DNA of 39,900 nt from a virus. The translations under genes and the position numbers were made by a program. Within the stretch, counting starts at the first letter, position 1, and the number at the start of each line of letters is the position of its first letter. The notes below the pieces were generated by a model. It did no database searches. It saw nothing but the letters and a program-made list of their open reading frames with translations, and was not told the origin of the DNA. Positions 1 to 39,900 of this stretch are shown here, in pieces. Where the stretch lies: positions 1 to 39,900 of IMG/VR virus record IMGVR_UViG_3300021440_000061; one strand, 5' to 3'.

Positions 1-26
1 TGCTTCCGTCTGAAAACCTGTGAAGT

Positions 27-368
27 TCACAACCCCCTCCCCCTTCGTGACTCGGAGTCAGTCTTGATTCGATGGCACGCATCGCAAAGCATCTGCTCGT
101 TCGTCTGATCGTCCCTGCCTCCCTCGAACAGAGGGATGATGTGGTCACGCACTGTGCCGAGCGTCACCCTGCCTTGCGCTATGCAGTGCTGGCAGAGCGG
201 CTGCCTGCGTATCAGGCTCGCTCGCATGCGCTGCAAGCGTCTGCCCGTGATGCGCTGTGGCTTTGCCTGGTTGCTCTGCCATTGCTTCTTGGCGTGTGCC
301 GGGCAGGGCCTCAGCTCCTTGCAGCCGATGGCACCGCAAAGAGTCTGCAGCTTCACTGGCCTTGCCAT
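27..368 (-). CDS. HNH endonuclease (packaging-associated)
   Basis: This 113-residue protein has the HNH nuclease layout: a Cys pair (C59, C62), the catalytic DH (D75-H76), an Asn in the middle (N90) and a C-terminal C95-x2-C98-H99 zinc/metal site. In HK97-like phages such a small HNH protein is encoded directly before the small terminase and is needed with it for specific cleavage of packaging DNA. Here it is the last reverse-strand gene before the left window edge, and the small terminase is the first one at the right edge, so the two are adjacent if the ends are joined. Its ATG overlaps the end of the upstream gene by 16 bases. The N-terminal 50 residues are basic with extra Cys residues. 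Family assignment is secure; the packaging role is from context. Confidence 0.9.
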   Translation of the reverse strand: MARPVKLQTLCGAIGCKELRPCPAHAKKQWQSNQAKPQRITGRRLQRMRASLIRRQPLCQHCIAQGRVTLGTVRDHIIPLFEGGRDDQTNEQMLCDACHRIKTDSESRRGRGL

Positions 369-634
369 CCTCGGATAGTCACGGTCTTGACTGGCTTCTC
401 CCCGCTGTCCAGGGTTGCCACCGCCTTGACGTTGTAGAGCTTGCCGTGCTCGATGCCACGCAGCCCATAGGTTGCGGCATTGTTTGTGTAGTCGTTATCG
501 GTCAGGTAGTTCGTCAGGGATGGTGCCGAGGTTATCGCGATCGAGTTGACCACGATCCCAGCAGGCACGACATCGCTGAAGTCGAAGGTGTACAGCAGCT
601 CGCCGCTGACATCCTGACAGAAAACGTCAGCCAC
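353..634 (-). CDS. small virion-associated protein, hypothetical
   Basis: A 93-residue protein starting at GTG (634), which overlaps the TAG stop of the upstream gene (TAGTG), so the two are translationally coupled. The open frame extends upstream to 985, but that part is antisense-like Arg/His-rich translation of the neighbouring gene and is excluded. The sequence is rich in beta-prone and Asn/Thr residues (for example NYLTDNDYTNNAATYG) and ends in TIRGWQGQ. I recognise no family. Its place in the fibre-like cluster ahead of HNH/terminase suggests a virion or tail accessory protein. Confidence 0.6.
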   Translation of the reverse strand: MADVFCQDVSGELLYTFDFSDVVPAGIVVNSIAITSAPSLTNYLTDNDYTNNAATYGLRGIEHGKLYNVKAVATLDSGEKPVKTVTIRGWQGQ

Positions 635-1206
635 TAGACGCTCCACGTCCCCGAGATGTTCAGCGTGTCGCCGTTGATCACAGCGCGATCGCCGCCTGAG
701 AACAGGCCCGCAGAGTAGAGCACGCCGGTGGTGCCGTCCTTCGTACTGTTCGTGACGATGAAGGCACCTTTGACTGTGCCTGTTGCGGTGATCGAGAAGG
801 CCGACGCGGATGACGTCGCCTTGCTGCCTGAGCTGGCGGCGGCGAACGTCACCGCGGGCCGCGTGGACTGCGAGTAGTTGGGGGCATTGGTCGGGCCTGC
901 CTCCGTCCATCCGGAATGCGAAGAGATCGTGTCGCCCGCTGCGATGGCAGTGTAGGACACGCTTGAGATGAGCCCCATAAACCACGCTGCCGTGTAGGCA
1001 GACCCGGCGAAGTACTTATCGAGAAGGTCATTCTTTCCGGCGGTCGTGACGGTGTTGTAGAACTCATCCGTCCAGCGGATAGAGCCATCTTCAGCAATGC
1101 ATTCGACGGAGAAGCGGAACCGTGGCGCGTTGATGGCTTCGGCGATACCGCCCGATCCAACTACTTGGGCCGCGCATTCAGCCTGGCCGTTCACTTTCTC
1201 TTCCAC
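634..1206 (-). CDS. phage virion/fibre-like protein, hypothetical
   Basis: A 190-residue protein starting at GTG (1206). It has no signal peptide, a mixed N-terminus ([19 protein letters not shown]) and a long Ser/Thr/Ala/Gly-rich beta-type C-terminus, a composition typical of tail fibre and capsid decoration proteins. It is coupled to the 93-residue gene downstream and follows the 598-residue repeat protein by 16 bases. Proteins with the segment '[16 protein letters not shown]' are, to my recollection, frequent in phage structural clusters, where they are annotated as hypothetical. Functional assignment is by context only. Confidence 0.6.
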
Positions 1207-1222
1207 GGTGTTTGTCTCCGAA

Positions 1223-3019
1223 TCAATTTGGCTTAACTCTGATGGTTCTGTTCTGCCCGCTCACCAGGATGATTCGCTTGCCTCTCGGCGGAACCCTTGG
1301 AGCTGACAGGCTATCGATTGCTGCGGCCACTTCTGCCAGCGATGCAAGGCCGATGATCTGGCTCGGGTGAGTGTCAGTTGCTCCACCTGCCTCGGCGATG
1401 ATAGACACCGCCTGCATCAGCGTGGTGTGCGCATCGAGTGCGCTACCAGATTCTGCGATTGCTGCGGCTGCAAGCAGGGTCGTTGCAATGCTGTCCGAGG
1501 ATGCTGATGTCTCGGCAACCGAGACCGAGTAGGTATTGCCGGCTAGAGAGCTCGAGAGGCTGTCTGTGCCACTCAGGGCATCCGACAATTGCCCGATCAG
1601 CGCCGCGATTGACGAAACGAGGTCCGCAGCTGAGCCGGCCTCAGAGAGCATGCCAACTGCAGTGACGACCGAGCTCACCGAGTCGGTGGCCGTGCCAGAC
1701 TCAGATAGAGCGGCAACGCCGGAACTGAGCGCACTTACACTATCCGCGGAAGATCCCGACTCGCTCAGTATCGAGTCATTGCCGGTGCTCGATGAAAGGG
1801 AGTCAGCGCTGGATGCTGATTCCGTGAGCGCCGCAACTGCGATCAGTCCCGCTGATTCGGTATCGGATCCTGCCGCCGATTCGCTGACAGATCCGACAGC
1901 CGTCTGCGCAGAGGAATCGGAATCAGAAGCTGACCCGGCCTCAGACAGTGCGCTGACGGCAATCAGCGCTGATGCAATCGAGTCGGCACCAGCGTTGCTT
2001 TCGCTTAGCGCCCCAATCAGAGAGGCAATGCCTGAAACGGAATCAGTGGATGATCCAGACTCTGCGAACGAATCGGCATACACACTTGCGGCTGCCGGAT
2101 AGGCATCGATGCCAGTCCGGACGAAATATCGCCCCAAGCTCATCGGCCCGCGACCAGGTCGAGCCTGGTTCGTTCCTGCGCGGTCGACCACGTAATCGCT
2201 TGTGATCGGCGGCGGAGGCGGCGGAGCCATCGAAACCGCGAGGCTCTCGCGTATACGGTAGCGGCCTGCCTGCAGCGGACCACGGCCCGGCTTTGTCCGA
2301 GAGCGGAACCCGATCCCAACCGGATCGGCTGCGGCCGTCACCACTGACTCGAGGAATACTGCCGCTACGGTGATTCGATTGTCATTGGTCGATGCCGTGA
2401 ACGTCGCAGCAACAGCAGAGGTTGCAGTGAGCCGCTTGCTCTCGCTGGCACTCATATTGATGCCAGTGCCGAACTGCCAGGCGCTCGTCTGGTCGGACGT
2501 GAAACCAGTCCCAACCGCTGTCGTCGCGCTATTCGCGGTAGCAGCGCAGAAGCCTGATATCAGCGCCGGCTGTGATGTCAGCGCTGGCGTGTTACCTGAG
2601 GTCGTCGCGTTTGCGCCGGTCGTTGGCGCCGTCTGCAGCTGCCCCGCGTGTGCACTGGCGGTCGCGTCATAACCTGACGTGCCGCCGATCTCTTTGATCT
2701 TGATGCCTCGGTAGAAGCAAACCGCCGTGAAATTAGCGGTTATCGTGTACGTGCCGGCGGCAACTCCATCGGCCTTGTAGTGCGCCAATACCTGGTTGTT
2801 TCCGGCATCATTGATGCTGTCTAGCGCAGCAGAGAACGTGATCGATCCGCCGCTCACGGTGAGCGGGGTTGCCGCCATACTCACAGTCGCGCTGTCGCCG
2901 TGAGTCACCGCTATGTGCAGTGAGCTGCCAGCCGTTACAGTGATCGAAGGCGCGACAATCGTCGTCGCGGACGTCCCAGGCTCCTCGTAGGAGATCTCCT
3001 GGAGTACGCTGATCGTCAC
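1223..3019 (-). CDS. 598-aa repeat-rich virion protein (fibre-like)
   Basis: A GTG start at 3019 overlaps the upstream TGA (GTGA). Residues 1-225 form a Thr/Ser/Ala-rich beta domain. Residues 244-260 and 286-302 each contain a PGRGPxxxGRYxxR motif, a short module I recall from other phage virion proteins; the two copies are separated by a poly-proline linker (PPPPPPI). Residues ~313-573 contain 13 degenerate repeats of 20 residues (one spacing is 23) with the pattern [LV]-[ST]-E-[SA]-G-[ST]-x-x-D-S-[VL]-S. The C-terminus is basic ([16 protein letters not shown]). The repeats would give a long, acidic, extended stalk. No catalytic motif is visible. Likely a fibre or surface decoration protein; no family name can be given. 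Confidence 0.65.
1301..2083 (-). repeat. 13 x 20-residue (60-bp) coding repeats
   Basis: Within the 598-residue virion protein, 'SE[SA]G'-type cores recur at residues 320, 340, 360, 380, 400, 420, 440, 460, 480, 503, 523, 543 and 563. The period is exactly 60 bp apart from one 69-bp step. The copies are degenerate at DNA level, so the array is old or under selection at protein level rather than a fresh duplication. Confidence 0.8.
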
Positions 3020-3888
3020 GGACTAGTCCATAAATCAGGCCGGTTGCCATTCGCCCAGCTCGGCGTGTGCCCGGCCGCGCTCTTGTCGGTGATGTCGCTG
3101 GGCGTTGGGTTGCGGTTGATGTACCAGATATGTCCCGATCCGCCTGAGCTGGCCGCAGTGACGCCAGTGCTCGCCGCTTCTGTGCGCGCATCGGAGATGC
3201 TGAGCGCCGTATCGAATAGTCCGATATTGCGCATGATGCAGCCCGGAGTCTCGTTGTTCGTGGTGCCGGTGCCGGTGCTGGCAAAGTTGCTCGAGGTCCA
3301 CGGCGAACAGCCGAGGAGGAAAACAGGGGTAGAACTCGATGTCAGGGTGCCCGTGGCGATCTCTTGCACGATGGAGAAATCAGCGTTCCCCAGCGCGCCG
3401 AGGGCGTCAGGGTAGAACGTGTGACGGTAGTTGCCGCCGACCGCCTCAACGATCCATATCTGACGCAGCCATACGCCCTTGGTGACTAGCAGAGAGCTTC
3501 CGCCAGGCGTGGCTATGTAGTCCTGCGCGCCGAGTCCAGCGATCTCGAAATAGTGCGTCGTGCCGGTCGATCCGCCTGCGTTGGCTCGCTGTCCATTGCC
3601 AAGCACTGATCCGTCGGTGCATGGGTGGGGATGAAATCCGACCTCATATGTATCCTGGTGAAAAGTGCCGTCGTTATGGCAATTCCAGACGCACGCGTAA
3701 TACCCGGTTTGCTGGACATAGAAAGCGTCCATAAAACCAGTCTGTGCGGTTCGCGGCAGTAAATTCGCGCCCGACCAATTCAGACGGATATCGCTATTCG
3801 CGGCGTCGTTCGTGTAGGCGCGAAAGTCCAGTCCAGACTGCTGCAAAACCACCGCCGTCGAGCCATGGAACCCGCGGCGAATCGGCAT
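3016..3888 (-). CDS. LamG/concanavalin-like fibre protein
   Basis: A 290-residue protein with an ATG at 3888, nine bases after the preceding gene. The C-terminal third contains a strand-turn motif typical of LamG/ConA-like beta sandwiches (CIMRNIGLFDTALSISDAR), in which 'I-x-x-I-x-L-F-[DN]-x-A-L-[ST]' precedes the closing strand. The N-terminal part is rich in aromatic and Gly/Thr residues. There is no signal peptide. These folds bind glycans, so a role in host-surface recognition as a fibre or appendage protein is plausible. The gene sits in a four-gene fibre-like cluster between the early terminators and HNH/terminase. Fold assignment is moderate; function is inferred. Confidence 0.6.
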   Translation of the reverse strand: MPIRRGFHGSTAVVLQQSGLDFRAYTNDAANSDIRLNWSGANLLPRTAQTGFMDAFYVQQTGYYACVWNCHNDGTFHQDTYEVGFHPHPCTDGSVLGNGQRANAGGSTGTTHYFEIAGLGAQDYIATPGGSSLLVTKGVWLRQIWIVEAVGGNYRHTFYPDALGALGNADFSIVQEIATGTLTSSSTPVFLLGCSPWTSSNFASTGTGTTNNETPGCIMRNIGLFDTALSISDARTEAASTGVTAASSGGSGHIWYINRNPTPSDITDKSAAGHTPSWANGNRPDLWTSP

Positions 3889-3897
3889 GGGATCAGC

Positions 3898-4476
3898 TCA
3901 GACGCTGAATACGTCGATGCTGCCAGCGTGCAGCGTGATGCTGTTAGACGCGTTGCTTACCGACCATTGGCCGGTGAGGTCGAAGAGCTGCGCGACACTG
4001 TTGTCCACGCCAGTGCCGACAGCAGGAGCGGCGTTGTACGGCAACATGTGCACGCCGCCACCACCAGCAGTCGGAGCTGGTGAACCGATGACGGCATGGC
4101 TGGAAAATTTGCAGCCCTTGGGGAAAAACGTCGTCGTGGTGCTGTTACCGATCGCTCGGCAAATCAACTCGCCCTCGAGCGTCCAGTTGACGTTCGTCTG
4201 CGCCGTGGTGTTGAGGGTCATCGCCCCGGACGAAAAGATGTCGGTCGAGCCGAGCCGCAACGCGAGGGTAAGCGTGCCCGGCGTGGTGACGACGGTGCTG
4301 ATGCGGCCAGAGAACGAGAAGGCAATTGCGCGCCCAATCCGATCGAAATAATCGGTCGGGAAGGCGAAGCCCTTCCTCGAGCTCGGGAGCAGGCTTGTCT
4401 GAGTCGTGCTGCTAGCGAGAGCGCTACCGTCCTCGGCAAGCTCGAATACACGCTCGCGAAAACCTTTGCTCGACAT
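3898..4476 (-). CDS. virion protein, hypothetical; first gene of late operon
   Basis: A 192-residue protein that starts at ATG 4476, directly downstream of two tandem terminators, so it is the first gene of the late reverse-strand unit. The sequence is beta-rich with a glycine hinge (PTAGGGGVH) and hydrophobic/Ser/Thr strands. Proteins of this type are common in phage structural clusters, but I cannot name a family. A late promoter should lie in 4477-4604; I could not identify a convincing sigma-70 box there. Confidence 0.6.
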   Translation of the reverse strand: MSSKGFRERVFELAEDGSALASSTTQTSLLPSSRKGFAFPTDYFDRIGRAIAFSFSGRISTVVTTPGTLTLALRLGSTDIFSSGAMTLNTTAQTNVNWTLEGELICRAIGNSTTTTFFPKGCKFSSHAVIGSPAPTAGGGGVHMLPYNAAPAVGTGVDNSVAQLFDLTGQWSVSNASNSITLHAGSIDVFSV

Positions 4477-4495
4477 TTCGTGGGCTCCAGAAACG

Positions 4496-4522
4496 AAAAA
4501 GCCCCGCTGGTTAGGCGAGGCT
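4496..4522 (-). terminator. intrinsic terminator 2 (tandem copy)
   Basis: A second copy of the same hairpin (GCCTCGC / GCGGGGC, loop CTAACCA, then TTTTT on the reverse strand), 45 bases from the first. The flanking GAAACGAAAAAGCCCCGC on the forward strand is shared by both, which indicates a local duplication. It lies only 20 bases before the ATG of the first late gene, as expected for antitermination-controlled late expression. Confidence 0.8.
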
Positions 4523-4540
4523 ATTGGGGATGCGGAAACG

Positions 4541-4567
4541 AAAAAGCCCCGCCGGAATGGCGAGGCT
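4541..4567 (-). terminator. intrinsic terminator 1 (end of early operon)
   Basis: Read on the reverse strand, the stem GCCTCGCC / GGCGGGGC is followed by a run of five T. It lies 38 bases downstream of the stop of the 4605-5162 gene. With the second copy it ends the leftward early operon and insulates the late one. Confidence 0.8.
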
Positions 4568-4604
4568 TTCGATGTTGGGAAAATACCCCCCCAGGCGAAT
4601 CAAG

Positions 4605-5162
4605 TCAATCTGCGTCTTCCCGCAATTTTGCGTTTGCCATGCCGACGCCGATCGATAGCCAGCGCTGGAACTCTCCGAGGATGGCCTCATAGATGGGGCT
4701 GAGCTTGCGCTGCCATGTGTTCTTGCTGGCCCTCAGCTGCTGCCGGCGTGGATTCTCGTCGTGCGGTCCCCGCGCGAATCTCCATGGCTCCCGAATCTCT
4801 ACCAGCGCCATGTGCAACAGGTCGAATAGGAAATCACGCTCGAAGCCATCGATATCGAGAAAGCGCTGCGGCCAGTTCTCAGCGGCCCGGCGGAATACCG
4901 CCCACATCATCAGCTCGCGGAATAGCTCGGCCTGTACCAAGTTGTCGAGCCGGTAAACGTACATCTGCGCGAGCCAGTACTTGCGCTCGACGCCGGCATT
5001 CGCTTGGGCGCACTCCGCATGCGTCCACTCCCGCGCACGCATTGAGCGCGTCTCTCGGCCTGATGCGCTGCCCTGCCCGAGCCTAGAAGGCCTTGCAGCA
5101 TCTTCTATCGGCATGCCGATGCTGCGCTCTCCGGTGATCGACATCAGGATATCTGCTTTCAA
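4605..5162 (-). CDS. hypothetical; last gene of early operon (late-regulator position)
   Basis: I choose the TTG at 5162, which overlaps the upstream stop as TTGA and has AGAGGT six bases before it; an ATG at 5195 is also possible but overlaps the neighbour by 37 bases. The 185-residue product is rich in Trp, Arg and Glu, is predicted to be mostly helical (for example VQAELFRELMMWAVFRRAA) and has no membrane segment or signal peptide. It lies at the position occupied by late antiterminators (Q) in lambdoid phages: last early gene, directly before the terminators and late operon. I see no Q family signature, so this role is only positional inference. Confidence 0.65.
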   Translation of the reverse strand: MKADILMSITGERSIGMPIEDAARPSRLGQGSASGRETRSMRAREWTHAECAQANAGVERKYWLAQMYVYRLDNLVQAELFRELMMWAVFRRAAENWPQRFLDIDGFERDFLFDLLHMALVEIREPWRFARGPHDENPRRQQLRASKNTWQRKLSPIYEAILGEFQRWLSIGVGMANAKLREDAD

Positions 5163-5539
5163 TTGGTCACCTCTGTAGGCACGGAAAACAACCAATCAAC
5201 GTCATCCCCTAATTCTTCCCGCAAAACTATGATGAAGTTTCGCCCCTCGATATCTATGTTGATCGCGTCACCACGGCATAGATTTTTCATTGCGATTGCC
5301 AAATCGATCAGCTGCCTTAGTTTCGATTTTAAGGCGTCTGGAGATTCGGTTGATGTATCCTCAGGAACAAAGTTTTCCAACTGATCACTGGACACCTGTG
5401 CGCAGGTTTCCCGCTCAGCTCCAATCGGCACGAAGGCCACAACGATCGAGGCAGACGCGTTACGCAAATCATCGGCCAGCACTCGGCAAGCGATCTTGCT
5501 CTCCCGGAATCGCACGGGCTTACTCAAATCTGGCTTCAT
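5159..5539 (-). CDS. hypothetical protein, 126 aa
   Basis: The ATG at 5539 overlaps the upstream TGA (ATGA) and the stop is coupled to the next gene (TTGA). It is an acidic soluble protein with an N-terminal basic stretch (KPVRFRESKIACRV) and a C-terminal alpha/beta segment (NIDIEGRNFIIVLREEL). There are no recognisable motifs. Its tight overlap on both sides supports it as a real gene of the early operon. Confidence 0.65.
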   Translation of the reverse strand: MKPDLSKPVRFRESKIACRVLADDLRNASASIVVAFVPIGAERETCAQVSSDQLENFVPEDTSTESPDALKSKLRQLIDLAIAMKNLCRGDAINIDIEGRNFIIVLREELGDDVDWLFSVPTEVTN

Positions 5540-6060
5540 TGCATGGCTCCCGAAATTTTCTTGGTGATCTCGCGATTCTTGGCTGTGGCTTGCGCAAAGG
5601 CATCGATCTGCTCTGGCAAGGAAATATGGCCTATGAGGATGCAGGTTTGCCCTAGAAGAGGCTCAAGATCCTCGACTTCATCGCCTCTAACTGGCCATGA
5701 AATCCTGCCGGAAAGCAACGCTCCGCCTTTAACGAGCTGCAGCTCAGACTTCTCTATGTGCGTCGTGCCGTTTAGGGAAATCTCCTCGTTGCGGTTCTTG
5801 TTGCCGGATATCGCCCCAGAGAATTCATAGACGATCTGCTTGCGGCTGATGGCGATCATAGAAACAGGAACGCCATCGTCTGCGTACAGCAGAGTCGTCG
5901 CAGCGATCGGCAGCCCGAGCATCTCGTCGCTGTATTCGCGATCGATGAACAATCCCGCAAACTTCACGCAGGCCAAAGTCGATGGCAGGCCGTCGATCTT
6001 GGAGCGCTTGACCGAGAATGACTTGGCTATCTCAATCGTGTTGTGCACCTGGATGCGCAT
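5536..6060 (-). CDS. hypothetical protein, 174 aa
   Basis: The ATG at 6060 is chosen because GGGAGG lies six bases upstream; the in-frame TTG at 6078 would include that ribosome site in the coding region. The product has alternating strands and helices, is soluble, and its C-terminus is helical (DAFAQATAKNREITKKI). No family is recognised. It overlaps the following gene by ATGA and belongs to the early operon. Confidence 0.65.
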   Translation of the reverse strand: MRIQVHNTIEIAKSFSVKRSKIDGLPSTLACVKFAGLFIDREYSDEMLGLPIAATTLLYADDGVPVSMIAISRKQIVYEFSGAISGNKNRNEEISLNGTTHIEKSELQLVKGGALLSGRISWPVRGDEVEDLEPLLGQTCILIGHISLPEQIDAFAQATAKNREITKKISGAMQ

Positions 6061-6099
6061 GTACCCCCTCCCTTGCAAAACCTCTTTGGATGCTCGAGC

Positions 6100-6534
6100 T
6101 CAAGCGAATGCGTCGAGGTCGGAAAGCATCACTCGATACCCAGGAGCATCGCCGTCGGCAGCGATTACAAGACCCACGATCTCGTTGTCTGCCCTCAGGT
6201 AGGTCCACGATCCCCGGAACTGTTTGGGGGTTAGCGGCAGGTGGCGGATGGCGTGATTGGCCAGCCTCATGTTTGGCGGGTCCGGCCTAGCGCCTGACTT
6301 TGGCGCGTGCCTGGCTGCGATCGCGTCGAACTCCGGTAGGTTCGGCAAGAAGCTGGGGTACTTCGTGCGCACATCCGCAAGCACTAGCGCGATGCGTTCC
6401 TTGCCGACACCGTCGATGGCTTTGGCCCAATCCGGAGGCGGCGCCAGAGTGCGGAACTTTCGTTCCATGGCATCGGCGCCATACCAGTGGGTAAGCCGCT
6501 TCCAGGTCTCTCGGGCCAGCGCACTGACGCTCAC
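6100..6534 (-). CDS. hypothetical replication-module protein (P-like position)
   Basis: A GTG at 6534 overlaps the stop of the replication initiator (GTGA). The 144-residue protein has an N-terminal helical part (LARETWKRLTHWYG), a central 'YPSFLPNLPEFDAIAARH' segment reminiscent of lambda-P/helicase-loader accessory proteins, and a C-terminal alpha/beta part. The position directly after an O-like initiator is that of gene P in lambdoid phages. Similarity is by eye, so helicase loading is a hypothesis. Confidence 0.55.
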   Translation of the reverse strand: MSVSALARETWKRLTHWYGADAMERKFRTLAPPPDWAKAIDGVGKERIALVLADVRTKYPSFLPNLPEFDAIAARHAPKSGARPDPPNMRLANHAIRHLPLTPKQFRGSWTYLRADNEIVGLVIAADGDAPGYRVMLSDLDAFA

Positions 6535-7610
6535 GATTCACCTCCGGCGGCTTGAGAGGCATCCATCGCATCGCAGGCCTCATCAATCAGCTCATCGATG
6601 GATTTTCCAGCCGCGTTCCGAAGCGCTTGGGGCCCCTTCGAGGCACTCGAGCGAGGTTTGCGGAGAATCTTGTCCAGGTAGTTGGCGGGTATCGCCTCGG
6701 GCCAAGGCTTGGATATCCGGGCGATGTCAGTCGCAGCCACCGCCACATCGATCGGGATGCCATCCCGGATCCAGCCCAGTAGGGTCGGATGCTGGCTTGT
6801 CACCTGGACCCCGAGCTTGCGTAACTGAATGGCCATGGCGCCCTCCTCGCTCGGGGGTCGGGTAGATGGTCCGGAAATTGGGACGACCATAGCCTTAGGC
6901 ATGGTCCTGTCTATGCCTAAGGCCATGCCTATGCCTAAGGCTATGCCTTCATCCTTAGCCTTTACTTCGTGCGCGCGCGCCCGCGCGTCAGCGTCTTTCA
7001 TATGGGAATTGGGAAGTGGGAAGTGGGAAGCCGTGCCATCCGCGTCCTGTCCGCGGGACAGGTCACCCACCTGTCCGCGGGACATCCGCGGGACATCCGC
7101 GGGACAGGTTGCGGATGTCCCAGGGTTGTCCCGCGGGACATCCGCGGGACAGGTTGCGGACGGGTAGCTACCCGCGGTCAGGCCGGCAAGCTGAGCTTCG
7201 AGCTCGAGGATTGGCGCATCCCACTTGGGAACAATCCCATACCCACGCAGGGTGTCGAATATCTCCCTGCGCCGCTCCCTGGTGCGCCGCTTACGCTCAG
7301 TCTCGCTCTCCTTGCGAGCCTGGCGACCAACATCGAATTCCCTGAACCGCTCTAACTGCTCATCGCACCTAGCGTTATGCCAGCCATCATCCTGGAGCTC
7401 AAAGAACTCCTCGAGCACGACCAGAACGGCTGCCTTCTCTTCCTCGGTCCGGGCCCCAACCAATCGCTGGACCGCCTTGTGGTCACTCGGCAGGGGTCTT
7501 TCGGTCGCGTAATACTTACGCACGCACCGCGAGTAGGCGGCATCCTCGAGGAACGTCAGGTGCGATGTCTCCTCGGCCCAGTCGCCGAGATGGTGTTCGT
7601 AGTAGTTCAT
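6531..7610 (-). CDS. DUF1376 phage replication initiator (O-like)
   Basis: The N-terminal ~90 residues match the DUF1376 domain found in phage and prophage replication proteins (MNYYEHHLGDWAEETSHL, LEDAAYSRCVRKYYATERPL). A basic helix follows (KESETERKRRTRERRRE), then a low-complexity linker encoded by repeats, then a C-terminal helical domain typical of primosomal/loader interaction regions (WPEAIPANYLDKILRKP). The ATG overlaps the upstream TGA (ATGA). By analogy with lambda O, the DNA encoding the linker carries two sets of repeats and is probably the origin that the protein itself binds. Length 359 aa. Family assignment is good; the origin-binding role is inference. Confidence 0.8.
   Translation of the reverse strand: MNYYEHHLGDWAEETSHLTFLEDAAYSRCVRKYYATERPLPSDHKAVQRLVGARTEEEKAAVLVVLEEFFELQDDGWHNARCDEQLERFREFDVGRQARKESETERKRRTRERRREIFDTLRGYGIVPKWDAPILELEAQLAGLTAGSYPSATCPADVPRDNPGTSATCPADVPRMSRGQVGDLSRGQDADGTASHFPLPNSHMKDADARARAHEVKAKDEGIALGIGMALGIDRTMPKAMVVPISGPSTRPPSEEGAMAIQLRKLGVQVTSQHPTLLGWIRDGIPIDVAVAATDIARISKPWPEAIPANYLDKILRKPRSSASKGPQALRNAAGKSIDELIDEACDAMDASQAAGGES
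6889..6960. repeat. AT-richer repeat array beside the iterons
   Basis: The unit CTATGCCTAAGGC occurs directly at 6911-6923 and 6929-6941 (18-bp step). An inverted copy (GCCTTAGGCATGG) lies at 6892-6904 and a degenerate one (CCTTAGCC) at 6953-6960. It is a second repeat family about 90 bp from the GC-rich iterons, still within the initiator gene. It may be the melting or second binding region of the origin. Confidence 0.6.
7050..7160. repeat. GC-rich iteron array (candidate replication origin)
   Basis: Six copies of TCCGCGGGACA (one with an extra C) start at 7050, 7074, 7085, 7096, 7129 and 7141. Each contains the palindrome CCGCGG. A longer 25-bp unit is repeated exactly at 7091-7115 and 7136-7160 (45-bp step). 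The array lies inside the DUF1376 initiator gene and encodes the repeated SATCPADVPR segment of its linker. Iterons inside the initiator gene are how lambdoid origins are organised. Confidence 0.75.
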
Positions 7611-7897
7611 TTGGGTAGTCCTGCGGAGCGGCGGACAGTTTTGGGGGAAGCTGCTGGGATCTTGAGCACGCGCCGGTTGAAGCCTGCGGCGTAGGCTCGG
7701 AAAAATTCACACCTAGTCATCCCATTTCTGCGATAGGCGTGGTGTATGTAGTCCTTGAGAGTTTTCGGGCTGATATTCATGCAAAAGGCAATCTTGCGAG
7801 TCCGAGTGCCAGCGCAAAGCGCATCCATGATTTGGATGTCGCGGTAAGAGACCCGGATGCCCTCAGGCAGGGTGATTAGAGGAATTTTCGGCTTCAT
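7607..7897 (-). CDS. LuxR-type HTH protein (short)
   Basis: A 96-residue protein whose central part matches the GerE/LuxR DNA-binding four-helix fold: 'VSYRDIQIMDALCAGTRTRK', then 'IAFCMNISPKTLKDYIHHAY', where the second segment is the recognition helix region. There is no receiver or ligand domain, so it is a stand-alone HTH. It couples to the replication initiator downstream (ATGA). A paralogous HTH protein lies just upstream. A transcription-regulator role in the early operon is inferred. Confidence 0.75.
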   Translation of the reverse strand: MKPKIPLITLPEGIRVSYRDIQIMDALCAGTRTRKIAFCMNISPKTLKDYIHHAYRRNGMTRCEFFRAYAAGFNRRVLKIPAASPKTVRRSAGLPK

Positions 7898-8061
7898 CTG
7901 CTACCTATGCCTACGACGACTCCGGACATCTCAGAAATAGCGCCGACCGCGGTAGCCGGGAAGCCCAGTAATGAAGCTACGACCCACCCGCCGGCACTGG
8001 CCTTTTTGCTCTCGCGGGAGTAACCAGTAGCCCGCGTCTGCAACCAAGCACGCCGAGATAG
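7898..8061. other. intergenic gap between the two HTH genes
   Basis: A 164-bp gap in an otherwise overlapping operon. I see no ORF with a ribosome site, no T-tracted hairpin and no operator copy here. Confidence 0.5.
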
Positions 8062-8358
8062 TTAGCGCGCTTCCCCTGCAGCAGGGGTCTTCGAAACTTT
8101 TGGGAACCTGGCGACATCGGCGGCTCGGTAACCGACTTTTGGCTCGATACCCGCTCTTGCGATGAGATAGCCAAAATGGTGATGCGTGCGCGCGCCGAGC
8201 TTTCGCTTGGCGGTCGTGATGTAGATGGACACGGTCGAAGGCCGCACCCCAAGATCTTGCGCAATTTCCTTGTAGCCGCGACCGGCCGCCAATCGCTCGA
8301 GAACCGCAATCTCAGATGGCGTCAGCGGATCGCCTTTTTTACAGGCGCGCGTGATCAC
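8062..8358 (-). CDS. LuxR-type HTH protein
   Basis: The GTG at 8358 overlaps the upstream TGA (GTGA). The product (98 aa) is a typical LuxR/GerE DNA-binding domain: LTPSEIAVLERLAAGRGYKE, then the recognition helix 'VRPSTVSIYITTAKRKLGA'. These are the hallmark 'LTPxExxVLxxLAxGxxxxEIA' and 'S.xTVxxYixxaxxKLga' patterns. It has no sensory domain. It is probably a phage transcription factor acting on early or late promoters, and with the neighbouring shorter HTH may form a regulatory pair. Family is confident; target is unknown. Confidence 0.85.
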   Translation of the reverse strand: MITRACKKGDPLTPSEIAVLERLAAGRGYKEIAQDLGVRPSTVSIYITTAKRKLGARTHHHFGYLIARAGIEPKVGYRAADVARFPKVSKTPAAGEAR

Positions 8359-8933
8359 TGGATCACCTTGCTGACGATTGCGCTGGGCGCGCTAAGCGCG
8401 CCGCTGGCGTTCCGAGCGACAACCTGGAAGAACCAAACACCCGGGGGTAGATTGGTCACCTCGTAGCGTGTCGTATTGGCTCCTGGCAAGTCGATCGCGA
8501 TCGTGGGTGGAGAGACCGTTCCATAGAGCACGCGATAGCCGGCAAGGTCGGCGAGGACCGAGCCATCGGTGTTCAGCGTCGGGGCGTTCCAGGTGAGCAT
8601 TGCCGCGTTTGCGTGCGAGCTCACAGCGCCTGATGGGGATGGCGCCGGGGATATGGGGGCATCGACGGTTCCCGCCCCGGACTCAGCTCGTCGGATGATC
8701 CGATATCGGCCGCCCTGGATGAACTCGCCAGTCGGATCATCGAAGCACACAGCGGCCGCCTTGAGTGGCGTGTCGTGATTGCTCGTGGTGCCGTTGGTGC
8801 GCACGCACTGCCAGTCGTAGTCGCTCACGCGCTTAGTCGAGACATCGGCCTGCGCGGTAGGGATCGACGCCAGCGTAAGCACGGCGATTGCGTGAATGTG
8901 TGCACGCAGACGAATCAAAGCCCATGTCGCCAT
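8355..8933 (-). CDS. secreted fibronectin type III-like protein
   Basis: The ATG at 8933 is one base after the DnaJ stop. Residues 1-30 look like a Sec signal peptide: positive MATWALIRLR, a hydrophobic core, and cleavage after AQA. The mature protein has a domain with WQC and CF cysteines, a Pro/Ser linker (ISPAPSPSGAV), then a fibronectin type III-like module (AAMLTWNAPT, LAGYRVLYGT, TRYEVTNLPPGVWFFQVVA). Fn3 modules of this 'LTWxxPxxN...YRVYxG' type are common in exported proteins. An exported protein in an early operon is unusual; it may alter the host surface or periplasm. Confidence 0.7.
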   Translation of the reverse strand: MATWALIRLRAHIHAIAVLTLASIPTAQADVSTKRVSDYDWQCVRTNGTTSNHDTPLKAAAVCFDDPTGEFIQGGRYRIIRRAESGAGTVDAPISPAPSPSGAVSSHANAAMLTWNAPTLNTDGSVLADLAGYRVLYGTVSPPTIAIDLPGANTTRYEVTNLPPGVWFFQVVARNASGALSAPSAIVSKVIQ

Positions 8934-8934
8934 G

Positions 8935-9552
8935 TCAGATCCTCGTGTATCCAGTGCCCGTCGAAACGTAGCTAGTCGTTGTCCAGCCTGCCGGCTCGGT
9001 TGAGTCGTAATCCGCGAGCAACTCGCGAGCCCGCAAGAAAGCTTGGAGCTCCGCCTGTAATTGCGGCAGTTGCTCATCCGCCTGCCACTCCAGCTGATCC
9101 AGCACGCACTCGAACAGGTTCTCAGCATCCGACGTTTTCATCCTTAGCTTGCCGCGGTGACTTGCGACTTGCGTTAGCCGACGGATGTTGCGTTCAGCCT
9201 GATCGATCCACGACGTGAGCGACTCGCGCATAAAGTTGAGCGGCTTCACCCCCGGATTCGCTTGCATGACGTACGCACTCCAAATGCGCGCCATCACATT
9301 GCGCGCCCGCAGATCTAATGGCGTGGCCTTCTGGTCGCTGCCCGTCTGGTCGTAGCTAGCCCGCGATTCTTCATCGCTCAGCACGTCGTACGCGCGTTGG
9401 ACGCGCTGATATCGCTCCGTGGCGCCGTCGTCGCCCGGATTCTTGTCAGGATGATGCTTGCGGGCGAGCTTGCGGAAGGCAGCTTTGATTTCAGCTGCGG
9501 TCGCTTCGCGCGAAACTCCGAGCGTTTCGTAGTGATCACGCATGCCGCTCAA
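8935..9552 (-). CDS. DnaJ-domain protein (J-protein co-chaperone)
   Basis: Residues 5-68 form a complete J domain ([20 protein letters not shown]) with the catalytic HPD in [11 protein letters not shown] and the closing helix '[16 protein letters not shown]'. The remaining ~135 residues are helical and unlike DnaJ zinc or substrate domains. The start is TTG 9552: AGGAGG lies five bases before it, whereas the in-frame ATG (9543) is 14 bases away, and the TTG overlaps the upstream TGA (TTGA). J-proteins stimulate Hsp70/DnaK ATPase; in lambda, DnaK/DnaJ remodel the O-P-DnaB complex at the origin. A phage-encoded J-protein in the replication operon fits such a role (inference). Confidence 0.85.
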
Positions 9553-9752
9553 TTGTGCCTCCTAGTTATTTCTGATGAGTTTTCGAGATGCGGGGATGAA
9601 AGCTCATGATCGGCCTCGGCCAGAAGATCCCGCTTCAGGCGCAGCAGGCCAAGGTCGTGCAGCTCGATGTCGGTGAGGGCGGCACGAATCTGAGCTCGCT
9701 CCCTCTCGTCTTTACGCCTACGACGCTGCCGGGCAATAAAGGGGTGCTTCAT
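9549..9752 (-). CDS. small basic hypothetical protein
   Basis: A 67-residue protein with a strongly basic N-terminus ([13 protein letters not shown]) and an amphipathic helical middle. Its ATG overlaps the upstream stop (ATGA), and its own stop overlaps the DnaJ-like TTG start. No family is recognised. The overlaps on both sides support it as real. Confidence 0.6.
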
Positions 9753-10039
9753 GCCGATTGCTCAGAGTTCTGGCGATCCGTGACAACAGGTGAATGCCAC
9801 TGCCGATGCGCGATGATCGCGCGGCGCATAGCATCCACGCCGATCAGGTCGTGCGACCAGCCAAACGTCCTGCGCCGCCCAGTGCCATCGTTGTAAGTGA
9901 CTTCGTATCGCTGCCCGCGGTCACCTGGCTCGCGCAGCGACTCTGAGCGCTCCAGTGCCCCAAAATGCCGGCGGAGGCCGACGACCCCCCATAGCAGCGT
10001 TGCGAGCTGGCTCACCAACAGCGTGTAGATGGCAATCAC
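9749..10039 (-). CDS. small membrane-anchored hypothetical protein
   Basis: The GTG at 10039 is chosen because AGGAG lies six bases upstream and GTG overlaps the preceding TGA (GTGA). The 96-residue product begins with one hydrophobic segment (IAIYTLLVSQLATLLWGVVG), followed by a soluble domain (RYEVTYNDGTGRRRTFGW). It is probably an inner-membrane protein with a cytoplasmic tail. No family name. Confidence 0.6.
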   Translation of the reverse strand: MIAIYTLLVSQLATLLWGVVGLRRHFGALERSESLREPGDRGQRYEVTYNDGTGRRRTFGWSHDLIGVDAMRRAIIAHRQWHSPVVTDRQNSEQSA

Positions 10040-10431
10040 TTGACACTCCTGATTCTCGACTCGTTGGTGCATAAGGCGCGCTTGATCTGATCGAGGCGTT
10101 CGACGCCAGCAATGAATTCGCGCTGCAAGCGCTCGCGCTCGTCCTCGGGCGAAAGCCACTCCACGCGGCAAGCGAGCTGGCGCGATTCGAAATCCACGGT
10201 GTGATGGGAGCCGACCTCGTGCGCCCAGCGTTTGAGCTGCAAGACCTCGAGTGGCTTGAACTGCTGCTTATTTCCCTCGGCGCAGCAGGCACGAATGCGG
10301 TCGTAGGCCGTCGTTTCGCTGTCGCCTGGCCAGAGACGGACGCAGACTTTCTTCTTTCCACCGAGCGACTCGATGTCGGCGGCGATGGCCTCGTGCCAGC
10401 TCTCTACCCACATTTGCATTTGGCTACTCAT
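10036..10431 (-). CDS. putative early regulatory protein (CII-like position)
   Basis: A 131-residue protein beginning at ATG 10431. It contains 'IESLGGKKKVCVRLWPG' followed by a helical segment (YDRIRACCAEGNKQQFKPLE) that looks like a helix-turn-helix used in phage CII-type regulators, then 'VLQLKRWAHEVGSHHTVDFE'. It is the first gene after cro in the leftward operon, the position of cII in lambdoid phages. DNA binding and CII function are inferred from position and the basic HTH-like middle. Confidence 0.6.
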   Translation of the reverse strand: MSSQMQMWVESWHEAIAADIESLGGKKKVCVRLWPGDSETTAYDRIRACCAEGNKQQFKPLEVLQLKRWAHEVGSHHTVDFESRQLACRVEWLSPEDERERLQREFIAGVERLDQIKRALCTNESRIRSVK

Positions 10432-10677
10432 TTCCACAGATCTCCACAATCGCAACTGATGGTGTGGATGGGTGTGGATTGGCGTTCGTGCGACAGTGAT
10501 AGCGCGCGAAAACAGCAATGCTCGCGTGAGACGTTTGACAGTAATGAGCCCCCTTCAGGGGATGCACACGGGAGGCGGCGACATATGCGGATTGGTCGGA
10601 ACATGGTGGCGCCAATTAAAGTTTCGGCTTCTACGTCTTTTGACCAAAGTAAGGAGGAAGGCTGCGATGAAGAAGCA
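10432..10677. other. cro-to-CII-like intergenic region with TCCACA cluster
   Basis: A 246-bp stretch without a credible gene. Between 10431 and 10479 it has four TCCACA hexamers: TTCCACA and CTCCACA on the forward strand near 10431-10448, and two on the reverse strand from the 9-bp direct repeat GGTGTGGAT at 10461-10469 and 10471-10479. Each matches the DnaA-box consensus TTATCCACA at 7 of 9 positions. It may be a DnaA- or regulator-binding region or an antitermination (nut-like) site; none is proven. Confidence 0.4.
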
Positions 10678-10902
10678 TCAGGGAGCGCCTTGGCTTCGAT
10701 TGGCATGGGTATCTGGAAAATTATCGAGAAGCGCGTCGACGGAAAGGCCAGTGACCTCGGAAAGCTTTCTCAGGTTGGTCGCGGATGGCTCGGCTGCGCC
10801 ATGCAGCCACTCCCAAACCGTTGGCTGCTTCACCCCGACCAGAGTGGCCAGTGAGGACTGCGATTTCCCGTTTTCAGACATCCAACGTCTTAGTGCTTCC
10901 AT
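10678..10902 (-). CDS. Cro-like HTH repressor
   Basis: A 74-residue protein with an XRE-type helix-turn-helix: KSQSSLATLVGVKQPTVWEW, followed by a scaffold helix (NLRKLSEVTGLSVDALL). Size and single-domain form match Cro. It is the first gene leftward from the operator region and is divergent from the repressor at 10976. Its ATG (10902) lies only a few bases downstream of the predicted transcription start of the promoter overlapping O1/O2, so the mRNA may be leaderless or nearly so. It would bind the same operators as the divergent repressor and favour lytic growth. Confidence 0.8.
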   Translation of the reverse strand: MEALRRWMSENGKSQSSLATLVGVKQPTVWEWLHGAAEPSATNLRKLSEVTGLSVDALLDNFPDTHANRSQGAP

Positions 10903-10910
10903 GTCAACAA

Positions 10911-10938
10911 ATATAGGGGAATCCTATGCAGAGTCAAT
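10911..10938 (-). promoter_or_regulatory. leftward early promoter (PR-like) overlapping O1/O2
   Basis: On the reverse strand, TTGACT (10938-10933) and TATATT (10916-10911) are separated by 16 bp. The -35 box overlaps operator O2 by two bases and the -10 box overlaps O1. The predicted start is near 10904, just before the cro ATG at 10902. Confidence 0.65.
10913..10927. promoter_or_regulatory. operator O1 (ATAGG-N5-CCTAT)
   Basis: The palindrome ATAGGGGAATCCTAT lies between cro and the repressor gene. Its centre is 24 bp from O2. The same half-sites recur at O2, O3 and O4, and all four lie on promoters. Confidence 0.75.
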
Positions 10939-10951
10939 AGGACTATCCTAT
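10937..10951. promoter_or_regulatory. operator O2 (ATAGG-N5-CCTAT)
   Basis: ATAGGACTATCCTAT; with one flanking base each side the arms become seven perfect bases (AATAGGA / TCCTATT). It overlaps the first bases of the -35 box of the leftward promoter. Confidence 0.75.
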
Positions 10952-10975
10952 TCGGATGTCGAGCATGATTTGGCA

Positions 10976-11353
10976 ATGCGCAAAGCAGCAGAAAATCCCG
11001 GGCAGGTCGAAACGTCGCTCGATCGAATATATCGAGCAGCTCGAATCAAGCTCGGAAGAGAGCCGACACAAGCAGAGATCGCGAAGGCGGCAGGGGTAAG
11101 CCAGCCCACTGTGAGTGAGTGGCGGGAGCGGCCGGGCGGAGGGCCAAGAATGAAAAATGCACTACGTTTGGCCGCTTGGATAGGCATTACAGTGGACTAC
11201 ATCTATAACGGCACAGAGCCGATGTTTTCAGGTCCAGTGCAGGACAAGCGGCTTGCGGCTCTGCTTGACGCGTGGCCGCATTTAGACGAATTCGATCAGG
11301 GCGTGTTGCTAGGCGAGGCCAAGGCAGCAATCAGGAAAAAACAAGCAAAATGA
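10976..11353 (+). CDS. prophage repressor, short HTH type (CI-like)
   Basis: A 125-residue protein starting at ATG 10976. Upstream in-frame codons run through the operators and are not used. The XRE-type HTH is PTQAEIAKAAGVSQPTVSEW, followed by a second helical part (NALRLAAWIGITVDYIYNG). There is no LexA/S24 peptidase domain and no Ala-Gly cleavage site, unlike lambda CI, so induction is unlikely to be by RecA-stimulated self-cleavage. It is divergent from cro, with operators O1/O2 between them. It presumably binds ATAGG-N5-CCTAT and silences both the leftward early promoter and the forward DGR/integration promoter. Its own promoter is not clear. It is coupled to the immunity gene by ATGA. 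Confidence 0.8.
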   Translation: MRKAAENPGQVETSLDRIYRAARIKLGREPTQAEIAKAAGVSQPTVSEWRERPGGGPRMKNALRLAAWIGITVDYIYNGTEPMFSGPVQDKRLAALLDAWPHLDEFDQGVLLGEAKAAIRKKQAK

Positions 11354-11640
11354 ATCCAAACGCTAGCGGAATAGTGATTTCTTTCGGAATTGCACTATTG
11401 ATTGTGGGCGCATACTTCTTTCCTTCAATAGTCTCGAGCGCTCGGAAGCATGTCAGCGGTAGAGCAATTTTTGCGCTTAACTTGCTCACTGGGTGGACGG
11501 CCATAGGTTGGATTGCCGCGCTTGTCTGGTCGCTGACAGGTGAGACGAATTCAACAACTAAATGCCCGAACTGCGCCGAGACCATACAGGCAGCGGCAAA
11601 GGTATGCCGATTCTGCAACCGAGACGTGAAATCCGCTTGA
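11350..11640 (+). CDS. superinfection immunity membrane protein with zinc ribbon
   Basis: The ATG at 11350 overlaps the repressor stop (ATGA), so it is co-expressed with the repressor in the lysogen. The 96-residue product has two membrane segments (IVISFGIALLIVGAYFFP and ALNLLTGWTAIGWIAALVWS). The segment 'NLLTGWTAIGWIAALVW' is the hallmark of the superinfection immunity family related to T4 Imm (PF14373 type), which blocks DNA injection by superinfecting phage. The C-terminus adds a zinc-ribbon-like module, CPNC-x8-CRFC. Family is recognised by motif; exclusion activity is inferred. Confidence 0.8.
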   Translation: MNPNASGIVISFGIALLIVGAYFFPSIVSSARKHVSGRAIFALNLLTGWTAIGWIAALVWSLTGETNSTTKCPNCAETIQAAAKVCRFCNRDVKSA

Positions 11641-11691
11641 GATAAAAAAAGGCGTCGCTCTGGGTCCCATCCCATATTTTTCTCCCAAAGT

Positions 11692-11706
11692 ATAGGAAAC
11701 ACCTAT
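11692..11706. promoter_or_regulatory. operator O3 (ATAGG-N5-CCTAT)
   Basis: ATAGGAAACACCTAT. Its last base overlaps the TTGACG -35 box of the forward promoter. It lies 25 bp from O4, nearly the same step as O1-O2. Confidence 0.75.
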
Positions 11707-11734
11707 TGACGGGAATATAGGTCTATCCTATTCT
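11706..11734 (+). promoter_or_regulatory. promoter of the DGR/integration operon
   Basis: TTGACG (11706-11711), a 17-bp spacer, then TATTCT (11729-11734). O3 touches the -35 box and O4 covers the start of the -10 box. Transcription would start near 11741, giving a short leader with AAGGGAG before the 11760 ATG. Confidence 0.7.
11717..11731. promoter_or_regulatory. operator O4 (ATAGG-N5-CCTAT)
   Basis: ATAGGTCTATCCTAT. It overlaps the -10 region of the forward promoter in the same geometry as O1 on the leftward promoter. Confidence 0.75.
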
Positions 11735-11759
11735 CACTCCCACACCAAGGGAGCGAGCG

Positions 11760-12344
11760 ATGCCGAACACACAGCACCTACCCGGCGCATACGATCCCGC
11801 CTCAGCAATTCAGGCGATTGATGACAGGCAATGCTCGGCAGTCGCGCATTGCGCGATCCCCAGCATACACAGCCTCTACCGAGCGCACGTCGCAGGCGCG
11901 ACATCGCGCGACCCGGATCTCACCGTATTTGTAGAGGCCGACTCGTGGGCCATCGCGGTGACCAAGATCTCCGAGGCAATCTCGGCCATGGAGCGCCGAC
12001 CCAGCACCCAAGTCGCCGAGCGAATCTACAACTGCCACACGGCAGAGGCCTGCATCGAGATGGGCGAAAGCACCGACCTCGAGCTGCGCCTATTCGAGAT
12101 CGGCTGGCAGAACAAAGGGCCTTTGTTCGCTGAGCGCCCCGTCTTCCTCGTCCTCGACCCGGCGCCGCTTTGGCGCAAATGGCTCGAAACGCAGCCACAG
12201 ATGCGCGCGGCAGCTGAAGTGCTCGACGCCCTGACTGATATCGCCGACCTCATCGATGAAGGTTACAGCCGCAACGACGGCGCAATGAGCGTGTGCCTCG
12301 GCAACGCACGATCCGTCATCAAGAAAGCGAAAAGCGCGCGCTGA
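11760..12344 (+). CDS. hypothetical protein; first gene of DGR/integration operon
   Basis: A 194-residue protein starting at ATG 11760 with AAGGGAG five bases upstream. It is soluble, with no signal peptide, and has a central helical region (WAIAVTKISEAISAMERRPS) and a C-terminal helical pair (AAAEVLDALTDIADLIDEGY). I recognise no family. It is the first gene behind the operator-controlled promoter and 47 bases before the first DGR target gene, so it is co-transcribed with the DGR. Confidence 0.7.
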   Translation: MPNTQHLPGAYDPASAIQAIDDRQCSAVAHCAIPSIHSLYRAHVAGATSRDPDLTVFVEADSWAIAVTKISEAISAMERRPSTQVAERIYNCHTAEACIEMGESTDLELRLFEIGWQNKGPLFAERPVFLVLDPAPLWRKWLETQPQMRAAAEVLDALTDIADLIDEGYSRNDGAMSVCLGNARSVIKKAKSAR

Positions 12345-12391
12345 ATCGCGCCACATCCAACTGCCAATCAACGTTCCCGTAGGGAGTACTC

Positions 12392-12817
12392 ATGGAAGCT
12401 CAGGGTATTTGTTTCTCGAAAATCGGCGCCGACGGCGCCGTGCTGCCGGCCGACGCGCCGAAGTGGGATGCAGTCATCGACTGCAAAACGGGGCTCATGT
12501 GGTCGGTCGAGACCAAGGAGGTCGAAAAGTGGAGCGACGCCGGCGCCGCAGCCTCGAGCATGAGCTCGGCCGGCTTCAATGATTGGCGTCTGCCCACGGC
12601 CGAAGAGCTGCTCACGCTGGTAGATCGCACCCGCGTCTTGCCTGCGATCAGCGTCGATTTCTTCCCCGGCACGCCGTGTCGCTGGTTTTGGTCGAGCACT
12701 CCGTATGCCGGGTCGCCCAGCGACTGCGCGTGGGTCGTCTACTTCAACGACGGCAGCGCGAACTGGAGCTACCACGGCCTCAGTGGCTTCGTCCGCGCCG
12801 TGCGCGTCGGTCAGTAA
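12392..12817 (+). CDS. DGR target protein 1 (DUF1566 / lectin-like fold)
   Basis: A 141-residue protein with AGGGAG five bases before its ATG. It matches DUF1566 (Lcl C-terminal type): TGLMWS, then DWRLPTAEELLTL, FFP, WFWSST, and a terminal FVRAVRVG. In established DGRs, DUF1566/formylglycine-enzyme-like proteins with C-type-lectin folds display the variable residues on a ligand-binding face. The last 34 residues are the variable repeat VR1. There is no signal peptide, lipobox or membrane segment, so it is cytoplasmic or virion-bound unless another protein exports it. It is a clear paralogue of the second target (13335), identical at many positions outside the VR. Confidence 0.9.
   Translation: MEAQGICFSKIGADGAVLPADAPKWDAVIDCKTGLMWSVETKEVEKWSDAGAAASSMSSAGFNDWRLPTAEELLTLVDRTRVLPAISVDFFPGTPCRWFWSSTPYAGSPSDCAWVVYFNDGSANWSYHGLSGFVRAVRVGQ
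12709..12811 (+). repeat. DGR variable repeat VR1
   Basis: It aligns without gaps to the template repeat at 14262-14364. I count 11 mismatches and all are at TR adenines (A to G, T or C). The last 27 bases, GC-rich and free of A, are identical to the TR and act as the IMH (initiation of mutagenic homing) region. The first difference after it is C at 12812 versus G at 14365 in the TR (IMH versus IMH*). Confidence 0.95.
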
Positions 12818-12896
12818 TTGGCCTTTTGGCTTCATCAAAGCAAAGCATAGTCGGGTGTAGGGCTTCTACGCCTCTGGAAACGTCCAAGGAGAACAG

Positions 12897-13073
12897 ATGA
12901 GCAAGCAAAGGTGTGTGCGACCGGACAGTTCGATGCTGCCGCCTGCGAGGCCGCTGCGAGACCTTAAGGATGGAAGGGTGGTGGATTCACTTCCTGATGG
13001 TCTCGGATCCTTCCTGCTCGCGCTGAAGCGTCAAGGCTTTCGACTCGTTTGCAGGCGGAATTCAGGAAGATGA
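12897..13073 (+). CDS. small hypothetical protein, 58 aa
   Basis: The ATG at 12897 has AAGGAG six bases upstream, a very good ribosome site. The product is basic, with a segment 'VVDSLPDGLGSFLLALKRQG', which reads as a small helical protein. Its stop overlaps the ATG of the next gene (ATGA at 13070). It sits between the two DGR target genes. No family is recognised. Confidence 0.6.
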   Translation: MSKQRCVRPDSSMLPPARPLRDLKDGRVVDSLPDGLGSFLLALKRQGFRLVCRRNSGR

Positions 13074-13300
13074 ACGAGGCGGTGAGCTGCCCGATCGAGG
13101 GCTGCACGGCAACTGTGTGCGGCGGGGTCATGTGCCTGGAGCACTGGAAGCTTGTTCCGTTCACCGTGCAATTCATGGTGTATCGAGAGCTCGTCAATAC
13201 GCGCTCAGCGCGCAGCGATTCGGCTCGCATCGAAGCGACGCGGAAATACATCGAGGCTAGAAACCGATCGATTCAGCTGGCGCAGAACGCGACCGGCTGA
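13070..13300 (+). CDS. small Cys-rich hypothetical protein, 76 aa
   Basis: I choose ATG 13070, coupled to the preceding gene by ATGA; a TTG at 13049 would extend it by seven residues. The N-terminus carries a zinc-binding-like cluster (CPIEGC, CGGVMCLEHW) followed by a helix rich in Arg and Ser. Small phage proteins with this 'C-x4-C ... C-x3-C-x2-HW' arrangement are common but uncharacterised. It lies between the DGR target genes. Confidence 0.65.
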   Translation: MNEAVSCPIEGCTATVCGGVMCLEHWKLVPFTVQFMVYRELVNTRSARSDSARIEATRKYIEARNRSIQLAQNATG

Positions 13301-13334
13301 CTTGGAAACACAAATTACTTTTGCGGAGTGATCG

Positions 13335-13760
13335 ATGGAACAGAAAGAACGATTCTCGAAGGTCGGTCCCCAAGGCGCAGTGCTCGCGGCTGATGCTGCG
13401 ACGTGGGTCGCTGTCCTGGATAACACGACTGGCCTCATGTGGTCGCTGCAGGCGACCAAGGTCGATAATTGGAAAGACGCCGAGGCTGCCGCGAAGAAAG
13501 TCAAAGCCGCCGGCTTCTGCGATTGGCGCCTGCCTACGGTCGAAGAGCTGTTCGCTCTTGCTGAGCGCACTCGCCACGATCCAGCCATTGACGAAGGCTT
13601 CTTTCCCGACACCGCGAGCGATTGGTTTTGGAGCTCGACGCCGTGGAGCGGGTCGCCCAGCGGCTGCGCGTGGGGCGTCTTCTTCTACGGCGGCGGCGCG
13701 TGCTGGGGCGGCCGCGACTACAGTGGCTTCGTCCGCGCCGTGCGCGTCGGTCAGTCCTAG
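13335..13760 (+). CDS. DGR target protein 2 (DUF1566 / lectin-like fold)
   Basis: A 141-residue paralogue of target 1, with GGAG six bases before the ATG. It has the same DUF1566 landmarks: TGLMWS, DWRLPTVEELFAL, FFP, WFWSST and FVRAVRVGQS. The C-terminal 36 residues contain VR2, in which 19 TR adenines are changed. The result is a glycine-rich, aromatic surface (GGGACWGGRDY) quite unlike VR1. Outside the VR the two proteins have diverged considerably, so the duplication is old while both VRs are still fed by the same template. There is no export signal. It is followed after one base by a hairpin and then by avd. Confidence 0.9.
   Translation: MEQKERFSKVGPQGAVLAADAATWVAVLDNTTGLMWSLQATKVDNWKDAEAAAKKVKAAGFCDWRLPTVEELFALAERTRHDPAIDEGFFPDTASDWFWSSTPWSGSPSGCAWGVFFYGGGACWGGRDYSGFVRAVRVGQS
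13649..13751 (+). repeat. DGR variable repeat VR2
   Basis: A gap-free alignment to TR 14262-14364 shows 19 mismatches, all at TR adenines. Two further A-to-G changes just upstream (TR 14258-14259) suggest the copied segment may begin a few bases earlier here than in VR1. The 27-base GC-rich IMH is identical to the TR and is followed by C instead of G. Confidence 0.95.
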
Positions 13761-13786
13761 GCTCATTGGAGCTTATCAATGAGCTT
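13759..13786 (+). promoter_or_regulatory. hairpin behind VR2 overlapping the avd start
   Basis: GCTCATTG (13761-13768) and CAATGAGC (13777-13784) form a perfect 8-bp stem with an 8-base loop; a G-T and an A-T pair can extend it. It begins 9 bases after the IMH. In Bordetella phage BPP-1 an 8-bp hairpin/cruciform close to the VR IMH is needed for efficient target recognition. The 3' arm here also contains the avd ATG (13779), and GGAG (13767-13770) overlaps the 5' arm, so in RNA it would mask avd initiation. Confidence 0.7.
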
Positions 13787-14207
13787 CGAATCGCCACCGA
13801 TCGTAAAGCTGAGCGAGCGCGTATTGCTCGAGATCGAGGTAGCTGTCAGAAGCTTTCCTCGATACCACAAGTACGCGGTCGGCTCAGAGCTACGTGAGCA
13901 AGCGCGGGACGTCGCGCGCGCGGCTCACAGGGCTTGGCGCGATCGTGCGCGACAAGGCCAATGGTTGGCTGACCTCGTCTTCGCGATCGATGACTTGAAG
14001 CTCACGCTGCAAATTGCACAGCGTCTGCATGCATTCAAGGGATTCTCACAATTCGAGGCGCTAGCGCGCCTCATATCGGACCTCGGCCGGCAGTGTGGAG
14101 GCTGGCAGAAACAGCACCAGAGGAGCCAGAACCAGCAGCCGCAGCAGGCTAATGGGCGTGCTCAGATACTGAGTGCCCGCGACACCTCGCAAGAGGTCAA
14201 CCCATGA
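13779..14207 (+). CDS. avd: DGR accessory variability determinant (Avd)
   Basis: A 142-residue, highly helical, basic protein, close in length to Bordetella phage bAvd (128 aa). Predicted helices run through VLLEIEVAVRSFPRYHKYAV, GSELREQARDVARAAHRAW, ADLVFAIDDLKLTLQIAQRL and FEALARLISDLGRQCGGWQ, the four-helix-bundle pattern of Avd/23S-intervening-sequence proteins ('sFPkyhKyxlGselr' is the family signature). Avd forms a pentamer that binds the RT and template RNA and is required for mutagenic cDNA synthesis. The C-terminal ~35 residues are Gln/Asn-rich and look disordered. It overlaps the RT start by ATGA. Confidence 0.9.
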   Translation: MSFESPPIVKLSERVLLEIEVAVRSFPRYHKYAVGSELREQARDVARAAHRAWRDRARQGQWLADLVFAIDDLKLTLQIAQRLHAFKGFSQFEALARLISDLGRQCGGWQKQHQRSQNQQPQQANGRAQILSARDTSQEVNP

Positions 14208-15559
14208 CGAAGCCGCTCTACCCCTTTGGATGGCCGGCCAGGTCGCAAGTACGCGGGAAAGCGGGTCGCCCAGCGACTACGCGTGGAACGTCAACTTCAA
14301 CAACGGCAACGCGAACTGGAACAACCACGACAACAGTGGCTTCGTCCGCGCCGTGCGCGTCGGTGAGTGTCAACGGAGCTGTAACTCTGCAAGATCTCTA
14401 CGCTGCCTGGCTGGAGGCTCGCCGCGGCAAGCGCCCCAGCCACAATCAGGTGGCATTTGAGTACTACTGGATAGATAACCTAATGCGCCTGCAGGAGCGA
14501 CTCAATTCGCATTCCTGGGAGCCGATGCCGCCAACATGTTTCGTGGCGAAACTACCCAAGGCGCGTGAGATTCATGCGCCAGACTTCGGCGATCGAGTTG
14601 TACACCACTGGCTGGTGCCGCTACTGGAGAACATCTACGAGCCGGTTTTTATCCACGATAGCTTCTCCAATCGAGTAGGTAAAGGCAGTCACGCTGCCGT
14701 GGATCGTCTGCGAGACTTTGTGCGCCAGATCGATTCCGGGAATGGCGGCGGCTGGTACTTACAGCTCGACATCCATAACTTCTTCAACTCAATCCATCGT
14801 CCGACACTGTACGCCTTGCTGAAAGATCGGATTACGCGCTACGGCCTCGGAGATGTTGTAAGGCATGCGGCGCACGCTCTGTTGCGGAGCTCTCCCCTGC
14901 ACCGGGGGGCCCGGTACGCGTGCTCGAGCGAAGAGCGGGCGCAGATACCTCCGCACAAGCGACTGGAAAATGCCGAGCCGGGCTGTGGAATCGCGATTGG
15001 CAACCTCTCATCCCAGTTCTTTGCCAACGTCTATCTCAATGAGCTCGACCAATATGCGAAGCACCACCTGAAGGCAAAGCGATACATCCGATACGTCGAT
15101 GATTTCGTGCTGGTGCATGAGAGTCGTGAGCAGCTGGAGAGGTGGCAGGCCGAAATTGAGGCCTTCCTGCAGGAGAGGCTTCGGTTGAAGCTCAAACCGG
15201 ACATCAAGCTAAAGCCGCTGAGCTCGGGTATCGACTTCCTTGGCTACATCATTCGACCTGAATACAGCCTAGTCCGCAGTCGAGTAGTGAATCACCTCCG
15301 GGAAAAGCTTATTCAGTGGTCAAGCGAACACGTTGCAGGGACTCGCGTACGCGCCACACCGAGAGAATTTCGCGACATCTCCTCAATCTGGAGCAGCTAC
15401 TTAGGGCATTTTTCGCATGCCAATAGCCACAGACTAATTGCAAGGCTTCATAGAGAATTCCCCTGGCTGTCCTTTGCGACGCAGCCTCGGAGGTTTGGCC
15501 TTGATGCAGAGGGAAACATGCTTTCAGCAATTTGGACAAAAAATGGGTTTTTCCAATGA
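14204..15559 (+). CDS. DGR reverse transcriptase
   Basis: The ATG at 14204 overlaps the avd stop (ATGA) and has AGAGG seven bases upstream, so translation from here is well supported. Residues 1-54 are low-complexity because they are TR sequence in another frame. The RT proper begins near residue 60: REIHAPDFGDRVVHHW (121-136), the catalytic LDIHNFF (188-194), the DGR-diagnostic IGNLSSQ (265-271; group II introns and retrons have QG...SP), YVDD (297-300), and the palm/thumb FLGYIIRP (345-352). It copies TR RNA with adenine-specific errors and directs the cDNA to the VRs with Avd. If the first 54 residues are not tolerated, GTG 14363 is the only likely alternative, but it has no ribosome site. 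Confidence 0.95.
   Translation: MTKPLYPFGWPARSQVRGKAGRPATTRGTSTSTTATRTGTTTTTVASSAPCASVSVNGAVTLQDLYAAWLEARRGKRPSHNQVAFEYYWIDNLMRLQERLNSHSWEPMPPTCFVAKLPKAREIHAPDFGDRVVHHWLVPLLENIYEPVFIHDSFSNRVGKGSHAAVDRLRDFVRQIDSGNGGGWYLQLDIHNFFNSIHRPTLYALLKDRITRYGLGDVVRHAAHALLRSSPLHRGARYACSSEERAQIPPHKRLENAEPGCGIAIGNLSSQFFANVYLNELDQYAKHHLKAKRYIRYVDDFVLVHESREQLERWQAEIEAFLQERLRLKLKPDIKLKPLSSGIDFLGYIIRPEYSLVRSRVVNHLREKLIQWSSEHVAGTRVRATPREFRDISSIWSSYLGHFSHANSHRLIARLHREFPWLSFATQPRRFGLDAEGNMLSAIWTKNGFFQ
14262..14364 (+). repeat. DGR template repeat (TR), inside the RT frame
   Basis: A 103-bp repeat with 24 adenines, 18 of them in nine AAC codons when read in the VR frame. AAC-rich templates are typical of DGRs, since mutated A residues in AAC give many amino acids and never stop codons. 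It ends in a 27-base A-free GC-rich block, with G at 14365 as IMH*. It is unusual in lying within the open frame of the reverse transcriptase, read in another frame (Thr/Ser-rich), rather than in a non-coding gap between avd and RT. Confidence 0.95.
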
Positions 15560-15873
15560 AGCACGTCAAAGAGCTTCAAGCCAGGATGGCGGAATATGGG
15601 GCCGGCGGCAAAGATAGGGATCTATCAAATCAGGAGTTTGGATGTCGCAGTGTGAGTGAGGATTGGGCGGAGGAGCTAGCCACGGCCATCGCGGAGGATG
15701 AGCCAAAAGCACGTCCACTGAGCGAATGGCACGAAGACCACGGGAGCGTTGTATGGTGGAAATTCCCGATCGAAGAAGCTGGATGGATTGGTACGCCAAG
15801 CGATAGTGAATGGCCAGGCTATCACACGCACTGGACTCCACACCCTGAGAGCCCAGAGGAACCGCAGACATGA
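15556..15873 (+). CDS. small phage protein (DUF551-like C-terminus)
   Basis: The ATG at 15556 overlaps the RT stop (ATGA). This 105-residue protein ends with 'WKFPIEEAGWIGTPSD...HTHWTPHPESP', similar to the 'GWxxxxxW...THWxPLPxPP' ending of DUF551 phage proteins. Function is unknown. It is translationally tied to the RT, so it was not separated from the DGR by a recent insertion. Confidence 0.65.
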   Translation: MKHVKELQARMAEYGAGGKDRDLSNQEFGCRSVSEDWAEELATAIAEDEPKARPLSEWHEDHGSVVWWKFPIEEAGWIGTPSDSEWPGYHTHWTPHPESPEEPQT

Positions 15874-16841
15874 GCGAAGCGCCGGAGAGTATTTCCTGTA
15901 ACCCAGTCGCCCTTCGATTACACGAGTGTCGCTTGATACTTGAGGGGACTGGAAACCCTGAGCTTGTTTCGATTCTTGTCATTGCCGAGCGAGAAATAGA
16001 GCGGCTGCACGAGATCAATTTCGGCTCCAAGGCCGAGGTAGGGCGGCTGAAGCAGGAACTGGAATCCCTAATCACCGCCTCTAGCTCCGCTGCAAATACC
16101 CTGATGCAATCGAGCAATGAGCTTTTTAGGCTCGGTTCGGAGGTCGATCGTCTCACTCAAGAAAACGCAGCGCTTAAGAGTCGCCGCTCGGGCTGCGCGT
16201 GCCAGATCGATGACGCGACGCAGACAATAGCAAAGATGTGCAACCACCACGCGCAAGAGATTGAGAGAGTGCGCGCCCTGGAGATAGAGCGGCTGCAGAA
16301 TCCGAGTTGGCTGGCCGTGGAAAACTCAGCCTTGCGAGCTTCGCTGAAGCGTTTGCGAGATGATCAGGCGGTATCAAGCGAGTCCATTTTTTCGCTTGCG
16401 ACTGAGGTCGAGCGGCTGCAAAAGGCGCTCGACGAAGCGCAGCGAGACAACGCGCGCATCCTGTCATCAGACATACCAAAACGCGTGGAGCTCGACCGGC
16501 TCAACCGGCGAGAGCAGGAGCTGATGAAGGAGAACGAAAGGCTGAAGAAGCGCAACGAGATCGCAAGCGATTACATGTCGAGAGACATCCGCTACCAGTA
16601 CCTAGAGCGAATTGCTGAGATCGAGGCGCAGCCGACTAAAGGCCAATACGGCGGGGTGTGCAACCGCACCGCTTGCCACAAAAGGCCCGCGACATGGAAG
16701 AACCACGGCGTGCCGAATCGATTCTACTGCGAGCTGTGCGCCAAGCTGATCAACGAGAACAATCGTGGCATTGAGCCGCCGCTGTGCTCGCCAGCAGATG
16801 GTCATGAAGATATCGAGGCGCAGGCCGGGAGGGTCGAGTGA
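15870..16841 (+). CDS. coiled-coil phage protein with C-terminal Cys cluster
   Basis: ATGA overlap with the preceding gene. The product has 323 residues. Long heptad-type coiled coils occupy about residues 40-110 and 130-255 (for example EVERLQKALDEAQRDNARIL). The C-terminus has a compact Cys/His module: C-x4-C-H, then a YCELC pair (CNRTACHKRP, FYCELCAKL), a zinc-binding-like fold seen at the end of many phage proteins. There is no enzymatic motif. It may be a scaffold or nucleic-acid-associated protein; the function is unknown. Confidence 0.7.
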   Translation: MSEAPESISCNPVALRLHECRLILEGTGNPELVSILVIAEREIERLHEINFGSKAEVGRLKQELESLITASSSAANTLMQSSNELFRLGSEVDRLTQENAALKSRRSGCACQIDDATQTIAKMCNHHAQEIERVRALEIERLQNPSWLAVENSALRASLKRLRDDQAVSSESIFSLATEVERLQKALDEAQRDNARILSSDIPKRVELDRLNRREQELMKENERLKKRNEIASDYMSRDIRYQYLERIAEIEAQPTKGQYGGVCNRTACHKRPATWKNHGVPNRFYCELCAKLINENNRGIEPPLCSPADGHEDIEAQAGRVE

Positions 16842-17425
16842 AAGAGCGCGGAATACTTTTCTCTGCTCCGATGGTGCGCGCCATCCTGAAAGGAATGAAG
16901 ACTCAGACGAGACGCATCGCCAAGCTCAATGCCTCTGGCCGGGTGCAGCTACGAGGAAAGCAATGGCACGTCGATGATCCTGACGCTGTGCGTGCGTGCC
17001 CGCATGGGCAGCCGGGTGATTCGCTTTGGGTGAGAGAGGCCTGGGCGCAGCCTGCGAGCCTCGATCCAGGACCGACATTTTACCGCGCCGATTATCCGGA
17101 ATGCGTTCCGCCACAATTCGAAAACGTGCCTGAAGTTGGTGATATTCGATGGAGATCCCCCATCCACATGTTCCGCCGTGATTCACGCATCACGCTTGCA
17201 ATAACCTCGGTGCGACTTGAAAGGCTGCATGATATCAGCGAGTTTGATGCGATCGCAGAAGGGATGCCATCTCGATATGCTTTAGTTCCGCAGGCTGCCA
17301 CAGATCTATGGCACCCACCTTTCGCAATTTCTTGCTATCGAGATTTATGGGAATCCCTGCACGGATTGCACACCTGGGAAGCGAATCCTTGGGTGTGGGT
17401 TATCGATTTTCGGAGGGTCGATTGA
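16838..17425 (+). CDS. ASCH-like phage protein, 195 aa
   Basis: A GTG at 16838 overlaps the previous stop (GTGA). The N-terminus 'ILFSAPMVRAILKGMKTQTR' is the well-known start of a widespread phage/prophage protein of the ASCH/PUA-like type (FSxPMVxAILxGxKTqTRR). Further hallmark parts are 'GDSLWVREAWA', 'ITLAITSVRLERL' and 'YRDLWESLHG...NPWVWVIDF'. PUA-like domains bind modified nucleic acids; the phage role is not established. Family is confident, role unknown. Confidence 0.85.
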   Translation: MKERGILFSAPMVRAILKGMKTQTRRIAKLNASGRVQLRGKQWHVDDPDAVRACPHGQPGDSLWVREAWAQPASLDPGPTFYRADYPECVPPQFENVPEVGDIRWRSPIHMFRRDSRITLAITSVRLERLHDISEFDAIAEGMPSRYALVPQAATDLWHPPFAISCYRDLWESLHGLHTWEANPWVWVIDFRRVD

Positions 17426-17694
17426 TGCCGCAAACGAGAGCAGAGAAAGCCGAGTACAACCGCCGCTGGCGCGAGGCGAACCGCGAGAGGGTGCGAGCCC
17501 TCGACCGTAACCGCAAGCGGAAGGATCAATCAGAGGCTCTTGCTCCACTGGCCGCGCGCAACCCTGAGCGCCAGCAGAAAATCCGCCAACGCTGCGAGAG
17601 CCTCAAGCGAGATATCGAGCGACTCAAAACGCAACCGTTTAGCTGGCAGGAAGGCGCTCAGCAAGTGGATATCCTCTTGGACGATATCCGATAG
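17425..17694 (+). CDS. small basic helical protein, 89 aa
   Basis: The ATG at 17425 shares one base with the previous stop (TGATG). It is very basic and charged in the first 40 residues (EYNRRWREANRERVRALDRN), a pattern seen in phage HNH-linked or DNA-binding small proteins, followed by a coiled-coil-like tail. No conserved catalytic residues are visible. Probably nucleic-acid binding (inference). Confidence 0.6.
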   Translation: MPQTRAEKAEYNRRWREANRERVRALDRNRKRKDQSEALAPLAARNPERQQKIRQRCESLKRDIERLKTQPFSWQEGAQQVDILLDDIR

Positions 17695-17726
17695 ATAGCT
17701 GATTTACATGAAAAGGAATCGATAAC

Positions 17727-17984
17727 ATGACACTGAACAACACGCACCCACTCGGCAAGCAAGCCCGCGACAAGATCACGGGCTTCGAGGGGATCGTAGT
17801 CGCTCGCGTCCAGTACCTCACTGGGTGCGATCAATTAGGACTGGCCCCACCGGCGAAGGATGGCGATGTAAAGCCGGCGCAGTACTTTGACGAGGCACGC
17901 GTCGAGATCATCGGCGATGGAGTTGCGGCTGCAAGCGTGCGTGGCCAGGTTAATGGCGGTCCGAATCGGGATTCGCCGCGATGA
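17727..17984 (+). CDS. conserved small phage protein
   Basis: The ATG at 17727 is preceded by AAAAGGAA. The 85-residue protein has the conserved N-terminus 'LGKQARDKITGFEGIVVARVQYLTGC', a form frequent in phage genomes (GKxaKDkiTGfxGiitgxxxYlxGcxqyglxP), followed by 'YFDEARVEIIGDGV'. It probably adopts an SH3-like beta-barrel. The function is unknown. Confidence 0.75.
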   Translation: MTLNNTHPLGKQARDKITGFEGIVVARVQYLTGCDQLGLAPPAKDGDVKPAQYFDEARVEIIGDGVAAASVRGQVNGGPNRDSPR

Positions 17985-18058
17985 GCGAAGCAATCCAGGC
18001 TTTTCCTTTAACCTGGCCAAATCGCGCACGCACGCGCTGGCCGGAGGGCGCAAGGTGA
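17981..18058 (+). CDS. 25-aa coupled mini-ORF
   Basis: ATGA overlap with the gene before and GTGA overlap with the one after. The product contains FPLTWPNRARTRWPEG, reminiscent of the 'FPLxWPxGWPRT' N-terminus of a common, longer phage protein, so it may be a remnant of it. Whether it is functional or merely passes ribosomes on to 18055 is unknown. Confidence 0.4.
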   Translation: MSEAIQAFPLTWPNRARTRWPEGAR

Positions 18059-18261
18059 GAAAGAAGCTGTTTACTCAGGCTGGGCAGGCGCACGTGATAT
18101 GGCAGACCGCTCCCGAAGGAGATATTCCTAACGAGGCCATTGCCATCCACGTCGATGCCGGCGGAACGATCTGCATCGAGCAGGATTCCAGCACGGTATG
18201 CCTCAACAAAGAGGCCGTGCCGGAGCTGTGCAAGCTGCTCAAGGAGCTGGCGAATTCATGA
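18055..18261 (+). CDS. small hypothetical protein, 68 aa
   Basis: GTG 18055 overlaps the stop of the mini-ORF (GTGA), and its own end overlaps the next gene (ATGA). An upstream in-frame extension to 17887 exists but would overlap two coupled genes. The protein is alpha/beta with 'TICIEQDSSTVCLNKEAVPE' and a C-terminal helix. No family. Confidence 0.6.
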   Translation: MRKKLFTQAGQAHVIWQTAPEGDIPNEAIAIHVDAGGTICIEQDSSTVCLNKEAVPELCKLLKELANS

Positions 18262-18578
18262 AGCGCACGCCAATGGAGTATCGAGTCGTCTGGAAGCGCG
18301 CAGGGATGAAGCAGAAAACCAAGCGCTACGCTTCCCTATCCGCGGCTCAGCGACGCGTAACACTCATGGGGCCGGAGCCGTGGCTTGCATTCGCCGCAGA
18401 TCCTGACGAGCTGCATTGCTGCTCAGGCCACGAATGCGGCTGCGAGGGCGCGACATGGAGAGAGTACCTGCTAGGCAGCAGGGCGAATGGGTGGAAGGCG
18501 GACGATGAAGGCATGCCACCGCTCGAGTATTGCCGCATCGAGAAGCGGCCAACCTCAAACTGGGAGCCGATGGAATGA
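18258..18578 (+). CDS. hypothetical protein with Cys cluster, 106 aa
   Basis: ATG 18258 is coupled on both sides by ATGA. A basic N-terminus (YRVVWKRAGMKQKTKRYAS) is followed by a Cys-rich segment (HCCSGHECGCEG) that may bind a metal. Typical of small accessory genes near phage integrases. No known function. Confidence 0.6.
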   Translation: MKRTPMEYRVVWKRAGMKQKTKRYASLSAAQRRVTLMGPEPWLAFAADPDELHCCSGHECGCEGATWREYLLGSRANGWKADDEGMPPLEYCRIEKRPTSNWEPME

Positions 18579-18736
18579 AGCGTATCGAAGTCACATGGGA
18601 ATACCACGAGATCCACGGCGCGAACGGCTCCGAGATCATCGAGGTGGATGATGATTTGACCGATGAGGAGATCAGAAAAATGGCTGAGGACATCGCATTC
18701 GACCATTTCTCGTACGGATGGCAGGAAGTCGAATGA
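18575..18736 (+). CDS. small acidic hypothetical protein, 53 aa
   Basis: The ATG at 18575 overlaps the preceding stop (ATGA) and the stop overlaps the next ATG (ATGA). It is an acidic protein with a beta strand, then 'VDDDLTDEEIRKMAEDIAF', consistent with a small alpha/beta fold. No family is recognised. Confidence 0.55.
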   Translation: MKRIEVTWEYHEIHGANGSEIIEVDDDLTDEEIRKMAEDIAFDHFSYGWQEVE

Positions 18737-18774
18737 AGCGCATCACCCTGCAGGCGTGGGCAGAGAGATCATGA
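18733..18774 (+). CDS. 13-aa coupled mini-ORF (excisionase-like N-terminus)
   Basis: MKRITLQAWAERS, with ATGA overlaps on both sides. It resembles the first residues of lambda-type excisionases (MxxITLxxWAxxx), which normally lie just before the integrase. The rest of such a protein is missing, so it may be a truncated xis kept for translational coupling. Assignment is tentative. Confidence 0.3.
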   Translation: MKRITLQAWAERS

Positions 18775-19001
18775 GCGAAGCGTGCCTCACCGACGACGAG
18801 CTGCGCGACTTCATCGGCTACGTTCAGCCGGCGAGACAGGCGCGATGGCTGCAGGAAAACGGCTTCCGCGCTGGTCGCGATTTCTTCCTCAATGCTCAGG
18901 GGAAAGTCAGGCTTCCGCGCGAGGTTATCGCGCATCGTGGCGGGGCTCGCATCACCCCGAAGAGCGAGCCAGACTTTTCCAAGATCCGGCAAACGAGGTA
19001 G
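18771..19001 (+). CDS. DUF4224 protein (excisionase-position)
   Basis: A 76-residue protein with the DUF4224 pattern: CLTDDELRDFIGYVQPARQA, then RWLQENGF, then a basic loop and 'PREVIAHRG'. DUF4224 proteins sit next to phage integrases in many prophages and are thought to act in integration or excision, as small winged-helix directionality factors. The ATG overlaps the preceding mini-ORF stop and the integrase follows after nine bases. Confidence 0.8.
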   Translation: MSEACLTDDELRDFIGYVQPARQARWLQENGFRAGRDFFLNAQGKVRLPREVIAHRGGARITPKSEPDFSKIRQTR

Positions 19002-19010
19002 GCTTGGGCG

Positions 19011-19997
19011 ATGGGGAGGCGCAGAACCAAGAATAAGCACCTGCCGCCGCGCGTCTATGCAGACCGCAACGGCACGCTGTTCTATTGGCCGAAGGGCTCG
19101 CGCAATCGCATCCCTCTGCCTGAAGGCCTGCGCTCGTGGGCGAAGATCGTAGAGGCATCCGAGCCCGTGTTCACCCTGGCGGGATTGTGGGCTCGCTACG
19201 ATGTCGAGGTGCTGACGAATCTCGCGCCAAAGACCCAACGCAACCGCCGGCAGGAATGGGGAGCGCTCAAGGATGCATTCGGCGCCGTCGCGCCAACCGA
19301 TGTCGAGTCGCACCACATATGGAGCTACTGGCGTGCACGCGGCGAGAGCGAGGGCGCAAAGCACGAGATCCGATGCCTGTCTGCCCTGCTCACGTACGCG
19401 CTGCAGACCGGCGCGCGCACGACGCCTAACCCATGCTTCGGCCTGCGACTGACCTCCAAGACCGGAGGCGTGCGCAATCGCTACGTGACCGACGCCGAAT
19501 TCCTGGCAGTGCGCGAGCTCGCGCCAACGATGGTCGGCTATGCGATGGATCTGGCTCTGCTCACCGGCATGAGCCAGATCGACATCTTATCGCTCGAGCT
19601 GCGCCAAGACCTGGCCAGCGGCATCCTGTTCGACCGGCGCAAGACGGGCAAGGTGCAGTTGATCGAGTGGAACGACGAGCTGCGCATGACAGTCGAGGTG
19701 GCGCAGCGCGAGACGCCCAGGGTGCGGCGCTCGCTGATCTGCTCACGCAGCGGCAAGCCCTACACCTCGCAAGGCTTCCAGGTCGCCTGGCAGCGACTCA
19801 TGGCCAAAGCGCTCGATACAGGAGTGCTGGCCGAGCGGTTCACCTTCCATGATTTGCGCGCCAAGAATCTGAGCGACGCGACGAGCTTGGAGGAGGCGCA
19901 GAAGCGCGGCGGGCATGCGGATTCGAAGGTGACCGAGCGGCACTATCGGCGGCTTCCGATGCGCGCGCCGGCGCTCAAGATATTGCGCAAGACGTGA
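19011..19997 (+). CDS. int: tyrosine integrase
   Basis: A 328-residue site-specific recombinase. A core-binding SAM-like domain occupies about residues 50-140. The catalytic domain contains K211 (RRKTGKVQ), H280-x2-R283 (FHDLRAK), G301-H302 and the nucleophile Y312 (TERHYRR). The first catalytic arginine is normally found in 'TGxR' or shortly after; here the sequence is TGMSQIDIL with Ser188, so that residue seems to be replaced (or the active-site Arg is elsewhere). The gene lies directly beside an attP-like core and flanking repeats, as expected for integrase. It is the last gene of the DGR-containing forward operon. Confidence 0.9.
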   Translation: MGRRRTKNKHLPPRVYADRNGTLFYWPKGSRNRIPLPEGLRSWAKIVEASEPVFTLAGLWARYDVEVLTNLAPKTQRNRRQEWGALKDAFGAVAPTDVESHHIWSYWRARGESEGAKHEIRCLSALLTYALQTGARTTPNPCFGLRLTSKTGGVRNRYVTDAEFLAVRELAPTMVGYAMDLALLTGMSQIDILSLELRQDLASGILFDRRKTGKVQLIEWNDELRMTVEVAQRETPRVRRSLICSRSGKPYTSQGFQVAWQRLMAKALDTGVLAERFTFHDLRAKNLSDATSLEEAQKRGGHADSKVTERHYRRLPMRAPALKILRKT

Positions 19998-19998
19998 G

Positions 19999-20009
19999 AT
20001 ATTGTGCAG
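19999..20009 (+). repeat. candidate integrase arm site, left copy
   Basis: ATATTGTGCAG, identical to 20186-20196 on the other side of the attP core. Arm-type integrase sites flank attP cores as short direct repeats. Confidence 0.55.
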
Positions 20010-20022
20010 GCACGCTCTAAAA

Positions 20023-20067
20023 TGGCGCCCCCGACAGGAGTTGAACCTGTGACCTACCGCTTAGGAG
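20023..20067 (-). other. attP core: 3' end of tRNA-Arg(CCU)
   Basis: On the reverse strand these 45 bp read as a tRNA 3' half: anticodon loop CTCCTAA (anticodon CCT, Arg), then variable region, T-arm ACAGG-TTCAACT-CCTGT, acceptor strand CGGGGGC, discriminator G and CCA. The 5' half of a tRNA is absent, and the sequence upstream of the anticodon loop does not pair as a stem. Phages with tyrosine integrases use such tRNA 3' ends as attP, restoring the host tRNA on integration. It lies 25 bp after the integrase stop. Confidence 0.85.
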
Positions 20068-20185
20068 AGGTTAGCCCATCTGCCAATAGGCGTATGAATG
20101 GTATCAGCTTTTTCGATTCATCAGCGCAATACTTTACCGCATAGCGCGATGCGTTTTTGGCGTTTTTTAAGATACTTTTGCGTGC

Positions 20186-20196
20186 ATATTGTGCAG
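20186..20196 (+). repeat. candidate integrase arm site, right copy
   Basis: ATATTGTGCAG in the same orientation as the left copy and 187 bp from it, with the attP core between them. Confidence 0.55.
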
Positions 20197-20266
20197 CAAT
20201 TTCACTGGGGAAACCATGCAGTGTCGCATGACGATCTGTTGCTATGATGAGAGGGACAATTAGTCC

Positions 20267-20500
20267 ATGACCGAAGAGAAATTCTCGAATCCTGAGCCAT
20301 CTAGGTTCGTGTTTACCATACCCTGGGAAAGCGCTGGAAATGCGGCAAAGGTACTTCGCGCTGCAGATGTACCGCGAGGCCAGCGCCTCAAGCTGGTGGC
20401 GTGGAAACATGACTGGCGGGTACGCAAGATCGTCCCAATCGAATGGCAAGATCCGGAATGGGCATGGATCTGGCCGGACTCATCGGTAGATGAGTGGTAA
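20267..20500 (+). CDS. hypothetical protein, 77 aa
   Basis: A Trp-rich acidic/basic protein: WESAGNAAKVLRAADVPRGQ, then 'WRVRKIVPIEWQDPEWAWIW'. The start codon context is ordinary, with only a distant AGAGGG. The opposite strand also has an open frame (20449-20054), but that one runs through the attP core. This forward ORF lies alone between attP and the convergent spanin genes. No family. Confidence 0.45.
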   Translation: MTEEKFSNPEPSRFVFTIPWESAGNAAKVLRAADVPRGQRLKLVAWKHDWRVRKIVPIEWQDPEWAWIWPDSSVDEW

Positions 20501-20525
20501 TGGCATAGACAGCGACATGAACCTT

Positions 20526-20540
20526 ACGGGGATCCCGTAT
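20526..20540. repeat. inverted repeat at the end of the late operon
   Basis: TACGGG-GAT-CCCGTA lies four bases after the Rz stop. It has no T-tract on either strand, so it is not a typical intrinsic terminator, but its position between convergent genes suggests a transcription-ending or RNA-stabilising hairpin. Confidence 0.4.
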
Positions 20541-20543
20541 AGT

Positions 20544-21026
20544 TCAGCGCTGCGCCTCGCCCGCCCAGCGCTGCAGGCCAATCAATTGCTGCCTTTGCTG
20601 CTCGCACTGCTCGACGAGGGTGACGAGATTATCTGCCGCAACCTCTCGATGTAGCTCGTCGATCCCGGTGGCTGCATCAGTTCTGCCGGCGGCATTGGGT
20701 GCGGCTGGCACGGGACTGCGATGACTCGCGGCTGTGAAGCGCACCCGCACAGCGCCAAGCTCAGCGCGCAGGCGGTCAGCATCGGTCTTAACTTGCTCGA
20801 GCTTTTCTGCGTATGCATGCGAGGTATCCCGGTTGAGTTGAGTTAGGCGGCCGATCTCGGAATCCGCCTTGCGCTGGTGAGCCGCAAGCGCCGCGGCATC
20901 CTCTGCCCTTACCTCAGCGCGACCACTCTCGACAGCGCTGCAATGCCACCAGGCGGCGCCTGAGATGATGATGAGCACGACGGCTGCCCGAGCGATCAAC
21001 GCCGGGCTGATGGATGGCAACATCAT
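20544..21026 (-). CDS. Rz-like inner-membrane spanin
   Basis: I choose the ATG at 21026 with AAAGG about seven bases upstream; the longer open frame to 21350 is an artefact over the neighbouring gene. The 160-residue product starts with one signal-anchor segment (IARAAVVLIIISGAAWWHC), followed by a long periplasmic helical domain (KADSEIGRLTQLNRDTSHAY and on), as in Rz/i-spanin. It carries Rz1 in another frame inside it (20818-20582). Spanins fuse the inner and outer membranes as the last step of lysis. Confidence 0.85.
   Translation of the reverse strand: MMLPSISPALIARAAVVLIIISGAAWWHCSAVESGRAEVRAEDAAALAAHQRKADSEIGRLTQLNRDTSHAYAEKLEQVKTDADRLRAELGAVRVRFTAASHRSPVPAAPNAAGRTDAATGIDELHREVAADNLVTLVEQCEQQRQQLIGLQRWAGEAQR
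20582..20818 (-). CDS. Rz1-like outer-membrane lipoprotein spanin, nested in Rz
   Basis: This 78-residue frame is contained within Rz in a shifted frame, the classic nested Rz1 layout. A short basic N-terminus leads to a lipoprotein signal (MLTACALSLALCGCASQ) with the lipidated Cys after LCG. The mature part is Pro/Ser-rich (PCQPHPMPPAELMQPPG), typical of Rz1. The start may be the ATG at 20818 or the internal one 12 residues later, nearer the signal. It would pair with Rz across the periplasm. Confidence 0.85.
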   Translation of the reverse strand: MHTQKSSSKLRPMLTACALSLALCGCASQPRVIAVPCQPHPMPPAELMQPPGSTSYIERLRQIISSPSSSSASSKGSN

Positions 21027-21070
21027 GAGCACCTTTCGTTTAGCTGGAATTTCGGTGCGAAAAGTTTCGC

Positions 21071-21373
21071 TTATTCCTGGAGCTTCTTCGGCAGCAGGCT
21101 CGGCAGCTTGGCGGCGAGCGACGAGCCCATGTACCCGCAGCAGAACGCGCCGAACGCCGTCAGCGACACAGGCATGCCGATCAGGGGCCCGAGCTCTGGC
21201 AGGATGTACGGCAGCGACGCCGTAGCGATCAGGGACGACGCCCAGGCCGGCGGGTCGAGCGCCACGAACTGCCAGGGCCAGACTTTGGCTACCGTGCGCC
21301 AGTGCACCCCGTAGCGCGAGAGGAAGTGCAGCGAGAAGCCGGCGGCGCACAGCAGCCAGAATGAAAGGACCAT
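21071..21373 (-). CDS. small membrane protein, holin candidate
   Basis: The ATG at 21373 has GGAGG five bases upstream and shares its A with the preceding TAA stop (TAATG). The 100-residue product has two to three hydrophobic segments (VLSFWLLCAAGFSLHFL; ASSLIATASLPYILPEL; LTAFGAFCCGYMGSSLA) and a basic tail (LPSLLPKKL). It lies between endolysin and spanins, the usual place of holins. Holin activity is inferred. Confidence 0.7.
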   Translation of the reverse strand: MVLSFWLLCAAGFSLHFLSRYGVHWRTVAKVWPWQFVALDPPAWASSLIATASLPYILPELGPLIGMPVSLTAFGAFCCGYMGSSLAAKLPSLLPKKLQE

Positions 21374-21504
21374 TACAACCTCCCTAGGACGAAACCCAGG
21401 CACCCCATCGAGGCGCACAGAGGGGCATACCAGACGATCCAGCTCGCGATCTCGATATGCTTTGCCGTGAGTACGAATCCTCGCTTGGTAGGCTCCAGTA
21501 TCAC
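21373..21504 (-). CDS. 43-aa small membrane protein (holin/antiholin candidate)
   Basis: GTG 21504, three bases after the endolysin stop, with GGAG about eight bases before it. The product has one membrane segment (ASWIVWYAPLCASMGCLGFV) after a short charged N-terminus. It is coupled to the following membrane protein by TAATG. Two adjacent small membrane proteins in a lysis cassette often form a holin/antiholin pair; which is which cannot be told. Confidence 0.55.
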   Translation of the reverse strand: MILEPTKRGFVLTAKHIEIASWIVWYAPLCASMGCLGFVLGRL

Positions 21505-21506
21505 GC

Positions 21507-22031
21507 CTACCGCTCCGAGAGCGCGCCGCGCTCGATGAATGACGCCACCCGACTCAGCCAGCCTGCGGCGAATTCCGCCTGCGACTGATCCGCGCGGATG
21601 ATCTCGCCATAGAGGCGCACCCGCGAGGCGCACAGCCGTCGATAGATAATGTCTTGGTTGCCGCGATTCACCGCGCGGTCAGTAGCGTCGCCGAATACGC
21701 CATCGGCGAGCGCCCCGGCCGCCGACTGCAGCATGCGGACAGCTCGGCTCGGTCCGTGATTCACCGCGCAATCGATGGCCAAGTCCTGCAGCTCTGGGCT
21801 GACGATCCGAGAGAGCCCCGGACGGATCGCGTAGACATAGCGGTAGATGTCGCGCGCTTCGACCTCGGTGAGCGCGTGTACATCGTCGGCGCCGACCGGC
21901 CGCCCGCGGTAGTCGGCCAGGGTCCGTTGCGTGATGCCGTAGCGCGTCGGCCCGCCGCGGTCGTTCGGCCGGTGAGTGTAGGTAGAGCCCTCGCGCACCA
22001 GAATCGCGTCGATGATGTGGTCTAGGCTCAT
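21507..22031 (-). CDS. GH108 endolysin (muramidase)
   Basis: The ATG at 22031 overlaps the preceding TGA (ATGA). The 174-residue product matches glycoside hydrolase family 108: catalytic Glu in 'AILVREGSTYTHRPNDRGG', then 'PTRYGITQRTLADY', and the C-terminal peptidoglycan-binding-like region 'GVFGDATDRAVN'. Family members such as Salmonella ZliS are lytic muramidases used by phages to degrade peptidoglycan. There is no signal peptide, so it is holin-dependent. Domain assignment is confident. Confidence 0.9.
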   Translation of the reverse strand: MSLDHIIDAILVREGSTYTHRPNDRGGPTRYGITQRTLADYRGRPVGADDVHALTEVEARDIYRYVYAIRPGLSRIVSPELQDLAIDCAVNHGPSRAVRMLQSAAGALADGVFGDATDRAVNRGNQDIIYRRLCASRVRLYGEIIRADQSQAEFAAGWLSRVASFIERGALSER

Positions 22032-22555
22032 TGCGCCGGCCTCGCGGGGCACGGCACCGCTGCCGGCGGCAGCCGGCCAGTCCGGGTGCGGTACGCCTCA
22101 ATCAATTCGTCGAGCTCGAGCCTGAGACTTTGGTACTCGCCGGCACAGAGATCCTTTTGCAGCCCACTGATTCGGATGCGCATCAGCACCGCCGAATCTC
22201 CCTCGAGCGCCGCTAGCCGAGCCTCAGCCTTGCGCATGTCCTCTGCAGAGGCCGTGAGCGGCGTCCACAGAAAGGGATTCGCATGCCACTCCACCGAGCC
22301 CGCGATATACAGCGGCAGCACGATCAGGCACACCGTGCAGCCCATCAGCAGACTCGCGCCCGGCCTAAACCGCTCTGGGATCATGGCCAAGAACGCCTTG
22401 CGCCAAGCTCCGCGCTGCGCCCAGTCGGTCGGTTCCTGCTCGCGTTTGCTGTACTCATGATTGTATCGACCGTCATCGCGACTGCGATCGTCAGATGCGT
22501 AGTAGTCACGCGGGGGGCGGTTGTCTCTGATGGGGCGCGTTATCGGTCCGGTCAT
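22028..22555 (-). CDS. membrane protein of the lysis cassette, hypothetical
   Basis: ATGA-coupled to the SGNH gene before and the endolysin after. The 175-residue product has a charged, Arg/Asp/Tyr-rich cytoplasmic N-terminus (RDNRPPRDYYASDDRSRDDG), one membrane segment (LLMGCTVCLIVLPLYIAG) and a helical exterior part (DMRKAEARLAALEGD). This resembles phage-encoded lysis or superinfection-related membrane proteins but matches no family I know. Confidence 0.6.
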   Translation of the reverse strand: MTGPITRPIRDNRPPRDYYASDDRSRDDGRYNHEYSKREQEPTDWAQRGAWRKAFLAMIPERFRPGASLLMGCTVCLIVLPLYIAGSVEWHANPFLWTPLTASAEDMRKAEARLAALEGDSAVLMRIRISGLQKDLCAGEYQSLRLELDELIEAYRTRTGRLPPAAVPCPARPAQ

Positions 22556-23115
22556 TGACTCAACCTCTGCGCAAGAGCCCAGTTCGGGCAGGCATCTATG
22601 AGTGGCTCCAGCACGCTTCGCATGGCGGCGACGCCGGCAGCGTTCGGATGCACCCCGTCGAACTGATACTCCGGGTGTCCGATAAATAGCCGGTGATAGT
22701 CGGCGATGGGATAGCGCTCCTCGTACGCGAAGGCGAGCACCTTGCGGTCCCATTCATGGAATGACTCAGCACCAGGGCAAAGGAATCCAGTGCACGGCGG
22801 CAGCGTCGCAAGGATGACGCACGATCCGGCGGCCCGAGCTGTGCGTGCCATTGCTTGCAGATCCTCGATCGAGTCACGGCCCTGAATCAGGTCGTTCGTT
22901 CCGCCAAGGATCGCGACTGCGAATGGCACAGAATCGAGCGCAGGCTGCAGCTGCTCATTGAGGATCTCAGTCGTGGTCTTGCTCGGTACCGCGAGGTTGA
23001 TCTCACCAGCGTCAGCGCCCAAGAAGACGGTGATGCTATCGCCGATGAGAGCTGCTTTCGTGCAGCCATGCAGACACATCAGAATCGCCAGCAATGCCAA
23101 GAAGCGCGAGATCAT
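22552..23115 (-). CDS. SGNH/GDSL hydrolase lipoprotein
   Basis: A 187-residue protein with the SGNH catalytic blocks: block I GDSITVFLG with the nucleophilic Ser, block III 'ILGGTNDLI' with the oxyanion Asn, and block V 'DGVHPNAAG' with the catalytic Asp/His. The N-terminus (MISRFLALLAILMCLHGC) is a lipoprotein-type signal with a Cys at its end. Such esterases deacylate host-envelope polysaccharides or act on lipids; on phages they are usually tail-associated depolymerising enzymes. An outer-membrane-anchored version, made late with the lysis genes, could modify O-antigen or prevent phage re-adsorption (inference). Confidence 0.8.
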   Translation of the reverse strand: MISRFLALLAILMCLHGCTKAALIGDSITVFLGADAGEINLAVPSKTTTEILNEQLQPALDSVPFAVAILGGTNDLIQGRDSIEDLQAMARTARAAGSCVILATLPPCTGFLCPGAESFHEWDRKVLAFAYEERYPIADYHRLFIGHPEYQFDGVHPNAAGVAAMRSVLEPLIDACPNWALAQRLSQ

Positions 23116-23639
23116 TTGCGCACCCTCGCTTGATTGATTATTGCGCGCTGCTCGGCAATCTGCGCATCGATTTCGGCAAGCCTGGTTGTGGCTGCGGTTC
23201 CTTCGGCCGTTCCCTGTAGTAGCACCGCCTCGCGCACTGCGCGGAACTGAGATCGCTCGAGCACATCGATACTTGCGCGCGCCTTTGCTTCCGCTGATTC
23301 TTTGGCGACGACATCAGGCTTTTTCACCCAGCGTCGCACCCGATTTCCTTTCTCGTCCTCGCTCACCCACTCGTAATCATCGCCGGGAGACGGCGGCTGG
23401 TAGTCGATCACATCTGGTTTTTTAGCTTCTTTACTTTTTCCATTTGGCAATGCCCCAAGCTGCACAGGATCTTGTTGCAGATCGACGGTGGATAGGTCGA
23501 CGCGCTGGGATAGGGGATCAAAAACACCTTCAATCGCCCCATTTTCTCCTTTGTTCACATGCACAATGGAATCCGATCCACCAATCACTACTCCAGTGAA
23601 TTTCCCCGTGCTCATGTCGTAGAGCGAATACGACTTCAT
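23112..23639 (-). CDS. tail-fibre-linked hypothetical protein
   Basis: The ATG at 23639 overlaps the stop of the large tail protein (ATGA). The 175-residue product begins with a beta-rich part (YSLYDMSTGKFTGVVIGGSD), then 'GDDYEWVSEDEKGNRVRRW', then a long helix (EAKARASIDVLERSQFRAVR). This two-part organisation is typical of tail-fibre assembly or attachment proteins encoded directly after the fibre. A chaperone or connector role is inferred. Confidence 0.6.
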   Translation of the reverse strand: MKSYSLYDMSTGKFTGVVIGGSDSIVHVNKGENGAIEGVFDPLSQRVDLSTVDLQQDPVQLGALPNGKSKEAKKPDVIDYQPPSPGDDYEWVSEDEKGNRVRRWVKKPDVVAKESAEAKARASIDVLERSQFRAVREAVLLQGTAEGTAATTRLAEIDAQIAEQRAIINQARVRK

Positions 23640-26600
23640 TTCTTTATGACCTCTGCGCGCAAGTGCCCCTCGCTGAATCCACAACCGGCACTGCCGCTTA
23701 TCGTTTGGTAAAAGACTCGCGCGCTGATCGACGTGGAGCCGGCTGGCACGATGCCAGTTAGGCTTCTGGTAACGTACTGAGTCGAATTGGTTACGTCGAA
23801 ATACTCGCTACTTATTGTTGTAGCGTCGTAAGTGATATCTACAAAAATTCTAGTGGTCTCCCCGGATCCTGCAACTGACTTTCCCGTCACTGTGACAGTG
23901 ACAGTCGAGTCATATGACATGCTCGGAATCGTCAAAGAGTAAGAACTTGAAGCAGCACCGGAAAACGAGATCCCAGAAGCGAAGGCAACTGCAGTTGCCG
24001 CCTCGTTAGATATCTCAGCTGTGTTGACTTGAAACTCCTCGAAAATGTTGCCGTAGCCAAAACGGATAGAATTTATGCTGTTCCCATCGAGAAAAAATGA
24101 GCTGTCCATGTACCGCACGGCAGCGCTAACAGACACCACGCGAACCAAAGACCGATCAAGCAAGTACGCTACGAACGTATCTGTCCACAGAATTGATAGC
24201 TCAGTAGATGTATCCCAGCTGCCGAAAGCGCCGACAAATGAGCCGCCCTCGTAAATGTTTGCCGTACCATCATCGGCTAGATTCCACGAGTAATCGATCC
24301 CTGTATAGTTGCTGTCAGTTGTCGGGTCTGTGTTGATTCCGACGACCACGCCATCATTGCCAGTTCCTGCGAGCGCAGAAGGCCCGCCCTTGAACTGCAA
24401 GTGACCAGTCACGTAGCCATCTACGCTGTAGACGCTGGAGTTGAACCCGCTCGTTCCGCCGATCTTCGATGCGCTGACATCGCTTGCGAAGCAACTTCCG
24501 CCCGTGAGGAACTTTGCAGATGCTGGCGCTCCCGAAACGCCAGCTGTGGAGCTGACCGGATACCACGATGAAAATATCTTCCCCGAAGATGCCGAGAGGT
24601 TGACCGTCCGCGCCCAGTAGTACTTCGTCACGCTGGGCGTGTAGCGATCCAAGAATTGGGATGCAGCGCCCTCAAACTCAAGCACCGCAGTCGTTCGGTC
24701 GTTGGTCTGCGATCCGTAGACCTGTATCAAATTGACGATCGTGCTCGTCGGGACGGTCATCGATACATTCACGCCGCCTACTCGGCTGGTCGTTGTCAAC
24801 GCAGTGATCGGCGGCGGCTGGCTCTCCAGATCGTTGCTGGCCGTCTCAGTCGCTGCGATGTATTGGATGCGAAGCGCCGAAAGTGTCATATCGAGAGCAG
24901 TGGTATACGGCTGCTCCGGAGCGCCGCGCCATCCGCCGACTGGCTCTCTCTCGGTCGGATAGCGGTTGATGTTATCTACGGTATTTACGCCAGGCCGCGG
25001 GATGATGTTGTTGCGCTGGACGCCGAGCGGCGAGCCCTGCAGCGTGGTCGTTCCGGACCTCGCGACAAACTTGGTGCTGAGGTCAGGCAGAGATAGCCCT
25101 GAACCATCCAGGAAGATGTAGCACGCGCCAGGCATGCCGGCAGCGCCGCTGCCGGGGTAGTGGCTGTGAGCGATGCCGAGCACCGTATAGGTCGTGCTTG
25201 CCGGTGAGCTGCCGTTCGCTCCAGACAGATCGATTAGCGACGACAGGCCCACTGCCATGCCGCGGCAGATGATGATCAGGCCAGCGCCGCCGTTGCCACC
25301 AGCGCCGCCACGGTGGCCTGCAGCGACCGTGTCGCCAGCGCTGCCGCCTCTGCCCCCAGGTCCGCCGCCAGTACCGGCCACGTCGGTGAAAAATCCCGTG
25401 AGCGACCCGCCTACCACCGCGGGCGCTACGACAGGCGCACTACTCTGCGTGCCGAATGTCATCCGCGCGGGTCGGGTGTGCACGTACGGCGTTACGAGGC
25501 CGTTTGGCGGACGGTAGTCGACGCCGTCGCTGCCGATAGTCGAGCCAATGAATCCCGGTGTCCCGAGGATCTGGTTGACGCGCGGCTGAAATGCCGCGAA
25601 ATCCGTTGTGGTGCCCGTCAGCCCGCCGACCACCAGCGTGATCGCCTGCCCGGTGTCGGCGACGCCAGCCTTGCCCCTGCCTACGCCATCGATCGTGCCA
25701 TTGACGGTGAGGAAGCCTTTCACGCGCAGCTGAACCGTGCCATTGATAGTCACGGTCACGCCGCTGTTGATGGTCAAGTCGCCGTTGTGGCGATAGATGC
25801 CGTCCGGCAGATTGCAATTGCTGACGATGGTATTGCCGCTCAGCGCCGCACCGATCTGCGTGGCCAGGCTCGTTCCGCCGGATGTGTAGTAGGCATCCGG
25901 CAGCGCCGTCGATGCGCTAGTCGGCGACTGGATGGACGATGTCGCCGTGGAGCCGAAAAGGTCGAGAGTCACGCGGCCAGTGCGCTGGTTGATCGAGACC
26001 GATTGCACCTCAAATGCGCGATCGATCGATGTGCCGGTCTTCGTGAAATCCCGCACGCTCGCGTACTGCACGCGCACCACGTCGCCGATCTCGATGGCGT
26101 TGAGCGATGGCAAACACTCGACCGTCATGCGCAGCGGCGGCCCGGCGTAGCGATCCCGCACAGAGTCCAAGCGCTGAAAGATGATGCCGTCAGTATGTCG
26201 GCTGCCGACGAGCCCGCGGAAGTTGAGCTCCAGCGTTGGCGCTCGCCCGTGGCGATTTACAGAGGTCGAATCGATGAACGCGGTGCGCCGCCGGTAGGTC
26301 TTGCCGTCGTATGACCAATTGACAATGAACGCGTTATGCAGCGAATCGAAGTCGTGCACGAGGTCGCCGATCTGCGTCGAGTTGCTCTCGCTCAGGATCA
26401 CCACGCCAGGCGACGTTGCGGTGATGCTGTTCATCCGGCGCAGCGACAGCCTGCCATCGCTTGTCACAGGAGAGTAAACGCCGCTAAGCAAATACAGCTC
26501 TTTCTCTATGAAGCGCTTTCCGTCCTGCTTGGTGATTCCATCGAAGCGAACGATAAAGCCCTTGGAGTCGTCAGTGGGATCCCATAAATCGGTGCCGATC

Positions 26601-27487
26601 GCAGCGAAGCCCGCAAGGTCGATGAGGGAAGTATCGATGCCGAGGTGCCAATGGCTCGGAAGCACCGTGGTGCCTGCGTAGTTCTTGCCCGTCAGGAGCG
26701 TGTACGCCAGGTACACCGATGGCAGCTCTAGATAGATGTACTCGCTGACCTTCTCGCGCCGGTCGGAGGCAACGAGCGGATCCACGGTGTATGCCGCGGC
26801 AATCGTGCCGAGTGCGCCGCGCGTGCAGCCGGTTACCTGATTCGATCCGGTATTGATGACGGTGTAGCGGATGACCTCATCCTTGATCTTGATGTAACCG
26901 ACCGTGCTGCTTGGCGCGTCGCTGTAGCTGGTTCCATGTGGAACCATGGCCAGGCCGGTGACGGATGCCAGCGTGATAGTTGTGTCTGTGGCCGAAATTG
27001 TGGCCGCTAGCGTCGTTTGGATGACGTCGAAGATGTCTTTCTTCAAGGTGCGCTGGATGTCGCTGCAGCTGACCTCGTAGGCTCCCTTGCGGTAGATGGC
27101 CGATGTAACCATCTGCGTGCCGATCAGGACGAAGTCGCTGAACGCCAGCGTAGAGTATCCAACGTAGAAACGCACGGTACGGCCGCGCAAGCCCTGCAGA
27201 TTGCTGAGAAGCTGATCGCGCACGGCATCGGTAAATGCCGAGGCAAGGTCTGCAATGGAGAAGGACGCGCTACCGATCTCGCTGGATCCCTCGTCCGGGT
27301 TGATGCTCTGCCCGTTGACCGTGGGCTGCATCAGCGCGCCATCGATCACCGTGCCAGGCACCCCACTGATTCCGGTGTGGCTCGTGATGTAAAGCGACGC
27401 AACGTCGTAAACGATGTTGACGACGAAGCGAGGCTCCTTCTCCGTCGCCGTGTTGTCGCGAGCGAAGAGAGCCGGATCTGTGCGCAT
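23636..27487 (-). CDS. large tail tip / host-specificity protein
   Basis: A 1283-residue protein. The N-terminal ~530 residues look like a tail hub (baseplate) domain, e.g. VRFYVGYSTLAFSDFVLIGT and EIGDVVRVQYASVRDF. After a linker comes a region with repeated valine/threonine strands (right-handed beta-helix-like, TINSGVTVTINGTVQLRV), then a glycine-rich segment around nucleotides 25265-25375 (GGRGGSAGDTVAAGHRGGAG), then fibronectin-like and other beta domains to the C-terminus. This order (hub, beta-helix, Gly-rich, Fn3) fits a J-like central tail-tip/receptor-binding protein. Receptor specificity is inferred from position and size. Confidence 0.75.
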   Translation of the reverse strand: MRTDPALFARDNTATEKEPRFVVNIVYDVASLYITSHTGISGVPGTVIDGALMQPTVNGQSINPDEGSSEIGSASFSIADLASAFTDAVRDQLLSNLQGLRGRTVRFYVGYSTLAFSDFVLIGTQMVTSAIYRKGAYEVSCSDIQRTLKKDIFDVIQTTLAATISATDTTITLASVTGLAMVPHGTSYSDAPSSTVGYIKIKDEVIRYTVINTGSNQVTGCTRGALGTIAAAYTVDPLVASDRREKVSEYIYLELPSVYLAYTLLTGKNYAGTTVLPSHWHLGIDTSLIDLAGFAAIGTDLWDPTDDSKGFIVRFDGITKQDGKRFIEKELYLLSGVYSPVTSDGRLSLRRMNSITATSPGVVILSESNSTQIGDLVHDFDSLHNAFIVNWSYDGKTYRRRTAFIDSTSVNRHGRAPTLELNFRGLVGSRHTDGIIFQRLDSVRDRYAGPPLRMTVECLPSLNAIEIGDVVRVQYASVRDFTKTGTSIDRAFEVQSVSINQRTGRVTLDLFGSTATSSIQSPTSASTALPDAYYTSGGTSLATQIGAALSGNTIVSNCNLPDGIYRHNGDLTINSGVTVTINGTVQLRVKGFLTVNGTIDGVGRGKAGVADTGQAITLVVGGLTGTTTDFAAFQPRVNQILGTPGFIGSTIGSDGVDYRPPNGLVTPYVHTRPARMTFGTQSSAPVVAPAVVGGSLTGFFTDVAGTGGGPGGRGGSAGDTVAAGHRGGAGGNGGAGLIIICRGMAVGLSSLIDLSGANGSSPASTTYTVLGIAHSHYPGSGAAGMPGACYIFLDGSGLSLPDLSTKFVARSGTTTLQGSPLGVQRNNIIPRPGVNTVDNINRYPTEREPVGGWRGAPEQPYTTALDMTLSALRIQYIAATETASNDLESQPPPITALTTTSRVGGVNVSMTVPTSTIVNLIQVYGSQTNDRTTAVLEFEGAASQFLDRYTPSVTKYYWARTVNLSASSGKIFSSWYPVSSTAGVSGAPASAKFLTGGSCFASDVSASKIGGTSGFNSSVYSVDGYVTGHLQFKGGPSALAGTGNDGVVVGINTDPTTDSNYTGIDYSWNLADDGTANIYEGGSFVGAFGSWDTSTELSILWTDTFVAYLLDRSLVRVVSVSAAVRYMDSSFFLDGNSINSIRFGYGNIFEEFQVNTAEISNEAATAVAFASGISFSGAASSSYSLTIPSMSYDSTVTVTVTGKSVAGSGETTRIFVDITYDATTISSEYFDVTNSTQYVTRSLTGIVPAGSTSISARVFYQTISGSAGCGFSEGHLRAEVIKK

Positions 27488-27490
27488 GGG

Positions 27491-27913
27491 TTACGAGTAG
27501 AGGCGTCGAACGGTGAAAGTGATCGAGAAGAAGTCGTCCTGGCCGCCGGTTCCTATCTGCACGTCGCGATTCTCGCTGTAGCCGCCATCCTCGAGCACTG
27601 CCGTGAACGGGGAATCAGTCTTGCCGTTGTAGCCGTAGGGATCGCAGGTGAAAGACTGGCCGCCCTCGACCGAATCGAGAAACTCACGCAGCATGTCCAG
27701 CGAAAACCCGGAAAGCGGGAACGTGAGTACCGGATAGGTCCGCACAGCGCCGTACCTGAGAGTCTCGCGTGCCCCGCTGATGGATTCAGAGACCTCGACC
27801 AGCGGCCGGCGGGAAGGCGACGCGATGTCTTGGCACAAGATCTCGAGCGTGTAAACCATGCCGGCCGAGTGCCCGTTGACGAGCGAGCGAAGAGCGGTAT
27901 ATGTGACGATCAT
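27491..27913 (-). CDS. minor tail protein (tail-tip associated)
   Basis: A 140-residue beta-rich protein. The ATG shares a base with the tape-measure stop (TGATG at 27915-27911). It contains 'SGFSLDMLREFLDSVEGGQSF', then 'FFSITFTVRRLYS' at the end, a pattern I associate with DUF2460-like and distal-tail proteins placed between tape measure and hub. Probably part of the distal tail complex. Confidence 0.6.
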   Translation of the reverse strand: MIVTYTALRSLVNGHSAGMVYTLEILCQDIASPSRRPLVEVSESISGARETLRYGAVRTYPVLTFPLSGFSLDMLREFLDSVEGGQSFTCDPYGYNGKTDSPFTAVLEDGGYSENRDVQIGTGGQDDFFSITFTVRRLYS

Positions 27914-29727
27914 CAGGCCGCCATGAATTGCTGAGCTTGAGCGCTGCGCGGAGTGATCACGATCACGTCACGGTCGGTGGCCTCCCGAACGGCGTCCACG
28001 ATTAGCTGTTGCGTCTCCTCGGTGTTGAATACCGGGCCGCTGAAGACGACCTGCGTCACTGTTGGCTGCGCTTGTATCTGCTGGGCTGGCGGCTGGTTGA
28101 CTGGATTCGTTGGAGCCGTGCCGATGGTCACCCCGCTCCCACCAGCCGAGAAAGACTGGCCGCCGCCAACCCCAATATCTGGCGTGGAATTTAGCGAGGT
28201 GACTGCTTTGAAGCCCACCGCCGCCGTGCTCGCAGCAGCGATGATGTTCAGGGGATAGGGATAGTCGAGCGCTCGAGTGATACCAACATAGACGTTTCGG
28301 ATCGCTTCAGCGACCTGCACCGCCTTGCGGAATGCTGAGTGCTTCTTCTCGAAGCTCGCGAGTGTTGCGAAGTTCGCGATGATGTTGTCGGTGGCTTGCT
28401 CTCTGAGTATCGCTTCATTGCGCGCTTGCTCTTCAGACAGCCGATCCGAGAATTCCCTCACCTTCAACTCTGCATCTGCTCGCTTCTGCAGCTCGTCCTC
28501 TACAACCTTAGTCTTTTTTGCTTCGTTTGCAGCCAGGTTGTCGAAGCCCTGTTGGGCCATTTCGGAGATGATTTTATTTAGATCGAGCTGATCCTCGAAA
28601 AACTGCTCCCTTAGTGCTAGGTTCAGTTCCTTGTTCTTCTTGAGCGCCTCCGCCTGCGCCTTGGCCGAAGGGTCGCCGAAGGTTGCCTTGCTCGGATCGA
28701 CTAAGCCCGGAGCAATCGGAGCCTCGGCCTTTTGCTTGGCGATCTCCGCATCTATGTTGAATTTCTGGATCTTGTTGCTGAGGAAGTTCAGCAGGTTGTC
28801 CGTTACCCTGATTTTCTGTTGAGCTTCAGCTATGGCAATGTCGAATTCAGCATCAAGACCAGGAACGAATGTCGTTTCCTTTCGCTGCCGAAGCTGCGTC
28901 AGCTCTTGTATCAGGTTCCTGCGCCGCTTCACCTCGGTGTCGAATTGATCCGTAAGCGTTGACAGCTCTTTCTGCGAGTCCGTCTTTGGCGCCAGCAGTT
29001 CTTGCAGCTTCTTCGTTACGAATTCGATGCTGGGCGCAAGCTCTGAAGTAAAAATCAGCGCAAGGTTACTTGCGCGAGCCTTCAGCGCATCCACTCTATC
29101 GCCCGCCGCGTCCAGCGCGTTCGCCTGATCGGTCGTCAGGGTGATCCCGAGCCGCTGCGCCTCCTCACGAGCCGAGCGGATGCCCTTGGCTCCATCCTCA
29201 AACAGCGGCAGCAGGTTTGCCCCGCTCTTGCCGAATATCTCGATCGCCGCGCCTGCGCGCACGGCAGGGTCTTTAATCTGCGAAATTGCCTCGGCCAATA
29301 CCTCGAACTGCCGGTCGGGCTGCAGCTTCCGAAACTCTTGCAGGTTGATCCCAAGCGATGCGATTTTATCGCCGCCGCCGGCAAGCTCCTTTTGGAACTT
29401 CGAGAAGGCGTCCGAGAGGTCATCTGTGCCCACGCCGGCAAGCTTGGCGGCGAAGTTCAGTTCGCTGAATGCCTCGGCGGAAACACCAGCCTTTTTCGTC
29501 GCGTCGGCGATCGCCCCGCCAAGCTCCAGGCTGCTAGAGATCAGCGATTGCAGCTGCGAGGTGATCGCGGTGAAACTGACAGCGGCGAACAAGTTCCGCG
29601 CGATCTTGCCGACCGAGTCGAACTGCGCGCCGAGCCCATCGATGCTCGCATTGACCTTGCGCAGTTCCGCAGTGAAGCGGGCTGTTTCCGCTGCAAAATC
29701 TACCGTTACGGTACCGGCTGAGGCCAT
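27913..29727 (-). CDS. tail tape measure protein
   Basis: A 604-residue, mostly helical protein with a typical N-terminal tape-measure segment (ASAGTVTVDFAAETARFTAE) and 'ATKKAGVSAEAFSELNFAAK' followed by long coiled coils (RNLIQELTQLRQRKETTF). Near the C-terminus there is a hydrophobic part (LNIIAAASTAAVGFKAV) and a Gln/Pro-rich tail. It is the longest helical gene between the tail chaperones and the tip, as expected. A 604-residue tape implies a medium-length siphovirus tail. Confidence 0.85.
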   Translation of the reverse strand: MASAGTVTVDFAAETARFTAELRKVNASIDGLGAQFDSVGKIARNLFAAVSFTAITSQLQSLISSSLELGGAIADATKKAGVSAEAFSELNFAAKLAGVGTDDLSDAFSKFQKELAGGGDKIASLGINLQEFRKLQPDRQFEVLAEAISQIKDPAVRAGAAIEIFGKSGANLLPLFEDGAKGIRSAREEAQRLGITLTTDQANALDAAGDRVDALKARASNLALIFTSELAPSIEFVTKKLQELLAPKTDSQKELSTLTDQFDTEVKRRRNLIQELTQLRQRKETTFVPGLDAEFDIAIAEAQQKIRVTDNLLNFLSNKIQKFNIDAEIAKQKAEAPIAPGLVDPSKATFGDPSAKAQAEALKKNKELNLALREQFFEDQLDLNKIISEMAQQGFDNLAANEAKKTKVVEDELQKRADAELKVREFSDRLSEEQARNEAILREQATDNIIANFATLASFEKKHSAFRKAVQVAEAIRNVYVGITRALDYPYPLNIIAAASTAAVGFKAVTSLNSTPDIGVGGGQSFSAGGSGVTIGTAPTNPVNQPPAQQIQAQPTVTQVVFSGPVFNTEETQQLIVDAVREATDRDVIVITPRSAQAQQFMAA

Positions 29728-29765
29728 GTGCTAACCTATTTGTGAATTTTCCAGGGGATATGCAT

Positions 29766-30107
29766 ATGAAATCTCGCCTGATCCTTACTGCTCTGCTGCT
29801 GCTATCAGCCTGCACTGCCGGCGGCCTGCGACCTACCCTATTCACCATCCCGCCGAGCTACCTGAAGTCCTTCCCGCTCGGCTCGATCACCGAGGACGAC
29901 CTACTGGTGAGGATCGGCCCGCCCGAGAATCGAATCACCGGCCCCCGCGGATTGACCTCGATCGTCTATTCAGTGGGCAGCGAATACGGCCGCAAGACCT
30001 TCACTTATGTGATGAAAGATGGCTTCGTCGCCGACGTGATCTACAACGACAACGGACCCTATAACGGCACCAGGGCAAGCAAGACGCAGGGCCTCACTCC
30101 TCCCTGA
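29766..30107 (+). CDS. lipoprotein moron inside the tail operon (opposite strand)
   Basis: A 113-residue gene on the forward strand between tape measure and tail chaperones, all of which are on the reverse strand. AGGGG eight bases before ATG 29766 supports the start. The N-terminus MKSRLILTALLLLSACTAGG is a lipoprotein signal with lipobox LSAC. The mature part has an SmpA/OmlA-like shape: 'FPLGSITEDDLLVRIGPPEN' and 'FTYVMKDGFVADVIYND' (the BamE/SmpA pattern of 'G.t..dv...lG.P' then 'Y.f.dg.v..v'). A self-contained, opposite-strand gene like this is a moron, probably expressed in the lysogen; superinfection exclusion is a common role of such lipoproteins (inference). Confidence 0.75.
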   Translation: MKSRLILTALLLLSACTAGGLRPTLFTIPPSYLKSFPLGSITEDDLLVRIGPPENRITGPRGLTSIVYSVGSEYGRKTFTYVMKDGFVADVIYNDNGPYNGTRASKTQGLTPP

Positions 30108-30698
30108 TGACCGGGTAGAAGTCCTTAGGCTTGAGCGGCTTCGGCCGATGCTTTCCTTTGGGGATCGGAATCGTGGAGTGCACGGCGTTAACCACAGCCG
30201 CGGAGAGCTGCGCAAAACGCCAGTTCTCCATTTCCCAGTAGCTAGGCTCTATGCGCTGATACGCGAGCCACTCCGTGAATTCAGCGGACGACATCCGCCG
30301 CTGCGCCTCGGCTACTGTGCAGCCGAGCTCTCTTGCGAGCCGGTGCCACCAGATGCGCTCTGGCTCGCTTCGGATTTTTTTGCAGCTTCGTCCTCGGACT
30401 TTCGGCCAAGCCCGGAAACATCGAACAGCGCGAGCACGATCTTGTCGAGATCGTCGGCGCGTACCTCTCTCAGTTCTTCCAGGTGATGCGGGTTAACCAC
30501 GTCGAACGACAGCTCGCCGCTCTGCTCACACAGCCCCAAGGCCGCTATGCGATGCGTCTCTGGCTGCCCATCCTTCGCCATGGCCATGTAACGAGCACGC
30601 GTCTCGCCGCTCATGCCACGCACGTAGACGGTGCCTGAGCTGATCTCCACCGGGCGCACCTCGGGACGCGAGGCGCGCAGAACGTCACGGATACCCAT
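30094..30698 (-). CDS. tail assembly chaperone GT fusion (-1 frameshift)
   Basis: Reading from 30698 to the slippery run and then continuing in the -1 frame from 30375 gives a 201-residue fusion. The -1 part begins 'IRSEPERIWWHRLARELGCT', continues 'VAEAQRRMSSAEFTEWLAYQ', and ends at 30094. This matches the typical T-domain of phage tail chaperones (LARELGxTvaEaxxRMSSaEFxEWlAyyxxep). The zero-frame product stops at 30312. Its 3' end overlaps the forward-strand lipoprotein gene by 14 bases. Confidence 0.85.
30312..30698 (-). CDS. tail assembly chaperone G-like
   Basis: The ATG at 30698 shares a base with the tail tube stop. It is a 128-residue acidic helical protein; the C-terminus (EASQSASGGTGSQESSAAQ) is low-complexity. 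In lambda, gpG is made together with a frameshift product gpGT that guides the tape measure in tail assembly. The same organisation is present here: a slippery A7 run near codons 106-108 and a T-like frame downstream in the -1 frame. Confidence 0.8.
   Translation of the reverse strand: MGIRDVLRASRPEVRPVEISSGTVYVRGMSGETRARYMAMAKDGQPETHRIAALGLCEQSGELSFDVVNPHHLEELREVRADDLDKIVLALFDVSGLGRKSEDEAAKKSEASQSASGGTGSQESSAAQ
30375..30381 (-). promoter_or_regulatory. slippery heptamer A-AAA-AAA for -1 frameshifting
   Basis: Seven A in a row on the reverse strand. In the zero frame of G they read GC-A AAA AAA-TCC, the ideal phase for -1 slippage, and the -1 frame that follows has no stop until 30094 and encodes the T-domain. 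Confidence 0.85.
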
Positions 30699-31156
30699 CA
30701 CGGCGTGACCGTGATCGCGCCATCGACGGCAAGGCTGAAGCTCGCGCGATGCTCTTTCGCATCCTCGCCAGCATCGAACGGCTCCTCTGTCCACTTGTTG
30801 AGGGTGGCAGCGAAGTCGAGCTGTCGATTTCCGGTGTCCGGATAGACAATCCGCCAATTGCGCTTCACGCCACCTGCGGTCACCGAATCGGAATACATCG
30901 AAGTGTGCACGCTCTGAGTCCAGTCGATGACCAGCGAGCCTTCGCAAAGGCGATCGCCCAGCTTGCCCGCGAGACTGCGCTTGTTCGCGTCGTTCAGGAT
31001 CGAGAAGAAGCTCACGGCCTGTTCATTCGGCGGCGGCGTGATGCTCGAGAGCAGAGGAACCTCGGTGAAGGTGTCCGAACCATAGGCAGGCAATGGAACT
31101 GCCGTGCTCGTGCCGATGTAGAGCTTGGCGTTGACGACGCTGTTGTAAAAGGCCAC
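30698..31156 (-). CDS. major tail tube protein
   Basis: GTG 31156 with GGAGG about eight bases upstream. The 152-residue product has the tail tube features 'VVNAKLYIGTSTAVPLPAYG' and 'FTEVPLLSSITPPPNEQAVS', ends in 'FSLAVDGAITVTP', and is placed directly before the G/GT chaperones. Tail tube proteins of siphophages of this size (150-250 aa) have a beta-barrel and lie exactly here. Assignment by context and composition is good. Confidence 0.8.
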   Translation of the reverse strand: MAFYNSVVNAKLYIGTSTAVPLPAYGSDTFTEVPLLSSITPPPNEQAVSFFSILNDANKRSLAGKLGDRLCEGSLVIDWTQSVHTSMYSDSVTAGGVKRNWRIVYPDTGNRQLDFAATLNKWTEEPFDAGEDAKEHRASFSLAVDGAITVTP

Positions 31157-31159
31157 TTA

Positions 31160-31549
31160 TCAGCCCTCCAAGTAGACGAAAAGGAAATCCTGTGAGACGA
31201 ATCGCACGATGCGATCACCGTCGATAAGGCTTTGGTCGCTCGGCGTAGCCAAGCATCGGGAACTGTGGATGTGCGTCGTGCCCATCGAGCCGAGGTACGA
31301 CTTCAGCGCGCCATTGATCGCCCAGGCCGTGGCGTAGGCGTTGGCGTATTGGTCTGTGATGACGCTGATCGTGAAATTGCCGCGCGAGAAAAGCGATGTA
31401 CCGCCTAGGGTGCGAGGCTCGTTGCCACCCGTGCGAGTCACGACGACGGTCGGATAGGCATCCTCTTGGAGCACGTTACCCGTGCGCACACGCGTGCCCG
31501 CATCAGTGCCCAGGGCCTTGATGTAGGTCACGAGCTCCTGGTCGATCAT
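31160..31549 (-). CDS. tail terminator / completion protein (DUF3168-like)
   Basis: A 129-residue protein following the gp10-like gene with overlap (ATGA). It contains 'VTRTGGNEPRTLGGTSLFSR' and 'ISVITDQYANAYATAWAING', typical of tail completion/terminator proteins (DUF3168, gpU-like), in which a strand '.vtixsxs...A..la..i...L' recurs. It caps the tail tube at the neck. Confidence 0.7.
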   Translation of the reverse strand: MIDQELVTYIKALGTDAGTRVRTGNVLQEDAYPTVVVTRTGGNEPRTLGGTSLFSRGNFTISVITDQYANAYATAWAINGALKSYLGSMGTTHIHSSRCLATPSDQSLIDGDRIVRFVSQDFLFVYLEG

Positions 31550-32046
31550 TTGGCGAATCGCTTGATGATTTCTCGATCAATCCCGGCACGCATCTCGTCG
31601 GCGAACCGGCTCACGACATCCGCGGCGTTCTGCTCGAGCGCCGGCCGCAGGAATGGATGCGCGGCAACCTGCCGGCCATTCCGGGCCCGGAATCCGAACT
31701 CGACCAGGTGCCCGTGCCGAATGCCGGCCTTTGCCGGCCGGCCGTAATAACGCTCGTATTTCGAGATGGCGCGCTTGGCCTTGCGTGCTGGGTACAGCTG
31801 CGCGCGAAACCGCCCACCGAGCCGCGGCAGACCCTTTGCAGCTCGGCTGCTGCTGCCGGCCAGGAATCTGCGCGTAATCGACTGGCGAAGCGCTCCGGAA
31901 GCCACAGGCACGTCCTGCTTGGCCGCCTGCGACGCAGGGTCGAGCGCCTTGATCATCGCCTTGCGCAGCACCCGGGTAGTGGACTTGTCGCCCAGCTCCT
32001 TGAGCACTCCACCGACCTCCTTCAGGCCGGTCACGCGGATGTCCAC
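31546..32046 (-). CDS. HK97 gp10-like head-tail/tail protein
   Basis: A 166-residue protein with 'DIRVTGLKEVGGVLKELGDK' at the N-terminus, 'ALRQSITRRF' in the middle and 'YYGRPAKAGIRHGHLVEFG' towards the end, the standard HK97 gp10 pattern (LxxxLxxLp, then 'tG.L..Si', then 'Y...vEfGt'). It acts in the head-tail junction and lies between head-closure and tail-terminator genes, as in other HK97-like genomes. Confidence 0.85.
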   Translation of the reverse strand: MDIRVTGLKEVGGVLKELGDKSTTRVLRKAMIKALDPASQAAKQDVPVASGALRQSITRRFLAGSSSRAAKGLPRLGGRFRAQLYPARKAKRAISKYERYYGRPAKAGIRHGHLVEFGFRARNGRQVAAHPFLRPALEQNAADVVSRFADEMRAGIDREIIKRFAK

Positions 32047-32553
32047 TTAGGCGCTCGCGCCCATGAGGATGATTTTGTAGGTCACGCTCGTGGTGCCGGC
32101 GGAGTTGGTCAGATTGATCAGGTCACCCGTTCCCGCAGTCACGGCATAGCCGGTGGCATCTGGCGCGCAGATGATGATCTCGCCACCCGGGCGGCCCGCA
32201 ATGCCATCGCCGGCGGCCAGAAACAGCGGCACGCCATTGGATGCCGGCCGCGTCAAGTTGACGTTGTTCGTATTCGCCGAAGACGGCCACAGCACCAGCA
32301 GCTTGAGCCGCGCGATGGTGAAGGCCGTACCATAGATGTCGGTCAGCCCGCCCCCTGAAAGGTCCAAGTCCTCAGTAGCGCTCGCCGCGAGCGTGCGCTC
32401 ATCGTGGAAAATCCTGTCCACCTGATTCGCACCAGTCCCATCCGTCATCGCCAACGAAAAGGCCGCCTGGAGGCTCGAATTGCCGCTGCACAGGTCGAGC
32501 GCCTTGCTCAAATCTGCGACTACCGTCGATTTCAGGCTCATCGTTAGTGACAT
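32047..32553 (-). CDS. virion-associated protein, hypothetical
   Basis: A 168-residue Ala/Gly/Thr-rich protein beginning 'MSLTMSLKSTVVADLSKALDL' and ending 'VTYKIILMGASA'. The stop is directly followed by the gp10-like start. It is encoded between head closure and gp10-like genes; proteins of this type (beta-sandwich with 'PLFLAAGDGIAGRPGG') are seen in Siphoviridae neck regions but have no known role to me. Confidence 0.6.
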   Translation of the reverse strand: MSLTMSLKSTVVADLSKALDLCSGNSSLQAAFSLAMTDGTGANQVDRIFHDERTLAASATEDLDLSGGGLTDIYGTAFTIARLKLLVLWPSSANTNNVNLTRPASNGVPLFLAAGDGIAGRPGGEIIICAPDATGYAVTAGTGDLINLTNSAGTTSVTYKIILMGASA

Positions 32554-32563
32554 GTCGGAAACC

Positions 32564-32905
32564 TCAATTGTGCTCGGTGCAAAGTAGGATCAGCTCGCGC
32601 GCACTGTGGTCGCTCTCGAGCACTGCTGTGATGTCGAGCACGCGATCGGTGCCCGCTAGCCCGTCGTGGAAGACCACGCGGTTTGATGTCTTGATCTGCT
32701 GCAACGGGTGATTGATCACCACGCGCATGCCTTTGTCGCTTTTGACCTCGAGCCCGGCGTAGAACTGCCGCTCGCTCTCGTCGGTGACGCGCGCCGGGAT
32801 GCGGGAGAACAGGGTCACCCATGCGCCAGACTGCTGGCCGTACGAGTCCTCGGTGGTCGGCGGCGACTGGATGCTGACCCGGTGCTTGTAGGCACCGCTA
32901 CGCAT
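32564..32905 (-). CDS. head closure protein (phage head-tail joining)
   Basis: A 113-residue protein starting at ATG 32905. It has the head-tail joining pattern (SPP1 gp16 / HK97 gp7): 'MRSGAYKHRVSIQSPP', then 'WVTLFSRIPARVTDESERQF', 'MRVVINHPLQQIKTSNRVVF' and 'VLDITAVLESD...LILLCTE'. It overlaps the connector gene by eight bases. It closes the connector after packaging. Confidence 0.85.
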   Translation of the reverse strand: MRSGAYKHRVSIQSPPTTEDSYGQQSGAWVTLFSRIPARVTDESERQFYAGLEVKSDKGMRVVINHPLQQIKTSNRVVFHDGLAGTDRVLDITAVLESDHSARELILLCTEHN

Positions 32906-33464
32906 AGACCACCCGCAACGGACGAAGCAGGTTATCTCGCGCATCCTCGATCAGCTTCACCTTTGCAGGATCTGCCTCGTAATAGCTCTGCACGTGCAAC
33001 TTGATGGCCTGCCGGATTTGCTCCGGGGTGTCCCCTGGATTGCTGCCGTAGCCAGCAACTACCCGGATTGATATCGCATTCATAGTCTGATGGCGGACTA
33101 TCGGCCATCGCTTTGCGTAGGTAGGCCGAATCCGTGTCACGAGCGACCTATTGTCGACGTCGTAATCGGTTCCCTCGATGAGGGTCTGCTCAATCCCAGA
33201 GGAGTCTGTGTATTTGACCGATGTGACGCTCTGTATCGGACCTATCGGCAGCTCGATAGTGCAGCCCGGAAACTGGTCTGCGAAATAGTCCCACGTCTGG
33301 GTAACAAAGCGCCTCCCTGTGTAATCCTCGGCGTACTGGCGGCCAGCAATCAGATAGGCAGCGACGATGGGATCATCGTCATTGACATAGATGCGAGCGT
33401 CTTGCTTTGCCTCGGCCAAAGACACCGGCTCCAGGGCCGGTGGTGTCACGATTGCCAGTGCCAT
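32898..33464 (-). CDS. head-tail connector, gp6-like
   Basis: A 188-residue protein with the gp6/DUF3199 adaptor signature: 'VSLAEAKQDARIYVNDDDPI' at the N-terminus, then 'VAAYLIAGRQYAEDYTGRRF', followed by a substantial C-terminal helical part ('PEQIRQAIKLHVQSYYEADP'). This type of 12-13-mer adaptor joins the portal to the head closure protein. Assignment is confident. Confidence 0.88.
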   Translation of the reverse strand: MALAIVTPPALEPVSLAEAKQDARIYVNDDDPIVAAYLIAGRQYAEDYTGRRFVTQTWDYFADQFPGCTIELPIGPIQSVTSVKYTDSSGIEQTLIEGTDYDVDNRSLVTRIRPTYAKRWPIVRHQTMNAISIRVVAGYGSNPGDTPEQIRQAIKLHVQSYYEADPAKVKLIEDARDNLLRPLRVVYA

Positions 33465-33470
33465 GTAGGG

Positions 33471-33677
33471 TTACTTCTGTCGCTTCCCTGGCTTGATTTC
33501 TCCTGCCTCACCGCCGCCGGCAGACTCCGATGGCGCATCGTCCTCAGTCACTGGCTTGCACCACCCGCGACGCGAATAGCGTGCGGATAAGTCAGGATCC
33601 AACTCGCAGGTATTGCCGGCACGAAACCTGACCTCGCCGCCAAGGTAGATGTCCGACAGGAATTTTACTTTTGGCAT
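33471..33677 (-). CDS. small virion-associated hypothetical protein
   Basis: 68 residues from ATG 33677 (a longer form from ATG 33689 is possible); AAGGG four to five bases upstream favours the shorter one. 'VKFLSDIYLGGEVRFRAGNT' is followed by an acidic/Gly tail (SAGGGEAGEIKPGKRQK). Short, Gly/Lys-tailed proteins directly before connectors are common in HK97-like genomes. Unknown role. Confidence 0.6.
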   Translation of the reverse strand: MPKVKFLSDIYLGGEVRFRAGNTCELDPDLSARYSRRGWCKPVTEDDAPSESAGGGEAGEIKPGKRQK

Positions 33678-33718
33678 GAGACCCTTCATTCGCCGGTAAG
33701 GATGCCCGGGCGATAGCG

Positions 33719-34150
33719 CTAGGCTACCGCCACCTCGACAATCGACGCCGGTTGGGTGGCTGGCTTGTAGACCGGCCTCGCCCAGATCGCCAGATTCGCA
33801 GCCCCACCAGTAGCGCCGCCAGTGACCGCACGCAGTCGCACGTAGCGGAAGCCGTTATTGCTGTCGAGCTTGTCGCTCATTGCGCTGATAACGATCTGCT
33901 TGCTGTCGTTCGCCGAAGCACTGGCAGAGCGCTGAGTGGCAGCCTTCAGATCCTTTGCGCCGGTTCCGGAACTGTCGGTTGCCTGCTCGATCTTGAAGTC
34001 GATCGTTTCCGAGGCCATGTCGCCGAAGTAGGCGATGCCCATGAGCTCATGGACATCCTTGGTATCGACCCAAGATGTCGTGAGGGGCGTGCTATTGGCT
34101 GTTCCGGTAACAACCGCGAGAAGCTGCAATTCTTCGTGGATTCTCTGCAT
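33719..34150 (-). CDS. capsid-associated (decoration-like) protein, hypothetical
   Basis: A 143-residue, beta-rich Ala/Thr/Ser protein: 'QRIHEELQLLAVVTGTANST', then 'FKIEQATDSSGTGAKDLKAA', then 'RYVRLRAVTGGATGGAANLA'. It lies directly after the major capsid gene. This position and composition suggest a head decoration protein, but no family is recognised. Confidence 0.6.
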   Translation of the reverse strand: MQRIHEELQLLAVVTGTANSTPLTTSWVDTKDVHELMGIAYFGDMASETIDFKIEQATDSSGTGAKDLKAATQRSASASANDSKQIVISAMSDKLDSNNGFRYVRLRAVTGGATGGAANLAIWARPVYKPATQPASIVEVAVA

Positions 34151-34206
34151 AGTGGTACTACTCCGAAATTTTGACTATCAGTGCAACCGTGTGCACATAT
34201 GCAATC

Positions 34207-34231
34207 GCCCCAAGCTGAATCAGCTCGGGGC
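34207..34231. terminator. strong hairpin after the major capsid gene
   Basis: GCCCC-A-AGCTG-AAT-CAGCT-C-GGGGC is nearly perfect, with two 5-bp stems. It lies 13 bases downstream of the capsid stop on the reverse strand. That strand has no T-tract after it (the forward strand has TTT), so it may be an RNA-stabilising or attenuating element that raises capsid expression over downstream genes. Confidence 0.5.
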
Positions 34232-34243
34232 TTTGTCAGTGGA

Positions 34244-35548
34244 TCAGCGCGCCTCGAGCTGCACGAAGGCCGAGAGCGTGTTTGCTCCGTTGTTCGGAGT
34301 GATCGGCGCAGACATCCACGGTTGACCATCCATGCGGAAGGTCACGCGGAATGCCATCGCGTCGGCGTCGAAGAAAAAGTGCATCGACTCCGCGTACTCC
34401 GGACCCTTGCTGATGGTCATGTACTGAGCAAAGTCGATGAGGTAGATATCGCCCAAATCACCAAGGGTCTGCGCGGTCTGTGAGAGCACGATCGGACGGC
34501 CATGCAAATATCCGTAGGGCGCGTCCTTGAAGCCAGTTCCCGGCGGGGTCCAAACCGGCGTATCGCCGATCTTCATCAGCGGGATTTGCTGCCACACGTC
34601 GTGATTGATGACCCACTTGGTATTGTTCGATGCGCCAGCAGCGGGGCTGAGTCGGCCAAGCATCTTCGTGGAGTTTTCCGTGACGAAAGTATCCACGGCC
34701 TGGCCGGATTCCTTGCTCACGGTGACGATTGCACCGGAGTTTTTGATTCCCCGGGGGATTTGGCCGCCGATGCCATTGATGATGGCGTCATTGGTCTTCC
34801 AGGCCATGGACCGCCCGAACATCATCCGCACATACTGCGCGGTGAAGGCAGCGTCTTGGACCATCTCATCGGTCAAGGGGCAAAGGCCGATGAGCTTCCG
34901 GAGCTTGAGCGTGCCCTCGCCGATTACTGGCTTGTCCTGACTTGCCGCGGTGGCCTCGCTGCTCCAGCGCATGCGAATGCCATTGGTTCCCCAGGGCGTT
35001 GTCTCATCCTTCGGGTAGGTGATGCTATTGCCGCTGACCGGCAATTGCGTCGTCCATGGCATGAACGAGCCCTCGCTCAGCGAGTGCGCGTAAACCTCGC
35101 GGGCGAATTCCGGCGGGACCAAGTATCCGCCATCGGCACCCGTGCTTTCGTTGCCGTAGCCGGTTGGAGCGGCGGCCTCGAATACCAGACGCTTGTCGAT
35201 CGCACGGCCGTTGTTGATGGCAGAAGTTGCGCCAAACACTGAGCGCACAAATTCTGCGATTGAACCGAAGCCGCCTCGGGGATCCAAGCGGGCTCGATCC
35301 TCACCGCCAGTGATGCTTTCCTCCCGATCCACTGCCTGGCGAACCGGCGTGAGCAGGCGTTCAGCCTCTGCCGCATCTCGCTCGGCACGGACTGCGGCGG
35401 CTGCGGCATCCATGGATGCCTTTAGCCGAGCTGCCTCAGTGGCGTGCGCATCCGCATCGGGCCCGGAGATCTCTTTTCCGGTGTGATCACGGTAAGCCTG
35501 CACGGCAGCGTCGAGACGGCGCTGCAGATCAGCGAGTCTATTCTTCAT
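34244..35548 (-). CDS. major capsid protein, HK97 fold
   Basis: A 434-residue protein from ATG 35548. Residues 1-95 form an alpha-helical delta/scaffold-like domain (MKNRLADLQRRLDAAVQAYR), followed by a Gly/Arg-rich linker, the region usually cut by the prohead protease. The remainder is an HK97-type shell domain: 'GYGNESTGADGGYLVPPEFA' at the start of the mature part, then 'LRKLIGLCPLTDEMVQDAAF', the P-domain and 'GRPIVLSQTAQTLGDLGDIY' near the C-terminus. It follows the protease gene. Confidence 0.9.
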   Translation of the reverse strand: MKNRLADLQRRLDAAVQAYRDHTGKEISGPDADAHATEAARLKASMDAAAAAVRAERDAAEAERLLTPVRQAVDREESITGGEDRARLDPRGGFGSIAEFVRSVFGATSAINNGRAIDKRLVFEAAAPTGYGNESTGADGGYLVPPEFAREVYAHSLSEGSFMPWTTQLPVSGNSITYPKDETTPWGTNGIRMRWSSEATAASQDKPVIGEGTLKLRKLIGLCPLTDEMVQDAAFTAQYVRMMFGRSMAWKTNDAIINGIGGQIPRGIKNSGAIVTVSKESGQAVDTFVTENSTKMLGRLSPAAGASNNTKWVINHDVWQQIPLMKIGDTPVWTPPGTGFKDAPYGYLHGRPIVLSQTAQTLGDLGDIYLIDFAQYMTISKGPEYAESMHFFFDADAMAFRVTFRMDGQPWMSAPITPNNGANTLSAFVQLEAR

Positions 35549-35599
35549 GGCGTCAAACCTCTTGGATTGCAAACGCCGGGCGTACTGCTCCGGCAAACT

Positions 35600-36523
35600 T
35601 CAGGAAGCGAGCGCAGTAGCGATCGCGATATCGGCCTCTGCATTCGCGCTCCGCCTCTTGCGAGACGGCATTCGTGCCATGAGGTCGTCGATGGTTCCGA
35701 TACGGTCAACCATGCCGAGGCTCTTCGCTTGCTCAGCTCCGAAGACGCGGCCTTGTCCGAAATTCTTGTTGACGTTCGCGGATGTCGTGTTTCGACCACG
35801 GGAAACCGCGGATATGAACTTGTCGTAATACTCGCCTACTCGCTGCTGCATGAAGGAAAGGGCCTCCTCGCCTAGCGCCTGGTAGGGATTGCCCTCGACC
35901 TTGTTGTCCCCAGCGTGCACGTAAGTCACCTTTACCCCGCCCGCTTCCATTGCCTTCGAGTAATCGACATGCATCATCACGACCCCGATCGATCCGACCT
36001 CTCCGGATGGAGTGACCCAAAGCTCGCTAACGGCAGAGCCGATCCAGTAGGCGGCCGACGCGGCAAGATCGTCTGCGATCGCAAAAAGGTTCTTCTGTCC
36101 GCGAGCGTCGTAAATCTCCTGCGCGACCTCCTGCACTCCGTAGATGGAGCCGCCGGGAGAATCGATCTGAAGGACGATATTTGTGACACTGGAATCAGAG
36201 AGCGCCGCTCTGAATGCTTGGGTGAATCGCTCTATCGACATGCCTCCCGAGAATTCGGAAAGCATGCCCATGCGTTTCGATATCGTGCCCATCACGGGGA
36301 TGATCGCGGTAGATCCTGCCATCTGGTACGGCGGGCCAGCTGCCGCACGATCGAGATACAGGACATCGGAATCTTCCATCGCGTGCGGCATGGCTGCGGC
36401 CGGATCATCAATCAGCCTAGATGCGACGTGCACGATTTCTCGAAGCTTGTTCGGCGTGACACACCAGACCTCATCCTCGATCGCTCGCACCACCCTCGGG
36501 TTGCGCAATCGGCTAGTCTTCAT
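35600..36523 (-). CDS. prohead protease, S49/SppA-ClpP-like
   Basis: A 307-residue protein from ATG 36523, overlapping the portal end by 11 bases. It has the S49/SppA core: 'IPVMGTISKRMGMLSEFSGG', then 'VLQIDSPGGSIYGVQEVAQE', 'SAAYWIGSAVSELWVTPSGE' and 'VGSIGVVMMHVDYSKAMEAG', with the catalytic Ser in GSIG and a Lys nearby. In HK97-like phages a protease of this type cuts the N-terminal delta domain of the capsid protein. Confidence 0.88.
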   Translation of the reverse strand: MKTSRLRNPRVVRAIEDEVWCVTPNKLREIVHVASRLIDDPAAAMPHAMEDSDVLYLDRAAAGPPYQMAGSTAIIPVMGTISKRMGMLSEFSGGMSIERFTQAFRAALSDSSVTNIVLQIDSPGGSIYGVQEVAQEIYDARGQKNLFAIADDLAASAAYWIGSAVSELWVTPSGEVGSIGVVMMHVDYSKAMEAGGVKVTYVHAGDNKVEGNPYQALGEEALSFMQQRVGEYYDKFISAVSRGRNTTSANVNKNFGQGRVFGAEQAKSLGMVDRIGTIDDLMARMPSRKRRSANAEADIAIATALAS

Positions 36524-37784
36524 TCGTCGTGTCCTCGTTCGGTGCCGGTGCCGGTGCCTGGCGTCGTTTTGGCGCCGGGTCTGGGGATTTTGTAGCGTTT
36601 GGCGGCGTATAAGGCTCGTCCCCCCATTCAACAGGGTTCATGTTCTCGCGCTCTCGAGCCTCGTTTGGCGTCATCCATTGCCGATCTATCGCGGAGTTGT
36701 AGGCGGCATACCTTGTGGTTATGTCGCCGCGAAGCAGCGCATCAACGAGGAATTCCGCAAAGTACTCATCGTCTGCTGAGTCATCATCGAAGAAATCAAC
36801 CTGAAGGGACTGTTCCCACCGAATCAGCCATGGCCGCAGGGAGTGAACGACAAAGCCGAGCATGAACTGCTCTATGCCACTGCCCCAGCTGGTTGCCTTG
36901 TCGGTTTCCTGAAGCAGCACCAGCGGGACACGGAAAATCCTTGCGATGTCTGCCACCTGAAATCGACGCGTTTCCAAGAATTGCGCGTCCTCGTTGCTCA
37001 CATCGATCTGCTCGTACTTGAGCCCATCCTCCAGCACCGCGGTTCGATGGCGATTGTTGCCGGACTGCGCACGCTCCCAGGCTCGTCGAAATTGATCTCT
37101 GGTTTCCTTGTCCCGGAAGTGCCCTGGATGAGTGATCACACCCCTAGGGCTGGCATCGTTCGCGAAGTACCGCGCGCCATAGTCTTCGGCGCCGAGCGCC
37201 ATATTGATCGCCTGTGCTGCATTGCCGATAACTGACACACCGAAGCGGCGATCCATGGCGAACCCGGTGAGGAAGAACACCTCGTCTTCGGTGTATCGGT
37301 ACGATGCCCCGTTTTCCTCGGTGTAGATGATTCCGATCGAGCCATTCTCTAGCAAATCCGCACGAACACGATCGGGGTGCATTGGCATGAGCTCTGTCAG
37401 CACGCCGCGGGTATACGACTTCGAGGCGAACGCCGTGCCCCTTAGCGCAGCATGCGCGGTCATCATCTCAACGAACTGCATGGACGTTTGCCAACGGTTT
37501 GGCTTCCATCGGAGCAGCTTGTACATCGGGTGATCCGTCGCGCGCTCCTTACCTCTATCTAGGCGGCGATAGGTTATGAGCGGCAGGGATCCGACCGTTT
37601 CTCCAATTATCTTGACGCACGCGTGAACCACGCTTGCTCGCATCGCCCGATTCGCAGAGATACTTCCGCTGACAGAATCTAGCGGGCGATACCAGAAGTC
37701 GCTTATGACGTCTCGTGACGATGATTCCTCTTCATCTCGATCGCTTGACGCAAAGAACCTCGAGACGCGGCGTAGAAGGCTCAT
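36513..37784 (-). CDS. portal protein, HK97 family
   Basis: A 423-residue protein. The ATG overlaps the terminase stop (ATGA). Family landmarks are 'ASVVHACVKIIGETVGSLPL', then 'ATDHPMYKLLRWKPNRWQTS', 'HAALRGTAFASKSY', 'ILEDGLKYEQI'-type (here VLEDGLKYEQIDVSNEDAQF) and 'DITTRYAAYNSAIDRQWMTP'. The C-terminus is Pro/Ala/Lys-rich. It forms the dodecameric DNA channel of the procapsid. Confidence 0.92.
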   Translation of the reverse strand: MSLLRRVSRFFASSDRDEEESSSRDVISDFWYRPLDSVSGSISANRAMRASVVHACVKIIGETVGSLPLITYRRLDRGKERATDHPMYKLLRWKPNRWQTSMQFVEMMTAHAALRGTAFASKSYTRGVLTELMPMHPDRVRADLLENGSIGIIYTEENGASYRYTEDEVFFLTGFAMDRRFGVSVIGNAAQAINMALGAEDYGARYFANDASPRGVITHPGHFRDKETRDQFRRAWERAQSGNNRHRTAVLEDGLKYEQIDVSNEDAQFLETRRFQVADIARIFRVPLVLLQETDKATSWGSGIEQFMLGFVVHSLRPWLIRWEQSLQVDFFDDDSADDEYFAEFLVDALLRGDITTRYAAYNSAIDRQWMTPNEARERENMNPVEWGDEPYTPPNATKSPDPAPKRRQAPAPAPNEDTTNED

Positions 37785-39451
37785 ACGACCATCAATGGCT
37801 CAGAGTCATAGACACAGCCTCTGGGTTGTGGATTCATCGCCATCAGAGTGACCGCGTCAAAGGTCGCCATAAGCGGGTCGATCTTGGCCGAGCCTGAGTT
37901 CTGCTTCGTGATCATCACTGCATTGCCTCGCGGCTCCACCTTTGCGTTAGATACACACCAAGACATCATGGGACTGCCCGCATGGAGCAGTCCGCCTTCC
38001 GCACATTTCCGCTCGGTCGTTTTGATCGCGCCGACTAAGCGCCACCCTTGAGAGATCCCGATGATGCGATCCGCGGCGATACCACGCTCCACGATCGCCT
38101 CAACGATGGATGAGATGCCGGACTGGTCTACCCCGATACGATCGAGCAATCCGCTAGCCTCGACCTCCGCAACGATGTCAGCGAGCTCGCTCACGTCCGT
38201 GCCGATCTCCTCGACTATGCCGAGATCTCCGTCGCGAGCAAAGTCTCGAAACCTCGTCTCGGCGCCCTTGTGTCGATCCATGACGATTGGATGAATCCAG
38301 CATCTAGCCCAGTGCAGCCACTTGCCATCGCGGGCGCGGCCCAGCACCACCAGCGCTAGCATGTCGTCCAGGCCGCCACCGTCGATACCGATGGTCACGA
38401 CCTCGCTGCGCTCGAGCAGTTGCGTGAGCGTGATCCCTGCGGCGCAGCGCTCCCAGAACAAAGCGCCGGGCCACCGATTCGAGCCTAGCGCCAATCCCAC
38501 CTCAACATTGAGGTGCTTCGCCATAAAGCCCCGAAGCGAATGCTCTCCTGCAATCTCAGCCTTGCTCATCTCGCGAGCGAGAAACTCCGGGCTGACCGAG
38601 GCTCCGAGATTTGGGTTGGTCACGCGAGCGTTGCTGACGTCTCGATGCTCGCCTCGCTCGATCATCGCCTTGGGGAACTCGTAGAGCACCGGCAGAAATC
38701 TAGGGTCGTCAATGGTGCCGTCGCGCACGCCGCGTGCGTAAGCGAGTTTCTGCGCGAACACACCGGCCGGCGGCTCGTCGCTCTGCGTGCTGAGGTATAT
38801 GACTATCCCCTCAGGCCGCGACGCCAGGCCGCCCGTTGCCTCGCCCAGCATGCTTTCGGCATTCGGCCGCTTGCCGAACAACCAGAGTTCGTCCACCAGT
38901 ACGGCACTGGACTTTTTCCCGCCGACAGTGTCGCTGTCGGCCGCCACCACCTTGAGCTCGGCCTTGGTCACGCGATGCGTGATCGTGCGGTAGTGCTCCT
39001 GCACCAACAGCAAGTCCGACAGTTCCTCGTCCTTGCGCACCATGTCGCGCGCGGGATAGAAGCTGTTCTTCGCGATCTCGATGGTAGGCGCAAGAATCGA
39101 GAACTCTGCCGACTCTCGCCAGTTCAGCAAGAGCATGGTCATCATGATGCCGGCGGCGCTGGTGCTCTTTGCGTTCTTTTTGCTGATCAGCAGCAGGGCC
39201 TCGCTGATCAATCGTCGTCCCGTCTCTGCATCGTACGCGCCAAATATCGCGCCGACGAAGTCGAGCAACCACGGCAGGCTGATTTGCCCGAGGGTTGGGC
39301 AGCCTGCAACGTCTGCCACCACGAGCTCACGGAAGATCCGCAGCGCCGCCTCGGCCGACTCAGGGTAGAGCGGCTGAAACGGTATCAGCGACTGCCCGGC
39401 GACGATCCTGGACTCCCAATCGGGACATGCCGTGGACCATTTCGGGGTCAC
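37781..39451 (-). CDS. terminase large subunit
   Basis: A 556-residue protein with a degenerate Walker A (LLISKKNAKSTSAAG), Walker B 'AVLVDELWLFG' and a C-terminal RNase H-like nuclease domain ('VTIGIDGGGLDDMLALVVLG', later acidic residues). It matches the Terminase_1/HK97 gp2 family. The ATG overlaps the small terminase stop (ATGA). It drives ATP-dependent DNA packaging and cuts the concatemer; given the neighbouring HNH, packaging may be by the cos mechanism. Confidence 0.93.
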   Translation of the reverse strand: MTPKWSTACPDWESRIVAGQSLIPFQPLYPESAEAALRIFRELVVADVAGCPTLGQISLPWLLDFVGAIFGAYDAETGRRLISEALLLISKKNAKSTSAAGIMMTMLLLNWRESAEFSILAPTIEIAKNSFYPARDMVRKDEELSDLLLVQEHYRTITHRVTKAELKVVAADSDTVGGKKSSAVLVDELWLFGKRPNAESMLGEATGGLASRPEGIVIYLSTQSDEPPAGVFAQKLAYARGVRDGTIDDPRFLPVLYEFPKAMIERGEHRDVSNARVTNPNLGASVSPEFLAREMSKAEIAGEHSLRGFMAKHLNVEVGLALGSNRWPGALFWERCAAGITLTQLLERSEVVTIGIDGGGLDDMLALVVLGRARDGKWLHWARCWIHPIVMDRHKGAETRFRDFARDGDLGIVEEIGTDVSELADIVAEVEASGLLDRIGVDQSGISSIVEAIVERGIAADRIIGISQGWRLVGAIKTTERKCAEGGLLHAGSPMMSWCVSNAKVEPRGNAVMITKQNSGSAKIDPLMATFDAVTLMAMNPQPRGCVYDSEPLMVV

Positions 39452-39840
39452 TTCACCACCGACAACTTAGGCGGTGCCGAGGGAGCGAACTTGCTCACGG
39501 TCGTCGCGCGCTCTGCGGCCTCCTGCTTCGACTCCTTCTTGCCGGACTCACCCTTCTTCGTGTGCGTGTACGCGCAGGCGGCGATCGCGCAGCGCGCGCG
39601 CAGGTTCGCTGATTGGCGGTTGTCGTTCATGACCGCGAGCAGAAATTCGAGCGGGTCACTTGTAGGCGGGCAATCCACATTCTTCGCCCTACCGGCGATT
39701 GGCCCAGGCTCGGTGGGCGGCTCGGCGATCAGTGCCTCAGGCACCGGAAACATCTGCTCTTGATCCGCCGAGGCAGCCGGCTTCGGCTTCCTTCCTGCTC
39801 CGACCCTCCTGCCACCACTTCGACCCTTCACCCCAGCCAT
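39448..39840 (-). CDS. terminase small subunit
   Basis: A 130-residue protein with the basic N-terminus 'MAGVKGRSGGRRVGAGRKPK' shared by many small terminases and terminase-adjacent proteins, and a helical part 'SDPLEFLLAVMNDNRQSANL'. It directly precedes the large subunit with ATGA overlap. It recognises the packaging site, which should lie near the window ends. Confidence 0.85.
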   Translation of the reverse strand: MAGVKGRSGGRRVGAGRKPKPAASADQEQMFPVPEALIAEPPTEPGPIAGRAKNVDCPPTSDPLEFLLAVMNDNRQSANLRARCAIAACAYTHTKKGESGKKESKQEAAERATTVSKFAPSAPPKLSVVK

Positions 39841-39900
39841 GAGATTTCAAAACAGAATTCAAACCCGAATTGAAAAGGGGGAAATTTTGTTTGAACGACA
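39841..39900. other. right window edge, upstream of small terminase
   Basis: An A/T-rich 60-bp stretch (AAACAGAATTCAAACCCGAA with nearby GAATT repeats) with no gene. With bases 1-26 it forms the interval between HNH and small terminase; a cos or pac site would be expected here. Confidence 0.4.

Follow-up and report, generated by a model that had tools for sequence, protein, structure and literature searches.

The window, the whole stretch of DNA analysed, comprised 39,900 nt of the viral IMG/VR record IMGVR_UViG_3300021440_000061. Features lie on the plus strand unless stated otherwise. Target gene 1 (12392–12817) encodes a stand-alone C-type-lectin protein of 141 aa (Lcl_C/DUF1566; Pfam PF07603, E 1.3e-29), and target gene 2 (13335–13760) a 59% identical paralogue, also of 141 aa (PF07603, E 5.4e-27). 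An AF2 model of target 1 (pLDDT 89) had its best Foldseek match in 8q4e, the C-terminal domain of Legionella Lcl; no signal peptide was seen on this protein on inspection by eye. Further downstream, avd (13779–14207) was assigned to phrog_3206, "Avd protein of DGR" (E 7.5e-20), and matched NF033474 (Avd) with E 4e-11, under the cut-off of that model. The reverse transcriptase gene (RT; 14204–15559, 451 aa) was assigned to phrog_1423 (E 6e-99), and its ATG overlaps the avd stop codon (ATGA).

The template repeat (TR, 103 nt, 14262–14364) was aligned with the variable repeats VR1 (12709–12811) and VR2 (13649–13751), each of which forms the 3' end of a C-type-lectin-fold gene with the stop codon 1–2 codons past it. 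Relative to the TR, VR1 carries 11 differences and VR2 carries 19, every one at a TR adenine; pooled, these are 20 A>G, 9 A>T and 1 A>C substitutions. The 79 non-A positions of the TR are unchanged in both VRs (0/158 comparisons). Chance placement on the 24 TR adenines alone has a probability of 1.3e-8 for VR1 and 1.7e-16 for VR2. Read in the target frame, 18 of these adenines occupy positions 1–2 of an AAC codon. The original prediction had placed the three repeats at exactly these coordinates and counted the same 30 differences (11 and 19), all at adenines; the non-A mismatch inside the TR that it had named as a refutation is not present. Its A-free 3' block is identical in all three repeats as claimed, with a length of 29 nt (14336–14364) instead of 27. 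Nothing else in the window approaches this match, the next best stretch having 37/79 non-A mismatches.

The first non-A mismatch follows directly past the repeat, where G in the TR (14365) is opposed to C after VR1 (12812) and VR2 (13752); the subsequent AGT is again identical. For comparison, 33 loci were used, 9 of which had been found only afterwards via the RNA model described below. The base directly past the repeat was G in 33/33 TRs, where it opens a conserved 3' element (14365–14375; clade consensus GAGTRTCAGGG), and C in all 77 VRs examined. This single base is inferred to mark the direction between TR and VR, a role deduced from conservation alone. Pairs of orthologous VRs from relatives varied almost exclusively at adenine sites in these alignments: they differed at 8–19 of 20–22 adenine sites and at 0–1 of 61–67 other sites, with the 260 nt upstream being 71–93% identical. 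Mutagenic homing is thus inferred from close relatives; activity in this phage is likewise an inference, with neither reads nor experiment behind it. Near-identical phages were sought for VR polymorphism, and no other viral contig contained the 29-nt block of the window; searches with the target protein also gave no matches.

The RT (P0004) contains the DGR motif IGNLSSQ and YVDD. Among solved structures it matched best to 8ub7 (121 bits, E 5e-34), which we take to be the BPP-1 RT, and LtrA, a group II intron RT, scored 52 bits. The NCBIfam group II model reached 102 bits (cut-off 300, not reached) and retron St85 44 bits. A retron or group II intron type, the second refutation named by the original prediction, was rejected on the score of LtrA against that of 8ub7, without a tree. 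The profile searches it had proposed for RT and Avd recovered the PHROG families given above. With adenine-only variation, a DGR-motif RT, Avd and two Lcl_C lectin targets all present, the locus meets the definition of a DGR, and the claim of a complete element was borne out. The best explanation as a whole, in which a temperate HK97-type phage carries a complete DGR with the RNA arrangement set out below, was assigned a probability of about 0.85; the hosts are probably Xanthomonadales/Lysobacterales. Four features had escaped the original prediction: the position of the TR inside the RT gene, the RNA 5' of it, the TR/VR base mark and the location in the lysogeny arm.

The DGR cassette is located within a repressor-excisionase-integrase arm. 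Genes for a CI-like repressor (10472–11353; phrog_4, E 6e-9) and a superinfection-immunity protein (11272–11640; PF14373, E 1.2e-15; phrog_1039) precede it, and an excisionase (18663–19001; phrog_4764, E 7e-8) and a tyrosine integrase (19011–19997; phrog_1, E 2e-31; PF00589) follow, all on the DGR strand. Capsid, protease, portal, TerL and TerS genes (34244–39840) are on the opposite, minus strand. In relatives, the portal gene was on the strand opposite to the DGR in 5/5 cases with a match (one match under the cut-off), and 9/12 had an integrase downstream of the DGR in the same orientation; four isolated phages have a comparable layout. Phage-clade targets were mostly 113–205 aa long, without a fibre domain and without signal-peptide-like N-termini that could be seen. 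Because of the arm position and the small targets without signal peptides, a role in virion receptor binding cannot be taken for granted. We infer, less firmly than the RNA-based mechanism given below, that both small unexported lectins are expressed along with the repressor-integrase arm and work within the lysogen or on its behalf, not as a classical tail-fibre tip. Arm position is no proof of expression timing, and phage tail proteins likewise lack signal peptides.

That the lectins are instead virion receptor-binding proteins as in BPP-1, with the DGR altering host tropism, is a serious possibility that falls somewhat short of an even chance. As a rule, phage DGR targets are receptor-binding tail proteins (PMC10743442), and the missing signal peptides would fit virion assembly. 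It is opposed by the position of the targets between repressor and integrase, against the strand of all structural genes both here and in relatives, by their small size without a fibre domain, and by the presence of a separate 1283-aa tail-fibre-like gene (weak matches).

Directly adjoining the 5' end of the TR, a structured RNA (14116–14261) was predicted by covariation and by a match to model R1. It overlaps the avd 3' end, the RT Shine-Dalgarno sequence, the RT ATG and the first RT codons; the hydrophilic C-terminal tail of Avd corresponds to the coding overlap with the 5' part of this RNA. Covariation was 0.563 compared to at most 0.111 in slid controls, and 0.634 compared to at most 0.133 in a set including 9 sequences outside the training set. 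Covariation supports helix 1 (14123–14126/14160–14163), helix 2 (14132–14139/14148–14155), the 7-bp closing helix 3 (14176–14182/14251–14257; compensatory changes in 6/7 pairs), the helix 4 hairpin ACCTC-GCAA-GAGGT (14184–14197; its 5 bp in the window are taken directly from the letters) and helix 5 inside the first RT codons (14212–14222/14228–14238). The 3' arm of helix 4 contains the RT Shine-Dalgarno sequence (GAGG, 14193–14196). An invariant ACTGAGT (14168–14174) is predicted to be unpaired; pairing with the TR 3' element was short by eye and without covariation, and was dropped. No consensus pairs were found 3' of the TR. The fold is inferred from sequence in the absence of RNA data. It had no match in Rfam 15, and RT-15 (RF03018) was rejected as its identity since 12300–15600 gave no match up to E 10, while Magia-type phages do match.

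Since helix 4 pairs the RT Shine-Dalgarno sequence and the RT ATG lies within the closing helix, the RNA might serve only the translational coupling of avd and RT, without any role in templating. We consider this unlikely. R1 also detects the RNA directly 5' of the TR in relatives such as L087 and L089, whose RT frame does not pass through the TR, and in A5 helix 4 is paired in all letters, with these loci included. The fold can therefore occur where no RT start lies within it.

The TR is not intergenic and lies within the RT ORF that opens with ATG 14204, 7 nt past GAGG. It encodes about residues 20–54 of the RT, and residues 14–55 are disordered in the AF2 prediction. In 33/33 loci (24/24 aligned, 9/9 found later), the RT frame begins at an upstream ATG and stays open through the TR. 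In all aligned relatives except L002, the RT core lies a multiple of 3 nt from the TR end; L002 (28 nt) and the window (31 nt) deviate, and in both the deviation exactly compensates an upstream frame shift. Synonymous codon identity was 0.56–0.83 across 14204–14383 and 0.32 immediately past it; this constraint runs out about 20 nt 3' of the TR. As a counterpoint, in L010, L012, L016 and L022 the conserved ATG is missing and the RT start is further downstream, yet ahead of the TR. From these comparisons the TR is almost certainly translated as part of the RT, and it is strongly supported that the avd-RT mRNA and the template are one and the same transcript.

The start codon used in this phage is likewise deduced without protein data, and a further in-frame GTG at 14363 means that a start past the TR is not excluded for this phage alone. 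The general form of this alternative, an RT starting inside or after the TR, with a TR frame open merely by accident since stops are rare in every frame of AAC-rich sequence, appears quite improbable. Other TR frames are indeed largely open (a stop in just 9/48), and in several outgroups the RT frame begins only within or after the TR. Against this, L005 has no ATG, GTG, TTG, CTG or ATN between its avd-stop ATGs and the RT core; in L083 the sole candidate in this interval is one CTG before the TR. The compensating shifts flanking the TR in the window and L002, the 33/33 open frames and the placement of the window ATG on the avd stop likewise speak for the upstream start.

With the RT translated from ATG 14204 across the TR, the TR peptide would form a disordered leader. 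We infer that the 5' fold, and not a BPP-1-like 3' spacer, recruits RT-Avd and places cDNA synthesis near the conserved GGTGAGTRTCAGGG directly 3' of the TR. Adenine-mutated cDNA would then replace VR1 or VR2, whose C in place of the TR G may be the recipient mark. Since the fold would be opened by ribosomes moving through avd and RT, translation and templating are probably mutually exclusive on one molecule. Only tentatively, we propose the combination of all these: a rearranged DGR RNA whose 5' recruiting and priming fold shares its sequence with the avd end and the RT start, a transcript either translated or copied, and unexported prophage lectins as targets, e.g. intracellular binders or exclusion factors and not virion adhesins. 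A decayed relic in which diversification is over, which a contig consisting of a single sequence without reads would allow, is highly improbable given the intact RT (YVDD), Avd, TR and targets and the lack of any non-A TR/VR mismatch in targets that are otherwise diverged (66% identity over the 300 nt upstream).

The DGR mechanism is understood mostly through BPP-1. The present element shares with it the order avd-TR-RT, adenine-specific copying into VRs that form the 3' ends of lectin-fold genes, and a G+C-rich identical 3' block with an IMH-type difference at its end. In BPP-1, RT-Avd is recruited by a folded 3' spacer that separates the TR from the RT (PMC12875486), and a hairpin is located 3' of the VR (PMC3240598). 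Here, in contrast, covariation places the fold 5' of the TR. A BPP-1-type structured spacer is missing, with only 31 nt from the TR to the RT core and no consensus pairs 3' of the TR, and the targets are outside the structural arm. A perfect 8-bp inverted repeat with an 8-nt loop follows VR2 (13761–13784) and is absent after VR1; a post-VR hairpin or cruciform as a common feature was rejected, with 4/55 clade VRs at p≤0.05, about chance. The comparison adds five features to the basic DGR parts: an RT-internal TR, a predicted 5' covarying RNA not in Rfam 15, a putative one-base mark, no conserved post-VR hairpin and a lysogeny-arm position. A clade with a 5' fold, an RT-coding template and a single-base mark opens testable questions on RNA recognition by RT-Avd, placement of priming and direction of homing.

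A TR overlapping the 5' end of the RT ORF corresponds to DiGReF structural group 3, an annotation category for which the TR RNA was concluded to be most likely transcribed separately (PMC3521204); for this clade, comparative evidence instead indicates that the RT is genuinely read through the TR and that a folded RNA is shared. A folded RNA between avd and TR is also present as RT-15 in Burkholderia phage Magia and Pseudomonas phages phPA-G and Cruim01, whose DGRs likewise occupy the lysogeny arm and have small lectin-type targets. R1 had no match in these phages, and RT-15 barely overlaps avd (17–18 nt), unlike the RNA of the window. Their hosts are culturable, and the lysogeny-arm position that they have in common with this phage calls into question host-range switching as the default role of phage DGRs.

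Searches with defence-system models yielded nothing beyond generic RT matches on the RT, and a single weak Cas10-like match at 15870–16841 is probably a coiled coil. DUF1566 targets and several VRs are also found in Lcl_C/DUF1566 DGRs of Gammaproteobacteria (for example Stenotrophomonas sp. SKA14, PMC6642488). Several bacterial relatives (L087–L089, L092, L093 and L100) have targets with signal-peptide- or lipoprotein-like N-termini, in contrast to the phage-clade targets.

The diversity-generating retroelement (DGR) belongs to an already known kind of element and is ordinary in that respect; its novelty lies in an unusual anatomy. The template repeat (TR, 14262-14364) and the variable repeats VR1 (12709-12811) and VR2 (13649-13751) aligned without gaps at the coordinates of the original prediction. 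As claimed there, all differences (11 in VR1, 19 in VR2) fall at TR adenines; none of the 79 non-A positions is changed in either VR (hypergeometric chance 1.3e-8 for VR1 and 1.7e-16 for VR2). VR1 and VR2 mismatch each other at 15 positions, each a TR adenine. Read in the target frame, 18 of the 24 TR adenines belong to AAC codons, where any change yields NNC and never a stop codon. The A-free 3' block is identical in all three repeats as predicted, but measured 29 nt instead of 27 bp. The proposed Avd-like gene matched phrog_3206, and the RT was assigned to the DGR type by phrog_1423, motifs IGNLSSQ and YVDD, and the best PDB match 8ub7. Both targets are 141-aa proteins with an Lcl_C/DUF1566 domain (AF2 pLDDT 89; top Foldseek match, the Lcl C-terminal domain of Legionella). 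Between them, a small Cys-containing protein (13049-13300) had phrog_18063 as its sole, weak match.

Used as a query, the RT retrieved relatives at 80 viral and 36 bacterial loci. Among the closest (L002-L022, L082-L085, L090 and L091; RT identity 49-68%) are prophages of Dokdonella, Rhodanobacter, Rudaea and Stenotrophomonas. A self-scan that tolerated adenine changes detected 1-4 VRs in most relatives, with zero non-A mismatches in nearly all. Between orthologous VRs of the close phages L012, L016 and L022, 8-19 of 21-22 adenine sites differ, and 0-1 of 63-67 other sites; this is evidence, from sequence comparison, of DGR activity in the clade. In L004 (position 3656), L005 (6273), L013 (5152) and L082 (5370), VRs are separated from their TR by 3-6 kb, with intervening genes, and a single template thus serves far-off targets. 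tmRNA/tRNA genes near the DGR prophages L006 (17577-17931), L083 (3090-3162) and L091 (15147-15219) are possible attachment sites.

The TR lies inside the RT gene. The predicted RT ATG of the window (14204) overlaps the avd stop (ATGA), with GAGG 7 nt upstream. In 24/24 aligned loci an RT frame without stops runs from an ATG 5' of the TR across the repeat and as far as the core; this ATG is the one at the avd stop in 20 loci and lies 26 nt before the TR in L010, L012, L016 and L022. Start-like codons of every kind are missing from L005 between the avd-stop ATG and the core, and in L083 the sole one there is a CTG 5' of the TR. The RTs of most relatives use the Asn-rich target frame across the TR; those of the window and L002 use a shifted, Thr-rich frame. 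The TR-to-core distance is a multiple of 3 in every aligned locus except these two (31 and 28 nt), where it cancels the upstream frame shift, so the frame is preserved and the peptide is not. RT residues 14-55 were disordered in the AF2 model. Several outgroups have an RT frame that opens no earlier than within the TR, or only after it. TR/RT-ORF overlap is already a class in DiGReF (PMC3521204); a literature coverage that missed several DGR papers yielded no prior evidence for or against translation of such a TR.

Synonymous codon identity was 0.56-0.83 over 14204-14383, 0.32 immediately downstream and roughly 0.35-0.65 elsewhere along the RT gene. The template role of the TR explains part of this rise, not its flanks. 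When 23 loci were aligned across the ~200 nt preceding the TR, the consensus fold (14116-14261) had 29 pairs, 22 with compensatory changes (covariation 0.563 vs 0.065-0.111 for slid partners; matched by 0/500 shuffles). RNAalifold gave no pairs 3' of the TR. A covariance model of the fold, run on genomes outside its training set, found 4 new loci among 299 order-level genomes and matched 10/233 family-level genomes, 5 of them additional new loci. In 9/9 of these loci a TR follows immediately 3' and the RT frame is open through it; each has 2-3 VRs (22 total). An alignment of 13 sequences, nine outside and four close to the training set, gave a covariation of 0.634 vs <=0.133, the alignment being fitted to the model. 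More distant bacterial loci (L086, L087, L089, L093, L094) also matched (E 1e-9 to 1e-13). The RNA overlaps avd by 34/147 nt in L086 and 28/147 nt in L094, and by 92-99 of about 149 nt in the phage clade. We infer that avd and RT expanded into a formerly mostly noncoding RNA.

No Rfam match was obtained in the window. In Magia, phPA-G and Cruim01 the equivalent stretch is RT-15, and the annotated RT of Magia begins within it. Rfam RT-15 (RF03018) sits between avd and TR in three isolated phages (L118, 7727-7909; L119, 7703-7879; L120, 7687-7879), so DGR template RNA evidently includes this RNA family.

The base just past the A-free block is G in the TR and C in VR1 and VR2. Directly 3' of the repeat, GAGT follows in 24/24 TRs and CAGT in 55/55 VRs; in the nine loci found later, all 9 TRs carry G and all 22 VRs carry C. 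Variants occur in L143 (TR GAGA; one VR CAGG), and the TR/VR mark is G/C in L087 and L100 and A/C in L088. The IMH/IMH* difference of BPP-1 lies at the equivalent repeat end. No conserved hairpin was found downstream of the VRs; at the site of the BPP-1 hairpin, the first 20 nt past them in relatives share a weak motif, CAGTAATTGG followed by the T-rich stretch CTTTTTG. The motif is possibly a homing signal.

The 39.9-kb IMG/VR contig has no end repeats. The minus strand of this temperate HK97-type phage encodes TerS, TerL, portal, protease, capsid and tape measure; the plus strand carries repressor, superinfection-immunity protein, DGR, excisionase and integrase. The portal gene is on the strand opposite the RT in 5/5 relatives with a recognisable portal, and in 9/12 the RT strand carries an integrase further downstream. 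Magia, phPA-G, Cruim01 and QDWS likewise have small stand-alone targets in the lysogeny arm. By eye, no signal peptides were seen in phage-clade targets; they were apparent in several bacterial outgroup targets. Because of this location, the related layouts and the absence of signal peptides, a lysogeny role of the targets is plausible but not shown, and receptor binding by the virion remains a serious rival.

The superinfection-immunity protein (11272-11640) sits between repressor and DGR. Two large ORFs of the early region (1223-3888; 598 and 290 aa) had no credible family match. Seven relatives (L002, L006, L011, L012, L018, L083 and L085) also encode, close to the DGR, the phrog_874 protein of unknown function present at 16838-17425.
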